Below are positions 1-64,000 of a DNA stretch of 64,000 bases, piece by piece. The notes beneath the pieces are model-generated. The model saw only the letters and a program-made list of their open reading frames with translations, ran no database searches and was not told the DNA's origin. The stretch's first letter is position 1, and every line of letters begins with the position of its first letter. The translations under genes were made by a program, and so were the position numbers. Source of the DNA: an uncultured Macellibacteroides sp. (GTDB taxonomy: Bacteria > Bacteroidota > Bacteroidia > Bacteroidales > Tannerellaceae); the NCBI RefSeq assembly GCF_963667135.1, contig NZ_OY762974.1:1-64000 (forward strand), read 5' to 3'.

Positions 1-432
1 CTGCTTTGTTTAAAAGACAAGGTGGTGAGCGATATACCAAAAAGGCGATGTAAATCGTCAGGTAACTGTACAAGAGATGACCGTAAGGGAACTATTGATG
101 AAGCATCGAAAACTGTTCAGATGATGTCAGAACCGAGTCTTTTCTGTCAGACTTGGGATAAATCCGGAAGGGACCTGTTTACTGTCCGGGTGGCATCCGG
201 TGTAAAGATAGCATGACTTGTACAGAGGCTCTTTCACGGAACGCAGGAACCTGCTCCGGGATGTTAAGGAAGAAGTTCAAGCAGAAGCCCTGCAAGAACC
301 AGCGTACCGAGGACCGGAGGCAGGGGCGGACTGTTTCGTAGTAGCGAAGAAGTTTCTGTAATGGAAATGGAGCCAAGGGAACAGCTTATTCAAGCGTAGT
401 AAATGTACAACTAGTAAAACAGGAGGATGCAA

Positions 433-1704
433 ATGCAAAACGCAAAGTCGCATGAGATTTCTAAATTTTTAATCATGGATGCCTTCAAACGAGTCAAGGC
501 AAACCATGGAAGTGCGGGTATTGATGGTGTATCGATTGAGCAGTTTGAGAAAAATCTCAAAGACAATCTGTACAAAATCTGGAACCGCATGAGTTCGGGT
601 AGCTACTTCCCTCCATCGGTCAAATTGGTAGAAATACCTAAGCCCAATGGAGACAAACGTCCGCTAGGTATACCTACGGTGGCAGACAGGATTGCTCAAA
701 TGGCGGCAGTGATAATACTGGAGCCTCAGATTGAACCCTGCTTCCACGAGGATTCCTATGCCTACAGGCCCAACAGATCCGCTCACGATGCTATAGCCAA
801 AGCACGCGAGCGGTGCTGGAAGTACAACTGGGTATTGGATATGGATATCAGCAAGTTCTTTGACACTATCGACCACGATCTGTTGATCAAAGCAGTCAAA
901 CTTCACACTGATTGTGCATGGGTGCTGCTTTACATAGAACGTTGGCTCAAAGTGCCGTACGAACTGCAAGATGGCAGTAAAATTGACCGTGATAAAGGAG
1001 TGCCGCAAGGTTCCGTTATCGGCCCTGTTTTGGCCAATCTGTTCCTGCACTACGCCTTCGACAAGTGGATGAGCAGGTATTATCCGCACATTCCCTTCGA
1101 AAGGTATGCAGACGACACCATCTGCCATTGTTCCACTCAATCCCAGGCTCAAGCACTTAAAGTTGCCGTTCAACAACGATTTGCACAATGTAAACTCATG
1201 TTGAACGAAGACAAAACAAAGATTGTGTACTGTAAAGACAGCCGACGAAAGGGGGAGTTTGAAACAATCTCTTTCGACTTTTTGGGCTACACCTTCCGTC
1301 CTCGTAAAGCCAGAGGCAGGAATGGCATCAACTTTACAGGCTTTCTGCCGGCAATCAGCAACAAGGCCTGCAACCGCATCCGCGAAAAGATGCGCAGCTG
1401 GAAGACGAAGAAACAACTGTTTCTATCGCTGGAAACCTTGGCGAAAAGCATCAATCCAGTGCTTCGGGGATGGATTACCTATTACGGAAAATTTTATCCC
1501 ACCCGACTCAAAAGACTGTTAGAGGAAGTAAACAGACATCTGGCCAGATGGGTTACAGCCAAGTTCAAGCGCTTCAAGGGGAAACCTTATCGTGCATACT
1601 ACTGGCTGGGAAACATCTCCCGTAAAGAGACAAAACTCTTTTACCACTGGATATGGGGTGTCACTCCAACCGCTAATAGTAGGAAATCTATGCAGACTGA
1701 ATAA
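433..1704 (+). CDS. ltrA: Group II intron reverse transcriptase/maturase
   Basis: Intron-encoded protein that helps the intron fold and splice and copies it into DNA at new sites. The reverse-transcriptase domain fills roughly residues 15-290. Visible motifs are GSAGIDGVS, PLGIPTVADRIAQ, PQGSVIGPVLANLFLHYAFD and the catalytic YADD (in FERYADDTICH). A maturase/X domain follows, with RGWITYYGKF and a basic C-terminus. The protein is about 423 residues and stops without an HNH endonuclease domain, so mobility would depend on primers from replication forks or a partner. The ATG at 433 is preferred over the one at 427 because AGGAGG occupies 421-426, directly against 427 and 6 nt before 433. Confidence 0.92.
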   Translation: MQNAKSHEISKFLIMDAFKRVKANHGSAGIDGVSIEQFEKNLKDNLYKIWNRMSSGSYFPPSVKLVEIPKPNGDKRPLGIPTVADRIAQMAAVIILEPQIEPCFHEDSYAYRPNRSAHDAIAKARERCWKYNWVLDMDISKFFDTIDHDLLIKAVKLHTDCAWVLLYIERWLKVPYELQDGSKIDRDKGVPQGSVIGPVLANLFLHYAFDKWMSRYYPHIPFERYADDTICHCSTQSQAQALKVAVQQRFAQCKLMLNEDKTKIVYCKDSRRKGEFETISFDFLGYTFRPRKARGRNGINFTGFLPAISNKACNRIREKMRSWKTKKQLFLSLETLAKSINPVLRGWITYYGKFYPTRLKRLLEEVNRHLARWVTAKFKRFKGKPYRAYYWLGNISRKETKLFYHWIWGVTPTANSRKSMQTE

Positions 1705-1707
1705 GAA

Positions 1708-1780
1708 GAGCCGTGTGATGGGAGACTGTCACGCACGGTTCTGTGAGAGGCTTGAGCTGAAATGCTCAGGCCTACTCGAC
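1708..1780 (+). ncRNA. Group II intron catalytic domains V and VI
   Basis: Domain V is the canonical 34-nt hairpin (1708-1741) opening GAGCCGUGUG and closing CGCACGGUUC, with the AGC catalytic triad near its base. Domain VI (1743-1780) pairs GGCUUGAGC with GCUCAGGCC. An adenosine at 1774, seven positions from the 3' end, is the likely branch point. Confidence 0.85.
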
Positions 1781-1826
1781 TTAAAACGACATTTATTCGT
1801 TTTGGTTGGATATTGTTAGCCTCAAC

Positions 1827-1852
1827 GTAAGCGTCTCCGCGATACCGTCTTG
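1827..1852 (+). repeat. IS66 left terminal inverted repeat
   Basis: 26 bp, beginning GTAAGCGTCTCC. It is the exact reverse complement of 4338-4363. Confidence 0.95.
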
Positions 1853-1899
1853 ACAGCATAAATGCATAATCTTACTTTTGTTTCCTAAAAAAGGAACAA

Positions 1900-2304
1900 A
1901 TGAAAGCATCCGAACTTTATGCATTGGCCATTGAGGAGTACAAGCAGATCAGTATTTCATGCACTATGACATTACGCGATTATTGCAAAGAGCGCCATAT
2001 CTGTTATAACGGCATTCAATGTTGGATGAGCAGGCATTCCATAAAAGTAGTAGATCTCAAACCACGTCCTGTATTACCTGAGGTTTCTGTTTCTGCTTCC
2101 GCTCATGAGCAAGCCTCTTGTGAAGGACAGCAGATTTATCCGCTCTCCTTTACAAAGGAGGCATCGGAGAAACCGGTTTTCGCAGGGAATGTTTTCCCTG
2201 TGCTTAAAGGTGTCAGTATTACCTTTCCCGATGGCGTAGTTATATCCATTAAAGAGATAAGCCAGGAAGATCTCAATAAATTTATACAAACTTACTCTAA
2301 CTGA
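1900..2304 (+). CDS. tnpA: IS66 accessory protein TnpA-like
   Basis: First gene of the IS66 element, 134 residues. It sits where IS66 elements carry the small TnpA-type protein, thought to bind DNA. The N-terminal part (MKASELYALAIEEYKQIS...YCKERHICYNGIQCWMSRHS) reads like a short helix-turn-helix. The C-terminal part (PDGVVISIKEISQEDLNKFI) resembles the usual tail 'G..I.I....L..LI'. AAGGA lies 6 nt before the ATG. It is followed after 7 bp by tnpB. Confidence 0.75.
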   Translation: MKASELYALAIEEYKQISISCTMTLRDYCKERHICYNGIQCWMSRHSIKVVDLKPRPVLPEVSVSASAHEQASCEGQQIYPLSFTKEASEKPVFAGNVFPVLKGVSITFPDGVVISIKEISQEDLNKFIQTYSN

Positions 2305-2311
2305 TAAACCG

Positions 2312-2659
2312 ATGTTTGCACTTACAGAATCCATGAACTATTATCTATGTCCGCATTATGTGGATATGCGCAAAGGTATCTATTCCTTGTACCAGTTGGT
2401 AAAGTCAGATATGAAACGTAATCCTTTGTCGGGGGAGGTTTTTCTCTTCCTTGGCAGGAACCGGTCGTTAATTAAGATCCTTCATTGGGAAAATGGAGGA
2501 TTTGTTTTGTATCAGAAAAAACTGGAACAGGGCACCTTTGAAGTTCCCCGATTTAACCCTTCAAGCAATGAATTTGAGATGAAATGGAAGACTTTTGTTT
2601 TGATAATGGAGGGCGTCTCTGTTCGTTCGGCAAAGTACAGGAGAAGGTTTAAGTATTGA
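2312..2659 (+). CDS. tnpB: IS66 family accessory protein TnpB
   Basis: 115 residues, the normal length for the IS66 Orf2 protein, which is needed for transposition though its exact role is unclear. The family signature is seen as VDMRKGIYSLYQLV near residue 18, followed by GEVFLFLGRNRSLIKILHWENGGFVLYQKKLE. It lies 7 bp after tnpA and 86 bp before tnpC. Confidence 0.9.
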   Translation: MFALTESMNYYLCPHYVDMRKGIYSLYQLVKSDMKRNPLSGEVFLFLGRNRSLIKILHWENGGFVLYQKKLEQGTFEVPRFNPSSNEFEMKWKTFVLIMEGVSVRSAKYRRRFKY

Positions 2660-2745
2660 TTTAATACATTGATATACAAATAGATATATTATATATTGTT
2701 TGTGTTTTTCTTTGATATCCGAAGTATTGTCCGTACCTTTAGGGC

Positions 2746-4317
2746 ATGAATAGCAAACGGATGATTGAATTACTGGAAGACCAGCTGAAACTTTTTTCTC
2801 AAAGAGAAAAGATTCATTTGGAACAACTCATCCGGCAATCTGAACAAATAGAAAGACTCTCTGTGCAGGTTGGTAGTTTAACCGATACAATCCGTTCGCT
2901 GGAAGAAAACCTGCTTCAGAAGAACGGGGACATGCAGAAGCTTAGCGGGAAAAACAGGGGAATGAGCAAGCTTCTCTCCAACAAATCAGAAAAGCTTGTG
3001 CCCGATGCCGCAAAAGAAGATCCGGCAGAAACCGATCCCCCTGTTTCACTCAAGAACCGAGGCAACAACAATGCCAAACGGAAAGAACACTTCTCTCTGG
3101 AAACCATTGTCGAGCATGTATATCCCGATGATCCTGCCTTTGACAAAGAAAAGGCCAGGGTGATCGGGTCCGTAGACTCGGTCATGTACACCTACAGCAA
3201 GGCTACATTTAAGAAAATCATATACAGACAATACAATTGTGTACAGCAGGAAAAGGTTTACTCGGGTAAAGCCCCCAGATCTCCCCTGCAGAACTCAAAT
3301 TATGATGCCTCTTTTATCGCCGGCATGCTTCAACTGAGATACGTTTACTCCATGCCTGTGGAGCGGATTGTCAAGTATTTTACAGAGAATGGCTTTGAAT
3401 TAAACAAAGCTACCGCCCATGGACTGATTAAAAAATCTGCGGGATTAATGGACCGACTGGATGTTGTTCTTCACAAAACCATCCTTGAGGATGACTATCT
3501 TTGCATGGATGAAAGTTACCATACGATCCTGACCAAAGAGAAAAACAAGGATGGCAAAGGGGTTCGTAAGGGATATATATGGGCTGCGCTGGCCAATAAA
3601 AAGAAATTAATCCAGTACTTTTACGAAAACGGTTCCCGATCCCGTGAAGTTCTCACCAACTATATCGGCAATCAATATAAAGGAGCCATCCAGTCAGACG
3701 GGCTGATCAACTATAAAATACTTGAGACAGATGCCTATCCCGATATAATCCGGTTGGCCTGCTTCCAGCATTGCAAGCGCGAGTTCCTGGATATCGAAAA
3801 TGATAAAGAAGCCATCGGGATTGTTAATACAATCAACCGACTCTATCAGGCGGAGCATAAGATCGAAAAGAAATGGACGCCCGTCAAAATCCTGAAATAT
3901 AGACAGAAGTACGCCCCACCCATACTAGCCGAACTAAAAAGCAAACTGTTGGAAATACAATCCAACCCATCTACCCTTCCACAGAGTCCGCTCTCTAAGG
4001 CCACGAATTATACGCTCAACGAGTATGATTCCCTGTGTAATTACATTGTTAGTCCGGACTATGCTTTGGACAACAATGCTGTGGAACGATGCATGCGAAG
4101 TATATCTTTAAGCAGAAAGAACTCTCTTTTTTGTGGCTCTCACCAGGGAGCTAAGAGAACGGCTTTGCTATACTCGCTGGCCATCTCCTGCAAGCTCCAT
4201 GGAATTAATACCTTCGAATACTTCACAGATATATTAAGTCGGTTGGCCTACATTAGCCCAACAGCTCCTGACCAAATATACCGGGATTTACTCCCTGACA
4301 AGTGGACTAAACTGTAA
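2746..4317 (+). CDS. tnpC: IS66 family transposase TnpC
   Basis: 523-residue DDE transposase. The N-terminal 75 residues form a leucine-rich coiled coil (LLEDQLKLFSQREK, LTDTIRSLEENL). A basic linker and the catalytic core follow. Candidate acidic residues are in CMDESYHTIL (first D), IQSDGLINYK (second D) and the conserved DNNAVERCMR (E). The last 40 residues match the IS66 C-terminal element (NTFEYFTDILSRL...PDQIYRDLLPDKW). The frame is intact and ends 20 bp before the right inverted repeat. Confidence 0.95.
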   Translation: MNSKRMIELLEDQLKLFSQREKIHLEQLIRQSEQIERLSVQVGSLTDTIRSLEENLLQKNGDMQKLSGKNRGMSKLLSNKSEKLVPDAAKEDPAETDPPVSLKNRGNNNAKRKEHFSLETIVEHVYPDDPAFDKEKARVIGSVDSVMYTYSKATFKKIIYRQYNCVQQEKVYSGKAPRSPLQNSNYDASFIAGMLQLRYVYSMPVERIVKYFTENGFELNKATAHGLIKKSAGLMDRLDVVLHKTILEDDYLCMDESYHTILTKEKNKDGKGVRKGYIWAALANKKKLIQYFYENGSRSREVLTNYIGNQYKGAIQSDGLINYKILETDAYPDIIRLACFQHCKREFLDIENDKEAIGIVNTINRLYQAEHKIEKKWTPVKILKYRQKYAPPILAELKSKLLEIQSNPSTLPQSPLSKATNYTLNEYDSLCNYIVSPDYALDNNAVERCMRSISLSRKNSLFCGSHQGAKRTALLYSLAISCKLHGINTFEYFTDILSRLAYISPTAPDQIYRDLLPDKWTKL

Positions 4318-4337
4318 TAACAGTTTATTGAATCTTA

Positions 4338-4363
4338 CAAGACGGTATCGCGGAGACGCTTAC
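4338..4363 (+). repeat. IS66 right terminal inverted repeat
   Basis: 26 bp ending GGAGACGCTTAC, perfectly complementary to the left end at 1827-1852. Confidence 0.95.
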
Positions 4364-4635
4364 CCTGCAATGTTTTCACAGCACACTCTGTCACCTATCA
4401 TAAAAAGCTTCAGATCCCTTTACTGATCAGGGTTTGGTGAGTGACAGATGGCTTGTGACAGATGCGAATGATCTCTCATCTGTCACCTTTTAATTTCAGG
4501 CAGACAGCATGTATAACCCATTCTTTCCTGAGTCCGGCTCCTCTACCTTCCTACAGCAGGAGGATTCACAATCAACGTATATTTAGCTCCCATTAAACGA
4601 TAAAGTATAAAAAAGTATTAAGTAAACTAATAATA
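4364..4635. other. Non-coding strip between two IS elements with GTGACAGATG repeats
   Basis: No plausible gene is seen. GTGACAGATG occurs at 4441-4450 and 4455-4464. Its inverse CATCTGTCAC is at 4477-4486 and a partial inverse CTGTCAC at 4388-4394. The copies at 4455 and 4477 form a perfect 10-bp inverted repeat with a 12-nt loop. It could be a protein-binding site or a leftover from the replaced locus. Confidence 0.5.
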
Positions 4636-4644
4636 AGACTTAAA
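4636..4644. repeat. ISAs1 target site duplication, left copy
   Basis: AGACTTAAA, repeated directly at 6276-6284 on the other side of the element. The 9-bp length fits the ISAs1 family (8-10 bp). Confidence 0.9.
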
Positions 4645-4657
4645 CAGGGCAGACGCA

Positions 4658-5818
4658 TTAAAATTTATCCACAGAAAGTATGCCTTGCAGAACGTCGTCA
4701 GACCATCCGGCTGTTTTTCTTTTGCGAGCAATACTACTTTTGCTTTCATAGTGCTTTAACATAGATAAAGCTGTTTTTGAGACAAGAGAAAAGTTTACAG
4801 CGGCATTGTTCTTCTTTCGTCCGTAATCTTCATTAAACGAGACATCCAACTGCCAATGTAAATTATTTTCAACAGACCAATGTTTTCGGACTGAATTAGC
4901 AATTAATTCAGCATCCAAAACTAATGAAGAAATATAGTATCTGGTTTCTTTTTGTTTACGAGGTCCATTTTCGCCGGGAATGGTACGTTCCGTAAGCACA
5001 CAGACAAATGTTTTTAATCCAGCCCATTGGGTGTAATCGTTAGCATTTAACCAGTATAGATTGTCACAGACTATGCAAGTTCTTTTTTCCAAACGGCCAT
5101 GTCCAGTCTCGGTATTCTCGTAAACACTTACCCGGTTAGGCTTCTCAGCTCTCCAAATGGTGAAAAAATGTTTGATTTTTCTATATAAATGCTTATGGTT
5201 GTTTTTAACAGCCAAAACGTAATCTGCTTCTTTTTCTATTATTTTAGATGCTATAGTCTTTTGACATCCCATAGCATCAATAGTGATTATACACTCTTTA
5301 ATATCTAATGCCTCTAATAGTTCGGGGATAGCGGTAATTTCATTCGATTTTTCCTCTGTTTTGATTTGTCCAAGGCTTATTCCATTGTCAGCGGCCCAGG
5401 CACTTACCATGTGAAGTTTGTATTGGGGGCTCGAGGGTTTTAGGTAGGTACCTCGCAACAATTTAGCCTCTTCAGACTCATATGCTCCGCATATTGTTTT
5501 GCCGTCAATAGCAACCACTCCTTTATACTTTCCACAAATACACTTAACCCATTCTCTGAATTGATTTTCAAAATAGGTGGAATCCAATACTGTGAAAAAT
5601 CGGTTAAAAGTATCATGTGAGGGTATTCCATTAAAAGAAGGAATAGTGCGAGAGAAAAAATCAATTTTACACCGACCGAAATCCTCTATTTCGTTCCATG
5701 TCTCGGCCCCACAAATAACGGCAGCTAACGTAATATAAATAATAGTTTCGGCTGAATGAACTTTATTCCTGTCAAAACGATAGTCTTCAATACTTGAAGC
5801 AAATGCAAGCAATGTCAT
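4658..5818 (-). CDS. ISAs1 family transposase
   Basis: 386-residue DDE transposase of the H-repeat/ISAs1 type. The N-terminal region carries the associated domain (HSAETIIYITLAAVICGAETWNEIEDFG and PSHDTFNRFFTVLD). Catalytic-site candidates are D in VVAIDGKTICGAY, D in CIITIDAMGCQ and E in HWSVENNLHWQLDVSFNED. The stop codon overlaps the left inverted repeat by one base. It is intact and of normal family length. Confidence 0.95.
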   Translation of the reverse strand: MTLLAFASSIEDYRFDRNKVHSAETIIYITLAAVICGAETWNEIEDFGRCKIDFFSRTIPSFNGIPSHDTFNRFFTVLDSTYFENQFREWVKCICGKYKGVVAIDGKTICGAYESEEAKLLRGTYLKPSSPQYKLHMVSAWAADNGISLGQIKTEEKSNEITAIPELLEALDIKECIITIDAMGCQKTIASKIIEKEADYVLAVKNNHKHLYRKIKHFFTIWRAEKPNRVSVYENTETGHGRLEKRTCIVCDNLYWLNANDYTQWAGLKTFVCVLTERTIPGENGPRKQKETRYYISSLVLDAELIANSVRKHWSVENNLHWQLDVSFNEDYGRKKNNAAVNFSLVSKTALSMLKHYESKSSIARKRKTAGWSDDVLQGILSVDKF

Positions 5819-6261
5819 ATATTTGTATATTTAATACGTTGATAATAAGACAAATATACAAATATTTACTGAGATATCAATGTATTTAAGTGATTGTTTT
5901 GGACATTTATTATCTTTCTTTTCGTAGTTATAATTACTGTTTTTGGTCTCTTTTAAGTAATGTCAATATGATTCCAGACATAACATAAACGTTCTGATTT
6001 GATTATTCAACTTAACGAAATTATCGTTGTAAAAAGAAAGATCCAATTTTCAGAGAAGGTTGTTATCTATGAAGCAAATTTTATAACGCTCAATATGTTT
6101 ATAAATACTAATTATGCCCATTTTAATGTTAGTTTATGTTAGCAACATTCGGTGAAGAAGACATATAGAGCATCAAAGATTTGATGTGTAATATATTGAA
6201 ATACTGCATCATATACGTACATATTAAATGATACACCTAGGACTTTTAGCTCTATAATAAT
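5819..6261. other. AT-rich non-coding part of the ISAs1 element
   Basis: About 440 bp between the transposase start and the right inverted repeat hold no convincing reading frame on either strand. The sequence is very AT-rich. A promoter for the transposase must lie near 5830-5880. The rest has no function that can be read from it. Confidence 0.6.
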
Positions 6262-6275
6262 ATGCGTCTGCCCTG
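6262..6275 (-). repeat. ISAs1 right terminal inverted repeat
   Basis: ATGCGTCTGCCCTG, the exact reverse complement of 4645-4658. It is followed at 6276-6284 by the second copy of the target duplication AGACTTAAA. Confidence 0.93.
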
Positions 6276-6285
6276 AGACTTAAAG

Positions 6286-6409
6286 CAAGTATTTGTTTGT
6301 CATATCGCAAACGCAAGGTTAACATATGGGTACCTTTCGTTTGTGATATGTTGAACGGAAGGTATTCATATCGCAAACGAAAAGTATCCATATGTCAAAC
6401 GAATACTTG
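6286..6409. repeat. Nested inverted repeat cluster (CATATCGCAAACGAAAGG motif)
   Basis: A 28-bp unit reading CATATCGCAAACGAAAAG... at 6367-6394 is matched in inverse at 6323-6350 with three mismatches, with a 16-nt loop between them. A third partial forward copy begins at 6301. Outside these, 6286-6304 (CAAGTATTTGTTTG) and 6391-6409 (CAAACGAATACTTG) pair again. The whole block could fold as a large cruciform or RNA stem. It lies between the ISAs1 end and the HsdM remnant. Confidence 0.75.
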
Positions 6410-6471
6410 TTCGTACTCAAAGTTATAGAAGTCTATTGATATAGGGCTACTTTACTGGATATAAATGGTAA

Positions 6472-6690
6472 ATGACTCATTTGTTTTTCAGGAATCTGAA
6501 TGCGAAGTACGAAGATGTTCCCGCATTCTGTGCCTCTTTCCCGATTGAACGTGTAGCAGAACCGGACTATGTTCTTACACCCGGATATTACATTGAACTA
6601 CCAGATGAATTATTGTGGCAAAACATGCTCCTAACTTGTGAAATTCATAATCTTAAAATCAACCTAAAAATAGGTCGCATAGTACTTTAA
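6472..6690 (+). pseudogene. Remnant of type I restriction methylase HsdM (C-terminus only)
   Basis: The 72 residues contain KYEDVPAFCASFPIERVAEP followed by DYVLTPGYYIELPDE. This matches the C-terminal pattern of type I N6-adenine methylase subunits, typically '(Y)xDvPGFCksaxleEi...yvLTPGRYVG'. Only this tail is present: the NPPF catalytic domain, S and R subunits are absent and an IS element sits upstream. It is therefore read as debris of a lost restriction-modification locus. It could still be translated from the ATG at 6472, but no function is expected. Confidence 0.6.
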
Positions 6691-6711
6691 TCTATCAGCC
6701 ATTATAATTAT

Positions 6712-6765
6712 AACCCGTTGGCGGAATTAAATTAATGCATATTTAATTTATCAAATGGGTTATTC
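6712..6765 (+). terminator. Possible stem-loop after the HsdM remnant
   Basis: Inner stem AATTAAAT (6725-6732) with ATTTAATT (6741-6748), and outer pairing AACCC (6712-6716) with GGGTT (6757-6761), then a T-rich stretch. AT-rich and imperfect. Nothing else convincing is seen between 6691 and 6900. Confidence 0.35.
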
Positions 6766-6922
6766 TCTATATTTTTCAATAACTTCTTTGAAGATTTTTT
6801 CTATCTATACCGACACATTAGATCTGTCGAAATCATTATAAGTTTGTGCATATGAAAGGAAAATATAGTTACTTTTTAATTGATTATTTTTTAATTTTAT
6901 GCGAATAGTTCTACAATAAATG

Positions 6923-6930
6923 TATATTTG
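6923..6930 (+). promoter_or_regulatory. -7 promoter box of the DUF4884 gene
   Basis: TATATTTG fits the Bacteroidetes -7 box TAnnTTTG. The -33 region is not clear. It would give a leader of about 105 nt before the ATG at 7042. Confidence 0.4.
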
Positions 6931-7041
6931 CTTTTGAATACATTGATTATCTGGATTATTAATCGGAGATGGTTAGTACGAAAGGGCGATTCTTGATCCT
7001 AAAGGTATTATTATTGAAATAACAGCATAAAAATTAAGCGT

Positions 7042-7335
7042 ATGAAAATTATGATTAAAACATTTCTTATCCTATTGGTCGGATTTATCTGCTTTTCTTG
7101 TACAGTATCGAGGCCTATTGCTGTAGTTGCACCGCATAATAACACTACTTATAAGGTAGATTATTTATTTGAACATGATGGCTGTAAAGTATATCGTTTT
7201 TTTGATGAGGGAAATTTTGTCTATTTCACAAACTGTAATGGTGAAGCGATCGCTATAGAAAACGATAGTACAGAAACAAGAATTACAAACACTACTAAAA
7301 TAACAACACCAAAGCACTCAACAAACTTACCTTGA
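7042..7335 (+). CDS. DUF4884 family small lipoprotein
   Basis: 97 residues. A signal peptide (MKIMIKTFLILLVGFICFSC) ends in a lipobox with the acylated cysteine at residue 20, so the protein is probably membrane-anchored in the envelope. The core KVDYLFEHDGCKVYRFFDEGNFVYFTNCNGEAIAIENDST matches what I recall of DUF4884, a small Bacteroidales family often found on conjugative or phage-like elements. No function is known. It stands alone and is followed by a strong terminator. The assignment rests on motif memory. Confidence 0.7.
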   Translation: MKIMIKTFLILLVGFICFSCTVSRPIAVVAPHNNTTYKVDYLFEHDGCKVYRFFDEGNFVYFTNCNGEAIAIENDSTETRITNTTKITTPKHSTNLP

Positions 7336-7361
7336 AGATTTCTCATTCACAAAGTAGAATT

Positions 7362-7405
7362 AACCTCATTAATGAATGAAATACCATTCATTAATGAGGT
7401 TTTAT
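7362..7405. terminator. Bidirectional terminator between DUF4884 and cusB
   Basis: Perfect 17-bp stem (7362-7378 with 7385-7401, AACCTCATTAATGAATG) with a 6-nt loop, then TTATAG. It separates the convergent transcripts of the lipoprotein and the efflux operon. Confidence 0.8.
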
Positions 7406-7453
7406 AGTTACAATGAAGGAAGACGAAGATGAATGTCCATTGCTTCTACCTTG

Positions 7454-9079
7454 TCAGCGATACTTGCAACAGCCGGGTAATGCGTCGTAGACTGCTTTGC
7501 TGGCTTTGTGCTTTTCGGTATCGTGTCCAACCTTTGCAATGGCTCTGCTTACGGCATCGGAGGAAGTTTTAGCAGGGTCTAGCTGTAGCTGCAGTATCTT
7601 TGAAGTCTGGTCCCATACTGCAGAGGTTACGCCATTCACTCCTTTGGCTGCTTTTTCGATCCGGTCTTTACACATTTCGCAATTGCCCTGCACTTTAAGA
7701 AAATCGGTTTTAACTTTCGCTGTTTCGACTTTTGCTGCAACAGCCTGTTTGTGCGCGGAATGATCGGTAGCGGCAGCATGTGCGGAGTGGCCCGACATAG
7801 GTTGGGCCTGGTCTTCTACCGGGTTCATCATGCTTCGTTTTCCTTCCAGCTGTGCACTGGCATCTACGGAGAATACGCCGTTGGTAACTATCTCCTCGCC
7901 TTCTTGCAGGCCGTTAAGCACTATATACGAACCTCCCAGCGACGGACCCAGATCGATCTCTCTTAACAAGAACGACGGAACATCTACGTCGGGTTGCTTT
8001 ACATAAACAACCGAGCGCTTGCCTGTCCATAGTACGGCCGATTGTGGTACCACGATTTGGTTATCGTATCCTCGCAAGGATGCCTGCACCTGCGCCGTTG
8101 CATACATTTCCGGTTTAAATTCCATTCCGGGATTTCCCGTTTCCACACGCACACGAGCCGTACGGGTAGTTGGGTCTATTATGGGATCGATAAATGCAAT
8201 GGTTCCGGTATAGGTTTTGCCCGGAAGCGCCTGCAATGTAAAGTTAACTTTGTCTCCTTTCTTAATGAATGGCAAGTCTACTTCGTAGGCATCGAACATC
8301 GCCCATACCTTTGAAAGGTTGGCTATATCGAACAGCACGCTTCCCTGGGATACATAATCGCCCCGGTTTACCCGTTTTGTCATCACCACGCCGCTAACAT
8401 TGGCTTTTATCTCCACAAGAGGCGAAGCCTGGTTAGACTTTTCGATGGCAGCAATCTGCGCATTGGTCAGCTTCCAGTAAGATAGCTTATCGCGGGCAGC
8501 GGCAATCAGTCCGGCTTGTCCCATACGTACAGCCTCCAGTAATTCCTGCTGGGCATTATACAGTTCGGGCGAATAGATGGTTGCCAGTGTTTGTCCCTGC
8601 CGAACCTGCTCGCCGGTAAAAGTAATGTTAAGCGTTTCTATACGACCGGAAACATGGGCGGTTTGCGACTGCAGACTACGTTCGTCCGGGGCAATTTTAC
8701 CATAGAGACGAACGGTCTTGACCGGGTTGCCCCGGCTTAAAAGGGTTGTTTGCACATTGGCAAGTGCAGCCGCTTCGTCCGACAACTGAATAGCGGCAGG
8801 GTCTGCCATTGCTCCGGAAGCGTTTCCTGCAGTACGTACCGGAATTAAGTCCATGGCACAGATCGGACACTTACCCGGCTTATCCTGTCTGATCTGAGGG
8901 TGCATGGAACAAGTCCACACCTCGGCGGCATCTTCGCCGGCTGCATGTTCGTGATCGTGGGTCTGTTTTATTTCCTGATTGGGAGAGCTGAATATAAGCC
9001 AGCCAAGCAAGAATCCGCCAAGAGCAAGTGCTGTATAGCGAACCGATTTCAATTTGATTATTTCTACTATATTTTTCAT
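7454..9079 (-). CDS. cusB: CusB-type RND efflux adaptor with two metal-binding domains
   Basis: Periplasmic adaptor joining the CusA pump to the CusC outer-membrane channel. It has an N-terminal membrane anchor (residues 14-31) and a His-rich stretch (HDHEH). A heavy-metal-binding domain at about 55-81 contains WTCSMHPQ and CPICAMDL. The membrane-fusion core runs from about 100 to 420, and a linker rich in Met and His follows (PMSGHSAHAAATDHSAHK). A C-terminal HMA-like domain from about 463 carries the metal site GNCEMCKD. The tail ends CCKYR. Fusion of a second metal chaperone domain at the C-terminus lengthens it to 541 residues. It is the last gene of the operon, 13 bp after cusC. Copper or silver is the likely substrate. 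Confidence 0.92.
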   Translation of the reverse strand: MKNIVEIIKLKSVRYTALALGGFLLGWLIFSSPNQEIKQTHDHEHAAGEDAAEVWTCSMHPQIRQDKPGKCPICAMDLIPVRTAGNASGAMADPAAIQLSDEAAALANVQTTLLSRGNPVKTVRLYGKIAPDERSLQSQTAHVSGRIETLNITFTGEQVRQGQTLATIYSPELYNAQQELLEAVRMGQAGLIAAARDKLSYWKLTNAQIAAIEKSNQASPLVEIKANVSGVVMTKRVNRGDYVSQGSVLFDIANLSKVWAMFDAYEVDLPFIKKGDKVNFTLQALPGKTYTGTIAFIDPIIDPTTRTARVRVETGNPGMEFKPEMYATAQVQASLRGYDNQIVVPQSAVLWTGKRSVVYVKQPDVDVPSFLLREIDLGPSLGGSYIVLNGLQEGEEIVTNGVFSVDASAQLEGKRSMMNPVEDQAQPMSGHSAHAAATDHSAHKQAVAAKVETAKVKTDFLKVQGNCEMCKDRIEKAAKGVNGVTSAVWDQTSKILQLQLDPAKTSSDAVSRAIAKVGHDTEKHKASKAVYDALPGCCKYR

Positions 9080-9092
9080 ATGTTTTTTCTTT

Positions 9093-10568
9093 TTATTCGA
9101 ACGATGACCTTGATATTAATTTGTCTATTCCGGCAACCCGGGTATTATATTCCGCTACAGCTTCGCTTCGTTTTAGCTGATATTCCAGCAACTGACGCTC
9201 CACCTGAATTACATCGGTAAGCGAGGCAACCCCTGCAGAAAATTCGCGCGTAATGAGATGATAAGTAGATTGCGACAGCTGGTACTGTTTGTCGTAAAGG
9301 GCTATTTTACGGGAAGCATCTGCCAGTTGTTGCTTTAAAGTACTGTAGTCTGCCTGCATTACGTTAAACATATCCGCGTACTTTAGCTCGCTTGCCTGCC
9401 GGTAGTAAGCACTTTCCCGTTGCTGTGCATTGTACTTTTTCCGGAATATGGGGATGGATATTTTCACCATCGGCATAATCATATCCTTCCCATTCATGCT
9501 GTTCATCGAACTCATATCGGACGGATCCACAGGGTTCTTGCCAAGTATGGAGTATTGCAACCCTACGCCAAACATGGGATAGCTCATCTTTTTATCCATC
9601 TCGGCTTTAGCCTTGTAAGATCTCTTTTCCGCATCAAGCATCGCCAGCATCGGATTCGAAGCAAGACTATCCAGCACCGCTTGATCGTTGGCGAGATAAG
9701 TCAGCTGAATCAATGTGTCGGGAACCATCACGGGCATTCGCTGGTCGCGGTTCAAGAGCGAATTGAAGGTAGCTTCGGCTGCTATTCGTTTGGATTCGAT
9801 GGTTTGCAGGGCATTCTCAAGCTCTGCAATTTCGAGTTGAATGCGAAGCACATCCGACATACCTCCCGTTGCTCCGCCTCCCATGGGAGCCATAGCACCA
9901 GCCGAAACAGTTCCTGACGAGATAGATGGACTTCCTCCCGAAGTAGCCGGAGAAGAACCCATTCCGCTCATTCCCGACATTCCTCCCGAGGAAGAGGATG
10001 TTGCTGCCGGGGTTGCGGGCGATGCGGGCATACGGGTAGAACTTCCTCCCGACGAATTAGCGCCCGGCGCAGAAAAACGTCTTATAGCCAATTGTTCCAA
10101 CTGTTTCAGTAAAACTATATTGGACGCGGTATTCTTATACTGCTCGTTAAGGTTACAGAGCTGGTACCACTGACTTTTCACATTGAAGTAAAGATTGTTT
10201 TTGGCGTCTCTGAACTCTTCGTATTTCATGCGGGCCATCTCGGCTGCTTCGGTTCTCGCGGCTTTTTGGGTACCAAACCATGGAAACATCTGCATCAGGG
10301 TTAAATCGGCTTTTTGCCGGCCCATCAATGTTTCCATCGGTTCAAGGAAATAACCTATTTCAAGCTCAGGATCGGCGTAAGCGCCTGCCTGAGGCACTCG
10401 TTCCAACGATGCTTTGTAACTTGAAAAGGAGGCATTCACCTGCGGATTATTTTGCGCGGCAATCTTAAGGTATGTCTGCAGACTGTCGGATTCCTGCGCC
10501 TTTGCTCCCGTGGGAATCAGCAAAGCGACTATCCAAAGGAAACTATATTGTATGATTTTATTCTTCAT
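9093..10568 (-). CDS. cusC: TolC-family outer membrane efflux protein (CusC-like)
   Basis: Outer-membrane channel of the metal efflux complex. It has a signal peptide (IVALLIPTGAKAQ) and two repeats of the long alpha-helical barrel pattern with conserved features such as SDVLRIQLEIAELENAL and VASLTDVIQVERQLLEYQ. Residues about 170-236 are a low-complexity insert rich in Gly, Ser, Ala, Pro and Met (GGMSGMSGMGSS, GAMAPMGGGATGGMSD). This is unusual in a TolC protein and could bind copper through methionines. Its start overlaps the end of cusA by 11 nt, pointing to translational coupling. Length is 491 residues. Confidence 0.92.
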   Translation of the reverse strand: MKNKIIQYSFLWIVALLIPTGAKAQESDSLQTYLKIAAQNNPQVNASFSSYKASLERVPQAGAYADPELEIGYFLEPMETLMGRQKADLTLMQMFPWFGTQKAARTEAAEMARMKYEEFRDAKNNLYFNVKSQWYQLCNLNEQYKNTASNIVLLKQLEQLAIRRFSAPGANSSGGSSTRMPASPATPAATSSSSGGMSGMSGMGSSPATSGGSPSISSGTVSAGAMAPMGGGATGGMSDVLRIQLEIAELENALQTIESKRIAAEATFNSLLNRDQRMPVMVPDTLIQLTYLANDQAVLDSLASNPMLAMLDAEKRSYKAKAEMDKKMSYPMFGVGLQYSILGKNPVDPSDMSSMNSMNGKDMIMPMVKISIPIFRKKYNAQQRESAYYRQASELKYADMFNVMQADYSTLKQQLADASRKIALYDKQYQLSQSTYHLITREFSAGVASLTDVIQVERQLLEYQLKRSEAVAEYNTRVAGIDKLISRSSFE

Positions 10569-13500
10569 TGTTTAATTCCTCCTTATTTAGTGATTGACTC
10601 TCCTTTAGGATTTTCTTTTGTTCTTTTCTGAGAACTCCTTCACGCCACCAGCATTGCAAAACGGGAACTACAAACATGGTCATGGATTGTATCAGCATTC
10701 CCCCGAATGTTGGAATAGACATAGGTACCATGATGTCGGCTCCTTTTCCGGTAGATGTAAGAACGGGAAGCAAAGCGATAAGCGTGGTAGCGGTTGTCAT
10801 TGCCGCCGGGCGTATTCTTTTTAGTCCCGCAAATACTACGGCTTCGCGGATAGCGATCATCGAATTGGGTTTGCGTTGTTCAAATACGTCGTGAATATAG
10901 GTTCCCATCAGCACCCCATCGTCGGTCGCTATCCCGAACAGGGCAATAAACCCTACCCACACGGCGACACTAAGATTGATGGTATGCATCTGAAACAATT
11001 CACGCATATTGACTCCGCTTACCGTAAAGTTCATAAACCAATCCTGTCCGTAGAGCCACAAAAGGATAAATCCTCCTGCAAAAGCAACAAATACTCCGGA
11101 GAAGTGAATCATCGAAGCGGTTACTGTTTTGAACTGGAAATAAAGAACCAGCAAAATAGATAGAAGAGCAATCGGTATTACAATCATCAGTCGTTTGGTG
11201 GCACGTTCCTGCTGTTCGTAGTTACCTGCAAACTTATAGGATACTCCCTTTCCAAGCTTTAACTCTCCGTTGCTGATCTTTTTATCCAGGATTTTGGCCG
11301 CCTCTTTCACGACATCCACTTCGGCCTTTCCGGCTAACTTATCAAAAATAACGTATCCCAAAAGGAAAGTATTCTCGCTCTGAATCATCTGCGCCCCGCG
11401 TTCATAGCCGATGTCGGCCAATTCTTCGAGAGGAACCTGCGCGCCCGTTGCGGTAGGTATCAGTAACTTGGCAAGCTCGTCCGGACTGTCGCGTAGTTCG
11501 CGTGCGTAACGAAGCCGAACAGGAAAGCGTTCGCGGCCTTCGACCGTCGAAGTAAGAACCATTCCTCCCACAGCTGCACCCAAAACCTCTTGCAAGTCGG
11601 CCACATTCACTCCGTAACGGGCCATATTTGTACGGTTTAGCGTAATTTCAAGATAAGGAGCTCCCACTGCTCTGTCGTAAAACACAGACGAAGGAATTAC
11701 GGATGGCACCTCTTTCAAGGCTTGTTCGATGGCTTTCCCTCCTGCTTCTATCGCATCCAGATCGGGTCCGTATACTTTAATTCCCATCGGTGCCCGCATA
11801 CCCGTCGAAAGCATTACCTGCCGCGCTTCAATCGGCTGAAGTTTAGGTGCGGATGTTAATCCGGGCAAATGGGTTACATTCACAATCTCCTGCCAGATAT
11901 CGTTGGTGTTCTTGATTTCCGGACGCCACTGGCGCAGGTAGTCTCCGCCATGATCTGCAATCAGGCTATCTGCAGGTATCAACCGGAATCCATCAGCCGG
12001 ATTGTATGAACCTCCGCTTTTGAGAATAAACGCTCCTTTGCGGTTTACTTTAAATCGCATCCGGCGACCATCGCTGTCCAGTATAAATTCGGGACGGTAG
12101 TTGATGGTGTTCTCAAACATCTGCACCGGAGCCGGATCGAGAGCAGAATTAACACGTCCCCATTTTCCGACTGCCACTTCCACTTCGGGGATGGCGGCCA
12201 GGCGACGATCCAGTGATTCTATTAATTTTAAGTTCTGTCCCACACCGGTATGAGGCATGCTTGTTGGCATCAACAGGAAAGATCCTTCGTTGAGACTGGG
12301 CATAAACTCCTGTCCTACTCCCGGGAACTGATTAGACGGACCACTCCAAAGAGCTGTCTGACGAAACGATTTCCAGCCTAACTTCTCGAACCCGGTTGCC
12401 ACAAAACCGAAACTCCGGTCAAATCCCAACCAGATAACCATTCCGAAAAGAATGGTAAACAAGGGAATTGCCATAAACTTCCACCGGTTATTGAGGCTCC
12501 ATCTCAGTATGCGTTCATAATAAATAACCAACGACCAGAGAATCCCCAGAATAACAGCGACGCTAGCTGCTACAAACAAAATATTGGGAGTGATACCTTT
12601 TATGGGTCCCATAGGGAGCCATGCTTCGGACAAGTAAAACACAGCTACTAACAACGCAATACCGATGTTAATATAGGTACTCATCTTCGGATTCTTCCAC
12701 CTGTATGCCAGCAGGTTATTAATCCCTACGGCTGTTAGACCCAATGCTGGCAAACTTCCGTAAACAATAGATAGTACAAGACCTGCAGCTATTAGTATAT
12801 AATTGGTTACAGTCCGCACAAGTTTTGAGTTTGTTCGGATAGAGAACATAAAATAAGTGAGCGTAGGCAACACAACCAATCCCAGAACTAAAGCTGAGCT
12901 TAGGGCAAACGTTTTGGTAAAGGCCAGCGGATGGAACATTTTTCCTTCCTGCGCCTCCATGGCAAATACGGGGATAAAGCTGATAACCGTTGTAAGCATC
13001 CCTGTAAATACCGCTCCAGAAACCTCGCCGATGGCTTTGTGAATCAGATTCACAAATGGTTTTCCTTTTCGGATTCCTTTATTTTCGGGCAATTCCATGT
13101 GCCGGATTACACTCTCCACAAACACAATTCCCACATCCACCATTACCCCAATAGCGATAGCGATACCCGAGAGGGCAACAATATTGGCATCGACTCCCGT
13201 ATTACGCATAATTATAAACGTGGAGAGCACGGCCAAGGGGAGCATGCTTGCTATAACAACGGATGCACGCAGATTGAGTATCAGCACAATGATTACAATG
13301 ATACAGATCAGAACTTCGTGCGAAAGAGCGGTTTCGAGTGTCCCGATGGTTTCCTTAATCAAACCGGTTCGGTCATAAAAAGGTACAACAGTAACTTTGG
13401 ATACGGTTCCGTCTTCAAGCACTTTTTGGGGAAGACCGGCATCCATTTCCTTTATCTTGGCCTTTACATTGTCAATAACCTTCAACGGATTGGATCCATA

Positions 13501-14430
13501 GCGCGCTACTACGACCCCTCCCACTGCTTCTACGCCTTCTTTGTCTAATCCTCCCCGACGGGTAGCCGGTCCCAGATTAACAAAAGCCACATCTCTGATT
13601 CGCACGGGCACACCGTTACGTACTGTTACTACGGCATCTTCAAGGTCGGACACCTTTTTAATGTAACCGAGTCCGCGGATAAGGTATTCTACCTGATTGA
13701 TCTCAACGGTCTCGGCCCCAATATCCAAATTGCTTTTCTGAACGGCACCCATTACGTCCATAACAGACACATTGAAGGAGCGCATGGCATCGGGATTCAG
13801 TTCTACCTGATACTCGCGCACAAAACCGCCGGCCGATGCCACTTCCGAAACACCTTCGGCTGCAGAAAGGGAATACTTTACGTAAAAGTCCTGAATAGTA
13901 CGAAGCTCTTCCGCATCCCATCCTCCGGTTGGTTTGCCGGTTTTAGGGTCTCGTCCTTCCAGCGTATACCAATATATTTGTCCCAATGCCGTGGCGTCCG
14001 GTCCTAATGCGGGCTGCACATCTGCCGGTAAAGTACCCGGAGGCAAAGAATTTAACTTCTCCAACACACGCGAACGACTCCAATAGAATTCCACATCATC
14101 GTTAAAGATGATATAGATAAATGACATCCCGAACATGGATGTGCTCCGGATTGTTTTTACTCCGGGTATCCCCAGTAATGAAGTGGTAAGCGGATAGGTT
14201 ATCTGATCCTGAATATCTTTTGGAGAGCGTCCCATCCATTCGGTGGCAACAATCTGCTGGTTGTCGCCAATATCAGGAATGGCATCCACCGGAACCGGAT
14301 CACGGGGGATAAATCCACCATCACCCCAACTAAAAGGAGCGGTAGATATTCCCCACACAACTATCAATACGAGTAGCAAGGAGGTTATCACCCTGTTCTC
14401 AAGAAAATATCGTATTGTCTTGTTTATCAT
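10558..14430 (-). CDS. cusA: CusA/CzcA-type heavy metal RND efflux pump
   Basis: Inner-membrane proton-driven pump for monovalent metal ions. Typical features are the N-terminal TM helix, DPVPVDAIPDIGDNQ, the TM4 segment with ALSGIAIAIGVMVDVGIVFVE and GIATDDGVLMGTY near the C-terminus. Met residues in the porter region (EFMPSLNEGSFLLMPTSMPHTG) fit copper or silver. At 1290 residues it is about 240 longer than E. coli CusA. One addition (residues about 535-645) adds several hydrophobic segments; another lies in the periplasmic domain around 770-850 (RRMRFKVNRKGAFI...). It precedes cusC with an 11-nt overlap and follows a 40-residue peptide gene with an overlapping stop/start. Confidence 0.93.
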   Translation of the reverse strand: MINKTIRYFLENRVITSLLLVLIVVWGISTAPFSWGDGGFIPRDPVPVDAIPDIGDNQQIVATEWMGRSPKDIQDQITYPLTTSLLGIPGVKTIRSTSMFGMSFIYIIFNDDVEFYWSRSRVLEKLNSLPPGTLPADVQPALGPDATALGQIYWYTLEGRDPKTGKPTGGWDAEELRTIQDFYVKYSLSAAEGVSEVASAGGFVREYQVELNPDAMRSFNVSVMDVMGAVQKSNLDIGAETVEINQVEYLIRGLGYIKKVSDLEDAVVTVRNGVPVRIRDVAFVNLGPATRRGGLDKEGVEAVGGVVVARYGSNPLKVIDNVKAKIKEMDAGLPQKVLEDGTVSKVTVVPFYDRTGLIKETIGTLETALSHEVLICIIVIIVLILNLRASVVIASMLPLAVLSTFIIMRNTGVDANIVALSGIAIAIGVMVDVGIVFVESVIRHMELPENKGIRKGKPFVNLIHKAIGEVSGAVFTGMLTTVISFIPVFAMEAQEGKMFHPLAFTKTFALSSALVLGLVVLPTLTYFMFSIRTNSKLVRTVTNYILIAAGLVLSIVYGSLPALGLTAVGINNLLAYRWKNPKMSTYINIGIALLVAVFYLSEAWLPMGPIKGITPNILFVAASVAVILGILWSLVIYYERILRWSLNNRWKFMAIPLFTILFGMVIWLGFDRSFGFVATGFEKLGWKSFRQTALWSGPSNQFPGVGQEFMPSLNEGSFLLMPTSMPHTGVGQNLKLIESLDRRLAAIPEVEVAVGKWGRVNSALDPAPVQMFENTINYRPEFILDSDGRRMRFKVNRKGAFILKSGGSYNPADGFRLIPADSLIADHGGDYLRQWRPEIKNTNDIWQEIVNVTHLPGLTSAPKLQPIEARQVMLSTGMRAPMGIKVYGPDLDAIEAGGKAIEQALKEVPSVIPSSVFYDRAVGAPYLEITLNRTNMARYGVNVADLQEVLGAAVGGMVLTSTVEGRERFPVRLRYARELRDSPDELAKLLIPTATGAQVPLEELADIGYERGAQMIQSENTFLLGYVIFDKLAGKAEVDVVKEAAKILDKKISNGELKLGKGVSYKFAGNYEQQERATKRLMIVIPIALLSILLVLYFQFKTVTASMIHFSGVFVAFAGGFILLWLYGQDWFMNFTVSGVNMRELFQMHTINLSVAVWVGFIALFGIATDDGVLMGTYIHDVFEQRKPNSMIAIREAVVFAGLKRIRPAAMTTATTLIALLPVLTSTGKGADIMVPMSIPTFGGMLIQSMTMFVVPVLQCWWREGVLRKEQKKILKESQSLNKEELNNEE

Positions 14431-14549
14431 AATGTTGCGGCATTAATAAACAAAACAATCTGTTTTGCTTGAGTCTGTGCAAAACTAACATTTGAAACCA
14501 ATAGCAGACTAATGATTACAAATAGAATTCTTTTATTTAAAGTTTTCAT
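14427..14549 (-). CDS. Small exported peptide coupled to cusA
   Basis: A 40-residue frame beginning MKTLNKRILFVIISLLLV and continuing SNVSFAQTQAKQ has a textbook signal peptide with a cleavage site near SFA|QT. Its stop TGA overlaps the cusA ATG (ATGA), which indicates translational coupling. The 16-residue mature part (QTQAKQIVLFINAATL) matches no family I know. It could be a leader peptide controlling cusA translation or the remains of a longer secreted metal-binding protein. Confidence 0.6.
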   Translation of the reverse strand: MKTLNKRILFVIISLLLVSNVSFAQTQAKQIVLFINAATL

Positions 14550-14766
14550 TTTATATACGATTATGATTTTATTCTATTCTTTGTTAAATCTCATTCTTCG
14601 GCGAATGAGGTAGAAATAGTAGCCTGTTTCAGTTATAATTTGACTAAAATACAAAACAAATATCTCTGGATATTAGATAGATAAACACCTTTCTTTAAAA
14701 AAAGAAAAGCATAGCATTTGTTTTGTAAATCAGTAGAAAACTGAAACTTACAACAATATCAAAGAA
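14550..14766 (-). other. Leader region upstream of the cus operon
   Basis: 217 bp without a gene. A 7-bp hairpin CTCATTC/GAATGAG with a 6-nt loop lies at 14590-14609, inside the untranslated leader when read toward cusA. No convincing -33/-7 pair is seen for a separate cus promoter, so cusA may be read from the HYC_CC_PP promoter. Confidence 0.4.
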
Positions 14767-15162
14767 TCAAATCAAAAACGTACAATTGCGGATGAACAGG
14801 GGTTGCCTGCTCACGTCGGGAGGTGAGGAATAATAAAAAGTAATTTTATCGGATGTAGATTCCGATGGAAGCAGGGAAAAGTTCATGTCGTACAATACTG
14901 CCACAACATAAGACAGATTTGCTCCGAGATTTATTTGTTCGACCAGATTCTGGTCAATAGAAATACGAAGAGTTTTGGTTTCATTTGAGCAGCAGCCTCC
15001 CGAGGAGTCGTCCATTCCACAGTTCGGACAAGAGTCTGATTCGTCGGACATAAATAAACTAACTTCCGCCAGCTTATCCATGCAATAATGGTAGTTGATG
15101 GCTACTCCCGTAGAAACACCAACGTACAATACGACTAATAGGACTGCTAAAAATTTTCTCAC
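14767..15162 (-). CDS. HYC_CC_PP family protein
   Basis: 131 residues with a signal peptide or membrane anchor (RKFLAVLLVVLYVGVSTG). It has the three marks that name the family: INYHYC, GGCCSNE (with a nearby CPNCG) and SSPPDVSRQP. Cys and His content and its place upstream of the Cus pump suggest a periplasmic copper-binding accessory. This is inference; the family has no assigned function that I know. The GTG at 15162 is chosen because the longer frame's ATG at 15216 falls between the -33 and -7 boxes of the promoter at 15190-15220. Confidence 0.8.
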   Translation of the reverse strand: MRKFLAVLLVVLYVGVSTGVAINYHYCMDKLAEVSLFMSDESDSCPNCGMDDSSGGCCSNETKTLRISIDQNLVEQINLGANLSYVVAVLYDMNFSLLPSESTSDKITFYYSSPPDVSRQPLFIRNCTFLI

Positions 15163-15189
15163 CTTAAATGAATAAAATAATATTATTTG

Positions 15190-15220
15190 CAAATAAACAG
15201 TATTTTTCTGACACATGCAA
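15190..15220 (-). promoter_or_regulatory. Promoter of the HYC_CC_PP gene
   Basis: Read on the minus strand: -33 TTGC (15217-15220), 19-bp spacer, -7 TTTATTTG (15190-15197). This places the transcript start near 15183 and supports translation from 15162. Confidence 0.6.
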
Positions 15221-15309
15221 TAGCCATTTATTTAATGCCAGTTAATATATAACAACGAAAAAGGAAAGTTGTTTTTCTGTTAATTACTAAAGAATTGAAA
15301 AGAAAAACC

Positions 15310-15317
15310 TATTTTTG
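15310..15317 (+). promoter_or_regulatory. -7 box of the M64 peptidase gene
   Basis: TATTTTTG matches TAnnTTTG and lies 37 bp before the ATG at 15354. No clear -33 box. Confidence 0.45.
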
Positions 15318-15353
15318 TGCTTTATGTATAGGTAACCATTGAATATATTTGAA

Positions 15354-16643
15354 ATGAAAACTTCTTGCGTGTTTGTTTTAGCTATGTTGCTTTTAGGGGG
15401 TGTTTGCAATGCCCAGAACGAATTTGATACTTTTTTTGTAAAGAAAAGTCTGCGAATTGATTTTGCACTGACAGGTAATGCAACGACCCAGCAAGCCGCC
15501 ATTCAACAGTTGCGTGAAGAGCCGGTATGGGGAGGTCCGGTTAAAAACCTGGAAGATCCGTTTAACTATGGCGGCTATTATGTAAATGTGTATGATGCCG
15601 AATCTGGCAAGAAAATTTATTCAAGGGGATTCAACACCTTGTTTGAAGAATGGAGAACTACCGATCAGGCAAAGAGTGAAACCCAGGCCTGGAACAACAG
15701 CGTATCTGTTCCTTTCCCCCAAAAACCCGTACAGATAGAAATTTGCGCCCGGGACAAAGCGGACATGAATTTTCATCCTCTTCTAAAACAACTTGTTGAT
15801 CCAAAAAGTATTTTTATAGATCGTAGTCCGTTAAAGAAAAACAAAGTAATCGAAATCCTATCCAACGGGGACTCTTCAAACAAGGCCGATCTGGTCTTTT
15901 TGGCTGAAGGATACACAGAAGCCGAGATGGATAAGTTCGAAGCTGATGCAAAACGTTTTACCAAAACATTGTTTGATACGCCTCCATTTGGCAAATACAA
16001 ATCGGACTTTAATGTATGGGCTGTTTGCGTTCCTTCCCAAGAAAGCGGAATGGATGTTTCGGGCAATGGAGTTTGGAAAAACACGGCACTTAATTCGGGA
16101 TACTATACGTTTGGCATTGACCGTTATCTTACATCTCAGGATCTGAAACCGATCCGTGATGCTGTTTGGGATGTTCCCTGCGATGCCATCTTTATTCTGG
16201 TTAATTCGGATACGTACGGCGGTGGTGGTATGTATAACTTTTATGCCATGAGCACGGCTAACAATAAATTGACATCTGTCGTTTTTGTTCACGAATTCGG
16301 TCATAGTTTCGCAGGACTTGCCGACGAATACTTTCAATCGGAGGTTGCTTATAATGACTTTTACAATCTGAAGTATGAACCTTGGGAACCTAACATCACC
16401 ACTCTTGTTGATTTCGACAAGAAATGGAAGGATCTTCTTCCTAAAAACACACCGGTTCCGACCCCGCTGGATGACAAATTCAAGGATAAAACCGGTGTAT
16501 TCGAAGGAGGGGGTTACCTATCCAAAGGCATATACCGTCCGATGGATAATTGTATGATGCGTAACTATCATCCATTCTGTCCTGCATGCCAGAGAGGCAT
16601 CACCCAGATGATAAATTTTCTGACGGACAGGCCTGTAAAATAG
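15354..16643 (+). CDS. M64 family zinc metallopeptidase, secreted
   Basis: 429 residues with a signal peptide (MKTSCVFVLAMLLLGGVCNA). The zinc site HEFGHSFAGLADEYF at about 313-327 fits the M64 pattern HExxHxxxGxxDE. The family was named for an IgA-cleaving peptidase, but most Bacteroidales members are uncharacterised. A preceding domain (residues about 25-140) is the M64 N-terminal beta domain. The start is set at the ATG 15354 rather than the TTG at 15339 because the signal peptide begins there. It stands alone, 85 bp before the amidase. Confidence 0.9.
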   Translation: MKTSCVFVLAMLLLGGVCNAQNEFDTFFVKKSLRIDFALTGNATTQQAAIQQLREEPVWGGPVKNLEDPFNYGGYYVNVYDAESGKKIYSRGFNTLFEEWRTTDQAKSETQAWNNSVSVPFPQKPVQIEICARDKADMNFHPLLKQLVDPKSIFIDRSPLKKNKVIEILSNGDSSNKADLVFLAEGYTEAEMDKFEADAKRFTKTLFDTPPFGKYKSDFNVWAVCVPSQESGMDVSGNGVWKNTALNSGYYTFGIDRYLTSQDLKPIRDAVWDVPCDAIFILVNSDTYGGGGMYNFYAMSTANNKLTSVVFVHEFGHSFAGLADEYFQSEVAYNDFYNLKYEPWEPNITTLVDFDKKWKDLLPKNTPVPTPLDDKFKDKTGVFEGGGYLSKGIYRPMDNCMMRNYHPFCPACQRGITQMINFLTDRPVK

Positions 16644-16694
16644 GGAACTAAGATTTATTACAATATATACTCTGTGTAAATTGGCAAAATTCAC

Positions 16695-16702
16695 TACATT
16701 TG
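16695..16702 (+). promoter_or_regulatory. -7 box of the amidase gene
   Basis: TACATTTG matches TAnnTTTG. It lies inside the longest reading frame (TTG at 16681) and 27 bp before the GTG at 16729, so it decides the start. Confidence 0.55.
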
Positions 16703-16728
16703 TAGCAAATTTACAAGTAATACGTAAA

Positions 16729-17904
16729 GTGAAAAAAGAGTCCCTTCTATATTTTATTTTATTATTTGCGCTGTTTTATTGTGCATCGGATATACAAGCT
16801 AAGGATAAATTTGTACTTGTTATTGATGCCGGTCACGGAGGAAAAGATCCGGGTGCACAACGTTTTCAGATTGATGAAAAAGACATCAATCTGTCTGTTG
16901 CCCGTAAGCTTGGCGATTTGATCGAATCCAATCATAATGATATAAGAGTCATTTACACGCGCAAATCCGACCGCTTTATTGAATTAGATGAGCGGGCAAA
17001 TATCGCCAATCGTGCTAAAGCCGATTTGTTTATGTCCATTCATACCAATGCCGTTGAGCGAGGAAGCTATGTAACTGGTACGGAAACGTTTACTTTAGGT
17101 TTAGCGAGAACCGATGAAAACCTGCAGGTGGCAATGCGAGAAAACTCGGCCATTCTGCTTGAAGATAATTATTTGCAAAAATATGAAGGATTTGATCCTA
17201 ATTCATCTGAATCCTACATCATATTTGAATTCATGCAGAACAAGCACATGGAGCAAAGTGTAGACCTTGCATCAAAAATTCAGAAATCGTTTACTTCTGC
17301 CAACCGGGTAGACCGGGGTGTACGTCAGGCTGGTTTGCTGGTACTACGCAAAACCAGCATGCCAAGCGTTCTTGTAGAGCTTGGATTCATTTCTAATAAG
17401 GAAGAAGCAAGATATATGAATTCTGACAACGGACAAGATAAACTGGCTCAGTCGCTCTATTCTGCATTTGTGAAATACAAACGGGAGTTCGACCGTAAAC
17501 AGGGAGCTCTTTCCAATGGTGTAATTACAGATAGTAGGCCAGCCCGCGAAACAGAGAAGCCTTCCATTCGTGAATATGAAACATCAGAGCGCGAAGCAGA
17601 GCCAGCCAAACGTGACTCAGAAGTTGTTCGACCTGCAAGCAATGAAAAAGCAGTTAAGGCAATTTCCGGCAAACTTATTTATAAAATACAAATACTGACT
17701 TCCGACAAAGAAATAAGTGATTCCTCCAGACTCTTTAAAGGCTATAAGAACATTGATTCTTTTAAAGAAGGAAGACTGATTAAATATACCTACGGCGAAT
17801 CAACAAGCTTTGATGAAATAAAACGCTTACGCCGAAAAGTTGCCAGGGATTTTAAAGATGCTTTTATTATTGCCTTCAAAAATGGTGAAAAAGTAAAATA
17901 CTGA
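16729..17904 (+). CDS. N-acetylmuramoyl-L-alanine amidase (Amidase_3)
   Basis: Zinc enzyme that cleaves the amide bond between N-acetylmuramic acid and the stem peptide during cell separation and wall turnover. Signal peptide: KKESLLYFILLFALFYCASDIQA. Catalytic motifs are VIDAGHGGKDPGA (His ligand, about residue 35), a Glu in the following segment, SIHTNA (His) and LVELGFISNKEEA (catalytic Glu). A charged linker (RPARETEKPSIREYE...) leads to a C-terminal SPOR-like domain (about 315-391), which would target septal glycan. GTG 16729 is preferred over TTG 16681, which would start upstream of the promoter box. Confidence 0.92.
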   Translation: MKKESLLYFILLFALFYCASDIQAKDKFVLVIDAGHGGKDPGAQRFQIDEKDINLSVARKLGDLIESNHNDIRVIYTRKSDRFIELDERANIANRAKADLFMSIHTNAVERGSYVTGTETFTLGLARTDENLQVAMRENSAILLEDNYLQKYEGFDPNSSESYIIFEFMQNKHMEQSVDLASKIQKSFTSANRVDRGVRQAGLLVLRKTSMPSVLVELGFISNKEEARYMNSDNGQDKLAQSLYSAFVKYKREFDRKQGALSNGVITDSRPARETEKPSIREYETSEREAEPAKRDSEVVRPASNEKAVKAISGKLIYKIQILTSDKEISDSSRLFKGYKNIDSFKEGRLIKYTYGESTSFDEIKRLRRKVARDFKDAFIIAFKNGEKVKY

Positions 17905-17951
17905 AAGCTGGAAATAAACTGATAAATATAAATTACTCATAATATTAAAGA

Positions 17952-18836
17952 ATGAAAAACGTATTAACGAAAGAAGCAAAAATAGGCTTGGCTACCATAG
18001 TTAGTTTAGCTTTACTCTATTTCGGGGTAAATTACCTTAAGGGAATCAACCTGTTTCAACCGGTTAATCATTATTATGTAACTTTCGACAATGTAAAGGA
18101 TGTTACAATTTCAAGTCCAGTTTATGTAGAAGGATTTAAGGTTGGTTTAGTTCGGGACATCAAGTATGATTATACCACAACTGATAAAGTAACGGTGGAA
18201 ATCAGTCTTGAAGAAGAGATGAAAATCAATAAAGGCAGCTATATTACTATCGTAAGAAGTCTTTTAAGCGGAGGAGAGCTTCATATTCATCTCAATAAGT
18301 ATGTAAAAGATTATTTAGAAACAGGAGGAACAATCGAAGGACGTATGTCTGACGATATCATGGGTACTGTACAGGACAAGCTTCTCCCTCAGGTAATAGA
18401 CCTGATGCCTAAAATTGACTCTATACTTCTGGGGTTACAGACCATCGTAAATCATCCTGCTCTTATTCAGTCGCTGAATCAGATTGAACGTACCACAGGT
18501 AATCTGGAAGCCTCTACAAAACAGCTAAACAGATTACTGAATAAAGATGTACCCGTTATTGTTTCGGATCTCAAAATCATTACATCTAATTTTGCAGAAG
18601 TAAGCACCGAGCTTAAAGGTTTGGATCTGCAAACTACATACAATTCGATGAATGCGATGATGAATAACCTCAAGCTTACAACAGACAGACTGAATTCCAC
18701 AGACAACAGTATAGGACTTCTTCTTAATGATAAAGCGTTGTACGAAAACCTGAACAGCACAGCGGATAATGCTTCAAAACTAATGATCGACTTAAAGCAA
18801 AATCCGAAGCGTTATGTTCGTTTTTCAGTGTTTTAA
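17952..18836 (+). CDS. mlaD: MCE/MlaD family lipid-transport protein
   Basis: 294 residues. One N-terminal TM helix (AKIGLATIVSLALLYFGVNYL) anchors the protein in the inner membrane. The MCE domain follows at about 38-115 (YYVTFDNVKDVTISSPVYVEG..VGLV). The rest is a helical region suited to oligomerisation. It is the substrate-binding component of phospholipid transport between the membranes. It follows the amidase by 47 bp, probably in the same transcript, while its usual ABC partners (MlaE, MlaF) are not here. Confidence 0.88.
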   Translation: MKNVLTKEAKIGLATIVSLALLYFGVNYLKGINLFQPVNHYYVTFDNVKDVTISSPVYVEGFKVGLVRDIKYDYTTTDKVTVEISLEEEMKINKGSYITIVRSLLSGGELHIHLNKYVKDYLETGGTIEGRMSDDIMGTVQDKLLPQVIDLMPKIDSILLGLQTIVNHPALIQSLNQIERTTGNLEASTKQLNRLLNKDVPVIVSDLKIITSNFAEVSTELKGLDLQTTYNSMNAMMNNLKLTTDRLNSTDNSIGLLLNDKALYENLNSTADNASKLMIDLKQNPKRYVRFSVF

Positions 18837-18927
18837 ATCAGGCAAATTTTAGGCAAAACTAATTATCTAATTTAGAATACATCTAATTAACTATTTTTTA
18901 ATTTTGCAATTCAATATTACTCAAAAA

Positions 18928-18970
18928 AGCCTTAAAAAGAGGACTTACCTCCTTATTTTAAGGCTCTTTG
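18928..18970 (+). terminator. Terminator after mlaD
   Basis: Stem AGCCTTAAAA (18928-18937) with TTTTAAGGCT (18956-18965), extended by GAGG/CCTC inside, then CTTTG. The rest of 18837-19200 holds only the dnaA leader; no cluster of DnaA boxes is seen there. Confidence 0.7.
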
Positions 18971-19200
18971 CTTTCTGACACCTGCTGCAAATAAATACTC
19001 GAAATGCTTTCGTAACAATGGTTTTTTATAGTGGGAAAATATATCTATCAGACTATCAACCACATAGAAGTAACTCCCTGAAACTAAAAGGGATATTGAA
19101 AAATCAAATTTACCAAACAAAATCAGACTTTTTTTATTCGAATTAATTTATAAACTTTGTACTCATTAAGAATAAAGTTATAGTTGAGAATATAAATAAA

Positions 19201-20598
19201 ATGCAGACTGATCATCAATTATTGTGGAACAAATGCCTCGCTGTTATTAAAGACAACGTCCCTGAGGCCGCTTTTAACACATGGTTCAAGCCTATTATCC
19301 CTTTATCGTTTGAAGACCGGAAGTTTACCATTCAGGTTCCAAGCCAGTTTTTCTATGAATATCTGGAAGAGAAGTATGTGAATGTTCTTAAACTAACGCT
19401 TTACAGGGTAATTGGACAGGGTACTATTTTGAACTACCGTGTAATGGTAGACAAAACAACCGGAGGGACTGTTGATTATCCTGCAGAAGATGGTTCTGTA
19501 GCCGTTAAAAAAGTTGCTCCTCAAGGAGCTAATAAAGCTCCAAACCCTTTTGTGCAGACTGCACCTCAGGATTTGGATCCACAGCTAAATCCCAAGTATA
19601 GCTTTGACAATTACTTTGAAGGGACAAGTAATAAGTTAGTGCGTACTGCAGGCGAAGCTGTTGCTCAGAATCCAGGCAAAACAACCTTTAATCCGTTGTT
19701 TATTTTTGGCCCGTCGGGTGTTGGAAAGACCCATTTATGCCATGCCGTAGGAACACGTATCCGCGAGTTACATCCATCAAAAAAAGTATTGTATGTATCC
19801 TCTCACCTTTTCCGGGTGCAGTTTACCGATGCGATTAGAAAGAATACGATAAACGACTTCCTGAATTTCTATCAAAATATCGATGTACTGATTCTGGACG
19901 ATATACAAGAAATGATTGGTTTGGATAAAACTCAGAACACGTTCTTTCATATCTTCAACCACTTACATCAGTTAGGTAAACAGCTTATCCTTACATCAGA
20001 TAAGGCTCCCGTTGATTTACAGGGAATGGAAGAGCGTTTAATCACCCGTTTGAAATGGGGATTAACAGCCGAATTAAGCCGTCCGGACCTGGACTTAAGA
20101 AAGAAGATTCTTAAGAACAAGATTAACCACGACGGAATTGTAATTCCTGATGAAGTATTTAACTTTATTGCAACGAATGTTACAGAGAATGTCCGCGATT
20201 TAGAAGGAATACTTGTTTCGTTGATGGCAAATGCTGTAATCAATAATAAAGAAATAGACCTGACACTTACCAAGCGTGTAGTTAGCCAGGCTGTTCGTCT
20301 TGAGAAAAAGCAATTATCTGTACAAACCATTCAGGAAACTGTATGCAAGTTCTTTAATTTAGAGCTAGCAGCCATTCAAACACGTTCACGCAAGCGTGAA
20401 GTTGTTCAGGCCAGACAGATTACCATGTTTTTATCTAAAAAATATACAGACAGCTCTTTCGCTCACATTGGTAAAATTGTTGGTAAGAAAGATCATGCAA
20501 CGGTATTGCATGCATGCAAAACCATCAAGGACCAGATTGAAACCTGCAAAACATTCCGTTCTACCGTAGAACAAATCGAAGTTCAGCTTAAAAACTAA
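19201..20598 (+). CDS. dnaA: Chromosomal replication initiator DnaA
   Basis: 465 residues, the standard length. Domain I is at the N-terminus ([26 protein letters not shown]), followed by a short linker. The AAA+ domain has Walker [10 protein letters not shown] near 170 and Walker B LILDDIQ near 229, with sensor LITRLKWGL. The C-terminal DNA-binding helix carries the signature [15 protein letters not shown] near 428. It binds TTATNCACA boxes to open the origin. It is a single-gene transcript ending at a 50-bp palindromic terminator. No origin can be recognised next to it. Confidence 0.98.
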
Positions 20599-20611
20599 CT
20601 TCTCATATCAT

Positions 20612-20661
20612 AAAAACAGAAAAGGATGCCTCTGAATTCAGAGGCATCCTTTTCTGTTTTT
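20612..20661. terminator. Perfect 50-bp palindromic terminator after dnaA
   Basis: Two 25-nt arms (20612-20636 and 20637-20661) are exactly complementary, with A5 at one end and T5 at the other, centred on GAATTC. It can stop transcription in either direction. Confidence 0.9.
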
Positions 20662-20797
20662 GAAAACTCAAAATTTACACAGTTATATTTTTTGGAAAAC
20701 TTTCGCCAATCAATAAAAACACAATATGCTTATTTACAGTATATTAATCAAATGAAATGGAAAACTTATAATTCAGACTAATTTTTAACAAAGAAGA

Positions 20798-20829
20798 TTT
20801 GGTCAATATCTAAAGTATTGCTAAACTTG
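20798..20829 (+). promoter_or_regulatory. Promoter of the B12-dependent ribonucleotide reductase
   Basis: -33 TTTG (20798-20801), 20-bp spacer, -7 TAAACTTG (20822-20829). The transcript would start near 20836, 17 nt before the GTG. Confidence 0.5.
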
Positions 20830-20851
20830 CATACCAAAAATAATTATTAGC

Positions 20852-20860
20852 TGTGGATAA
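20852..20860 (-). promoter_or_regulatory. Perfect DnaA box over the nrdJ start codon
   Basis: TGTGGATAA is the exact inverse of the consensus DnaA box TTATCCACA. It spans the GTG start codon, about 17 nt downstream of the predicted transcript start. DnaA bound here could block transcription of the nucleotide reductase. Confidence 0.45.
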
Positions 20861-23393
20861 AAAGACATACACTTTCGACGAAGCATTCAAAGCTTCAAAA
20901 GATTACTTTACCGGCGATGAACTAGCCGCCAAAGTATGGGTAAATAAGTATGCGCTGAAGGATGCGTATGGTAATATTTACGAAAAAACACCCACTGACA
21001 TGCACCGCCGACTGGCAAGCGAAGTTGCCAGAGTAGAAAAGAAATATCCCAATCCTCTTTCTGAACAGGAACTGTTTGACCTTTTTGACCATTTCCGTTA
21101 TATTATTCCTCAGGGAAGTCCAATGACCGGTATTGGGAACAATTATCAGATCGCATCGCTTTCTAACTGTTTTGTTATCGGCATGGATGGGAAAGCCGAT
21201 TCGTACGGAGCGATCATACGTATTGATGAAGAACAGGTTCAGCTGATGAAACGACGCGGAGGTGTAGGTCATGACCTTTCACACATCCGTCCCAAGGGTT
21301 CGCCAGTAAAGAATTCAGCCCTTACTTCTACTGGTTTGGTTCCTTTCATGGAAAGATACTCCAATTCTACACGAGAAGTTGCACAGGATGGTCGTCGCGG
21401 AGCCTTAATGCTTAGCGTATCCATCAAGCACCCTGACTCCGAATCATTTATTGATGCAAAAATGACTGAAGGCCGGGTTACAGGAGCCAACGTTTCCGTG
21501 AAAATTGATGATGCATTTATGAATTCTGTAGTAAACGGAACTCCTTACACGCAACAATATCCCGTTGATTCAGCTAATCCGACTACAGTTAAAGAAATAG
21601 ATGCGGCAACGCTTTGGCAGAAGATAATTCACAATGCATGGAAATCCGCGGAACCGGGTGTCCTATTCTGGGATACAATTATCCGTGAATCTGTGCCTGA
21701 CTCGTACGCAGATCTTGGGTTTCAGACTATTTCAACCAATCCTTGCGGTGAAATCCCATTGTGTCCTTATGACAGCTGTCGGTTGCTGGCGCTTAACCTT
21801 TACTCGTATGTAGTAAAACCTTTTACTTCTGAAGCAGCCTTCGATTACGATTTATTTATAAAGCACGTAAGACTGGCTCAACGAATCATGGATGATATCA
21901 TTGACCTTGAAAGCGAAAAGATAGAGAAAATTCTGGCAAAGATAGATTCCGATCCTGAAACGATGGAAGTGAAACAAACCGAACGTCATTTATGGGAAAA
22001 GATTCAGAAGAAAACCCTTCAGGGAAGACGTACTGGTGTAGGTATAACAGCCGAAGGTGATATGATTGCCGCTTTAGGTCTGCGTTATGGCACAGACGAA
22101 GCAACTGATATGGCAGAAAAAATCCAGAAGACATTAGCTTTGGAAGCATATCGTTCATCCGTATTTATGGCAAAAGAACGTGGGGCATTTGAAATATTTG
22201 ATGCCAAACGTGAAGAAAAAAATCCATTTATCAACCGTCTGCGTGAGGCGGATCCGTCGCTTTACAACGATATGGTAAAATACGGACGTCGTAATATCGC
22301 CTGTCTGACAATCGCTCCCACCGGAACAACCAGTCTGATGTCTCAGACAACATCTGGAATAGAACCGGTATTTTTACCAGTTTACAAACGCAGACGCAAG
22401 GTTAATCCAAATGATACGGATGCAAGAGTTGATTTTGTGGACGAAACAGGTGATGCTTATGAAGAATATATTGTATTCCATCACAAGTTTGTGACCTGGA
22501 TGCAGGCAAACGGATATTCCGTTACGAAAAAATATAGTTCGGAGGAAATAGACGAAATTGTTGCCAAATCGCCTTACAACAAAGCAACATCAAACGATGT
22601 AGACTGGATGCAAAAGGTCCGCATGCAAGGAAGAATTCAAAAATGGGTAGACCATTCCATCAGCGTAACCATCAATCTACCTGCCGATGCTAGTGAAGAG
22701 CTGGTAGACAAATTGTATGTAGAAGCCTGGAAAAGCGGATGCAAAGGATGTACGGTTTATCGCGAGGGATCCCGTTCCGGAGTATTGGTTTCCACACAGA
22801 AAACCAAAAAGAAAGACGACTGTAATTGCATGGAGCCTCCTGTAATTGTTTCAAAACGTCCGCGCGAGCTTGAAGCTGATGTAGTAAAATTCCAGAACAA
22901 CAAAGAAAAATGGATTGCATTCGTAGGTCTTCTTAACGGCAGACCTTACGAAATCTTTACAGGTCTCGCTGACGACGAGGAAGGCATTATGCTTCCCAAA
23001 AACGTTACAAAGGGAACCATTATCAAAAGTTACGATGAAGATGAAAAGAAGCATTACGACTTCCAGTTCAAAAACAAACGTGGCTACAAAATGACTATTG
23101 AAGGATTGGATGGAAAGTTCGATCCTGAATTCTGGAACTACGCGAAATTAATTTCAGGCGTACTAAGATATGGTATGCCCATCGATCAGGTAATTAAGCT
23201 GGTTCAGGGAATGGAACTCAACAACGAGTCGATCAACACCTGGAAAAACGGTGTTGAAAGAGCATTGAAAAAGTACCTTCCAAACGGAACAGAAGCCAAA
23301 GGTCAGAAGTGTCCGAATTGCGGTCACGAGACATTAATTTATCAGGAAGGATGCCTTATCTGCACAAACTGTGGCGCTTCCAGATGCGGATAA
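20853..23393 (+). CDS. nrdJ: Adenosylcobalamin-dependent ribonucleotide reductase (class II)
   Basis: Makes deoxyribonucleotides using a radical generated from coenzyme B12, independent of oxygen. 846 residues. Conserved features are SNCFVIGMDG (active-site Cys), RRGGVGHDLS, the NPCGEIPLCPYDSC radical-site loop near 300 and APTGTTSLMSQTTSGIEPVF near 490. The C-terminal zinc ribbon (CPNCGHETLIYQEGC..CTNCGASRCG) is typical of this subclass. The start is GTG 20853, within a DnaA box. No cobalamin riboswitch is seen in the short leader. A hairpin terminator follows. Confidence 0.95.
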   Translation: MDKKTYTFDEAFKASKDYFTGDELAAKVWVNKYALKDAYGNIYEKTPTDMHRRLASEVARVEKKYPNPLSEQELFDLFDHFRYIIPQGSPMTGIGNNYQIASLSNCFVIGMDGKADSYGAIIRIDEEQVQLMKRRGGVGHDLSHIRPKGSPVKNSALTSTGLVPFMERYSNSTREVAQDGRRGALMLSVSIKHPDSESFIDAKMTEGRVTGANVSVKIDDAFMNSVVNGTPYTQQYPVDSANPTTVKEIDAATLWQKIIHNAWKSAEPGVLFWDTIIRESVPDSYADLGFQTISTNPCGEIPLCPYDSCRLLALNLYSYVVKPFTSEAAFDYDLFIKHVRLAQRIMDDIIDLESEKIEKILAKIDSDPETMEVKQTERHLWEKIQKKTLQGRRTGVGITAEGDMIAALGLRYGTDEATDMAEKIQKTLALEAYRSSVFMAKERGAFEIFDAKREEKNPFINRLREADPSLYNDMVKYGRRNIACLTIAPTGTTSLMSQTTSGIEPVFLPVYKRRRKVNPNDTDARVDFVDETGDAYEEYIVFHHKFVTWMQANGYSVTKKYSSEEIDEIVAKSPYNKATSNDVDWMQKVRMQGRIQKWVDHSISVTINLPADASEELVDKLYVEAWKSGCKGCTVYREGSRSGVLVSTQKTKKKDDCNCMEPPVIVSKRPRELEADVVKFQNNKEKWIAFVGLLNGRPYEIFTGLADDEEGIMLPKNVTKGTIIKSYDEDEKKHYDFQFKNKRGYKMTIEGLDGKFDPEFWNYAKLISGVLRYGMPIDQVIKLVQGMELNNESINTWKNGVERALKKYLPNGTEAKGQKCPNCGHETLIYQEGCLICTNCGASRCG

Positions 23394-23416
23394 AAAAATG
23401 ATATTTATTATTTCAT

Positions 23417-23446
23417 AAAAATGCGGGGAAATATCCCCGCATTTTT
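23417..23446 (+). terminator. Terminator after nrdJ
   Basis: Stem AAAATGCGGGGA (23417-23428) with TCCCCGCATTTT (23434-23445), 5-nt loop, then T-rich sequence. The ATG at 23421 lies inside it, so the next gene must start downstream. Confidence 0.85.
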
Positions 23447-23480
23447 CATACCTTCGTGTTTATTTCTATACTTGATACAT

Positions 23481-26168
23481 ATGAAAGTAACCTTTATAAT
23501 AAACTTCCATACTGTCTGGGGACAAAAGTTATTCGTTGTCGGATCCATTCCCGCATTGGGATCATGGGACCCTGTATTTGCAAAAGAGATGGTTTATACA
23601 AAAGGCGGCAACTGGCAATTAGTTCTTGATTTGCCAGAAGATACAGAATACATTGAGTATCGCTACTTCCTCAGCGTAAACGACAAGCGAATCTTTGAAG
23701 AATGGGAGAAAAACCACAAAATTGTCCTCGACAAGCAGATTTCCAGGTATTCGCTCTACGATTACTGGCAGGTACGTCCTACTAATCTGGCTTTCTACAC
23801 CTCAGCTTTTACCAAAAGCTTATTTGCCCATCCATGCAACACCCACGAAAGAGTTGTTAAAGGGTCGAAACATCTTACCCTAAAAGTAGCGGCTCCACGG
23901 ATAGAGAAGCATCAGTCGGTAGCCATTACCGGTAATCAACCCTCGCTTGGTGCATGGAATCCAGATAAGGCGCTGAAGCTTAGTTGCGATACTTTTCCCG
24001 AATGGCACATTGATTTAGACGCTTCCGAGTTGCATAATCCGCTGGAATATAAATTTATAATATTCGACAATAACTCTCAAAAAGTAGTAAACTGGGAAGA
24101 TGGTGAAAACCGTTTACTCGACCTTCCACCTCAGGCTAACGGAGAAAAGGTGGTCATTTCGGGTTTATATTTTAGAGATAAACAACCCCTGTGGCGAGGA
24201 GCCGGATCTGTAATGCCCGTATTTTCTCTACGCTCAGAAAACAGCTTTGGAGTTGGCGACCTTCGCGATTTACAATCATTGATTGACTGGGCTAAGAAAA
24301 CCGGACAATGTGTTATTCAGACACTCCCCATGAACGATACAACCATGACTCATACCTGGGTCGATTCTTATCCGTACAGCGCCATTTCCATCTATGCCAT
24401 TCATCCGATGTATATTAGTTTAACCTGGATGGGAGAACTAAAAGACAAGGAAAGAGTAGCCTATTATAATAAAATACAGCATAAGCTAAACGCAAAAGAC
24501 GAAGTAGACTACGAATCAGTAGTTCGTGAAAAGATTTTGTATTGCCGCGAATTCTTTGCACAAGAAGGAATGCAATACCTCGAAAGCGAAGCGTTTTCCA
24601 ACTTTTTTGCTCAGAACGAATCCTGGCTGGTTCCGTATGCAGCCTACAGCTACCTGCGGGAGAAAAACGGAACGCCGGAATTCAAGCTGTGGGGATCCTA
24701 TTCAACCTACGATAAAGGTGCAATACAGACTCTTTGTTCAAACAACAGTGAAGCCTATCCGGAGATTGCCTTTTGCTATTTCCTTCAATTTGTGCTCGAC
24801 ACACAGTTCAGAGCGGTCAGCGAGTATGCCAGAAGAAATGGCATTGTACTGAAAGGAGACATCCCCATTGGCGTAAACAAAAACAGTGTGGAAACATGGA
24901 CGGAGCCAAAGTATTTTAATATGAACGGACAAGCCGGAGCACCACCCGATGATTTTTCCGAAAATGGTCAGAACTGGATGTTCCCAACCTACAACTGGGC
25001 CGAAATGGAAAAAGACGGATACTCCTGGTGGAAAAAACGTTTCCGTAAAATGTCCGATTATTTCGACGCTTTCCGTATCGATCATATCCTTGGCTTTTTC
25101 CGTATATGGGAAGTACCGCAGGAATATGTACAAGGATTATGCGGTCATTTTAATCCGGCCCTCCCCTTCTCTAAGAATGAAATAGAACAATACGGACTGG
25201 TTTTTAATGAAGCAAGATTTACAACACCCCATATTCACAGTAATAATTTACATAAACTATTTGGAGATCTTACCTCCGAAGTCATGGGCTCGTACCTTGC
25301 CCAATCATCATCCAATCATTTTGTGCTGAAACTATTCTGCGACACACAACGCAAGATTGAAAAAATATTTGCACAAAAAAAGGATGAAGCATCCCAACGA
25401 ATAAAGGAAGGGCTTTATGCGATTGCCAACGAAGTGCTTTTTTTAGCTGACCCTCATAACGAATTGCTTTTTCATCCACGCATTTCGGCCATGAATTCAT
25501 TTATATACAAGGAGCTAAATCATGCCGATCGTTACGCATTCGATCAACTTTACTGGCATTTCTTCTATCGCCGGCATACCGAATTCTGGAAACTACAGGC
25601 TTACAAACACCTTACACCATTGGTTGCCTGTACGGATATGCTTGTATGTGGAGAAGACCTTGGTATGATTCCTGATTCAGTTCCTGAAGTGATGAACAAG
25701 CTACAGATACTTAGTCTTGAGATCGAACGTATGCCTAAAACCTCCAATCGGGATTTTGCTGACATGTTTTCGTTACCTTACCATTCCGTATGCACAACAT
25801 CTACCCACGATATGACTCCCATACGTAACTGGTGGAAAGAAGACCGTGAGAAAACCCAGCAATACTATAATAAAATCTTGCTGCGCGTAGGTGAGGCTCC
25901 CGAAGAATGCAAGGAAGATCTTGCCAAACAAATAGTATCGAATCATCTGGACACCCAATCGATGCTTACCATTATACCTTTGCAGGACTGGTTTGCCATG
26001 GACGACTCTATCAAACGGGCAGATCTCGAAGCCGAAAGAATCAATGTTCCAGCCAATTCCATGCATTACTGGCGCTACAGGATGCACATTACACTGGAAG
26101 AGTTGATGAATGCGGAATCACTAAACGAAAAGATATCCTTCCTTATACGAAAAAGCGGAAGAAACTAA
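23481..26168 (+). CDS. malQ: 4-alpha-glucanotransferase with two CBM20 domains
   Basis: GH77 disproportionating enzyme that moves alpha-1,4-glucan segments in glycogen and maltodextrin metabolism. 895 residues from the ATG at 23481; the ATG 60 nt upstream is inside the previous gene's terminator. Two starch-binding CBM20 modules lie at about 1-110 (TFIINFHTVWGQKLFVVGSIPALGSWDP) and 125-235 (VAITGNQPSLGAWNP). The GH77 catalytic domain follows. Catalytic residues lie in FDAFRIDHILGFFRIWEVP (nucleophile Asp) and CGEDLGMIPDSVP (acid/base), as in plant DPE2. No signal peptide, so cytoplasmic. Confidence 0.94.
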   Translation: MKVTFIINFHTVWGQKLFVVGSIPALGSWDPVFAKEMVYTKGGNWQLVLDLPEDTEYIEYRYFLSVNDKRIFEEWEKNHKIVLDKQISRYSLYDYWQVRPTNLAFYTSAFTKSLFAHPCNTHERVVKGSKHLTLKVAAPRIEKHQSVAITGNQPSLGAWNPDKALKLSCDTFPEWHIDLDASELHNPLEYKFIIFDNNSQKVVNWEDGENRLLDLPPQANGEKVVISGLYFRDKQPLWRGAGSVMPVFSLRSENSFGVGDLRDLQSLIDWAKKTGQCVIQTLPMNDTTMTHTWVDSYPYSAISIYAIHPMYISLTWMGELKDKERVAYYNKIQHKLNAKDEVDYESVVREKILYCREFFAQEGMQYLESEAFSNFFAQNESWLVPYAAYSYLREKNGTPEFKLWGSYSTYDKGAIQTLCSNNSEAYPEIAFCYFLQFVLDTQFRAVSEYARRNGIVLKGDIPIGVNKNSVETWTEPKYFNMNGQAGAPPDDFSENGQNWMFPTYNWAEMEKDGYSWWKKRFRKMSDYFDAFRIDHILGFFRIWEVPQEYVQGLCGHFNPALPFSKNEIEQYGLVFNEARFTTPHIHSNNLHKLFGDLTSEVMGSYLAQSSSNHFVLKLFCDTQRKIEKIFAQKKDEASQRIKEGLYAIANEVLFLADPHNELLFHPRISAMNSFIYKELNHADRYAFDQLYWHFFYRRHTEFWKLQAYKHLTPLVACTDMLVCGEDLGMIPDSVPEVMNKLQILSLEIERMPKTSNRDFADMFSLPYHSVCTTSTHDMTPIRNWWKEDREKTQQYYNKILLRVGEAPEECKEDLAKQIVSNHLDTQSMLTIIPLQDWFAMDDSIKRADLEAERINVPANSMHYWRYRMHITLEELMNAESLNEKISFLIRKSGRN

Positions 26169-26184
26169 CTATGATAAAACAGAA

Positions 26185-26221
26185 AAGGCTGCCCAATTCA
26201 ATTTGAGGCAGCCTTCCTTTA
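26185..26221. terminator. Terminator between malQ and bactofilin
   Basis: Stem AAGGCTGCC (26185-26193) with GGCAGCCTT (26207-26215), then CCTTTATTTT. The genes converge here, so it probably works both ways. Confidence 0.75.
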
Positions 26222-26255
26222 TTTTGTCGCAATTCCTGATAGGAGTAGAATTTCC

Positions 26256-26621
26256 TTACAAGTTTTCTTCACAAACCATAATACACTTGCCATTAAAGCG
26301 GGCATTAGGTTCTATTTCTATTAACTTTAAGCAGATGTCTCCTTCAATACGCGCTGTCGACTTTAGCACCAGCTTACCGTTTACTTTTACACATCCATCT
26401 ATTTCGCCCATGATCTCTGCATTCTCCGAAGTAATATTTCCAAGAACAGATCCTTTGGGTCCAACCACAATCTTACCACCACAGAGAATATCACCTTCCA
26501 CTCTCCCATCCAACCGAAAATCGGCATCCGTAATTACATTCCCTTTAATAGTTGAACCAACAGCCAACGCATTATGCAGTCCGCCGGAGGAAGCTTCTTC
26601 TTTATGTTTTATCCCCATCAT
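26256..26621 (-). CDS. Bactofilin (polymer-forming cytoskeletal protein)
   Basis: 121-residue DUF583 protein. It is built almost wholly of the short right-handed beta-helix repeats that polymerise into filaments (TIKGNVITDADFRLDGRVEGDI, GKIVVGPKGSVLGNI, SENAEIMGEIDGCVKVNGKLVL). Such proteins scaffold cell-wall enzymes in the cytoplasm at the membrane. A -7 box TATATTTG is at 26646-26653 on the minus strand. Divergent from folB. Confidence 0.9.
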   Translation of the reverse strand: MMGIKHKEEASSGGLHNALAVGSTIKGNVITDADFRLDGRVEGDILCGGKIVVGPKGSVLGNITSENAEIMGEIDGCVKVNGKLVLKSTARIEGDICLKLIEIEPNARFNGKCIMVCEENL

Positions 26622-26711
26622 ATATATTCGTCATTTGTGATTTGGCAAATATAGACTTTTTTTTGTCAGTTAGGTTTAATTTCACTACTTTTACCCATAA
26701 TTTACAACTTT

Positions 26712-27074
26712 ATGACAACACAAATAGAGTTAAAGGAGATGATTTTCCATGCTTTCCATGGAGCGCTCCCTCAGGAATCGATCGTAGGCAATACCTTTGT
26801 CGTTGATCTGCTGCTAACAGCCAATCTGTCGCAGGCAATCATGAGCGACTGCCTTGAAGACACCATCAATTATGCAGAAGTATTCGATGTAGTAAAGGAA
26901 GAAATGGCTATTCCCTCTAAACTGCTGGAACATGTGGCAGGCAGAATTATGTCTTCTCTGAAAGATAATTTTCCACAGCTGCAGGAAGTCCGTTTGAAGC
27001 TTTCCAAGCTCAATCCTCCTTTCAGTGGAGAGGTGCATAGCGCATCCATCTTACTTAACCAACGGTTCGGCTAA
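26712..27074 (+). CDS. folB: Dihydroneopterin aldolase
   Basis: Cleaves dihydroneopterin to 6-hydroxymethyl-dihydropterin and glycolaldehyde in folate synthesis. 120 residues, usual length. Motifs: IELKEMIFHAFHGALPQE (conserved HGxxxxE), DTINYAEVFDVV and the catalytic LLEHVAGRI, with KLNPPFSG near the C-terminus. It is a single small gene just ahead of the hydrogenase, which has its own promoter box. Confidence 0.93.
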   Translation: MTTQIELKEMIFHAFHGALPQESIVGNTFVVDLLLTANLSQAIMSDCLEDTINYAEVFDVVKEEMAIPSKLLEHVAGRIMSSLKDNFPQLQEVRLKLSKLNPPFSGEVHSASILLNQRFG

Positions 27075-27092
27075 ATATTCAACCATTTTATT

Positions 27093-27100
27093 TATCTTTG
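27093..27100 (+). promoter_or_regulatory. -7 box of the [FeFe] hydrogenase gene
   Basis: TATCTTTG matches TAnnTTTG. It overlaps the TTG that opens the longer frame (27098), so the true start is the ATG at 27125, about 18 nt after the predicted transcript start. Confidence 0.6.
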
Positions 27101-27124
27101 TGCCCTAAAGTACAAACATTTTAT

Positions 27125-28567
27125 ATGGCTTTTACCAATAACGTAATGATAGTGCGCCATAAGTTGCTGGCGCAATTGGTCAGACTCTGGAACGAAAACC
27201 GTCTTCTGGATGAAATTGACCGGCTCCCACTAGAATTAAGCCCTCGAAAATCGAAAGTAATCGGACGTTGCTGCGTACACAAAGAACGGGCCGTATGGAA
27301 ATACAAATCGTTTCCATTGCTTGGATTCGACATGAGCGACGAGGTAGACGAACTCATGCCGCTTTCCGAATACGCCAAACAGGCACTCCTTCGTACAGAA
27401 AATAAAAAAGAAAACTTATTGTGTGTCATAGACGAAGCTTGCTCTTCCTGCGTACAGGTAAACTATGAAATAACAAATCTATGTCGCGGATGTGTAGCCC
27501 GAAGCTGCTACATGAACTGCCCGAAAGACTCCATTGTATTTCTTAAAAACGGACAGGCAAGCATCGATCACGAAACCTGCATAAGCTGCGGAAAGTGTCA
27601 CGCCAGTTGTCCCTATCATGCCATCGTGTATATACCCATCCCCTGTGAAGAATCGTGCCCGGTTAAAGCCATCACCAAAGACGAATACGGCATCGAACAT
27701 ATAGACGAAAGCAAATGTATTTACTGCGGTAAATGTATTAATGCATGTCCGTTCGGCGCCATCTTTGAGATCTCGCAAGTGTTTGACATATTGCAACGCT
27801 TACGCAACAAAGAAGAAATGGTTGCCATTGTGGCACCGTCTATACTTGCCCAGTTTAGTGCTCCGATAGAAAATGTATACGGCGCCATCAAAGCCATGGG
27901 ATTTGCCGAGGTGGTAGAAGTAGCTCAGGGTGCTATGGAAACAACCCGCCGCGAAGCCGAAGAACTGAAAGAAAAAATGGCTGATGGGCAACCTTTTATG
28001 ACAACCTCTTGCTGTCCGTCGTATGTTGAACTTGCCGACAAACATATTCCGGATCTAAAGAAATACATATCACATACCGGGTCACCCATGTACTACACGG
28101 CCCGTATTGTGAAAGAGAAATACCCCAATGCCAAAATTGTTTTTGTAGGTCCCTGCGTAGCCAAACGGCAGGAAGTAAAAAAAGACGGTTGTGTGGACTT
28201 CACACTAACCTTCGAAGAAATCGGATCATTACTCGACGGACTCAATATTAACATTGACGAAGCCCGTCCTTTTTCTGTACTTTTCAACTCCGTACGTGAA
28301 GCTCATGGTTTTGCACAGAGCGGCGGAGTAATAAACGCCGTGAAAGTATATCTGAAAGAAGAACAAGACAACTTCAGCGCCGTTCAGATAGCCAATCTGG
28401 ATAAAAAGAATATCGCCCTATTACGTGCCTACGCCAAAACAGGCAAAACTCCCGCGCAATTTATTGAAGTTATGGCCTGCGAGGGAGGCTGTGTAACCGG
28501 ACCTTGTACCCACAACGACAAGAAAACCGGTCAGAAGCAACTAATTAAAGAACTTACTAAACGATAA
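27125..28567 (+). CDS. Monomeric [FeFe] hydrogenase, group B
   Basis: 480 residues. An N-terminal unique domain (about 1-95) precedes Cys-rich ferredoxin-like segments: DEACSSC, CRGCVARSCYMNCPK, CISCGKCHASCPY, CEESCPV and CIYCGKCINACPFGA. These would bind several [4Fe-4S] clusters. The H-cluster domain shows the three group B motifs TTSCCPSY, FVGPCVAK and EVMACEGGCVTGPC. The group B1 type is widespread in gut anaerobes; whether it evolves or takes up H2, or acts as a sensor, is not settled. Maturation genes (hydE, F, G) are not in this window. The PNGase-like gene follows after only 3 bp. Confidence 0.92.
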   Translation: MAFTNNVMIVRHKLLAQLVRLWNENRLLDEIDRLPLELSPRKSKVIGRCCVHKERAVWKYKSFPLLGFDMSDEVDELMPLSEYAKQALLRTENKKENLLCVIDEACSSCVQVNYEITNLCRGCVARSCYMNCPKDSIVFLKNGQASIDHETCISCGKCHASCPYHAIVYIPIPCEESCPVKAITKDEYGIEHIDESKCIYCGKCINACPFGAIFEISQVFDILQRLRNKEEMVAIVAPSILAQFSAPIENVYGAIKAMGFAEVVEVAQGAMETTRREAEELKEKMADGQPFMTTSCCPSYVELADKHIPDLKKYISHTGSPMYYTARIVKEKYPNAKIVFVGPCVAKRQEVKKDGCVDFTLTFEEIGSLLDGLNINIDEARPFSVLFNSVREAHGFAQSGGVINAVKVYLKEEQDNFSAVQIANLDKKNIALLRAYAKTGKTPAQFIEVMACEGGCVTGPCTHNDKKTGQKQLIKELTKR

Positions 28568-28570
28568 CAC

Positions 28571-29815
28571 ATGACAAACAGATTTTTTTTAGGACTTGCC
28601 CTTGCCGGCACACTGTTACTATCATCCTGCGGAAGTAAAGAACTTACTGCTTACGGAAACAAAACAATTCAGGTATTTAACCAGACACCGGTACGCTTCG
28701 CACCGGATAAATATCCTGATGGAGTAAATGAATCGGCCTCCGACAGCGTTATACGTCTTACCAATGGACGTATCATTCTAAAAAAAATAACATTACCGCC
28801 GTATCAGCGTAATGTTAAGGTAAAAGCAAAAATTACACTTGCATCCAACGGCGACCGCTGGGACAAATCAGGTTCATGCTTTGTATTGCCAAAAGCATCG
28901 GCTATCAATTTAATGAGCATTGCCAAAGGAGAACAAAAATTCCCGGCCATCGACAGTACCAAACTGGAAAAGATGGCAGGTATCCTTCCGGGAACCAATT
29001 ACCTCCCAACTATAGAGATGCTTCGCTTCATGACACCTTTTGGTGTTGGCTTTTACAGCAACGAAACCGATAGTCTTAGCAGCACCCGCAAACCCGTTTA
29101 CATTGACAAATGGGCTAAAAATGTTGTATGGGAACAAGACATAACCGACCTGTATTCGCAACTTGAAAAAGAGGCTTACGTAGGTATCTATATCGATACG
29201 TGGACTCCCGAAGGATACGTTGTAAGCCTTGCTCTTGATATCGAAGAATCCGAAATCGGGGTAGACGCCTTGAAACAAAAGCAGGTGGAGCCGCTTATTA
29301 ATACAGTATACTATATTGGCCAGTCGTACCCGGACATCTTTGCCCGCAAGGATGTTTCCAGCACATTTACTATTCCTAAAGGAGCGCGTAACATTAAATT
29401 GAAATACATTGTAACCGGTCATGGTGGTCATGATGGCGGAGACGAATTTGTTGAAAAGCAAAACATTGTTTCCATTGATGGCAAAGAAGTGCTCAACTTC
29501 GTACCCTGGCGCGACGACTGTGCTTCTTTCCGCCGCTTCAACCCGGCAACAGGCGTATGGCTGATGGAACGACTTGCCGCTTACATCGGCGAAAAGGGAT
29601 ATGCTAAAAAGATGATTGAAGAGCCCGTAGCCTCATCGGACTTCTCCCGCTCTAACTGGTGCCCGGGAAGTGATGTTAAACCCGTAGAGGTGCCTCTTAC
29701 AGGTCTTACAGAAGGCGTACACACTATTACCTTCAGTATTCCCAAGGCACAGCAGATCAAAGATAACGAACTGAACCACTGGCTTGTTTCTGCCTACCTG
29801 GTTTGGGAAAAATAA
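28571..29815 (+). CDS. PNGase F-like lipoprotein (N-glycan amidase family)
   Basis: 414 residues. Signal peptide with lipobox [11 protein letters not shown], so a lipoprotein. The C-terminal half matches the PNGase F catalytic fold with [30 protein letters not shown] and [13 protein letters not shown]. The last segment [14 protein letters not shown] is typical. The reference enzyme removes N-glycans from glycoproteins by cleaving the Asn-GlcNAc amide. Activity here is inferred from fold. It begins 3 bp after the hydrogenase stop, so the two are probably co-transcribed, an odd pairing. Confidence 0.85.
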
Positions 29816-29835
29816 TAACATAAACAAGTAGCACC

Positions 29836-30495
29836 ATGGATACTTTGTTGCCTTTTGCGCTATTATGCTTTACTTCTTTCTTTACACTGACCAATCCGCT
29901 CAGTATTATGCCGGTATTTCTGACAATGACCGACGGATTAGGAGAAGACCAGCGTAAAGCAATTGTAAAGCGAGCGACTATCGTGTCATTCATCACGCTG
30001 GTCATGTTTGCCGTATCCGGGCAGCTGTTGTTTAAATTCTTTGGTATCTCCACCAACGGTTTCCGGATCGTTGGCGGAGTAATCTTTTTCTCCATCGGGT
30101 GGGACATGCTTCAGGCCCGCATTACCAAAGTAAAGCTGAAAAGCGACGAGATTAAAACCTATGCCAGAGATATTTCGGTAACTCCCCTTGCCATCCCTAT
30201 GATATGCGGACCGGGTACAATTACCAATGCCATTGTATTGATGGAAGATGCGGATACATTGTGGATGCAGATAACCCTCATTGCCTCCATCGCTGTAGTC
30301 TATGTACTTACGTTCATTATATTGCGGGCAGCAACACGTATAAACAAAATTATCGGCGAAACCGGCAACAATGTTATGATGCGGCTGATGGGATTAATCC
30401 TGATGGTAATCGCCATCGAATTCTTTACCAGTGGATTCAAGCCTATCCTGATCGACATACTCCGGGAAGTGCCTATTCAGATACCCGTAAAGTAA
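29836..30495 (+). CDS. MarC family integral membrane protein
   Basis: 219 residues with about six TM helices. Family features are FTLTNPLSIMPVFLTMT at the N-terminus, FRIVGGVIFFSIGWDML and TPLAIPMICGPGTI in the middle. Function is poorly known; members were once linked to multidrug resistance without support. It follows the PNGase-like gene by 20 bp and is followed by the HAD gene after 2 bp, so it is part of a short operon. Confidence 0.9.
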   Translation: MDTLLPFALLCFTSFFTLTNPLSIMPVFLTMTDGLGEDQRKAIVKRATIVSFITLVMFAVSGQLLFKFFGISTNGFRIVGGVIFFSIGWDMLQARITKVKLKSDEIKTYARDISVTPLAIPMICGPGTITNAIVLMEDADTLWMQITLIASIAVVYVLTFIILRAATRINKIIGETGNNVMMRLMGLILMVIAIEFFTSGFKPILIDILREVPIQIPVK

Positions 30496-30497
30496 CC

Positions 30498-31190
30498 ATG
30501 CATTTAGATAATATAAAAGTAATCGGATTCGACGCCGACGATACCCTTTGGTTAAACGAAAGCTATTTTCTGGAAACAGAGCTGAAATTATACGATCTAC
30601 TCAAGCCCTATGCTGATACCGAAACGGTATCGAAGGAACTGTTCGGCACAGAAATGCAGAACATGCCCTTGTACGGATACGGGGTAAAAGCCTACATCCT
30701 TTCCATGATGGAAACAGCCATCCGCGTTACAGAAGGAAAAGCCCCCGCATCGGTACTTCAGCAAATAATAGAATTCGGGAAAGAACAGCTGGAACAACCG
30801 GTAAAGCTTCTGCCCGACGTTCACAAAACATTGAATGCCCTCTATGGAAAATACAAACTTATTGTAGTTACAAAAGGAGATCTGCTAGACCAGGAACGAA
30901 AGTTAAACCGTTCCGGCATTGCGCCTTTGTTCCACCATGTGGAAATAATCAGCGACAAGACTGCCGGAGCCTATCATCAGCTGCTCAATCACCTCGACAT
31001 ACTTCCCGAAGAATTTCTAATGGTAGGAAACTCCATAAAGTCGGATATCCTCCCTCCTCTTTCCCTCGGGTGCTTTGCCATTCATGTTCCTTACGAAACC
31101 ACGTGGCTGCACGAAGCAGCCGAAGCCCCGGTAAACAATCCGTGCTTCAGCAAAGTAGAATCCCTTTGGGACATCGTTGGTTTCTTGTAA
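30498..31190 (+). CDS. HAD family hydrolase
   Basis: 230 residues. HAD motifs are visible: I, GFDADDTLW (DxDxT nucleophile); II, IVVTKGD; III, a Lys near KTAG; IV, MVGNSIKSDILPP. It is a cytoplasmic phosphatase of unknown substrate with a helical cap. The ATG at 30498 is 2 bp after the MarC stop, so a longer in-frame extension into marC is not used. Confidence 0.88.
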   Translation: MHLDNIKVIGFDADDTLWLNESYFLETELKLYDLLKPYADTETVSKELFGTEMQNMPLYGYGVKAYILSMMETAIRVTEGKAPASVLQQIIEFGKEQLEQPVKLLPDVHKTLNALYGKYKLIVVTKGDLLDQERKLNRSGIAPLFHHVEIISDKTAGAYHQLLNHLDILPEEFLMVGNSIKSDILPPLSLGCFAIHVPYETTWLHEAAEAPVNNPCFSKVESLWDIVGFL

Positions 31191-31198
31191 AGAGAAAT

Positions 31199-31996
31199 TT
31201 ATTCTTTGCAGATATCCTGCATAACCAGTCCCGCCAGGGTAAAGCCGAACATGGCTGTGGTGTGTGCCATGGTACCATTTATGCGAGCCTTCAAGCTACA
31301 CCATTCATGATTCGCAAGATCAGGATCTCCCGGAGCATTCTGCGACTTCGGACAAAGACAGCTACTTGTTCCACAAGATAAATTAGCTCCCTTATTTTCC
31401 AATAGCTCCTCACTGTATACACATAAAAACTTTTTAGAAGGTTTTTCGCCTTTCTTCATCTTACTACGTAATGCTGCGCCCAAACGGCAACCCTTAACTT
31501 TCCAGAACTCGGCCACATCAATCTTCAGAGGATCCATCTTTAGCGCAGCGCCCATAGACGAGAAAAACACTGCATCCGTTTTAGTTGCAGTACGAATAAG
31601 ATCCGCTTTATTCTCCAGACTATCAATCGCATCAATAATATAATCATATGTATCCAAGTCGAACGAAGCCGAAGTCTCCGCGCTGTATATCTTTTGCAAA
31701 GCCATAATTTCGGCAGTCGGATTAATCTCCAGCAGACGCTCCTTAAGCACATCCACTTTCACCTTACCCACTGTTTTGGTCGTAGCCATTAACTGGCGAT
31801 TGATATTCGTTACACAAATCCGATCCGAATCAACAATAGTAAGATTCTTAATTCCCGATCTGACAAGACTTTCGGCGCACCAGCTACCTACTCCGCCAAC
31901 ACCAAATATAATAACTCTTGCAGATGCAACCCGATCCATAATCTCGTTGCCCAGCAACAACTCCGTTCTCTTAAAAATACCTTTTTCTAACCCCAT
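31199..31996 (-). CDS. tcdA: tRNA threonylcarbamoyladenosine dehydratase
   Basis: Uses ATP to close t6A37 in ANN-decoding tRNAs to the cyclic form ct6A. 265 residues of the E1-like fold: VIIFGVGGVGSWCAESLVRSG (Rossmann/ATP loop), DSDRICVTNINRQ, DAIDSLENKADLI and CGTSSCLCPKS (Cys motif). The ATG at 31996 is used; the TTG at 32026 lies inside the -7 promoter box. It converges on the HAD gene with an 8-bp gap. Confidence 0.92.
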   Translation of the reverse strand: MGLEKGIFKRTELLLGNEIMDRVASARVIIFGVGGVGSWCAESLVRSGIKNLTIVDSDRICVTNINRQLMATTKTVGKVKVDVLKERLLEINPTAEIMALQKIYSAETSASFDLDTYDYIIDAIDSLENKADLIRTATKTDAVFFSSMGAALKMDPLKIDVAEFWKVKGCRLGAALRSKMKKGEKPSKKFLCVYSEELLENKGANLSCGTSSCLCPKSQNAPGDPDLANHEWCSLKARINGTMAHTTAMFGFTLAGLVMQDICKE

Positions 31997-32023
31997 TCTA
32001 TTTATTGACACTAATTGAGGCTG

Positions 32024-32031
32024 CAAAAATA
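32024..32031 (-). promoter_or_regulatory. -7 box of tcdA
   Basis: Minus-strand TATTTTTG, with TTTC 19 bp further upstream as a weak -33. Transcript start near 32017, 21 nt before the ATG at 31996. Confidence 0.5.
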
Positions 32032-32135
32032 CAATAAAATAAAGAAATTAGAAACAGCTAAGATTTAGTGGGTAACTATTCTTCTCTTAATTTCCGAAGC
32101 TTCTGTTGCTAAGCACGAAATATATAATCTTTGCA

Positions 32136-32201
32136 CCGTGCGCCCATGGGCGTATTAATTTGCGCCCATGGGGGTAAAAAAATACGCCCATGGGCGCACG
32201 G
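32136..32201. repeat. Triple CGCCCATGGGCG palindrome cluster
   Basis: Perfect 21-bp inverted repeats at 32136-32156 and 32181-32201 (outer CCGTGCGCCC, inner GGGCGTATT), separated by 24 nt. Each arm contains the palindrome CGCCCATGGGCG, and a third copy with one change sits in the loop at 32162-32173. It lies between the divergent tcdA and EamA genes and is not placed as a terminator. Much higher GC than the surrounding 340-bp intergenic DNA. Confidence 0.85.
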
Positions 32202-32321
32202 AAAGAAGATAGTAAGAATGCATCTTAAAGATAACGAGATCCGGACTTAATCTTCACTATTATTAAGATTAATCTTCGTTAGAAAAAATGACGGGAACAA
32301 GCATCCGTATAGTGAAATAGG

Positions 32322-32353
32322 TTGTAGGATGATATATAAATAGTGTACCTTTG
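32322..32353 (+). promoter_or_regulatory. Promoter of the EamA transporter gene
   Basis: -33 TTGT (32322-32325), 20-bp spacer, -7 TACCTTTG (32346-32353), 19 bp before the ATG. Confidence 0.6.
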
Positions 32354-32371
32354 CATCCAAATTTTTAGCGA

Positions 32372-33301
32372 ATGCAATATTTTGGTGAGATTCTCTCTGT
32401 TGGAGTAGCCGTTTCGTGGACCGCTACCGCTCTTTTTGCCGAAGTGGGAAGTAAACGAATTGGCTCGTTGCAATTAAATGTAATACGCATGTCGCTTTCG
32501 TTGCTCATGCTCGGAGTTACTTTATGGTGGTTTACCGGAGTTCCCTATCCAATGTATGCTGACTCCAAGGCCTGGTTCTGGCTGTCTCTTTCCGGCTTTG
32601 TCGGATACGTTCTGGGAGATTATTGTTTATTTAATGCGTATGTTTTAATAGGTTCCCGTTTCGGTCAGCTTTTTATGACACTGGCCCCCATTGCCGCTGC
32701 CTTTTCGGGGTGGATCATATTGGGCGAAAAGCTTTCTTTGCAGGCTTTGGCTGGTATGCTAGTTACTTTGACAGGTATCGGAATTTCTGTCCTAAGCAGA
32801 GGAACTACCCATAAAATTGGATTGAAATTACCTCTAAAGGGTGTATTGTTTGGTATCGGTGCAGGAATGGGACAAGGAGTGGGACTGGTACTTAGCAAAG
32901 TTGGTATGAACTATTATCAGATGTCGGTGCCGGTAGAAATTGAGGCCGTTTCCGACTTATTACCTTTTGCATCTACTTTTATTCGTGCCATTACGGGAAC
33001 ACTTGGCTTCCTGGCAGTTATGTGGTACAGCAAGAAATTTAATACAATATCGGTGGCAATTCATGACAGGAAGGGAATGAATGCTGCTTTGTGGGCGACA
33101 GTTTTCGGTCCTTTTATTGGTGTATCCTTTTCACTTATGGCAGTACAATATACCGAAGCAGGCATTGCTTCGACGTTAATGGCGCTGACTCCTATATTCA
33201 TTTTATGGCCTTCACATCTTATCTTTAATCATACGATAACAGTCAAAGAGGTAGCCGGAGCGATCATTAGTGTGATTGGAGTATCGTTATTCTTTATTTA
33301 A
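32372..33301 (+). CDS. EamA/DMT superfamily transporter
   Basis: 309 residues with ten predicted TM helices in two EamA repeats. The first repeat ends near AGMLVTLTGIGISVLS; the second runs from GVLFGIGAGMGQGVGLVLSKVG to EVAGAIISVIGVSLFFI. Likely exports a small metabolite or amino acid; the substrate cannot be read from sequence. Single gene with its own promoter and terminator. Confidence 0.9.
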   Translation: MQYFGEILSVGVAVSWTATALFAEVGSKRIGSLQLNVIRMSLSLLMLGVTLWWFTGVPYPMYADSKAWFWLSLSGFVGYVLGDYCLFNAYVLIGSRFGQLFMTLAPIAAAFSGWIILGEKLSLQALAGMLVTLTGIGISVLSRGTTHKIGLKLPLKGVLFGIGAGMGQGVGLVLSKVGMNYYQMSVPVEIEAVSDLLPFASTFIRAITGTLGFLAVMWYSKKFNTISVAIHDRKGMNAALWATVFGPFIGVSFSLMAVQYTEAGIASTLMALTPIFILWPSHLIFNHTITVKEVAGAIISVIGVSLFFI

Positions 33302-33323
33302 GAATAGCTGCAAAATAATAAAC

Positions 33324-33364
33324 GCCTCAGACTTACGTAACGTAAATGTCTGAGGCTTTTATTA
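33324..33364. terminator. Terminator between EamA and GH20 genes
   Basis: Stem GCCTCAGAC (33324-33332) with GTCTGAGGC (33348-33356), then TTTTATTATTTTG. Genes converge here. Confidence 0.85.
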
Positions 33365-33391
33365 TTTTGCTAAACTTAAAAATACGGAATC

Positions 33392-35356
33392 CTATTCATT
33401 TAAGTAATTATATACCTTCATATTGGTAATACTGCTTTTGAAATTGCCAGCCTTTTCGAGCGGGAATACCAAGGTGCGAACATAATTGGTCGAATCTTTT
33501 CCAGCGTTAAACCAACGTTTCTGAATATTCATATTTTCTTTGAGTTTTCCATCTACATATAAACGAGTGGATTTATTGTCGCCCGAAATAGCAATAGTGG
33601 TCTCTTCGCCCGAGCGGATACTATAATTGAACGTATTAAGGTATCCATCTCTGGCAAAACCAAGCTTTCCTCCGATAGGATCGGACAAATAAAACACCGC
33701 GTCGGGAGAGCTTAGTAATACTGTCCCCTTGCTTTCGGCAACCCCTTTAATGGTGAATTCCACCTTATAATCGTATCCTATTTCGGTATAACCTGTAGCG
33801 GAACCCGGATGTAATTCGGGTGCAGCATACACACAAGATTTACCTGTGCCGATACGGCCGGCCACATTCACACCGGGAGCTTCGCTTACACTTTTACGTA
33901 AAGAATCGAAATCGGTAAATGGAACTGCTGTTTTAGCACCGTTCCACATTTTAACGGCCAGGGTCTGCATGGCAGGGAACACCCGGTCGTGAATATCTTT
34001 TGTACTAATTCCATTTCCATAATGATCATTCCAGACAGCAAACATACCGCCAAGAATCTGGTCGTGCTTCTCGGGGAAAATCACATCGCCGATATGCGCC
34101 GGAGTCCAGTTCTTATACAAATGTTCGGTATTCAGGTAATCGTAATAATAGCCTGCGGCAGGCACAATATATAATAAGCCATCCGGAATACTGATTAACT
34201 TGTATCCCTGTTTAATCATATCGGCAGGATTGGCATATCCATTGTACCAGGCTCCCATGACAACATTTTCCGACTTAACCGGGGTATCACCTTTAGCATG
34301 TGTCAAAGCGCCCCATACACAAGCCTGTTTTCCGTATTTCTCAACAAATCGGATGTAATAATCGGTAAAATAGCGGAACTTTTCAACCACCTCTTTCTTC
34401 TTATTCGAATATTCGTCCGTGCCAATATGAACCCGTTTTCCTCTGAAAACAGGTTCGTCTCCCTCAAGATATTCACGAAGCAAGCCATCCACGAAAGTGT
34501 ATGTTTCGGGATTAAATAAATCGAGGTGATCCATTCCATATTCCTTACTTGCAATTTCGGGCTTGTATTGGGTAAATGCCAGCGAGTGCGCCGGAACATC
34601 AATCTCAGGAATAATTTCCACACCAAGACTTTCGGCTAATTTCTGTAATTCGATAAACTCCTTCTTTGTATAAAAACCATCTTGTGCAGTCAGCCCCGGA
34701 TACGTATCACATTCCAGACGGAATGCAGCATTCGTTTTGGTATAATCGTTTTCAAAGTACTGCTTAAACGCGTTATCGTTCAAGTGGATCTGAAACGTAT
34801 TCATCTTATAATAAGCCATAATCTTCACATAATCACGTAAAAGATGAATGGGGATGAACTTACGTCCGCAATCCAGCATAAATCCTCGTACGGCATAGTC
34901 AGGATAATCACGTGCGGTACCTTTAGGCAATACCTGACGTTCTTTATGTTCGGAAAGTTGAAGCAAGGTTCTTGTAGCCCAAAACACACCAACAGTATCC
35001 GGGGCAGTAACTGTTACCCTGTCGGATATCTTTAAAGTATAACCCTCTTTTCCCAGCTTTTTGTCTGCTTTTAGCATGAAAGCAAAATCTCCGGCAGCAG
35101 GAGTTCCTTGCACAACTTCCAGCTTTCTTTTAAACATTAATTCATAATCCCGTGCAAACTGCTTACCCATCCGAAGCAGTGCTGCATCTTTGCCAACACA
35201 TACCCGGGCATGGGCTCCTGGAGTAAATTCTCCTTCGCTACCTTTCCAGTCACGTAATTCAGGAATAACAAATGGCCGTTCATTAATTACAGCACTAACC
35301 CTTCCGGGTAATAAAGTCAGCAATGCAAGCAGCAACTGACACAAACAGATTTTCAT
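33392..35356 (-). CDS. GH20 beta-N-acetylhexosaminidase
   Basis: 654 residues. Signal peptide MKICLCQLLLALLTLLPGRVSA. Domains: GH20b N-terminal domain (about 25-145), a GH20 TIM barrel (about 150-490) with catalytic pair in VHIGTDEYS (Asp-Glu) and FMLDCGRKFIP at strand 1, and a C-terminal LamG-like sandwich (about 510-650, LYVDGKLKENMNI). It removes terminal GlcNAc or GalNAc from glycans in the periplasm. Divergent from the SusC/SusD pair, so probably part of the same utilisation locus. Confidence 0.92.
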   Translation of the reverse strand: MKICLCQLLLALLTLLPGRVSAVINERPFVIPELRDWKGSEGEFTPGAHARVCVGKDAALLRMGKQFARDYELMFKRKLEVVQGTPAAGDFAFMLKADKKLGKEGYTLKISDRVTVTAPDTVGVFWATRTLLQLSEHKERQVLPKGTARDYPDYAVRGFMLDCGRKFIPIHLLRDYVKIMAYYKMNTFQIHLNDNAFKQYFENDYTKTNAAFRLECDTYPGLTAQDGFYTKKEFIELQKLAESLGVEIIPEIDVPAHSLAFTQYKPEIASKEYGMDHLDLFNPETYTFVDGLLREYLEGDEPVFRGKRVHIGTDEYSNKKKEVVEKFRYFTDYYIRFVEKYGKQACVWGALTHAKGDTPVKSENVVMGAWYNGYANPADMIKQGYKLISIPDGLLYIVPAAGYYYDYLNTEHLYKNWTPAHIGDVIFPEKHDQILGGMFAVWNDHYGNGISTKDIHDRVFPAMQTLAVKMWNGAKTAVPFTDFDSLRKSVSEAPGVNVAGRIGTGKSCVYAAPELHPGSATGYTEIGYDYKVEFTIKGVAESKGTVLLSSPDAVFYLSDPIGGKLGFARDGYLNTFNYSIRSGEETTIAISGDNKSTRLYVDGKLKENMNIQKRWFNAGKDSTNYVRTLVFPLEKAGNFKSSITNMKVYNYLNE

Positions 35357-35408
35357 TTTATTTGTATTTGACGTTAAACAGTAACCTATGGCGTATAAGT
35401 TAACACCC

Positions 35409-35439
35409 CAAAAGTATACATATATATGGTTTTAAACAA
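35409..35439 (-). promoter_or_regulatory. Promoter of the GH20 gene
   Basis: Minus strand: -33 TTGT (35436-35439), 19-bp spacer, -7 TACTTTTG (35409-35416). The leader is about 45 nt. The same TATACTTTTG string precedes the RraA gene. Confidence 0.6.
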
Positions 35440-35569
35440 GATATAAGAACATAATATATTTCAAAAATTCATCTATTTTAATCAATTCCATTTTTATCAA
35501 TAAAGATCTTAATTTGTTCCGAATTAAACAATTTTATCATATCAACCAATAAGTGTTAAATTGTATTTA

Positions 35570-35597
35570 TCATCGATCTTTGCATTGTCATCGATCT
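35570..35597. repeat. Direct repeat TCATCGATCT upstream of susC
   Basis: Exact 10-bp copies at 35570-35579 and 35588-35597, 18 bp apart, about 80-110 bp before the SusC start. Possible regulator site. The string TCGATCTTTGCA here (35573-35584) recurs at 42810-42821. Confidence 0.45.
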
Positions 35598-35677
35598 AAT
35601 ATTATATCCTGTTTTTGGGGGGTTGAGTATTTATCAAGATAAAAATTAAAATACTATTTACACTTAATTAATTATTT

Positions 35678-38600
35678 ATGAATAAACTGAACAGAAAATC
35701 TTACAGCACAGGGAGATGTGTCTTTTCTGCCTGCCTTGTTCTTTCACTATTAGGGAGCAATGCGTATGCGACAGAAAGCAAGCCAAGTGAAAAAACGGCA
35801 TCCATTAGGATAATAACGGATACGCAGCAAACGAAAGAGATTACAGGAGTTGTTAAAGATGCTAAAGGGGAACCGGTAATTGGCGCAAATGTTTCTGTAA
35901 AAGGAACCACCACAGGTACAATTACAGATATCGATGGAAAGTTTACTTTAAATGTTCCCAACGGAGCAGTTCTTCAAGTATCTTTTATTGGCTATCTATC
36001 AAAGGATGTAACAGTAGGAAACGTCAAAATTATTAACGTACAGTTGGCGGAAGACACTCAAAAACTTGATGAGGTTGTTGTCGTAGGTTTCGGTACGCAA
36101 AAGAAAGTTAATCTTACCGGATCGGTGAGTGCTGTATCAGGAAAAGAGCTTAGCGGTATGCCAGCAACAAGCGTTGCAAATATGCTGCAAGGAAAACTAC
36201 CAGGTGTTGCCATTACCCAAACATCGGGACAGCCCGGTAAAGAAGGAACATCAATCCGCATTCGTGGTATCGGGACAATGAATGATTCGAATCCAATGGT
36301 ACTTGTAGACGGATTAGAATCGTCTATGAGCGATATAAATCCCAATGATATTGAGAACATAAGTGTCTTAAAGGATGCTGCAGCGGCTTCAATCTATGGA
36401 ACAAGAGCTGCTAACGGGGTTATTCTTATAACAACAAAACGAGGAAAAGACGGAAAGCCAACAGTAACATATAATGGGTATGTGGGTGTGCAAAAAGCTG
36501 TCCGTACACTTCAACATCTATCTTCTGCGGAATACGCAGAATTACTGAACGAGGGTAAAAAAAATGAAGGTATCGCTCCGGTATACAGTGCCGAAGATAT
36601 CGAAAAATTCCGTAATGGTTCTGATCCGGATAATTATGCGAATACAGATTGGTTGGATTTATTATTGCAGGGCTCAGGGCTAACTCATAATCATAGTGTA
36701 AATTTATCGGGAGGTACCGAAGCTGCCCGTTACAGTGCATCTCTTGCCTACTATAACCAGGCTGGTCTTGTGAAAAATACGGACCATAACAGATATAACG
36801 TACGTTTCAATCTGGATAGTAAGGTAACAGACTGGTTGAAGTTTGGCTTGAACACGAGTATGTCTCGCCGTGATATTGTTTCTCCTACCAATCCATTCTC
36901 TGGAGGTTTGAACCAGATATTCCGTCAGGCAAACCGTATTCCAAATAGTTTTGTAAATAAATATACAAATGGCACTTATGGTCGGCATATTGACGGCAAC
37001 CCAATTGCATGGATTGAAGCCGGAGGAAAAGCCACTTCAAAATATTCACACGTTTTAGGAAGTGCCTTTGGTGAACTCAGACTGATGCAGGGCCTTACTT
37101 TAAAAGGAATTGCCGGTATCGATTACAGTTTCGACGATGGAAAAACTCATGTAAAGGAAATTTCCTATGGTGATGGTTCTATACAAGGTCCTAATTTTGT
37201 GGAAGATTATCTGGAACGCAAAACGACAACCACCCTGCAAGGATTGCTTAACTACGAAAAGTCAATCGGCAAACACTCATTCAAAGCAATGGCTGGTGTT
37301 GCCCGTGAGTCTTATTCAATGAATCTGACTAAAGCGTATCGGAAGAATTTCCCCAGCAATGAACTTACCGGTCTTGATGCCGGTTCAACAAGCGGATGGA
37401 GTAACTCTGGTAGTGCGCTGGAAGCCCGTATTGGTTCTTACTTCGGACGTATCAATTACGACTACGATGGTAAATATCTGTTAGAAGCCAATGTGCGAAG
37501 CGACGGATCATCCAAGTTTAACAAAGGCAATCGATGGGGTACTTTTCCTTCTTTCTCTGCCGGATGGAGAATCTCGGAAGAGGAGTTCCTGAAAAAAGAT
37601 TGGTTGTCTAACCTGAAGCTTAGAGCATCATGGGGTAAACTTGGTAACCACCGCACGGACGACTATCAATATATTGCACTGATTACATTAGGTGAAAAAT
37701 ATAACTTTGGAAATGCGGTAGCCGATGGTGCTGCTCAAACAAAAGCAAATAATGCAAACATTACCTGGGAAACAACCACAGAACTTGACCTCGGTGTAGA
37801 TGGAGACATAAAAAATGGACTGTTAACTTTTGGGGTAGACTATTACGATCGTTATACGGATAATATCCTTACAAGTGTACCTGTATCATTCATTTATGGA
37901 TTGGATGCTCCTGTCTCAAATGCTGGAGCAATGCGAAACCGTGGTGTGGAAATCCAACTTGGACACCGTAGTACAGTTGGTAAATTTGAATATGGAATTA
38001 GCGGATATTCTGCTTTTAATAAAAACAAGGTGGAAAAATACCTGAATCCTTCAAAAAGCAGCACCATCAGAATGGAAGGCGAAGCTTGGGATTCTTTCTA
38101 CGGATACGAATGCATTGGCATTTTCCTGTCGGATGAGGAAGTTAAGATAAGTGCCGTACACTCACCTTTTAGCAAGGCGGGCGACCTTAAGTTCAAAGAT
38201 CAGAATAAGGATGGGAAAATTGACGCCGACGACCGGGTTGTACTTGGTAACACAATTCCAAACATTACCTATGGTTTTAATTTTGACTTGAAATATAAAG
38301 GATTTGATATGAATGTATTCTTCCAGGGAGCAGCCGATGTATATCGTACGGCCGACCGTGAATCCATGTGGGGATTTATTGATGGAGCAAACGCACAGAA
38401 AAAACACCTTGATCGTACTATCGTTGAAAACGGTACGGTTGTAAAGCAGGGTCATTATCCCCGTGTTTTAATTTCTCAGTCGCATAACCGTGTAATGAGT
38501 TCTTTCCTTGCGATGAATTCAAGCTATCTGCGTTTAAAAAACCTTCAGTTTGGATATAATTTGCCACAAGACTTTCTTAAAGGAATTCATTTGAGTAAGG

Positions 38601-38743
38601 CCCGTGTGTACGTTAGTGGTCAGAACTTATTGACATTTACTTCGTTCCCGAAAGACTTCGATCCTGAAGTATCAAGCGGAGGTGCCGGATCATCCTATCC
38701 TCAGGTTGCATTTTACACAATTGGTTTAGATGTTACATTTTAA
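35678..38743 (+). CDS. SusC/RagA family TonB-dependent outer membrane transporter
   Basis: 1021 residues. Signal peptide to about residue 32. A carboxypeptidase-D regulatory-like domain follows (about 55-130, ITGVVKDAKGEPVIGANVSVKG), then the TonB-box-like DEVVVVGFGTQKK. The plug has VSGKELSGMPATSVANMLQGKLPGV with the NPNDIENISVLKDAAAASIYGTRAANGVILITTK signature in pieces. The 22-strand barrel ends VAFYTIGLDVTF with terminal aromatic. Imports oligosaccharides energised by TonB. It pairs with the SusD 12 bp downstream. Substrate unknown; the neighbouring GH20 points to an N-acetylhexosamine glycan. Confidence 0.96.
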   Translation: MNKLNRKSYSTGRCVFSACLVLSLLGSNAYATESKPSEKTASIRIITDTQQTKEITGVVKDAKGEPVIGANVSVKGTTTGTITDIDGKFTLNVPNGAVLQVSFIGYLSKDVTVGNVKIINVQLAEDTQKLDEVVVVGFGTQKKVNLTGSVSAVSGKELSGMPATSVANMLQGKLPGVAITQTSGQPGKEGTSIRIRGIGTMNDSNPMVLVDGLESSMSDINPNDIENISVLKDAAAASIYGTRAANGVILITTKRGKDGKPTVTYNGYVGVQKAVRTLQHLSSAEYAELLNEGKKNEGIAPVYSAEDIEKFRNGSDPDNYANTDWLDLLLQGSGLTHNHSVNLSGGTEAARYSASLAYYNQAGLVKNTDHNRYNVRFNLDSKVTDWLKFGLNTSMSRRDIVSPTNPFSGGLNQIFRQANRIPNSFVNKYTNGTYGRHIDGNPIAWIEAGGKATSKYSHVLGSAFGELRLMQGLTLKGIAGIDYSFDDGKTHVKEISYGDGSIQGPNFVEDYLERKTTTTLQGLLNYEKSIGKHSFKAMAGVARESYSMNLTKAYRKNFPSNELTGLDAGSTSGWSNSGSALEARIGSYFGRINYDYDGKYLLEANVRSDGSSKFNKGNRWGTFPSFSAGWRISEEEFLKKDWLSNLKLRASWGKLGNHRTDDYQYIALITLGEKYNFGNAVADGAAQTKANNANITWETTTELDLGVDGDIKNGLLTFGVDYYDRYTDNILTSVPVSFIYGLDAPVSNAGAMRNRGVEIQLGHRSTVGKFEYGISGYSAFNKNKVEKYLNPSKSSTIRMEGEAWDSFYGYECIGIFLSDEEVKISAVHSPFSKAGDLKFKDQNKDGKIDADDRVVLGNTIPNITYGFNFDLKYKGFDMNVFFQGAADVYRTADRESMWGFIDGANAQKKHLDRTIVENGTVVKQGHYPRVLISQSHNRVMSSFLAMNSSYLRLKNLQFGYNLPQDFLKGIHLSKARVYVSGQNLLTFTSFPKDFDPEVSSGGAGSSYPQVAFYTIGLDVTF

Positions 38744-38755
38744 TACTAAGTAAAC

Positions 38756-40345
38756 ATGAAAAAAAATATTATAGCAATAGCACTCCTTTCTTTCGGGATG
38801 ATGTCGTGTGGAGACAGCTTCCTGGATGTAGCCCCTACGGATAAGTTGTCCGACGAAACATTCTGGAAAAGTGAAAAAGATGCTGACCTCGGATTGGCAG
38901 GATGTTATCGGGGATGGGAAAATTATACCAACATCGTTTTTCTGGATGCAGCTGCAGACAATGGATACGATCAGTTCAATTATAGCATTCAGCCAATCGG
39001 TAACGGACAGATATTGCCTACTTCCGGCTGGGGTGCCTGGTACGATGGCGATGCGGGTAAGTGGTTCCCATATTCCAGAATCCGCAAGTATAACAATTTC
39101 CTCGAAAAAGTGGATAATATCGATATGGATGAGGCCCGGAAAGAAAAATACAAAGCAGAGGTACGTTTCTTGAGAGCTTACGATTATTTCAATAAGGTAA
39201 TGTTTTATGGGGATGTTCCTTTAGTAACAGAAGTGATTGCTGATCCTCAATCTTCGGCTTTGGCAAGAACACCTAAAGCGGAAGTAGAAGCTTTTATTAT
39301 AAAAGAACTTACAGAAATTGCGGCTAAATTACCGGTACAAAATACAATTGAGTCTCGTGGACATATAACCCAGGGTGCTGCTTTCGCTTTAAAGGCGAGA
39401 CTTGAACTCTATCAGGGAAAATATGCGGAAGCAATGGTTTCGGCTAAAAAAGTAATTGATATGTCTTGCTATGAATTGTTCCCAACTTACGAGGAGATGT
39501 TCTGGCCGGAAAGCGAATCGACCAACAAAGAAGCCATTCTGAATATTCAATATATAAAAGATGAGTACAACAGTATGCTTCCTCAGCTTAATCTTCCAGC
39601 GGTAGAAGGCGGTTGGTCTGCTCTGGGTGCTTCATGGAAACTTATTGAATCGTACCAAATGGCGAATGGAAAGGCTATAAATGAAGTCGGTTCAGGTTAC
39701 GACGATAATAATCCGTTTAAAAACCGCGATCCTCGTATGAATATGACAGTCCTTTGTCCCGGCGAATTATATAACGGAAGATATTACAATACACTCGATA
39801 AGTTTATTAATAGTGTTAAAAACCTTGACTTTCATGAAGAGGCGGCGGCTTCCCGTACCGGATTGTTGGTTAAAAAGTATATTAAACCAATGTCTGTTGA
39901 AAATATGAACAACTACGATGGTAATGTTATGGTAATTCGTTTGGCAGAAATGTATATCACTTTTGCGGAATGTGCAGTTAAGACTGGTAAAGATACAGAT
40001 CTTGCATTGCAATATATTAACAAAATCCGGAATCGTGCAGGAATTGAGCTGGCTAGTGCTCTTACAGAAGATCTTGTCCGCTATGAGAGACGTGCCGAAC
40101 TAGCTTTTGAAGGCTTGCGTTATTTCGATATAAAACGTTGGAATATGGGTAGTCAGGCTCTTAACGGACCGTTGTATGGAAGCAGGGAAGGTTCGGTAGA
40201 TCCTGCAACAGGCAAGGTGACATGGAAAAATACTTACATAAAATTGGAAGATAGAATTTTTCAACAAACACGTAATTATTTATTACCGATACCCCAAGCT
40301 GAATTAGACCGTAATCCTCAGATGACACAAAATCCAGGTTATTGA
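38756..40345 (+). CDS. SusD/RagB family nutrient-binding lipoprotein
   Basis: 529 residues. Signal peptide with lipobox FGMMSC (Cys18), then DSFLDVAPTDKLSDETFWKSEKDADLG, the usual SusD opening. The TPR-like helical core contains VRFLRAYDYFNKVMFYGDVPLV and the C-terminal part ends with RYERRAELAFEGLRYFDIKRW and NYLLPIPQAELDRNP. It caps the SusC barrel at the cell surface and binds glycan. It is the second gene of a two-gene unit closed by a strong terminator. Confidence 0.96.
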   Translation: MKKNIIAIALLSFGMMSCGDSFLDVAPTDKLSDETFWKSEKDADLGLAGCYRGWENYTNIVFLDAAADNGYDQFNYSIQPIGNGQILPTSGWGAWYDGDAGKWFPYSRIRKYNNFLEKVDNIDMDEARKEKYKAEVRFLRAYDYFNKVMFYGDVPLVTEVIADPQSSALARTPKAEVEAFIIKELTEIAAKLPVQNTIESRGHITQGAAFALKARLELYQGKYAEAMVSAKKVIDMSCYELFPTYEEMFWPESESTNKEAILNIQYIKDEYNSMLPQLNLPAVEGGWSALGASWKLIESYQMANGKAINEVGSGYDDNNPFKNRDPRMNMTVLCPGELYNGRYYNTLDKFINSVKNLDFHEEAAASRTGLLVKKYIKPMSVENMNNYDGNVMVIRLAEMYITFAECAVKTGKDTDLALQYINKIRNRAGIELASALTEDLVRYERRAELAFEGLRYFDIKRWNMGSQALNGPLYGSREGSVDPATGKVTWKNTYIKLEDRIFQQTRNYLLPIPQAELDRNPQMTQNPGY

Positions 40346-40369
40346 TAAATTATAATAGGTTGTAGAAAA

Positions 40370-40402
40370 AAGGGAGGAGCTTTGGCTACCTCCCTTTTCT
40401 TG
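40370..40402. terminator. Terminator after the first SusC/SusD pair
   Basis: Stem AAGGGAGGAGC (40370-40380) with GCT-A-CCTCCCTT (40385-40396, one bulge), then TTCTTG. Converging gene on the other strand. Confidence 0.8.
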
Positions 40403-40455
40403 TAATTTGAATCATGCTTAATGGTACAGTGCTCTATGAAATAATTAATTACAAA

Positions 40456-42606
40456 TCATTTGTAAATTCCACTACATTCCTTTTCCCTTTTAAGTATGAT
40501 TTGTTTGAACTCGTCTAGTATTTCTTTGGGTAAGAGGGCTTTAGTTTTCCATTCGGAAGTACCATATACGCCGGCTTGTTTAGCGTCGAAAGGGACAAAG
40601 CCTATTTTCCGGATTGTTTTGTTACTCTTAAATTCGAAATCAAGTGCATAGGGATCTTTAAACAGCGGATCAGCTACAACAGAATGTTTGTCTTTATTCT
40701 TTTTCCACACCTTAAAAGGGGTTCCAAGGAAAGAGGGATCTTCCTTCGGCAAACTCCAATAGCAGTTTCCGTCCATTTCGATATTGGCTTTATCCCAAGG
40801 TCCGGAAAGCAGTACCCCGCAATCCATCAGAACTATATTACGCTCGAAACTAAACGAAAGATGTGGCTCTACTCTTGTAAACTGCAACTGGTAATAGTGT
40901 CCGAACGCAAATATATTGTTTCGGATAATGTTCTCCTTACCGTAGTGTTGGTGGAAACCGCCACTCTTACAGCCATAAACCAAGTTGTTTTCTATCAAAA
41001 TATGGGAGCTTCCTTCATCAGTGTACAAACCCCACCCTCCGTAGTCGTACGAATAAACATCGTGAATAGTATTGTTGTGAATATGGGTTCCGGGAGATTC
41101 GCCTAAGGTATAAATGGCTCCCATGTCGGATAGCTCGCCCCAGCCTATATGGTGGATGTGATTGTATGCCACTTCGTTATTAATAGCCGGACTTACTATA
41201 TGTCCACTTTTATATTCAAGAGCCCCTTGGTTACCCATATAGGTAGTTATCAGACCCGAGTAGGCATATCCCCACATCCAACCTAGCGAAATACCTGTAT
41301 AACGAAGGTCTGATATTTCATTATGTGTTATCTTATTATTTGATGCATTAAAGACTACAACTCCGCCGCCGCAGGGAAAAACCTGACCGGTATGATGAAT
41401 AATATTGTTATCGATTTTAATTTCACTGGTAACCAGTAATTGATCGTCTCGCAAAAAAGGCTCACCTATCTTAATTCCGCCTGCTCCCAGATCGTAAAGG
41501 TATGAATGGCGCATTTCACTCGAGTGACAAGCCCTGCTAAACGAAACAGCATAATTGCCGGTATGCATCACTTCGCAGTTGTCAAATAAAATATTTTCGG
41601 CAAAGTCGAGTTGGATGGCCGCATCTATCCCGGCAGTAACCTGCATCGGATCGTCGCCGGCAGAAGGCATAAGATTCGCAGAATGCTGAAAAGAAATATT
41701 CCGGAAAGTTTTGTTTCTTACAGGATTGCCGGCGGCACCTGTTATTTCTACTAGTTGCTTTAACACCGGAGCGAAACATTGGGCCGTTTCAGGTTTTTCG
41801 CCTACTCGGGGTATGTAGAATAAATCGCCTTTTCGCGATAGAAACCATTCTCCCGGCATCGAGAGTGCGCCTTTATAATTCTCAAGAATATATCGGGTCC
41901 CGGTTTCCAGAGGATTCCACGACTTCATACCCTTGCCACTTAAAAAGAGAGACCCCGAGTCAACACTAAAATAGTTGATCCGTTTTCTTGTATTATCCCA
42001 TTTATGATAAAAGATTGCAGTCAGATCGGGTAGCTCATCTTCTTTTATGGAAGTAAGTGAACGGATATCTTCCGGATTTACGTTTAACCGTTGGGTGGCA
42101 TACTCCGGACTGCGTGCAGTGCCCCGGTAGTGTATCTGTTCAGAAGAAGATTTGATCATAAACCATTCTTTATCGGGAGTGCGGGCGCGAGTTGCACGTA
42201 CTCCGTTTACAAAAAACTGTTCGAAATATAATCCGAAACGTTCAACTTCCGGCAAGTGGCAAGTCCACCATCCCTGAGAATTTATTTTCCATCCGGATAC
42301 AGCTATCGCACCGCTAAAAACAGGTTTGTGCAAACTATCACCTTCAAAGAAGATAGGCCGGCTGTCCTTTTCTGTGAGTCGAAGTGGTTGATCCATGTAA
42401 TAAGTGCCGGACGCAATACGAACAGTAACAAGTTCATTACCTGGCATTTTCCGTATACATTCCAACGCGGCGGTTAACGAGCCTACCGGCTGTTCTTTAG
42501 TTCCGGGAGCCGAGTCATGTCCATTGACGCTTACATAAATGGTGGTTTGAGCCGATAATATTCTGATGAAACACAAGAAAAAAGAAAACAAGACTATTCT
42601 TTTCAT
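40456..42606 (-). CDS. Secreted right-handed beta-helix protein, GH141-like
   Basis: 716 residues with a signal peptide (IVLFSFFLCFIRILSA). It opens TTIYVSVNGHDSAPGTKEQPVGSL, the start typical of extracellular beta-helix glycan enzymes. The parallel beta-helix spans about 250-620, with NITHNEISDLRYTGI-like coils and the block MGAIYTLGESPGTHI..., GGWGLYTDEGSS and GGFHQHYGKENIIRNNIF. These blocks look like those in GH141 enzymes (fucosidase/xylanase family); that match is from memory. Solitary minus-strand gene between the SusC/SusD pair and another beta-helix gene. Confidence 0.75.
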   Translation of the reverse strand: MKRIVLFSFFLCFIRILSAQTTIYVSVNGHDSAPGTKEQPVGSLTAALECIRKMPGNELVTVRIASGTYYMDQPLRLTEKDSRPIFFEGDSLHKPVFSGAIAVSGWKINSQGWWTCHLPEVERFGLYFEQFFVNGVRATRARTPDKEWFMIKSSSEQIHYRGTARSPEYATQRLNVNPEDIRSLTSIKEDELPDLTAIFYHKWDNTRKRINYFSVDSGSLFLSGKGMKSWNPLETGTRYILENYKGALSMPGEWFLSRKGDLFYIPRVGEKPETAQCFAPVLKQLVEITGAAGNPVRNKTFRNISFQHSANLMPSAGDDPMQVTAGIDAAIQLDFAENILFDNCEVMHTGNYAVSFSRACHSSEMRHSYLYDLGAGGIKIGEPFLRDDQLLVTSEIKIDNNIIHHTGQVFPCGGGVVVFNASNNKITHNEISDLRYTGISLGWMWGYAYSGLITTYMGNQGALEYKSGHIVSPAINNEVAYNHIHHIGWGELSDMGAIYTLGESPGTHIHNNTIHDVYSYDYGGWGLYTDEGSSHILIENNLVYGCKSGGFHQHYGKENIIRNNIFAFGHYYQLQFTRVEPHLSFSFERNIVLMDCGVLLSGPWDKANIEMDGNCYWSLPKEDPSFLGTPFKVWKKNKDKHSVVADPLFKDPYALDFEFKSNKTIRKIGFVPFDAKQAGVYGTSEWKTKALLPKEILDEFKQIILKREKECSGIYK

Positions 42607-42704
42607 TTTGTAAATATTTATTAGACTGAAAGCAAAAATAGTAATTTAAAGTGTTTATTCGTCTTAATTTATGCAGCAATCGAATCCTCACAAATCAATG
42701 CGGA

Positions 42705-42800
42705 TCAATTGTTAATTTCCAAAGGAGTAAAGCCATGATAATACTTTGAAAAACAGGAACAAGAATTGCAGGAAACTGTATACAGCTATTTGCCGAGCTC
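42705..42800 (-). pseudogene. Possible relic of an AraC-type regulator C-terminus
   Basis: Minus-strand translation ending at the stop 42705-42707 reads CFSKYYHGFTPLEINN. This resembles the last turn of AraC-family DNA-binding domains ('FsKvFKkyyGmTPleyR'). No upstream part of the gene is found. The match is short and could be chance. Confidence 0.3.
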
Positions 42801-42819
42801 TCATTTTTTTCGATCTTTG
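42789..42819 (+). promoter_or_regulatory. Promoter of the second beta-helix gene
   Basis: -33 TTTG (42789-42792), 19-bp spacer, -7-like GATCTTTG (42812-42819). The leader is about 95 nt. The surrounding TCGATCTTTGCA is shared with the SusC upstream region. Confidence 0.5.
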
Positions 42820-42920
42820 CAGATGCAAGAATATAGTTGTGAGACTTTTGTTAAAGTCTTCTTTGGTTTTAATCTTGCCGTTTAGTAAACTTAAATTAAT
42901 TGAACTGAATCTGAGATCCT

Positions 42921-44996
42921 ATGAAGTATTCCTTATTAATTTTACTTGTGGGAGCCGCGGTTGTTTGTCAGGCGCAGACAACTCTACCGGTTAAACCCGG
43001 GAACCGTTCCGTCGAAAATGCTTTGAAAAAGGCTTCTTATCTGGAAGGCGATGTTGTGCTCGAATTATCCGGAGGAGTGTACAGAACCGACAAAACCATC
43101 GGAGTGTCTAAAGGGAAGTGGAGTTCATTAACGATAAAAAATAAAAAAGGAGCCAAAGTCTTTGTTACAGGAGATAGAGTGATTGGCCGTAATCAGGCTA
43201 AACGGGTGTCAGACCCCACAGTCCTTTCCCGCATTCAGGAAGAATACAGAGATAAGGTTCTGGAGATCGATTGTAAAAAACTGGGAATACAAGTAGCGCC
43301 CATTCGTCCGTCCGGCTTTGGACGTAAATCGCTTCCTGCCTGGTCCGAATTGATTATTGATGGTAAATTGACCAATCTTTCGAGGTGGCCCAATGATTCT
43401 ACGGTATTAATTGGAGAGGTGCTTGTTGCCGGAGATGATAAGGATAAAGTAGCTGGAAAATTGCCTGTTTTTAAATATAAGGAAAATCGCCCGAAAGCGT
43501 GGAAAGAGGTGCAAGACCTGTGGATAAGTGGTTATTTTGGATGGGGATATGCCGATGATATGATTCCTGTCCAACGAATAGACACTGCTAAAGCAACGAT
43601 TTATGCGGGGATGTTTACAACCTATCATTTTATGACCGGAACAGATTTCAGAAGATGGTATGCACTTAACTTAATCGAAGAAATTGATCAGGAATATGAT
43701 TATGTGATTGATTCGCGCCACGAAAAACTTTACTTTTTACCTCCCGGAGGTGGCTTTTCGACCTTACGGCTAACCAGCCTGGAAAGTCCTTTGATTGCCG
43801 TTGAATCGTGCAATAATGTAACCATTGAGGGCATTACCCTTGAGAATAGCCGGGGTATAGGTGTCTATATGGATAACACCGAAAATGTGCTAATTAAAGG
43901 ATGTACGATCCGGAACGTAGGAAATGTGGGCGTGTGTATTGGGAAAGGTACAAATTCGCCCGATAATGCAACCGTAAAACCTCACTCCATGGAGGCCGGA
44001 GGTAAATTAACAGGTAGAATTATTGGTGATATGATGGGTAAAATATATGAAAATACGATTCTAAACAGAGAGGCAGGTCGCAACAATGGCATTAAGGATT
44101 GCTACATTTATAATACCGGAGCCGGTGGAGTAAATATCAGCGGAGGAGACCGGGTAACTTTAACCCGGGGTGATAATTTTGTAGAGAATAGTAAAATATC
44201 GAACTACAACAGAATTGAAAAATCGTACCGTCCGGGTGTTTGGATGGATGGAGTAGGTAATAGAGTAACCAAGTGTGATATATTTAATGCTCCCAGTATG
44301 GCCATTCTTTTTCACGGAAACGAGCATGTTATCGAGTTGTGCAAGATAACAGATGTGTGTAAAGAGGTTGACGATCAGGGTGCAATTTATTATGGACGCG
44401 ATCCGTCGGAACAAGGAAACATCATACGTTACAACTATTTTTACAGACTTAGTCCCCGCCACAGGGTAACAGCCACTTATCACGATGATGGGGCTTGTGG
44501 AAGCGAGGTTTATGGAAATATCTATCATCAGGCAGGCTCTCTTCCCGTATTAATTGGAGGGGGGAAAGATCATAATTACTACAACAATATTTTTATGGAG
44601 TCGCCCACAGCTATTCATTTAGATAACCGGATGCAAAACTGGGGAACCGGAATGGTAGCGAAGGGTGGGATTGTTGACGTGAGACTTGAAGCGGTTAACT
44701 TTACAAAGCCTCCTTATAGTGTAGCATATCCTAAGCTTGTAAATTACTGGACAGAGGATCCATCGCAACCGCAAAGAAATACCATTCACGGAAATCTGTT
44801 TTATAAAATAAATAATTTCGTGCATGGAAACACCTCTTGGGGTGAATTTTGGAATAACTGGATCACAAACGAAAATCCTGGCTTTGTTGATCCTCAAAAT
44901 CCATTGAAAGGATTTAAAGAGGGGGCTGAGATATTTAAGCGTATTGAAGGTTTTAAAGATATTCCCTATTCGGAAATAGGATCGACCATTCAATAA
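42921..44996 (+). CDS. Secreted right-handed beta-helix protein
   Basis: 691 residues with signal peptide MKYSLLILLVGAAVVCQA. After an N-terminal segment (KPGNRSVENALKKA..GDVVLELSGGVYRTDKTI), beta-helix coils run from about 290 to 600 (NNVTIEGITLENSRGIGVYMDNTENVLIKG as separate turns). The region HEVIELCKI-like...DDQGAIYYGRDPSEQGNIIRYN and TYHDDGACGSEVYGNIYHQ is rich in Asp, Glu and His. It suggests a glycan lyase or hydrolase, but I cannot assign a CAZy family. Divergent from the GH141-like gene, with 314 bp between them. Confidence 0.8.
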   Translation: MKYSLLILLVGAAVVCQAQTTLPVKPGNRSVENALKKASYLEGDVVLELSGGVYRTDKTIGVSKGKWSSLTIKNKKGAKVFVTGDRVIGRNQAKRVSDPTVLSRIQEEYRDKVLEIDCKKLGIQVAPIRPSGFGRKSLPAWSELIIDGKLTNLSRWPNDSTVLIGEVLVAGDDKDKVAGKLPVFKYKENRPKAWKEVQDLWISGYFGWGYADDMIPVQRIDTAKATIYAGMFTTYHFMTGTDFRRWYALNLIEEIDQEYDYVIDSRHEKLYFLPPGGGFSTLRLTSLESPLIAVESCNNVTIEGITLENSRGIGVYMDNTENVLIKGCTIRNVGNVGVCIGKGTNSPDNATVKPHSMEAGGKLTGRIIGDMMGKIYENTILNREAGRNNGIKDCYIYNTGAGGVNISGGDRVTLTRGDNFVENSKISNYNRIEKSYRPGVWMDGVGNRVTKCDIFNAPSMAILFHGNEHVIELCKITDVCKEVDDQGAIYYGRDPSEQGNIIRYNYFYRLSPRHRVTATYHDDGACGSEVYGNIYHQAGSLPVLIGGGKDHNYYNNIFMESPTAIHLDNRMQNWGTGMVAKGGIVDVRLEAVNFTKPPYSVAYPKLVNYWTEDPSQPQRNTIHGNLFYKINNFVHGNTSWGEFWNNWITNENPGFVDPQNPLKGFKEGAEIFKRIEGFKDIPYSEIGSTIQ

Positions 44997-45026
44997 GCGG
45001 CTGTTTAAACTGATGAGAATAAAAAG

Positions 45027-45060
45027 AGCCGGTGATAATCGATTGTCACCGGCTTTCTTT
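45027..45060. terminator. Terminator between beta-helix and GH2 genes
   Basis: Stem AGCCGGTGA (45027-45035) with TCACCGGCT (45046-45054), 10-nt loop, T-rich on both outer sides. Works for converging transcripts, including the end of the nine-gene block. Confidence 0.85.
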
Positions 45061-45082
45061 ATTTCACTTGTTTTTGATCTTA

Positions 45083-48000
45083 TTATAAACGGACTGTTAT
45101 CTTTCCGTAACAAGGAGTAACGTCCAGTGCTTTGCAGTAGTCACCCCAGGCTATTTCAGGATAGTCCCACCGGTTGTTTATGTACAGAACCAGTTGCTCG
45201 TCTTTAAGTTTGTTGAGGCGGCAGGCTAGTTCTCCGGAAGGGGATACTATCTGTACCTTCCCTTTGTTTGCTTCGCCCGAAAGAACATACGAGTAGGTGT
45301 TTTCTTTCATCCCCTTGGCAACCTGTGTAAGCGGTTTCTTGCAATCGGCTCCGGCATCAGCGAAGTAGTAATAATTATGGGTATCGTATTCCCATGCCTG
45401 ACGGGGTTCTTCTCCGTACTTTACAACGGTCTTGTTATACAGAGGCGTTTTTCCTTTGGGAGCCCCAAAATGTTCGGATGGGTAATTACTCCAGTATGAA
45501 TTGCGATTCCATTCAAGCTGAGCAATCGTTGATGGCATATGAAACTTAACGCCCGATTCGCGCAACCAGCCGTTGGGCTCGTTCTGTGTCTCGTAATTAA
45601 TATCCATTTCTCCCGAAGCATGTATCCGTATACTGAAGTTTACGGATACACCCAGATAAGTTCCACTCAAAAGAACCTGTATCTGCTTATCCTTTTTTTC
45701 GTAAGAGAACGCAGTCTTTTTCCAGTCCGAATCTTTTACAATATAGTTTTTAGCTTTCTCGCGCACTTCCGCTCCCGTATTGTGATTGAAGTTCAGATCC
45801 AGGTTTAAGAAAGGACCTTCGGCGATCATTACTTCACCCTTCGAAACTGCATTTTTTATCAATCCTGTTTCTTTCATGAAAGGAATGCTGAAGTTGTCTC
45901 CCTTGATAATAATCCGGTCCGGAGTTTCCTCCACTTGTAGTGCATTACCTGCAGCTAGTTCGGCCACTTTTTCTGTAGTACCCAGTGTGATGGTATAGGC
46001 ATCAATCAAATCACTCTTACTTGTGAAAAACTCAATCACAACTTCATCTCCTTTTTTCCAGTCATTTGCAGGAATGGTAAATGCACCCTTCTTGCGAGGG
46101 GCAAGTTGAGGCGATACAACAGAACCTTTTTTTCCTTTATAGGTGTAGGTAATAGTAACCTCGCTGAGGTTTGTATGGTCGAAACGATTGTAAACCGGAA
46201 CCCGTAGCTTTTCGCCCGATGTGAATGCCGGAAAGTTCGTTTCGGTTACACGGATTGGCGAATAGGCTTTCTTAGTTCCCCAGAACTCCGGCTTTTCGCG
46301 TCTCCATACGTCAATGATTCCCCATTCTCCATAACCTACACAGTTCCCGGTATATGCTGCCGGCTTAGCTGTTTTACTAAACTCGATCCACCAGGGAGTC
46401 CCAACTTTGGGAGTAGGAAGCATAAAGGTTTCATCAATGAATCCCCAGATAGCTCCACCTAAACCTCCACGGCTTTCAAACAGATTACTCCACATTTTGT
46501 CCAAAGATATTCCCCAGAACTCACGAATGTTGGGATCGTCCTGCAAGGTGGAGTAGGTGTAACAGGGTACATGCGCCCACTCATCAAAAATAGAGGGATA
46601 GTTTGCCGTCTGGTAGTTGTGTACCTGGACCCCATACTGATTCAGGTTGCCTTCAACTCCCGGATAATGCATACTGATAATATCATACGCTTTCTTTTCG
46701 GCAGGTACAGTTCCCGGATAACTGAATATCGCGGGACGAGTCGTGTCGGCTGCTTTAATCCAGTCGTACGACAATTGGAAATTGGTGCCGTAAACGGATT
46801 CATTGCCAATCGACCAAAACAGGATAGATGCATGATTTCTCAAACTTGTAACCATTTCCTGAAGTTGAGACAAATATCGGTTTGTAAAGGCTGTGTCGTT
46901 TTGAGAATTAGCGGGACCGTAGTTTTTCTGACGGTGTGTGTCCACAAAGCAGATGGCTGTTTCGCATTCAACGTATAGTCCCATTTTGTCGCAGTATTCC
47001 AGAAAACGCTCTGTTGGTGGATAGTGAGATGTACGAACAAAGTTCATATTTGATTTTTTGAACAGAACGACATCCAGACTGTCATATTCGGCGGTAGTTG
47101 TACGTCCCAATGTAGGATGCATGTCGTGACGGCAGGCTCCCCGAAGTTTTACCGGCTTGCCATTAACGAATAGTTGGTTTTCTTTGATTATAATATCCCT
47201 GAACCCAATCTGGCGTGTGAACGAATAAATTTCTTTCCCGTTTTCTACGCAGGATGTACGAAGGGTATATAGATTCGGATGTTCGGCATCCCATTTTTTA
47301 GGATTAGATACCTGCATTCGGTGCGTAAGCGTGTCGGTTCCGACAGGGATCTCCACACTGGAATTACTCAGCGATATTACTTTTCCTTGTGGATCAAGCA
47401 GCGTGAATTTTACCTGCATCGCCTTTGTATGCTGCAAAGAAAGCGCTACATTCAGTGAGGCATGCGTGTAATTTTTATCCAGTACGGTTTCGACCCGAAA
47501 GTTGTCGATATGATTTTTGGGGAGCGCATAAATCAGGACATCCCTTAATATACCCCCAATTGGATGATGGGCATATCCACTTGCATAGGATATATCATCT
47601 TTGCGGTCGGTTACCTCCAGTTTTATTTCATTGTTTTTCCCGGGCTTGATATAAGTTGTTACATCGCTTTCCCATCGGGTGAACCCTCCGTGATGCTCAC
47701 GGATGAATGTTCCGTTTACAAACAAGCGTGCATACGAATAAACTCCGTCGAATCGTAAAATAACTTGCTTACCGGCAAAATCGGCTGGAATGGAAAACGA
47801 TTTTCTGTAGAGTACAGGCTTGTCGTGTTCGATGGCAAAGCCCTGCATGGCACATTCGCCGGGAACGACTATAGTTGACCAGCCTCCTTTAGGCTTGTAA
47901 CTACTTTTTTCCATGCTTTTTTGAGGCTGGGGATCAAATTGCCAGGTTCCGTTTAATAGGAGCCGGTAATTGTGGACTCCTGCAACAGCACCGGGTAACG

Positions 48001-48085
48001 GCGGTTGCTTACTAGCTGCTTTCGATGCAAAACTGATCGCAAAGCAAAGCAGACATTGAAGGATAATAAGTCGTTTTGTACGCAT
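45083..48085 (-). CDS. GH2 family glycoside hydrolase (beta-galactosidase-like)
   Basis: 1000 residues. Signal peptide MRTKRLIILQCLLCFAISFASKA; the start is set at this Met because the upstream extension overlaps the symporter gene. Sandwich domain about 50-220 (LLLNGTWQFDP, ILRFDGVYSYARLFVNG), immunoglobulin-like domain, then the GH2 barrel with GACRHDMHP, FVRTSHYPP, acid/base Glu in ILFWSIGNESVYG and nucleophile Glu in SIFDEWAHV. It removes a terminal beta-linked sugar in the periplasm. Last gene of the minus-strand block, 38 bp after the symporter. Confidence 0.92.
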   Translation of the reverse strand: MRTKRLIILQCLLCFAISFASKAASKQPPLPGAVAGVHNYRLLLNGTWQFDPQPQKSMEKSSYKPKGGWSTIVVPGECAMQGFAIEHDKPVLYRKSFSIPADFAGKQVILRFDGVYSYARLFVNGTFIREHHGGFTRWESDVTTYIKPGKNNEIKLEVTDRKDDISYASGYAHHPIGGILRDVLIYALPKNHIDNFRVETVLDKNYTHASLNVALSLQHTKAMQVKFTLLDPQGKVISLSNSSVEIPVGTDTLTHRMQVSNPKKWDAEHPNLYTLRTSCVENGKEIYSFTRQIGFRDIIIKENQLFVNGKPVKLRGACRHDMHPTLGRTTTAEYDSLDVVLFKKSNMNFVRTSHYPPTERFLEYCDKMGLYVECETAICFVDTHRQKNYGPANSQNDTAFTNRYLSQLQEMVTSLRNHASILFWSIGNESVYGTNFQLSYDWIKAADTTRPAIFSYPGTVPAEKKAYDIISMHYPGVEGNLNQYGVQVHNYQTANYPSIFDEWAHVPCYTYSTLQDDPNIREFWGISLDKMWSNLFESRGGLGGAIWGFIDETFMLPTPKVGTPWWIEFSKTAKPAAYTGNCVGYGEWGIIDVWRREKPEFWGTKKAYSPIRVTETNFPAFTSGEKLRVPVYNRFDHTNLSEVTITYTYKGKKGSVVSPQLAPRKKGAFTIPANDWKKGDEVVIEFFTSKSDLIDAYTITLGTTEKVAELAAGNALQVEETPDRIIIKGDNFSIPFMKETGLIKNAVSKGEVMIAEGPFLNLDLNFNHNTGAEVREKAKNYIVKDSDWKKTAFSYEKKDKQIQVLLSGTYLGVSVNFSIRIHASGEMDINYETQNEPNGWLRESGVKFHMPSTIAQLEWNRNSYWSNYPSEHFGAPKGKTPLYNKTVVKYGEEPRQAWEYDTHNYYYFADAGADCKKPLTQVAKGMKENTYSYVLSGEANKGKVQIVSPSGELACRLNKLKDEQLVLYINNRWDYPEIAWGDYCKALDVTPCYGKITVRL

Positions 48086-48123
48086 AGAGTTTATGTGTGA
48101 TATTAAATTAATTGACTGGGTTG

Positions 48124-49689
48124 TTACCACCAAATGGTGTAAAACGCAATAAGAATGATTATTATAACACAGGCTGCTATATTGAATGACTTTGTGGTCT
48201 TAAATAAATCCGGTGTAAGGACGATGGATTTTTCGGACACACCTTTCTTTTCAATAAGCGCACTGATCAGGATGGTAAAGCAGCAGAGAATAAAGACAAT
48301 TCCCATACGGTCCATCCAGGGAAGTTCCGGCCATACGTATTTAAGCAGAGCCGAGAAGGCAAACGAACCGATTGCGGCCAGTAAAGCCCCATTGGCTGTT
48401 GCTCGTTTATAAAAGAAGCCGGCCAGGAAAATAGAGAGCGCCCCCGGACTAATAAATCCGGTAAATTCTTGTATATACTGAAAGGCCTGATCCAATCCCG
48501 AAAGTAGGGGAGCTATTGTTATGGCAACTAGCAGCGAGGCAAAACTTGCCCATCTTCCGGTTCGTACTAATTCTGTTTCACTGGCTTTCTTTCGCAAATA
48601 GGGTTTGTATATATCCAGCGTGAAAATTGTGGATATGCTGTTCATCATGGATGCAAGCGAACTGACGATCGCCGCTGTTAATGCGGCAAAAGCAACCCCT
48701 TTAACACCTACCGGCAACAAATTACTTAAAAGCCACGGATATGCTTCGTCCGATTTTGACAGAGGAGCTTCCAGCGCAAAAGCCGCAATACCCGGTATCA
48801 CAACCAGCAGGGGAATAAATAATTTGATAAAACCTGCAAATATCATTCCTTTTTGAGCTTCCTCAACCGATTTGGCCGCAAGTGCCCGTTGGATAATATA
48901 TTGGTTGCAACCCCAGTAATACAGATTGGCTACCCAAAGACCGCCAATGATAACCGAAATGCCGGGAAGATCTTTGTATCCGGGATGCGATTTGTCCAGA
49001 ATCAGGTGAAATTTGTCCTGTGTTTTTGCGCATAAATTACTAAAGCCCTGGATCGCTCCGTCGCCTTCGCCCAATAAATTGAGCGCAATATAAGTGGTCA
49101 TTAAACCTCCGCCAACCAGGAATATTACCTGAATAACATCGGTAAGAGCCACCGCTTTTAGTCCTCCGTAGATCGAATAAATTCCTGCAAATAACGCTAA
49201 TCCGATTACTCCGTATATCATGGGGAACCCCATTACCTTCTCGATCGTTAAAGCCCCTAAGTAAAGTATGGAGGTTAAATTGATAAAAATAAACACCGCT
49301 AGCCAGAATATGGCCATAACCGTTTTAACTCGTTTGTCGAAACGTTCTTCCAGAAACTGGGGCATTGTGAAAATCTTTTTTTCCAGAAAAATGGGAATAA
49401 AGAATTTGGCTACAATAATTAGCCCCAATGCCGCGATCCATTCGTAGGTAGCCATGGCCAATCCGATTGCATAGCCCGATCCGGACATTCCCACAAATTG
49501 TTCGGCAGAAATATTTGATGCAATAATGGAAGCCCCAATGGCCCACCAAGCCAGCCCTCTTCCTGCCAGAAAGTAATCTTTGGAGTCTTTTTTTGTTCCT
49601 TTCTTTGTGCGCGAAACAAATAAGCCGACACACATGATCAGCATGCAGTAAGCTACAAAAATGGCAAGATCAATAGCCGATATATTCAT
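48124..49689 (-). CDS. Sodium:solute symporter (SSS family)
   Basis: 521 residues with about 13-14 TM helices. SSS features: DYFLAGRGLAWWAIGASIIASNISAEQ, GYAIGLAMATYEW and LTDVIQVIFLVGGG in the middle, plus FTGFISPGALSIFLAGFF. Couples Na+ influx to uptake of a sugar or sugar acid across the inner membrane. It sits between the lactonase (12 bp upstream) and the GH2 (38 bp downstream), so it probably imports the sugar released by the GH2 enzymes. Confidence 0.93.
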   Translation of the reverse strand: MNISAIDLAIFVAYCMLIMCVGLFVSRTKKGTKKDSKDYFLAGRGLAWWAIGASIIASNISAEQFVGMSGSGYAIGLAMATYEWIAALGLIIVAKFFIPIFLEKKIFTMPQFLEERFDKRVKTVMAIFWLAVFIFINLTSILYLGALTIEKVMGFPMIYGVIGLALFAGIYSIYGGLKAVALTDVIQVIFLVGGGLMTTYIALNLLGEGDGAIQGFSNLCAKTQDKFHLILDKSHPGYKDLPGISVIIGGLWVANLYYWGCNQYIIQRALAAKSVEEAQKGMIFAGFIKLFIPLLVVIPGIAAFALEAPLSKSDEAYPWLLSNLLPVGVKGVAFAALTAAIVSSLASMMNSISTIFTLDIYKPYLRKKASETELVRTGRWASFASLLVAITIAPLLSGLDQAFQYIQEFTGFISPGALSIFLAGFFYKRATANGALLAAIGSFAFSALLKYVWPELPWMDRMGIVFILCCFTILISALIEKKGVSEKSIVLTPDLFKTTKSFNIAACVIIIILIAFYTIWW

Positions 49690-49701
49690 AGTATAGATTT
49701 T

Positions 49702-50583
49702 TTAGTGAGTGATAAAAGGATAATGATTGATACCAGCTCTCGCATTCACATTTGCTACAAATAAGCCACCACTCGTAGGATAGGCAACTTTCTCTTCTTC
49801 GGTGAGACCAGCGCGGGCTGTTGTGATAAAAAGCTGATTCTTCTCTTTTCCTCCAAACGTACATGACGCTGCATTTGGCACAGGAATCTCAATTTTGTCT
49901 TCCAGCACTCCCGTTTGGGGGTTCCAAATATAGACACCAAAGCCTCCCCAATGAGCTACCCAGAGGAATCCGTTCTCGTCGATGGTCATCCCATCGGGTA
50001 CGCCGTATTGGGAAGGAACCTGTATAGCTACCCGAAGGAATGTGATTTCTCCTTTTTCCGGATTGTATGCATACGCATGGATGCACCCTTTTCCTGAATC
50101 GGCATAATACATGCATGTTCCTGTTTTATCCCAGACGATGCCGTTTGGAATGCATTGTTTGTCCAGCACTTTCCGCAGGCTAAAATCATTTTCCATGCAA
50201 TAGAGAGCACCTGTGTTTTGATGATCAGTCAGATGCATAATTCCAAGCCAGAGACGACCTTCGGGCGATGCTTTTCCATCGTTGGGGCGTAGATTGGGCT
50301 GATTGGCTTCAATTTCTGTTATCGTTGTGAGTTCTTTTGTTATCAGGTGGTAAAGAACCAAACGCCCACTCAAGGCCAAAATGACTTCATTCTTTCGTTG
50401 AGTGGGTATAATGGTCGACACTCTTGCTGGAAGAATGTGGTCTGAAAAACAGTTTGTTGAAGGATTAAACACGTGAAGAATACACGAGTCGATGTCTACC
50501 CAGAGTAAAACTCCGATATCGTCGAGCCAGGTCGCAGCTTCGCCTATTTCATCCATGCAGGGGTATAAAAGTTCCGCTTTCAT
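49702..50583 (-). CDS. SMP-30/gluconolactonase family lactonase
   Basis: 293-residue six-bladed beta-propeller. Metal-binding residues of the family are seen: Glu in DEIGEAATW, Asn in CIPNGIVWD and Asp in YGVPDGMTIDENGFLWVAHWGG. It would open a sugar lactone to the free acid in the cytoplasm (no signal peptide). It follows the SDR gene by 10 bp and fits the second step of an oxidative sugar pathway. Confidence 0.92.
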   Translation of the reverse strand: MKAELLYPCMDEIGEAATWLDDIGVLLWVDIDSCILHVFNPSTNCFSDHILPARVSTIIPTQRKNEVILALSGRLVLYHLITKELTTITEIEANQPNLRPNDGKASPEGRLWLGIMHLTDHQNTGALYCMENDFSLRKVLDKQCIPNGIVWDKTGTCMYYADSGKGCIHAYAYNPEKGEITFLRVAIQVPSQYGVPDGMTIDENGFLWVAHWGGFGVYIWNPQTGVLEDKIEIPVPNAASCTFGGKEKNQLFITTARAGLTEEEKVAYPTSGGLFVANVNARAGINHYPFITH

Positions 50584-50593
50584 TGATAAACAA

Positions 50594-51388
50594 TTAATAG
50601 TTATCCTGCATCAAAGCCGAGCGGCCGCCATCCATCAATATGGTCGTGCCACTGATGAAACGAGCCATTGGTGAGGCCAGGTATACACATAAATCACCAA
50701 CTTCTTCCACGGTGCCAATTCGTTTAACAGGATGCAGATCAATGGTACGCTGACGTTCGGCTTCTGCATCCGGAAAAGAACCGAACCACGTGTCGTTTCC
50801 TGCCGTATCAATAAAACCGGGAGCAACACCAACCGTTCTGATTTCGGGCCCCCACTCAATAGCGAGTGCCCTTGCGAGTCCTGTAATAGCTGTTTTTGTT
50901 ACGTTGTAAGGGAAACATCCCGGAATAGAACTGTATGCGTGATTGGAAGTCATCAACAATATAACACCTTCTCTGCTTTTAACAAGCCACGGGCGGCAGA
51001 GCTGAGCCAGCCTCCAGTGGGAGGCCAGATTCAGATCCATATTGTATTGCCACTGATCCTCCGTACAATGTTCGACTCCCTTAAAAACGTTTACTCCTGC
51101 ATTGGAAACCAATATATCCAGTCTTCCAAATTTTTCTATGGTTTTTTCAACCAGTAGCTCCAGATCCTCTTTTTTGGTCACATCCGCTTGTACATAGAGC
51201 GATTGCATCCCCTTTGACTCCACGGCCGATTTAAACAATTCCGCACTTGGATCATTTTCGGGTTTGCGTGAGCAACCGGTTACATGCGCTCCGGCTTTGG
51301 CAAACTCTGCGGCTACCCCAAGTCCGATGCCGGAGGATACGCCGGTTACCAGAACTACTTTGTCTGTAAAATCTATAACAAAGCTCAT
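50594..51388 (-). CDS. SDR family NAD(P)-dependent dehydrogenase
   Basis: 264 residues from the ATG at 51388; the longer TTG frame runs into the dehydratase gene. Features: TGVSSGIGLG (cofactor loop), SNAGVN, a Tyr/Lys pair in FPYNVTKTAITGLARAL and C-terminal FISGTTILMDGG. Ser of the usual Ser-Tyr-Lys triad is in LMTSNHAYSS. Probably oxidises a free sugar to its lactone, the first step of the pathway. It starts 4 bp after the dehydratase stop. Confidence 0.92.
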   Translation of the reverse strand: MSFVIDFTDKVVLVTGVSSGIGLGVAAEFAKAGAHVTGCSRKPENDPSAELFKSAVESKGMQSLYVQADVTKKEDLELLVEKTIEKFGRLDILVSNAGVNVFKGVEHCTEDQWQYNMDLNLASHWRLAQLCRPWLVKSREGVILLMTSNHAYSSIPGCFPYNVTKTAITGLARALAIEWGPEIRTVGVAPGFIDTAGNDTWFGSFPDAEAERQRTIDLHPVKRIGTVEEVGDLCVYLASPMARFISGTTILMDGGRSALMQDNY

Positions 51389-51392
51389 TCGT

Positions 51393-52562
51393 TTAAATAT
51401 AAAAGTTTGCGGGAGGATTACTAACAATGCCCGGATGTTTTTCCATTTCTTCTTCGATCAGATCCACGCCCAGTCCGGGACGGTCCGAAAGATGAAGATG
51501 TCCGTCGTATACCATGTCACTGATTGGATGATCAATAACTGTATCTCTCCATTCCACATCATTGAACATAAATTCCTGGCGGAAGAAATTGGGAATGGCC
51601 GCACAAACATGCGATGAAGCAAGGGTGGATAAAGGACCGTTTGGATTATGAGGCGCGATCAGCACATTGTATGCTTCGGCCATGGTTGCCATACGTTTCA
51701 TTTCGGAAGGTCCGCCGCAACGGGTAATATCAGGCATAATCACATCGCACACGTGTTTTTCAAGTATGGAACGAATTCCGAAACGGGTGTAATGGCGTTC
51801 TCCTACACAAATAGCCACGTCCGAAGGGATTCTTTCGCGCATGGCCCGAAGGGTTGAAGAGCTTTCGGGGCCTGCTGGTTCTTCATACCAGGTGATGTCA
51901 AGTTTAGCCAGCCGTTCGGCCATTTTTACGGCTACACGGTAGTTCAACATGGCATGCGTCTCGATCATAATATCAAATTCCGGACCTACCGCATCTCTTA
52001 CCGCTTTGGATACGTCGAAAGCCAGATCCTGCTGTTTGGCGGTGAGGGTTAAGTTTGAAGACAAATCTTCTCCATACAGGTAGTTTGTGTGTGCGAATGG
52101 ATCAAACTTAAGGCCGGTGAATCCCGCTTCTTTTACCTTGAGAGCCTGTGCCGTATAGTCTTCCACATTATGCCCCCCTCCGGTAAACCAGTAGTTTGCA
52201 TAAAGAAGTATGTTTTTACGGTAAGCACCACCCAAAAGCTCGTAACAGGGAACACCCAAAACTTTCGCTTTCAAATCCAGTAAAGCCATATCAATGCCAC
52301 TGATGGCACACATGCTGGCGCCATAGGGGCCAATCCAGTTTAAATCCCGGTAAAGCTTTGTCCAGATAAAATCTGTCCGCATGGGGTCCAGTCCTATAAT
52401 TCTTTCTCCAATGTGTTTGGCTGCGCCGTAAACAACCGGGCTTCCCGGCCAGTTTGTAGCTTCACCAACACCTGTGTATCCTTCGTCTGTATAAATTTTA
52501 AGTAATGTCCAGTTGTACTTAACGCCTTGTACCAACCAGACTTTTACGTCCGTAATTTTCAT
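51393..52562 (-). CDS. Enolase-superfamily sugar acid dehydratase (MR/MLE family)
   Basis: 389 residues. N-terminal capping domain (MKITDVKVWLVQG..WTLLKIYTDEGYTGVGEA). The barrel has ligands in DIMIETHAMLNYRVA (D/E and His), WYEEPAGPE and AICVGERHYTR, with the catalytic His in LIAPHNPNGPL. This resembles galactonate/gluconate-type dehydratases, which make 2-keto-3-deoxy acids. The exact sugar acid is not readable. It lies between the aldolase (35 bp upstream) and the SDR (4 bp downstream). Confidence 0.9.
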   Translation of the reverse strand: MKITDVKVWLVQGVKYNWTLLKIYTDEGYTGVGEATNWPGSPVVYGAAKHIGERIIGLDPMRTDFIWTKLYRDLNWIGPYGASMCAISGIDMALLDLKAKVLGVPCYELLGGAYRKNILLYANYWFTGGGHNVEDYTAQALKVKEAGFTGLKFDPFAHTNYLYGEDLSSNLTLTAKQQDLAFDVSKAVRDAVGPEFDIMIETHAMLNYRVAVKMAERLAKLDITWYEEPAGPESSSTLRAMRERIPSDVAICVGERHYTRFGIRSILEKHVCDVIMPDITRCGGPSEMKRMATMAEAYNVLIAPHNPNGPLSTLASSHVCAAIPNFFRQEFMFNDVEWRDTVIDHPISDMVYDGHLHLSDRPGLGVDLIEEEMEKHPGIVSNPPANFYI

Positions 52563-52597
52563 ATATTTTGTTTTTTTTGAATCTTAATTCTTCCAGA

Positions 52598-53290
52598 TTA
52601 CATAATGCCAAATTTGTCGAAAGCTTCTCTTGAAGGCATTCCTTCTTGTATTTTTTTAAGCACCACCCGTTCGCCTCTTGCTTTTTCGAGGGATTTGGTG
52701 ATTACTTCCTCTTCAATGCTTCGTGGAATAACACATACTCCGTCCACATCCCCAATAATAATGTCTCCATCATTTATAAGAACACCTTCCATATCAATGG
52801 GAACGCGGAAGTCAATTACTTTTCCTCTCGGAGCCTGATCCTGTGCATACGGACCATAAGAAAAACAAGGGAAATCAAGGGCAAGAATCCCTTTTGTGTC
52901 TCTGGAGTAGCCATTCACTACAGCACCTGCGGCCTTACAGGCGATAGCCCGTGCGCTCATCAATTCTCCCCACAAAGCATAGGCGGGAGAGGAGCCGGAA
53001 CAAATGTATATTTCGTCTTCCTTCAAATCGTCTAAAGCTTCGAGCATAAGACCAAATGATTTTTTGAGCAAGGGATTGCTTCCGCCAGACGTGGCGTTTT
53101 CCAATACATCTGTTTCCAAAACGGTCATTGCGCGTCCGACAACGAACATATCATCCCGCAGGGGGCGGATGCGCGGGGGAAGAAACTGGCGCGTGTATCC
53201 TAACTTGTCCATAATATCTCCGATTACGGCGGTATACAGTTCCTCTTTAATTAGAGCGAACAATGATTTATCCTCTTTCCATTCCTTCAT
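52598..53290 (-). CDS. RraA-like class II pyruvate aldolase family protein
   Basis: 230 residues. Family features: LYTAVIGDIMDKLGY at the N-terminus, AIACKAAGAVVNGYSRDTKGI (conserved Arg-Asp of the active site) and IIGDVDGVCVIPRSIEEEV. Related proteins are 4-hydroxy-4-methyl-2-oxoglutarate aldolases or RNase E regulators. With the Arg-Asp pair and its neighbours, a role as aldolase cutting a 2-keto-3-deoxy acid to pyruvate is the best inference. It is first in the enzyme sub-block and has its own promoter box. Confidence 0.88.
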   Translation of the reverse strand: MKEWKEDKSLFALIKEELYTAVIGDIMDKLGYTRQFLPPRIRPLRDDMFVVGRAMTVLETDVLENATSGGSNPLLKKSFGLMLEALDDLKEDEIYICSGSSPAYALWGELMSARAIACKAAGAVVNGYSRDTKGILALDFPCFSYGPYAQDQAPRGKVIDFRVPIDMEGVLINDGDIIIGDVDGVCVIPRSIEEEVITKSLEKARGERVVLKKIQEGMPSREAFDKFGIM

Positions 53291-53331
53291 GGTGTGTTAT
53301 TTATATGATTTTATTTGTTTTTTATAGTACA

Positions 53332-53339
53332 CAAAAGTA
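53332..53339 (-). promoter_or_regulatory. -7 box upstream of the RraA-like gene
   Basis: Minus-strand TACTTTTG in the string TATACTTTTG, identical to that of the GH20 promoter. No clear -33 box. The leader would be about 35 nt. Placed in the 180-bp gap after the AraC gene, so the catabolic genes may be transcribed separately. Confidence 0.45.
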
Positions 53340-53470
53340 TATAATACGATTAAATAGATGTTTAGAAACTCTTCCTATATAATTATGCCTTAAGGACCAT
53401 ATATTAGTAATATGTGTAAAAAACGGAACAAATAAAATAAATATATGACCTGGAATTTTTTAAGGTGTTA

Positions 53471-54328
53471 TTATCGATTTGTAATCTCTTTTGGAGATAT
53501 ACCCATCTGTTGTTTAAACACGCGGGAGAAATACTGAGGAGACTTGTATCCGCATGTGAAACAGATCTCTTTTACGGAGAGTTCCGTATTTTTAAGTAAA
53601 TCAATCGCTTTGTTAATTCGAATTTGATTGAGGTAATCAAGTGGCGAGATGTTAAGATGCTGTGCAAAGAGCTTTCTTAAGTATCTTTCTCCAATTCCGG
53701 CTTGCTGTGCCACATCTTCCATTGTTATATCGGTATGAAAATTCATACGCAAATATGAGATTGCCTTTTTTAAGCTTTCGTTTGTGCAAATTGGAAGATA
53801 GGCTTCGTCCATATGTCGGTAAATAAGAATCAACAACTCTGCGTAATACATGATAACTAAGTATTGATAATATTTATTTTTAGAATTTAGTTCATTAACG
53901 ATACGTTGTACTGCCCGCATAATTCGAACATTATTGACAATTTTAATAAGATGATTGGCTTCCGAAAAGATTGTGACAGGAGTCAAACCTATGCTTGTCA
54001 TATTCTCTGAAGAATCAAATTTTGAAAAAATTTCGGGAAGAAACTCCAGTTGCATCAGTATTGTTCCTTCCGCTCCCGCTTCGAACGAGTGTTTTACATT
54101 TGAACAAATAATCATTATTTCGTTTTCACTGAAGCAGACACTTTCGTTTTCCAGCCTAAGGATACAGTTTCCTTTTTTTACATAGTTAATTTCGATGCGC
54201 ACATGCTGATGCGGACCGAACTTTTCGAATGGTTTAAAAGATACAAAACGAAACACATCTGCCAATCTTTTCTTTTCGAGGTTCCTGACTATTTCTTCCA
54301 GGCTAGTAAAAAGGGAATTTGTGTTCAT
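53471..54328 (-). CDS. AraC family transcriptional regulator
   Basis: 285 residues. The N-terminal cupin-like sensing domain (about 25-150) contains FGPHQHVRIEINYVKKGNCIL and NEIMIICSNVKHSFE. The C-terminal double helix-turn-helix (about 185-283) has ITMEDVAQQAGIGERYLRKLF and SVKEICFTCGYKSPQYFSRVFK, ending GISPKEITNR. Likely senses a sugar and controls the neighbouring glycoside hydrolases or catabolic genes. It starts 5 bp after the GH2 stop and lies between the hydrolases and the oxidative enzymes. PULs more often use hybrid two-component or anti-sigma systems. Confidence 0.93.
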   Translation of the reverse strand: MNTNSLFTSLEEIVRNLEKKRLADVFRFVSFKPFEKFGPHQHVRIEINYVKKGNCILRLENESVCFSENEIMIICSNVKHSFEAGAEGTILMQLEFLPEIFSKFDSSENMTSIGLTPVTIFSEANHLIKIVNNVRIMRAVQRIVNELNSKNKYYQYLVIMYYAELLILIYRHMDEAYLPICTNESLKKAISYLRMNFHTDITMEDVAQQAGIGERYLRKLFAQHLNISPLDYLNQIRINKAIDLLKNTELSVKEICFTCGYKSPQYFSRVFKQQMGISPKEITNR

Positions 54329-54333
54329 GATAA

Positions 54334-57234
54334 TTAATTTTCATTTAAAATAAATGTGACTTTCCCATTTATATTATCCCTTTTTTTTAAAGGCTTATAG
54401 TCCTTTTCGGCATGTGATACCAGAAATTGTTCCCTTCCCGCATTATTGTAATCTGCAACTAAAAAATGTATTATATCAGCTTCTTTCCATGCTCTGAAGT
54501 GCTGCTTTCCGTCTGATAATATCTGAATTTGGGATCCGTTTCCATTTTTGAGTGAGGCTGTTTTAATAGACTCTTTTGTGGATCTGAAATCGTTTGATCC
54601 TGCATTTGTCCAATCAAGGTTCCAATCATGTGCGGGTTTTGCTCCAGGTCCAGCCAGTCCGCAAACGGAAGTTTTTTTGTTGTATAAATTGGCAGTGCCT
54701 TCCAATCGTGCAATATGATTTGACGGATAGACAGACCAAAATCCATTTCTTTTCCAGCTAAGCTCTGTATATGAATCGGAAACTGAAAAAACCAATCCTA
54801 TTTGTCGGGGAGATACCGCTTTTTTTACATTGAAGTCGTATTCAATATCAACCTTTCCGTTTGCATGAAATAAATAGCAAAAACTTCCATCAGCTTCCTG
54901 ATAGCTTCCATTTACCTGTACTTTTATCACATCATTATTCTGTGTAGTCTGAATAGAGTTTGCTACCCAGTATTTACAAACTGGAGTGTAGGGATCAAAG
55001 TTCTGGCCTTCGCCTGTCATCTGGATTCCTCGCCCTTCGCCGTTTAAAGGTAGTATCATCAGTTCCGGAGTCTGTTCAAGTACTGTTTCATTTTTACTAT
55101 TTTTGGCAAGTAATAATCCATTCAGCTTATTTATGGTATATGTTCCTGTACAAGATGAGATAACCAGCTGTTTGTCGTTTTCGGAAAACTTTAAAATTCC
55201 ATTCTTTTCCTTTTCAGTAATGACTTGTTCTGGTTTAATAGTGAATTTATACTGGTCAATCACATACCCCAGCGGGCTCACTACGTTTAATTCGATAAAA
55301 TTACTCTCCCGTGCTTTTTCAGGAAGGGAAATTTTAAAAGCTCCTGTTGCCTTGGGAGATAGATTAACCGCTACAGTCCCTTTCACGTATTCATTAGCCC
55401 ATTGAAAGCGACAGGCAGAAAGATTGGTGAAGTTATGTCTGTTTTCAACTTCAAAAAGAATATTTCCTTCTGAGTCTATATTTCCCTTCATTTCGATTTT
55501 TACCGGCGAGTAGACCTTTTTCATATTCCAAAACTCAGGCTTTTCCCTTCTCCATCCATCAATAGGTCCCCAGGTTCCGTAACCTACGGTTTTTCCGTCG
55601 GGCAAGAAAAATGAGTCGTCTATTCCAGCCCAGATAGCACCACCAAGCACTCCTTTGCTGTAATACATGTCATTCCACATGCGGTTAAGCAATTCACCCC
55701 ACATATTTCTTACTCCCGGATCTGCCGACAGTTCTAAACGATTATAAGCGTTGAGGTGACAATATTCATCAAAAACGATAGGTCGTTTGCTGTTTTCATA
55801 TGTCTCCGGACCTGTTGGACCCGGGTAGTGATGGTTGCCAATTTCTAAATCTCCCTTATCAGAATCCGGGCCCCATTGACTAAAGATTCGAGGGCGGGTA
55901 GGATCCATTTTTTTTGTGATGGCAGCCGCTTGCTTAAAATATTCTTCATACAGATTTGATTCGTTTCCCATCGACCAGATTATGATTGAGGGGTGACTTT
56001 TATCTCTGTTAACCATTTCAATGTGTTGATTCACCAAGAGTTGGTAATGCTTATCTTCGGAAACTTTTGTTTCGTGAGCCCAGCAGAAGGGTGCTTCCAG
56101 TTCTACAAACATTCCTAATTCATCACAAGCATCAAGAAGGGCTTCATCCGGTGGATAATGAGAAGTTCGAATGTAATTCACATTTCCGCTTCTGAATATT
56201 TCCACATCCTTTTTCCATATATCACCTTCCAGCGAACGGCCTCGCAAGGGCATAACTTCATGGCGGCATACCCCCCTGAGTTTTACCGGAAAATTGTTTA
56301 CGAAAAGTTCATTTCCCCTGACTTCAATTTGTCTGAATCCGACTTTGCGTGAAGTTTGTTGCAGAAGTTTTCCATCCTGTTTAAGCTCGCAGGTAAGAAT
56401 GTATAAGTTTGGATTTTCAGAATCCCATTTCATAGGTTCGGTAATATCGGCACTGATTGTTTGGCTTTCCGTAACCTGCGAGGCAATAGGTTTAAGTTTG
56501 TATTCGTTCTTTTTTAATGTAACAACTTTACCTTTTGGATCTGTCAGTTTAAAGCAAACGCTAAGATTGTCTGATTTAGTTTTTAGTTCATTACAAATAG
56601 CTACTTCTGTTGATAGAACAGCATTTTTGTATTTTTCATCGAATGTGGTTTGCACATGGAATGAAGCTATATTTACCTCAGGAAGAGCAAATAGAAAAAT
56701 GTCGCGAGTGATTCCTTCTAAGGGATGAACCGCATATCTGGACGCACTGGCCAATGAATCTGCCAGACTTTCGCTTTTTATGGCAATTGCAATGCTATTT
56801 TTACCGGAATGAACAAGAGAGGTAACGTCCAGTTCAAAGGGAGTAAAACCTCCCAAATGAGACCCAGCTGCAGAACCATTTATGTAGATGAATGATTCGC
56901 TGAAAATACCATTGCAACGTAATTTTATTCTTTTATTTTCCCAAGAAGAAGAAATGACGAATTCTTTAACATACCCGGCAAGCTGACCCTTTTCTACTTT
57001 ATATCCCTGCATTACCCATTCTCCGGGAACGGAAATATTTTTCCAGTTTTTCAAGTTCTTGATTGTCCAGAAAGATTTGTCGGGAGAGGTGTTAAATAAC
57101 CAATTTCCAGACAAGCTTACTTTTTCTTTTTCCATATTTACAGGAAAGGGAGAAAGCCGTGGAATGTTGAATTCCTGTCCGTTTACTGAAAAAACAATCA
57201 GCATTAACGCCAATAAAAAAACAATTCGCTTCAT
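54334..57234 (-). CDS. GH2 family glycoside hydrolase
   Basis: 966 residues. Signal peptide RIVFLLALMLIVFSVNG. Sugar-binding sandwich domain (KVSLSGNWLFNTSPDKSFW, IKLRCNGIFSESFIYING), then the GH2 barrel with GVCRHEVMPLRGR, YIRTSHYPPDE, acid/base Glu in IIWSMGNESNLYE and nucleophile Glu in IVFDEYCHLNAYNR. C-terminal galactose-mutarotase-like beta domain (about 690-930). Closely related to the next GH2 upstream; the catalytic blocks nearly match. Second gene of the block, 23 bp after it. Confidence 0.93.
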   Translation of the reverse strand: MKRIVFLLALMLIVFSVNGQEFNIPRLSPFPVNMEKEKVSLSGNWLFNTSPDKSFWTIKNLKNWKNISVPGEWVMQGYKVEKGQLAGYVKEFVISSSWENKRIKLRCNGIFSESFIYINGSAAGSHLGGFTPFELDVTSLVHSGKNSIAIAIKSESLADSLASASRYAVHPLEGITRDIFLFALPEVNIASFHVQTTFDEKYKNAVLSTEVAICNELKTKSDNLSVCFKLTDPKGKVVTLKKNEYKLKPIASQVTESQTISADITEPMKWDSENPNLYILTCELKQDGKLLQQTSRKVGFRQIEVRGNELFVNNFPVKLRGVCRHEVMPLRGRSLEGDIWKKDVEIFRSGNVNYIRTSHYPPDEALLDACDELGMFVELEAPFCWAHETKVSEDKHYQLLVNQHIEMVNRDKSHPSIIIWSMGNESNLYEEYFKQAAAITKKMDPTRPRIFSQWGPDSDKGDLEIGNHHYPGPTGPETYENSKRPIVFDEYCHLNAYNRLELSADPGVRNMWGELLNRMWNDMYYSKGVLGGAIWAGIDDSFFLPDGKTVGYGTWGPIDGWRREKPEFWNMKKVYSPVKIEMKGNIDSEGNILFEVENRHNFTNLSACRFQWANEYVKGTVAVNLSPKATGAFKISLPEKARESNFIELNVVSPLGYVIDQYKFTIKPEQVITEKEKNGILKFSENDKQLVISSCTGTYTINKLNGLLLAKNSKNETVLEQTPELMILPLNGEGRGIQMTGEGQNFDPYTPVCKYWVANSIQTTQNNDVIKVQVNGSYQEADGSFCYLFHANGKVDIEYDFNVKKAVSPRQIGLVFSVSDSYTELSWKRNGFWSVYPSNHIARLEGTANLYNKKTSVCGLAGPGAKPAHDWNLDWTNAGSNDFRSTKESIKTASLKNGNGSQIQILSDGKQHFRAWKEADIIHFLVADYNNAGREQFLVSHAEKDYKPLKKRDNINGKVTFILNEN

Positions 57235-57257
57235 TGTTATCTATTTTGTATAGTTTA

Positions 57258-60200
57258 CTATTCTATTCTTAGTGTGATGTTTCCGCTTATGGTATCACCT
57301 GTCTTGATTGGTTTTCTGTAGGGCGCATAATAGCTGTTAAGAAACATTTCATCTCCTGCAGTCACAAAATCGGCCACCAGAAACTGTATTCTGTTATTGT
57401 GTTTCCATGAACGCCAATGTTGTTTGCCGTTCGAAATAGCTGTAACCTTACTTCCTGATTCATGTAAAAGGCCTGCATACCATATATTTCTGCGTGTAGA
57501 GCGAAAATCACAGCTTCCCAGTTCATTGTAATCCATACTCCACGACCAGGTAGGCTCTACTCTTGGGTTTACCTTTGCCGGAATGCCTGAATAGAATAAT
57601 TGGGCTTCACCAGCCGGTCTGCTGATATGGTCTTTAGGGTAAACACTCCACATACCGTCACGTCTCCAGAATGTTTTATTAAAACTGTCCGGAGTTTCGA
57701 ATACCAGTCCCCATTGGCGGGGATTTACATCCTGCAATGCGTTAAATTGATAATTAACTTTAAATTCGCCATTGGCATTAATTACCAAAGAATAATTACC
57801 TTCAAACTCATTGTATGAACCTTCCACTTTTATAACAACGTTCATTGCATCCTGAGAAGCCAAAATGCTTTTAATTTTCCAACCAGAGCACAAATCATTG
57901 AAAATTGGAGTATTTGCATTGTGATTCGGATAACAACCTCCACCCGTTAGAGGTAAAGCCATCAACCAAGGACCTCCGTTAATCACTTCCTTGTTATTTC
58001 GTTTCATTGAAAGAATTTGTCCGGTTACCCTGCTTATTTCGCAAGTAAAATTTTTTCCGTTGATAGTGTATTTGTCTTTATTGCTTTTTAATTTTGTTTT
58101 TTCAGATGTAAGAGCTTGTAATTCGTTTTGAGACTGCTTGCCAACAGGAATAACATATTCGTCTGCAATGAAATTGCGTGGATCCTTAAATACAATACTT
58201 AACTCGTTTGCATTCTCCGGATTGGCAATACATAGATGAATCTGCCCTTGTTTTCCCGGCTCCAGATTAATAAACGATGTACCTTCTTCCTTCCCGTATT
58301 TCCAGTTTATTTGTAATTCACTAAAGTTTGTAAAGGTATAACGGTTTTCAACTTCTATTGTCAATTCTTTAGATGGCGTAAGGCTAGCTGTAAGAACTCG
58401 GATCGGACTATATATTTTTTTCATGTCCCAGTATTCGGGTTTGGGGCGGCGCCATCCGTCTATAGGTCCCCAGGCTCCATAACCAACAGCATCGCCGTTT
58501 GGTAACTGAAAAATATCATCTATGCCAGACCAGATTGAACCTCCCAGTACACCCTTTGTCTTATACATGTTATCCCATGTAGGGCTAAGAGCCAAAGCCC
58601 AATCGCTTCGGATTCCCGGGTCTGTTACAAGTTCACTTCTGTTATATACATTTAAATGACAGTATTCGCCATAAATCATAGGACGCTCGCTTTGTTCAGC
58701 TACTTTATAGCCGTTTGGTCCCGGATAGTGAATGTTGGCAATTGGAGAAGTGCTGCCCTGATTGTTGAATCCCCCGTATGCCTGATCGTGAAATGTGGAA
58801 GGACGGGTAGGATCTGCCTTTCTTATATATTCGAGAATTTGGGCAAACTCTTTATTCCAATATGATTCGTTAGCCATCGACCAGAAAAGAATGGATGGAT
58901 GGTTTCTGTAGAAATGGATGGTTTCCATGTTTGCCTGAAGAACGTAGGGGTAATACTTAGTATCCCTGTAGTTTAAGCGAGTCCAGTTTTCATTTGCATG
59001 ATGACCAATCCAGCAAACAGGAGATTCCACTTCAACAAAAAGTCCGATTTCATCACATATTTCTAAAAATTCTTCACAAGGAGGATAATGAGATGTTCTG
59101 ATGAAATTACAATTTGCAGCCCTGTATAATTCGGCATCTATTCGGCTTAATTCGGATGAGATTACTCTTCCTGTAAGAGGGTGTGCTTCATGGCGGCAAA
59201 CACCTCTTAATTTTACAGCATTTCCGTTAACCAACAGTTCGTTTCCTTTTATTTCAATTTCTCTAAAACCAATATTTTTACAGATTTGTTCGGTTACAAC
59301 ATCTCCTTTTCTCAGTTCAAGACTAAGAGGATAAAGGAAAGGGTGTTCGTTATCCCATTTTTTCGGAGAGGGAACATTTCCTTCCAACCATCCGCTCCAG
59401 GTTTCACCGGCTGCGATAGAAGGTATCAGTTTTTCAATAACCGTTGGCAGCCCAGCCAAATAGATACGAATAAAATTGTTTTTTGAAACTTCGCCCGAAG
59501 CATTTTTTACAGATACAAATACTTTTAGTGTTGCATCTTTATATTTATCATCCAGATCGGTTACGATTCTTAAATCTGAAATGTGATTTTTCGGAACAGT
59601 AAATAAAGTTACTTTCCGGGTGATTCCACCAAGCTGATGTGCGGCATATTGAGTAAGGCTCCCAAGCATATCTGCCATTGATTCACTCCGCACCTTTAAA
59701 GCTAAATGATTTTGTCCTGCAATCAATCCGTTTGTGATATCCAATTCAAAAGCAGTCATACCCCCCATGTGATTTCCAATTTCTTTTCCATTCAGAAATA
59801 CAACGGCCTCACTGGATACGCCATCGAATCGAAGTTTTACTTGTTTGCCCGACCAGTCTTCCGGTAGAGTAAAGGTGGTACTGTATCCCCCAAAAGCGGC
59901 AGAATCAACTTTAAATCCCTGCATGCTCCACTGTCCGGGAACGTTAATGTTTTTCCAACTATTACTGTTAACAGGCTGTTTCCAAAAATCATTTTCCGGT
60001 TTATTGTTAAATTTCCATACACCGTTCAATGATAGCTTTTCCCTGAATATTCCGGGAACTCTATAAGGCATAACGGAATAAGTTGGGAGTACATCTTCGA
60101 TATTGACCAGTGTGTCAACTATGTAGCTGTGTGTGTGTTTTAAGGCAAGTTTCCGTTCTCCTTCAAACGGGATAAGAGGTTTAGGATTGGATGAAAATAT

Positions 60201-60680
60201 ATTCAATTCGGATATTATAGCATTACTTCCTTTCAATGCTTCAAAAACAAGAACAAGCTGACCGTAGGCATACGCTTTTTTGGGCAAGTTAATAATGTAT
60301 CGCTGCTCTTTTCCTTTTTGGAGTTTAAAAGGTTCCTGTACAGTATTTCCATCAGCAATGATCTGTTGTTCACGATCATTATCTGCCAGATACACTATTT
60401 CCATCCTATAATCTGCTTGTATGTCAATTTTGTCGAAGGCATAGATGATTGTTCCTCCAAAATTACAAGTGAGGGCTTTTTTAGATCCTGTAAATGAGTC
60501 AGGAAGCTTGTAGTTTTCTCCCTTAACCAAGTACGGTTGTGCTTTTTCAACGCCGCAATCGTTTGAGGCAACCAAAGTATATTCTTTTTTTTGAGAATAC
60601 ACTAAACATACATTTGTAATAAACAGAACAGAAAGGCATATTTTATTTATCCCAATCCATCTTTTTGTTGTGCTTTTCAT
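57258..60680 (-). CDS. GH2 family glycoside hydrolase with N-terminal carbohydrate-binding-like domain
   Basis: 1140 residues. After the signal peptide (ICLSVLFITNVCLVYS) comes an extra domain of about 150 residues (YTLVASNDCGVEKAQPYLV..NLPKKAYAYGQLVLVFEAL) that looks like a CBM6/35-type sandwich. GH2 then begins at KLSLNGVWKFNNKPENDFW. Barrel motifs: GVCRHEAHPLTGR, FIRTSHYPPCEE, acid/base Glu in ILFWSMANESYWN and nucleophile Glu in MIYGEYCHLNVYNR. A C-terminal beta domain follows. First gene of the minus-strand block; divergent from the second SusC gene. Confidence 0.93.
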   Translation of the reverse strand: MKSTTKRWIGINKICLSVLFITNVCLVYSQKKEYTLVASNDCGVEKAQPYLVKGENYKLPDSFTGSKKALTCNFGGTIIYAFDKIDIQADYRMEIVYLADNDREQQIIADGNTVQEPFKLQKGKEQRYIINLPKKAYAYGQLVLVFEALKGSNAIISELNIFSSNPKPLIPFEGERKLALKHTHSYIVDTLVNIEDVLPTYSVMPYRVPGIFREKLSLNGVWKFNNKPENDFWKQPVNSNSWKNINVPGQWSMQGFKVDSAAFGGYSTTFTLPEDWSGKQVKLRFDGVSSEAVVFLNGKEIGNHMGGMTAFELDITNGLIAGQNHLALKVRSESMADMLGSLTQYAAHQLGGITRKVTLFTVPKNHISDLRIVTDLDDKYKDATLKVFVSVKNASGEVSKNNFIRIYLAGLPTVIEKLIPSIAAGETWSGWLEGNVPSPKKWDNEHPFLYPLSLELRKGDVVTEQICKNIGFREIEIKGNELLVNGNAVKLRGVCRHEAHPLTGRVISSELSRIDAELYRAANCNFIRTSHYPPCEEFLEICDEIGLFVEVESPVCWIGHHANENWTRLNYRDTKYYPYVLQANMETIHFYRNHPSILFWSMANESYWNKEFAQILEYIRKADPTRPSTFHDQAYGGFNNQGSTSPIANIHYPGPNGYKVAEQSERPMIYGEYCHLNVYNRSELVTDPGIRSDWALALSPTWDNMYKTKGVLGGSIWSGIDDIFQLPNGDAVGYGAWGPIDGWRRPKPEYWDMKKIYSPIRVLTASLTPSKELTIEVENRYTFTNFSELQINWKYGKEEGTSFINLEPGKQGQIHLCIANPENANELSIVFKDPRNFIADEYVIPVGKQSQNELQALTSEKTKLKSNKDKYTINGKNFTCEISRVTGQILSMKRNNKEVINGGPWLMALPLTGGGCYPNHNANTPIFNDLCSGWKIKSILASQDAMNVVIKVEGSYNEFEGNYSLVINANGEFKVNYQFNALQDVNPRQWGLVFETPDSFNKTFWRRDGMWSVYPKDHISRPAGEAQLFYSGIPAKVNPRVEPTWSWSMDYNELGSCDFRSTRRNIWYAGLLHESGSKVTAISNGKQHWRSWKHNNRIQFLVADFVTAGDEMFLNSYYAPYRKPIKTGDTISGNITLRIE

Positions 60681-60706
60681 CTGAAGTAAACATTATTGAT
60701 AAGCTA

Positions 60707-60714
60707 CAAAGTTA
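60707..60714 (-). promoter_or_regulatory. -7 box of the nine-gene GH2/oxidative block
   Basis: Minus-strand TAACTTTG matches TAnnTTTG, 26 bp before the GH2 ATG at 60680. No clear -33 box. The rest of the 211-bp divergent region to 60891 shows no other strong motif. Confidence 0.45.
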
Positions 60715-60891
60715 TAAATATAGAACTTCTTTAAATTGGGTTAAGTCTTTGTTTATAATACCGAATAAGGAACCCATAATAATATAAAGTGTACAATCCG
60801 GCCCTATATTCCACTAAATATACAAAATAAATGACAATATGCATTCTTAGTTTGTTATATTTATATGTTAACTTAGTCAAACAATCATCTT

Positions 60892-63645
60892 ATGAAGCAG
60901 CACAGGGTTATACGCGAACGAATATCGGTTCTGTGTCTAGTTTTCTTATCCATGCAACTGGATATTATTGCACAGGACATTCCATCTTCTCCCGCTGATT
61001 CTTTGATCACAGTGGGTTATGCCACTGGAAATAAAAAGAACATTTCGGGTTCTGTGGATAAAATCACAGAACAGGAGATGAACAAAGATCAGATAACTAA
61101 TCCGCTGGAAGCCATCCGTGGTCGCGTTCCTGGACTTACCATTCAAAAAGGGAATAAGGGAACGAATGGTCCGGCTGCACTGGATGCCGTACGCCTTCGG
61201 GGTACGACTTCGCTTACTAGTGGTAACGATCCTTTGATTATAGTGGATGGTGTGTTTGGCGACCTTAGTATGCTTACGTCTATTTATCCTACTGATATAG
61301 AAAGCTTCACGATTCTGAAAGATGCCTCGGAAACAGCTCAGTATGGTTCGAGAGGGGCTTCGGGTGTAATCGAAATCACCACCAAAAAGGGCATCAGCGA
61401 TAAAACAAAGGTGAGCTACAATGGAAGCTTCGGCATTGCTTCGGTATACAAAAGCCTAAAAATGGTGTCTGCCGCCGAGTTTAGGGAGATTGCCGGCGAG
61501 CGAAACATCTCTTTTCTTGATTTGGGCAACAATACGAATTTTCTGAAGGAAATAGAGCAGACGGGAATCCAGCAGAATCATCATGTTGCTTTCTACGGGG
61601 GGTCTGATGCTTCCAGTTACCGTGTTTCTTTGGGTTTCATGGACCGACAGGGGGTGATATTAAATGAAGATTTGAATAACTTAACCTCCAATATGAACAT
61701 GACACAAAAGGTGTTCGGCGATTTTATCAAATGCGAATTGGGTATGTTCGGCTCGGTGCAGAAGAATCACAATCTTTTCGATTATCAGAAAACGTTTTAT
61801 TCTGCCGCCACTTTTAATCCTACTTATCCTGATCATAAAAATACCGAAACCAATTCGTGGGATCAGATTACCAATGCCAGCCAGATTACCAATCCGCTTG
61901 CCTGGATGGAGGTGAAAGATCATGAAGTAAGCTCGCACATCAGTACGCATGCCCGGCTTACATTCAATCTTTTAGACGAATTGAAGTTGGTTATGTTCGG
62001 TTCGTATACCAATAACATAGTGGAGAATTCTCAGTATCTGCCTACCTCGGTATGGGCACACGGACAAGCATACAAGGGAACCAGGAAAATGGAGTCTTTA
62101 CTTGGCAGCCTCATTCTGACATACAAAAAGGCTCTGGGAAAGAATTTCTTCGACGCGCTTGCTCTTGCCGAATTTCAGGAGGAAACATTTACGGGTTATT
62201 ATACCACGGTTACCAACTTCGGCACAGACAAATTTGGATACGATAACTTGCAGGCGGGAGCCATCCGTCTTTGGGAAGGGACGGGTTCTTATTACGAACA
62301 ACCGCACCTGGCTTCTTTCATGGGACGGTTTAATTACACGTATGCCGACCGCTATATTTTTACTGTCAATGCCCGGGCTGATGGTTCCTCCAAGTTCGGG
62401 GTAAACAACAAATGGGGTTTCTTTCCTTCTGTTTCGGCGGCATGGGTTGTAAGCGAAGAACAGTTTATGAAACAGCTTACCCTTGTCGACAATCTGAAAT
62501 TCCGTATGGGCTATGGTCTGGCGGGAAATCAGAGCGGAATTGATTCGTATACGACGCTTAGTCTTGTAAAACCCAATGGTGTTGTACCGGCTGGCACATC
62601 GCAGGTTGTTTCTTTGGCTGACTTAAAGAATACGAATCCCGATTTGAAGTGGGAAATAAAGCATACCTTTAATATGGGTGCCGACATTGCCTTATTTGGT
62701 AACCGGTTGTTGCTGTCGGCAAATTATTACAATTCAAAGACCTCGGACATGCTTTATCTTTACAATGTAAGCGTACCTCCTTTTGCATACAATACGTTGC
62801 TGGCAAATATCGGTTCGATGCGGAACAGCGGAACAGAGATAGCCCTGGGGATAACGCCATTTAAAAACAAAGACCTGGAACTGAACATCAATGCGCACAT
62901 CACTTTCCAGCAGAATAAACTGCTTTCCTTAAGTGGCAGATATAACGGCGAATCTATTTTGGCTCCCGAATTCAAGAGTCTGACCGACCTCAATGGCGCC
63001 GGTTTTCATGGTGGATACAACCATATCGTCTATCAGATAGTTGGTCAGCCTTTGGGCGTTTTTTATCTTCCGCACAGCAAAGGGCTTGTTTCCGACGGAA
63101 GTGGTGGTTATACCTACGACATTGTCGATCTGAATGGAGGCGGTGTAAGTTTGGAAGATGGCGAAGACCGTTATATTGCCGGACAAGCAGTGCCAAAAGC
63201 TTTGCTGGGATCCAACATCAGTTTCCGGTACAAGATGGTCGATGTTTCTGTACAGGTTAACGGAGCTTTCGGACATAAAATATATAACGGGACCTCCCTT
63301 ACATACATGAATATGAACATATTTCCCGATTACAATGTAATGAAAGAGGCACCCGAGCAGAATATCAAAGATCAGACTGCTACCGATTACTGGCTGGAGA
63401 AGGGTGATTATGTGAATTTCGACTACCTCACGGTTGGCTGGAATGTGCCGGTAAATAGTGTAAAGAAGTATATTCAATCGCTTCGCCTGTCGTTCACCGT
63501 GAACAATCTGGCAACCATAACCGGATATTCGGGCTTGTCGCCGATGGTTAACAGCTCTTCAGTAAACTCAACATTGGGTGTCGACGATAAACGTAGTTAT
63601 CCGTTGGCCCGCACCTATACGTTTGGATTAAGTATTAACTTTTAA
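60892..63645 (+). CDS. SusC/RagA family transporter lacking the N-terminal regulatory-like domain
   Basis: 917 residues. After a signal sequence (VLCLVFLSMQLDIIAQ) the protein goes almost directly to a TonB-box-like stretch (DSLITVGYATGNKKNISGSV) and the plug (NPLEAIRGRVPGLTIQKG, FTILKDASETAQYGSRGASGVIEITTKKG). The carboxypeptidase-D-like domain of about 80 residues found in the first SusC is missing. Barrel ends YPLARTYTFGLSINF. Outer-membrane import of the oligosaccharide cut by the neighbouring GH2 enzymes is likely. Confidence 0.94.
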   Translation: MKQHRVIRERISVLCLVFLSMQLDIIAQDIPSSPADSLITVGYATGNKKNISGSVDKITEQEMNKDQITNPLEAIRGRVPGLTIQKGNKGTNGPAALDAVRLRGTTSLTSGNDPLIIVDGVFGDLSMLTSIYPTDIESFTILKDASETAQYGSRGASGVIEITTKKGISDKTKVSYNGSFGIASVYKSLKMVSAAEFREIAGERNISFLDLGNNTNFLKEIEQTGIQQNHHVAFYGGSDASSYRVSLGFMDRQGVILNEDLNNLTSNMNMTQKVFGDFIKCELGMFGSVQKNHNLFDYQKTFYSAATFNPTYPDHKNTETNSWDQITNASQITNPLAWMEVKDHEVSSHISTHARLTFNLLDELKLVMFGSYTNNIVENSQYLPTSVWAHGQAYKGTRKMESLLGSLILTYKKALGKNFFDALALAEFQEETFTGYYTTVTNFGTDKFGYDNLQAGAIRLWEGTGSYYEQPHLASFMGRFNYTYADRYIFTVNARADGSSKFGVNNKWGFFPSVSAAWVVSEEQFMKQLTLVDNLKFRMGYGLAGNQSGIDSYTTLSLVKPNGVVPAGTSQVVSLADLKNTNPDLKWEIKHTFNMGADIALFGNRLLLSANYYNSKTSDMLYLYNVSVPPFAYNTLLANIGSMRNSGTEIALGITPFKNKDLELNINAHITFQQNKLLSLSGRYNGESILAPEFKSLTDLNGAGFHGGYNHIVYQIVGQPLGVFYLPHSKGLVSDGSGGYTYDIVDLNGGGVSLEDGEDRYIAGQAVPKALLGSNISFRYKMVDVSVQVNGAFGHKIYNGTSLTYMNMNIFPDYNVMKEAPEQNIKDQTATDYWLEKGDYVNFDYLTVGWNVPVNSVKKYIQSLRLSFTVNNLATITGYSGLSPMVNSSSVNSTLGVDDKRSYPLARTYTFGLSINF

Positions 63646-63657
63646 ACGAAAATAAGT

Positions 63658-64000
63658 ATGAAACGTCGGTCTGTTTATATTCTTGTCTGTCTCGTGCTTT
63701 CGTTTACACAGTTCTCTTGTGATGATTACTTGCAGGAAAAGCCAAAAGACAAGCTTCAATACGAAGATGCATACGACAATCTTGCAAATCTTTATCTCAA
63801 CGCAGTTGCATCTTTATATACAAATATCGGAGGATACAGTGATAGTCAGGGGTTGCAAGGTACGGGAAGAGGTGTTTACGATTTGAACACGTTCACTACA
63901 GACGAAGCTATCATGCCAACTCGTGGAGGCGACTGGTACGATGGAGGTTTCTGGCAGGGACTTTATCTGCATAAATGGGGTGTAAACAATGACGCCATTC
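63658..64000 (+). CDS. SusD/RagB family lipoprotein, cut off by the window end
   Basis: The first 114 residues are visible. Signal peptide with lipobox VLSFTQFSC, then DDYLQEKPKDKLQYEDAYDNLANLYLNAV, a normal SusD opening. It begins 12 bp after the SusC gene. The frame is open to the last base. Confidence 0.9.
   Translation, partial: MKRRSVYILVCLVLSFTQFSCDDYLQEKPKDKLQYEDAYDNLANLYLNAVASLYTNIGGYSDSQGLQGTGRGVYDLNTFTTDEAIMPTRGGDWYDGGFWQGLYLHKWGVNNDAI

Follow-up and report, generated by a model that had tools for sequence, protein, structure and literature searches.

Can an RraA-fold protein, a type commonly read as an RNase E regulator, act as the last aldolase of an oxidative sugar pathway attached to a PUL? 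This question is raised by the window analysed here, a stretch of 64,000 nt from an uncultured Macellibacteroides sp. The host is a relative of gut Parabacteroides. Nine ORFs lie on the minus strand at 45083..60680 (Table 1), ordered GH2-GH2-AraC and then RraA-dehydratase-SDR-SMP30-SSS-GH2, and a Pfam profile search assigned them to GH2 (three proteins), AraC, RraA-like, MR_MLE (N and C domains), SDR, SGL/SMP-30 and SSF. The nine genes of the sequence-only reading, with their families, place and strand, were thereby recovered from the ORF list and the Pfam profiles. The profile search of the nine proteins also agreed with that reading in finding no kinase within the block, and it matched no aldehyde or semialdehyde dehydrogenase family and no FAH-type hydrolase among them.

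Table 1. Features of the locus, with positions in the window
Feature	Position	Strand	Basis
GH2c, 1140 aa, probable secreted GH2 glycosidase	57258..60680	-	Pfam GH2 N, middle and TIM-barrel domains
GH2b, 966 aa, GH2 glycosidase	54334..57234	-	Pfam GH2 domains
AraC-type regulator	53471..54328	-	PF12833, PF00165, PF02311
Promoter-like region upstream of RraA	53332..53428	-	Two conserved boxes
Operator-like TTCCGTTTTTTACA	53415-53428	-	Operator-like
TAnnTTTG box (TACTTTTG)	53332-53339	-	Promoter-like
RraA-fold enzyme, probable metal-dependent 2-keto-3-deoxy acid lyase	52598..53290	-	PF03737
Enolase-superfamily sugar-acid dehydratase (ENO)	51393..52562	-	MR_MLE N and C
SDR dehydrogenase, probable aldose 1-dehydrogenase	50594..51388	-	PF13561, PF00106
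SMP-30 type lactonase	49702..50583	-	PF08450, 229 bits
SSS symporter, vSGLT type	48124..49689	-	phmmer to 2xq2
GH2a, GH2 glycosidase	45083..48085	-	Pfam GH2 domains; closest PDB 3bga beta-galactosidase
SusC-type TonB receptor	60892..63645	+	PF07715, PF00593

The gaps had been described as mostly short, which holds for the second part of the block: RraA-ENO 35 bp, ENO-SDR 4 bp (with the SDR starting at the ATG at 51388 in place of the TTG at 51427 given in the ORF list), SDR-SMP30 10 bp, SMP30-SSS 12 bp and SSS-GH2a 38 bp, the last if GH2a begins at the ATG at 48085, which we think likelier than the TTG at 48133. In the first part, GH2c-GH2b (23 bp) and GH2b-AraC (5 bp) are also close, but 180 bp separate AraC from RraA. 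Given this gap against the short ones elsewhere, we read the block as probably two transcription units rather than one, the AraC-RraA gap being the likely place of a promoter.

Two conserved boxes occupy this gap. Their patterns, CCGTWTT and TAnnTTTG, were picked after inspecting an alignment of RraA upstream regions and were found, spaced 86–87 bp, before RraA in 13 of 14 regions (the window and 12 of 13 chosen relatives); of 2000 random stretches of 180 bp, 14 carried the two boxes, whatever their spacing. A longer pattern is matched exactly only once in the genome. With up to two mismatches allowed, the operator has eight matches in the window, where chance would give a mean of 2.95; none of 100 shuffles reached eight; the site before RraA is the sole mismatch-free match in the window, and those at 21527 and 54169 have one mismatch each. 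These matches do not establish co-regulation of the GH2 unit, as the one close to the GH2c start (60615-60628) carries two mismatches.

The SusC gene is followed by SusD at 63658-65289, which extends beyond the 64,000 nt end of the window, and a SusC/SusD pair thus adjoins the GH2 genes in divergent orientation, as expected of a PUL. The closest PDB sequences of GH2c are beta-galactosidases. Galactose could not be adopted as the sugar from GH2 alone, with all GH2 scores against NCBIfam models far under the cut-off; the LacZ magnesium-site residues are presumably not kept in these GH2 proteins, a view given no weight here. Since the host genome has domain matches to galactokinase, L-fucose isomerase and L-arabinose isomerase, galactose, L-fucose and L-arabinose probably have ordinary routes in this host as well.

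On balance, we favour, by a modest degree of confidence, a reading in which a glycan-derived sugar is imported, oxidized, dehydrated and finally cleaved by RraA as a 2-keto-3-deoxy acid. GH2 glycosidases would free a monosaccharide in the periplasm, and the vSGLT-type sodium symporter of the AraC-linked operon would import it. In the cytoplasm, the SDR would convert the sugar to an aldono-lactone, SMP-30 would open the lactone, and the enolase-superfamily enzyme would dehydrate the aldonate, yielding KDG or KDGal, its epimer at C4, as the 2-keto-3-deoxy acid. RraA would then cleave this acid, via a pyruvate enolate bound to metal, to give pyruvate and an aldehyde; from a hexose, the aldehyde would be glyceraldehyde. 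A glycerate kinase domain (PF02595) is matched in the host genome. Gene order, families, kept catalytic residues, the recurring neighbourhood and the promoter-like boxes are observed; each reaction, the sugar and the place of RraA as final aldolase we infer.

The oxidative dehydrogenase-lactonase-dehydratase logic, proposed earlier, is supported by families and conserved catalytic residues. In the SDR, S161, Y174 and K178 (counted from the TTG at 51427) are invariant in 33 sequences; its closest structures are generic and were discarded as a guide to substrate. SMP-30, whose closest PDB sequences are 7plb and regucalcin, has E15, N147 and D197 invariant in 22 sequences, and E201, H203, E227, E255, D278 and H305 of ENO are invariant in 40. 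ENO scores under every NCBIfam cut-off listed, the best being galactonate dehydratase (233 vs 311 bits), and its best PDB sequences (2poz, 2qq6, 2o56), named only putative, were likewise rejected as a source of substrate. The symporter resembles the Vibrio sodium/glucose cotransporter chain 2xq2 over its full length (residues 3-521, E 4.4e-181).

The same genes might be ordered differently, with the SDR oxidizing the 2-keto-3-deoxy acid at C4, as in Route III, and RraA cleaving the resulting diketo acid. The 4-dehydrogenases of fuconate and pentonate routes are reportedly SDRs. We nevertheless consider this order very improbable, as the block would then hold no aldose dehydrogenase to supply lactone for the lactonase, and a FAH-type hydrolase is missing from the profile matches of the nine proteins. 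Dehydrogenases of this kind in those two routes are described in the available text of PMC11199699 and PMC6336799. As to the imported sugar in the favoured order, the SDR acting on the aldose, the accessible part of PMC13099297 lists six galactose-contact residues of vSGLT, five of which are kept in the symporter (K289, E83, Q64, Q407 and N255), while the sixth, Ser91, is replaced by Ala86 in all 20 sequences compared.

For the last step, RraA scores 111.9 bits against PF03737 (curated cut-off 24.5), and its AF2 model (mean pLDDT 90) matches RraA-fold structures including 3NOJ, an HMG/CHA aldolase. R130, D131 and E207 align with R123, D124 and E199 of 3NOJ; R130 and D131 are kept in all 52 RraA sequences, and E207 in at least 93%. 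By this alignment, RraA keeps the Arg and the two metal-ligand acids whose roles in HMG/CHA aldolase are described in the available text of PMC5065237. The residues expected of the aldolase type suggested for RraA by the sequence-only reading are therefore present. Against the favoured reading, relatives of RraA within the host's own order were found in only 4 of 59 other genomes, at 29–34% identity.

The comparison with other genomes, proposed as a check of the gene order, was run on 49 loci with a related RraA; the module genomes number 48. ENO orthologues were counted at ≥55% identity, on the same strand and at most 9 kb from RraA. On the strand of RraA, we detected orthologues of the dehydratase in 39 of the 49 loci, of the SDR in 32, of SMP-30 in 20 and of SSS in 19, together with an AraC homologue (≥50% identity) near RraA in 12. 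Because the RraA-dehydratase neighbourhood recurs to this extent, the gene order exceeds chance; many related bacteria share the gene set, which is not a one-off. The proposed link to GH2 was also upheld, with a GH2 gene on the same strand in 22 loci. The RraA-dehydratase pair occurs in hosts from Bacteroidota through to Opitutaceae and Sphingomonadaceae, RraA also further afield, in Chloroflexota and Spirochaetales, and the 49 loci include Parabacteroides, Phocaeicola and Bacteroides cellulosilyticus. RraA-ENO distances correlate least among ten protein pairs (r 0.68, kinship ignored), which tells against the favoured reading.

The set varies among loci, in part against the favoured reading. 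Among the 32 loci that combine RraA with dehydratase and SDR, SMP-30 was not found in 12, including all five from Parabacteroides; four genomes of this genus were searched, and each has a 41–42% SMP-30 homologue elsewhere, with a lipoprotein-like start in the two inspected. Loci L025, L047, L048 and L055 carry a D-2-hydroxyacid dehydrogenase beside RraA-ENO and no counted SDR orthologue, the contigs of L025 and L048 ending close by; L055 also has an HpaI-type aldolase, of which L048 has a 40% homologue. In favour of the reading, locus L065 encodes, on one strand, GH31, a sugar porter, an aldose epimerase, RraA, ENO (79%), SMP-30 and SDR. In L064, one strand carries UxuA, a PF10282 lactonase, an SDR (assigned by BLAST), a porter-like ORF (judged from its first residues only), an RraA 61% identical to that of the window and GH38. 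A lactonase and a dehydratase of other families may thus yield the same pathway logic there. The product of UxuA is KDG.

Locus L064 also bears on the alternative that RraA is a 2-keto-3-deoxy acid dehydratase/decarboxylase, giving a semialdehyde-type product instead of pyruvate, which we hold to be improbable. UxuA in L064 points to a monoacid, KDG, whereas FlDet, the RraA-like protein on which this alternative is modelled, has a diacid as substrate, and no aldehyde or semialdehyde dehydrogenase family accompanies RraA among the nine block proteins. According to the available text of PMC8563752, FlDet of Flavobacterium UMI-01 does act in this way, on 2-keto-3-deoxy-hexarate, and it is the only RraA-like protein found in the literature searched that acts on a 2-keto-3-deoxy sugar acid.

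Cleavage by RraA has also to be weighed against a kinase route, and the earlier description of the pathway as complete and without phosphorylation is not supported. Outside the block, the host genome has adjoining genes for PfkB kinase and KDPG aldolase (G000:C1:1012383-1014127), and the operon of Flavobacterium L060 includes both after SMP-30, with RraA still kept. The operon may then stop at the 2-keto-3-deoxy acid, to be finished by PfkB and KDPG aldolase encoded elsewhere, with a different role for RraA, for instance in an overflow or epimerizing (retro-aldol/aldol) step. PfkB and KDPG aldolase also lie near RraA in L028 (divergent), L055 and L059, and the carrageenan PUL, in the available text of PMC5698469, uses a kinase and an aldolase. 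KDPG aldolase is over the cut-off in 44 of the 48 genomes, in line with such a finish, and its presence fails to discriminate between the routes; the four genomes without it, which speak against this finish, all have records titled MAG. Homologues of the KDG-kinase/KDPG-aldolase queries are near RraA in only 4 of the 49 loci, a count in which L042 has another PfkB, some contigs are short and not all neighbours are covered. In 29 of 39 loci, RraA lies at most 50 bp from the matched dehydratase. Considering both sides, we regard the kinase finish as rather unlikely.

Given the cleavage by RraA that we favour, a broader and more tentative proposal, to which we give somewhat less than even weight, is that RraA represents a new family of metal-dependent aldolases of unphosphorylated KDG/KDGal, a last step common to several unrelated oxidative routes (enolase-superfamily, UxuA) in several phyla. 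If true, a set of proteins now annotated RraA-like would be sugar-acid aldolases. If the set works as proposed, an entire subfamily of RraA-type proteins would consist of sugar-acid lyases, and a second, oxidative outlet for glycan sugars would be open to Parabacteroides, Phocaeicola and Bacteroides cellulosilyticus.

Among the matches listed in our literature search, which covered few subscription journals, no publication on an RraA-dehydratase-SDR-lactonase operon was found. Compared with HMG/CHA aldolase 3NOJ, RraA is 22% identical over the fold match, has Glu109 at the place of what we take to be Asp102, and would differ in substrate. The two share the RraA fold, the Arg-Asp pair and a C-terminal metal-ligand Glu (PMC5065237, available text). 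FlDet, by its description, resembles RraA as an RraA-like protein of a Bacteroidota bacterium acting on a 2-keto-3-deoxy sugar acid, but is a dehydratase/decarboxylase in alginate breakdown (PMC8563752, available text). Judged by families and conserved residues, the block brings together dehydrogenase, lactonase and acid-sugar dehydratase genes, and would parallel the non-phosphorylating Entner-Doudoroff Route I for pentoses, L-rhamnose and L-fucose, in which aldose 1-dehydrogenase, lactonase and acid-sugar dehydratase precede cleavage of an unphosphorylated keto acid; here the final enzyme is of the RraA fold, a name absent from the main text of PMC6336799 and PMC3870299. The De Ley-Doudoroff D-galactose pathway, described in the available text of PMC5507952 for Halomonas, where the lactonase belongs to COG3386 and a galactose transporter of the SSS type is predicted, is similar in its dehydrogenase, SMP-30 type lactonase, galactonate-type dehydratase and SSS symporter; the operon here lacks its kinase and KDPGal aldolase, has RraA in addition, and encodes a dehydratase under the galactonate dehydratase cut-off. 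Comparable in setting is the anhydrogalactose branch DauABCD of the Zobellia carrageenan PUL, also in Bacteroidota, which combines a dehydrogenase, initially annotated as acting on lactaldehyde, with a dehydratase-like cycloisomerase and with breakdown of 2-keto-3-deoxygalactonate by a kinase and an aldolase, whereas the present block has RraA, a name that does not occur in the main text of PMC5698469. Oxidative sugar branches in Bacteroidota PULs are already published in that source, and with the RraA-dehydratase pair as widespread as found here, the first view of the design as unusual is not supported.

The sequence-only reading had placed a GH2-rich block with a sugar-oxidation gene set on one strand, and nine ORFs were indeed found there on the minus strand, their families confirmed by Pfam (see table); the RraA protein scores 111.9 bits for PF03737 (RraA-like), whose cut-off is 24.5. 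Since gaps within the catabolic part are short (RraA-dehydratase 35 bp, dehydratase-SDR 4, SDR-SMP-30 10, SMP-30-SSS symporter 12, and symporter-GH2a 38 if GH2a starts at the ATG at 48085), whereas 180 bp separate AraC from RraA, the genes from RraA to GH2a probably form one unit and GH2c-GH2b-AraC a separate one. The divergent SusC gene is followed by SusD and then, past the window end, by another GH2-type gene on the minus strand; the window is the beginning of a single 4.46 Mb contig. The region neighbouring the block also holds a second PUL-like group and a peptide-N-glycosidase F gene, with GH20 and a SusC/SusD pair a few kb away; this points to a possible N-glycan theme there.

Features of the window and of three loci with related RraA in other genomes
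Feature	Positions	Strand	Remark
Peptide-N-glycosidase F	28571-29815		PF09112, PF09113
Second PUL-like group	33392-44996
GH20 of this group	33392-35356	minus
SusC of this group	35678-38743
SusD of this group	38756-40345
Beta-helix protein 1 of this group	40456-42606		GH141 insertion-domain match below cut-off
Beta-helix protein 2 of this group	42921-44996
Gene block, nine ORFs	45083-60680	minus
Symporter of the block	48124-49689	minus
SusC next to the block	60892-63645	divergent from block	profile match
L042, RraA group	6391-11609		RraA 63% identical
L037, RraA group	9974-14242		RraA 68% identical
L059 (Spirochaetales), RraA group	8465-16715		RraA 53% identical

The 180 bp upstream of RraA were compared with those of 13 relatives, selected mainly because AraC lies upstream. 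Two boxes picked after the alignment was viewed, CCGTWTT and TAnnTTTG (the latter presumably the Bacteroidota -7 element), are spaced 86-87 bp from start to start in 13 of the 14 regions, and co-occur at any spacing in 14 of 2000 random 180 bp window stretches. Both are absent in locus L022, where the symporter gene lies on the opposite strand, unlike in its relatives. A longer operator form plus CCT has one match in the host genome, at the RraA site. The conserved box pair and this single match argue for a regulated operon, and the adjacent AraC protein is probably its regulator.

In the RraA protein, two residues, R130 and D131, do not vary across 52 sequences, and a third, E207, is retained in at least 93% of them. 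Their aligned counterparts in the Pseudomonas HMG/CHA aldolase are Arg-123, Asp-124 and Glu-199, whose roles are described in PMC5065237. The AF2 model of RraA (mean pLDDT 90) matches 5ir2, 3k4i, 2c5q, 3NOJ and 5x15, the last a Streptomyces protein titled as an unusual RNase ES inhibitor, with shorter RraA regulators ranking behind. The nearest solved structure, 5ir2, is an RraA-fold protein despite its 'cellulase' title. Residues that we take to be catalytic are fully kept in the dehydratase (E201, H203, E227, E255, D278, H305; 40/40 sequences), the SDR (S161, Y174, K178; 33/33) and SMP-30 (E15, N147, D197; 22/22). The symporter is closely related to Vibrio vSGLT and keeps five of six listed galactose contacts; the sixth, Ser91, is replaced by Ala in 20/20 aligned sequences, possibly marking a different sugar.

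Close to the host, relatives of RraA are scarce: matches occur in 5 of 60 genomes spanning the host's genus, family and order (host counted; the other four at 29-34% identity) and, at E 1e-30, in 5 of 395 genomes of a phylum sample, host counted. Across 84,980 species genomes, a scan returned 49 loci at 53-85% identity, a lower bound because the scan depends on exact peptide patterns. They include Parabacteroides, Phocaeicola, Bacteroides cellulosilyticus, Sphingobacterium, Flavobacterium, Chitinophaga, Marinilabilia, Opitutaceae, Sphingomonadaceae, Chloroflexota and Spirochaetales. The block, whose RraA-dehydratase-SDR-SMP-30 order the earlier reading proposed to seek in other Bacteroidales, is conserved across related loci: under fixed identity limits, and no further than 9 kb from RraA on its strand, the dehydratase is found in 39 loci, SDR in 32, SMP-30 in 20, the symporter in 19 and AraC in 12. 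Four of the contigs stop less than 1.5 kb past RraA, leaving little downstream visible. A window-like GH2 is present in 22/49 when counted on the same strand at any position within the locus. Less than 200 bp separate the RraA and dehydratase matches in 35 of the 39 loci (at most 50 bp in 29); in the other four, L032, L034, L050 and L060, one GH2 gene stands between them.

The strongest lead on RraA function is locus L064, which carries on a single strand UxuA, a seven-bladed lactonase (PF10282), an SDR (BLAST, 31%), RraA (61%), GH38 and a porter-like ORF, judged from its first residues alone. Because its lactonase and dehydratase belong to families other than those of the window, the same logic was put together twice around orthologous RraA. 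UxuA converts D-mannonate to KDG, which makes KDG or the epimer at C4 the likely substrate of RraA. In locus L065, GH31, an aldose epimerase and a sugar porter accompany SMP-30, SDR and a window-type dehydratase (79%); in L066, from the host's family, a distant RraA paralogue (33%) adjoins an enolase-superfamily gene as well as an apparent SDR and an apparent lactonase-type protein, these last two identified by reading.

Against RraA as the last aldolase, the host carries a PfkB kinase and a KDPG aldolase next to each other, elsewhere in its genome. Members of both families directly follow SMP-30 in the Flavobacterium operon L060, where RraA is retained, are divergent neighbours in L028 and lie within the cluster in L055 and L059. 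An HpaI-type aldolase is present in L055, with a 40% homologue in L048. Of 48 module genomes (that of L016 left out), 44 have a KDPG aldolase above the cut-off, and the other four are all titled MAG. The gene set also varies: in L025, L047, L048 and L055, where no SDR ortholog was counted, a D-2-hydroxyacid dehydrogenase adjoins RraA and the dehydratase, with TRAP transporter parts in L025 and L055, and SMP-30 is absent from 12 of the 32 loci having RraA, dehydratase and SDR, including 5/5 Parabacteroides. Within the literature searched, a single RraA-like protein was met that acts on a 2-keto-3-deoxy sugar acid, and this one has dehydratase/decarboxylase activity (PMC8563752). Given the kinase/aldolase pairs, the variant loci and this precedent, we rate the putative role of RraA as last-step aldolase only slightly better than an even chance.

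Several of these loci have further features. L048 has a GMC oxidoreductase at the RraA-dehydratase locus. The Parabacteroides operons L012-L016 lack SMP-30, and the four of these genomes searched encode a 41-42% homologue elsewhere, lipoprotein-like in both of two inspected. RraA in L042 and L037 neighbours an SDR-like gene, a divergent enolase-superfamily protein, a RidA-domain protein and a creatininase-family protein, with a PfkB kinase also in the L042 group; these loci would represent a different route sharing the RraA. In L059, the neighbours of RraA are SelA-like, RidA-family and ABC solute-binding proteins, and genes resembling those for KDG kinase and KDPG aldolase follow downstream.

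As for the sugar, the host genome has domain matches for galactokinase, L-fucose isomerase and L-arabinose isomerase, so galactose, L-fucose and L-arabinose probably have ordinary routes there; they may nevertheless be candidates for the operon. The vSGLT-type pocket, the GH2 proteins, whose nearest structures are beta-galactosidases, and the galactonate-dehydratase-like dehydratase favour a galactose- or glucose-type aldose. Neighbouring enzymes vary among relatives (GH89 and GH123 in L012, GH95 in L017, GH31 and GH3 in L020, GH31 in L065, GH38 in L064, a sulfatase in L033), and the glycan, perhaps also the sugar, therefore differs between hosts.

No description of the RraA-dehydratase pairing, its spread or its promoter was found in the open-licence literature searched. 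The design itself had been regarded as unusual, a view that is not supported: Route I and the De Ley-Doudoroff pathway are already published (PMC6336799, PMC5507952), as is an oxidative branch for sugar within a Bacteroidota PUL (PMC5698469), and the block is thus a variant of such oxidative routes.
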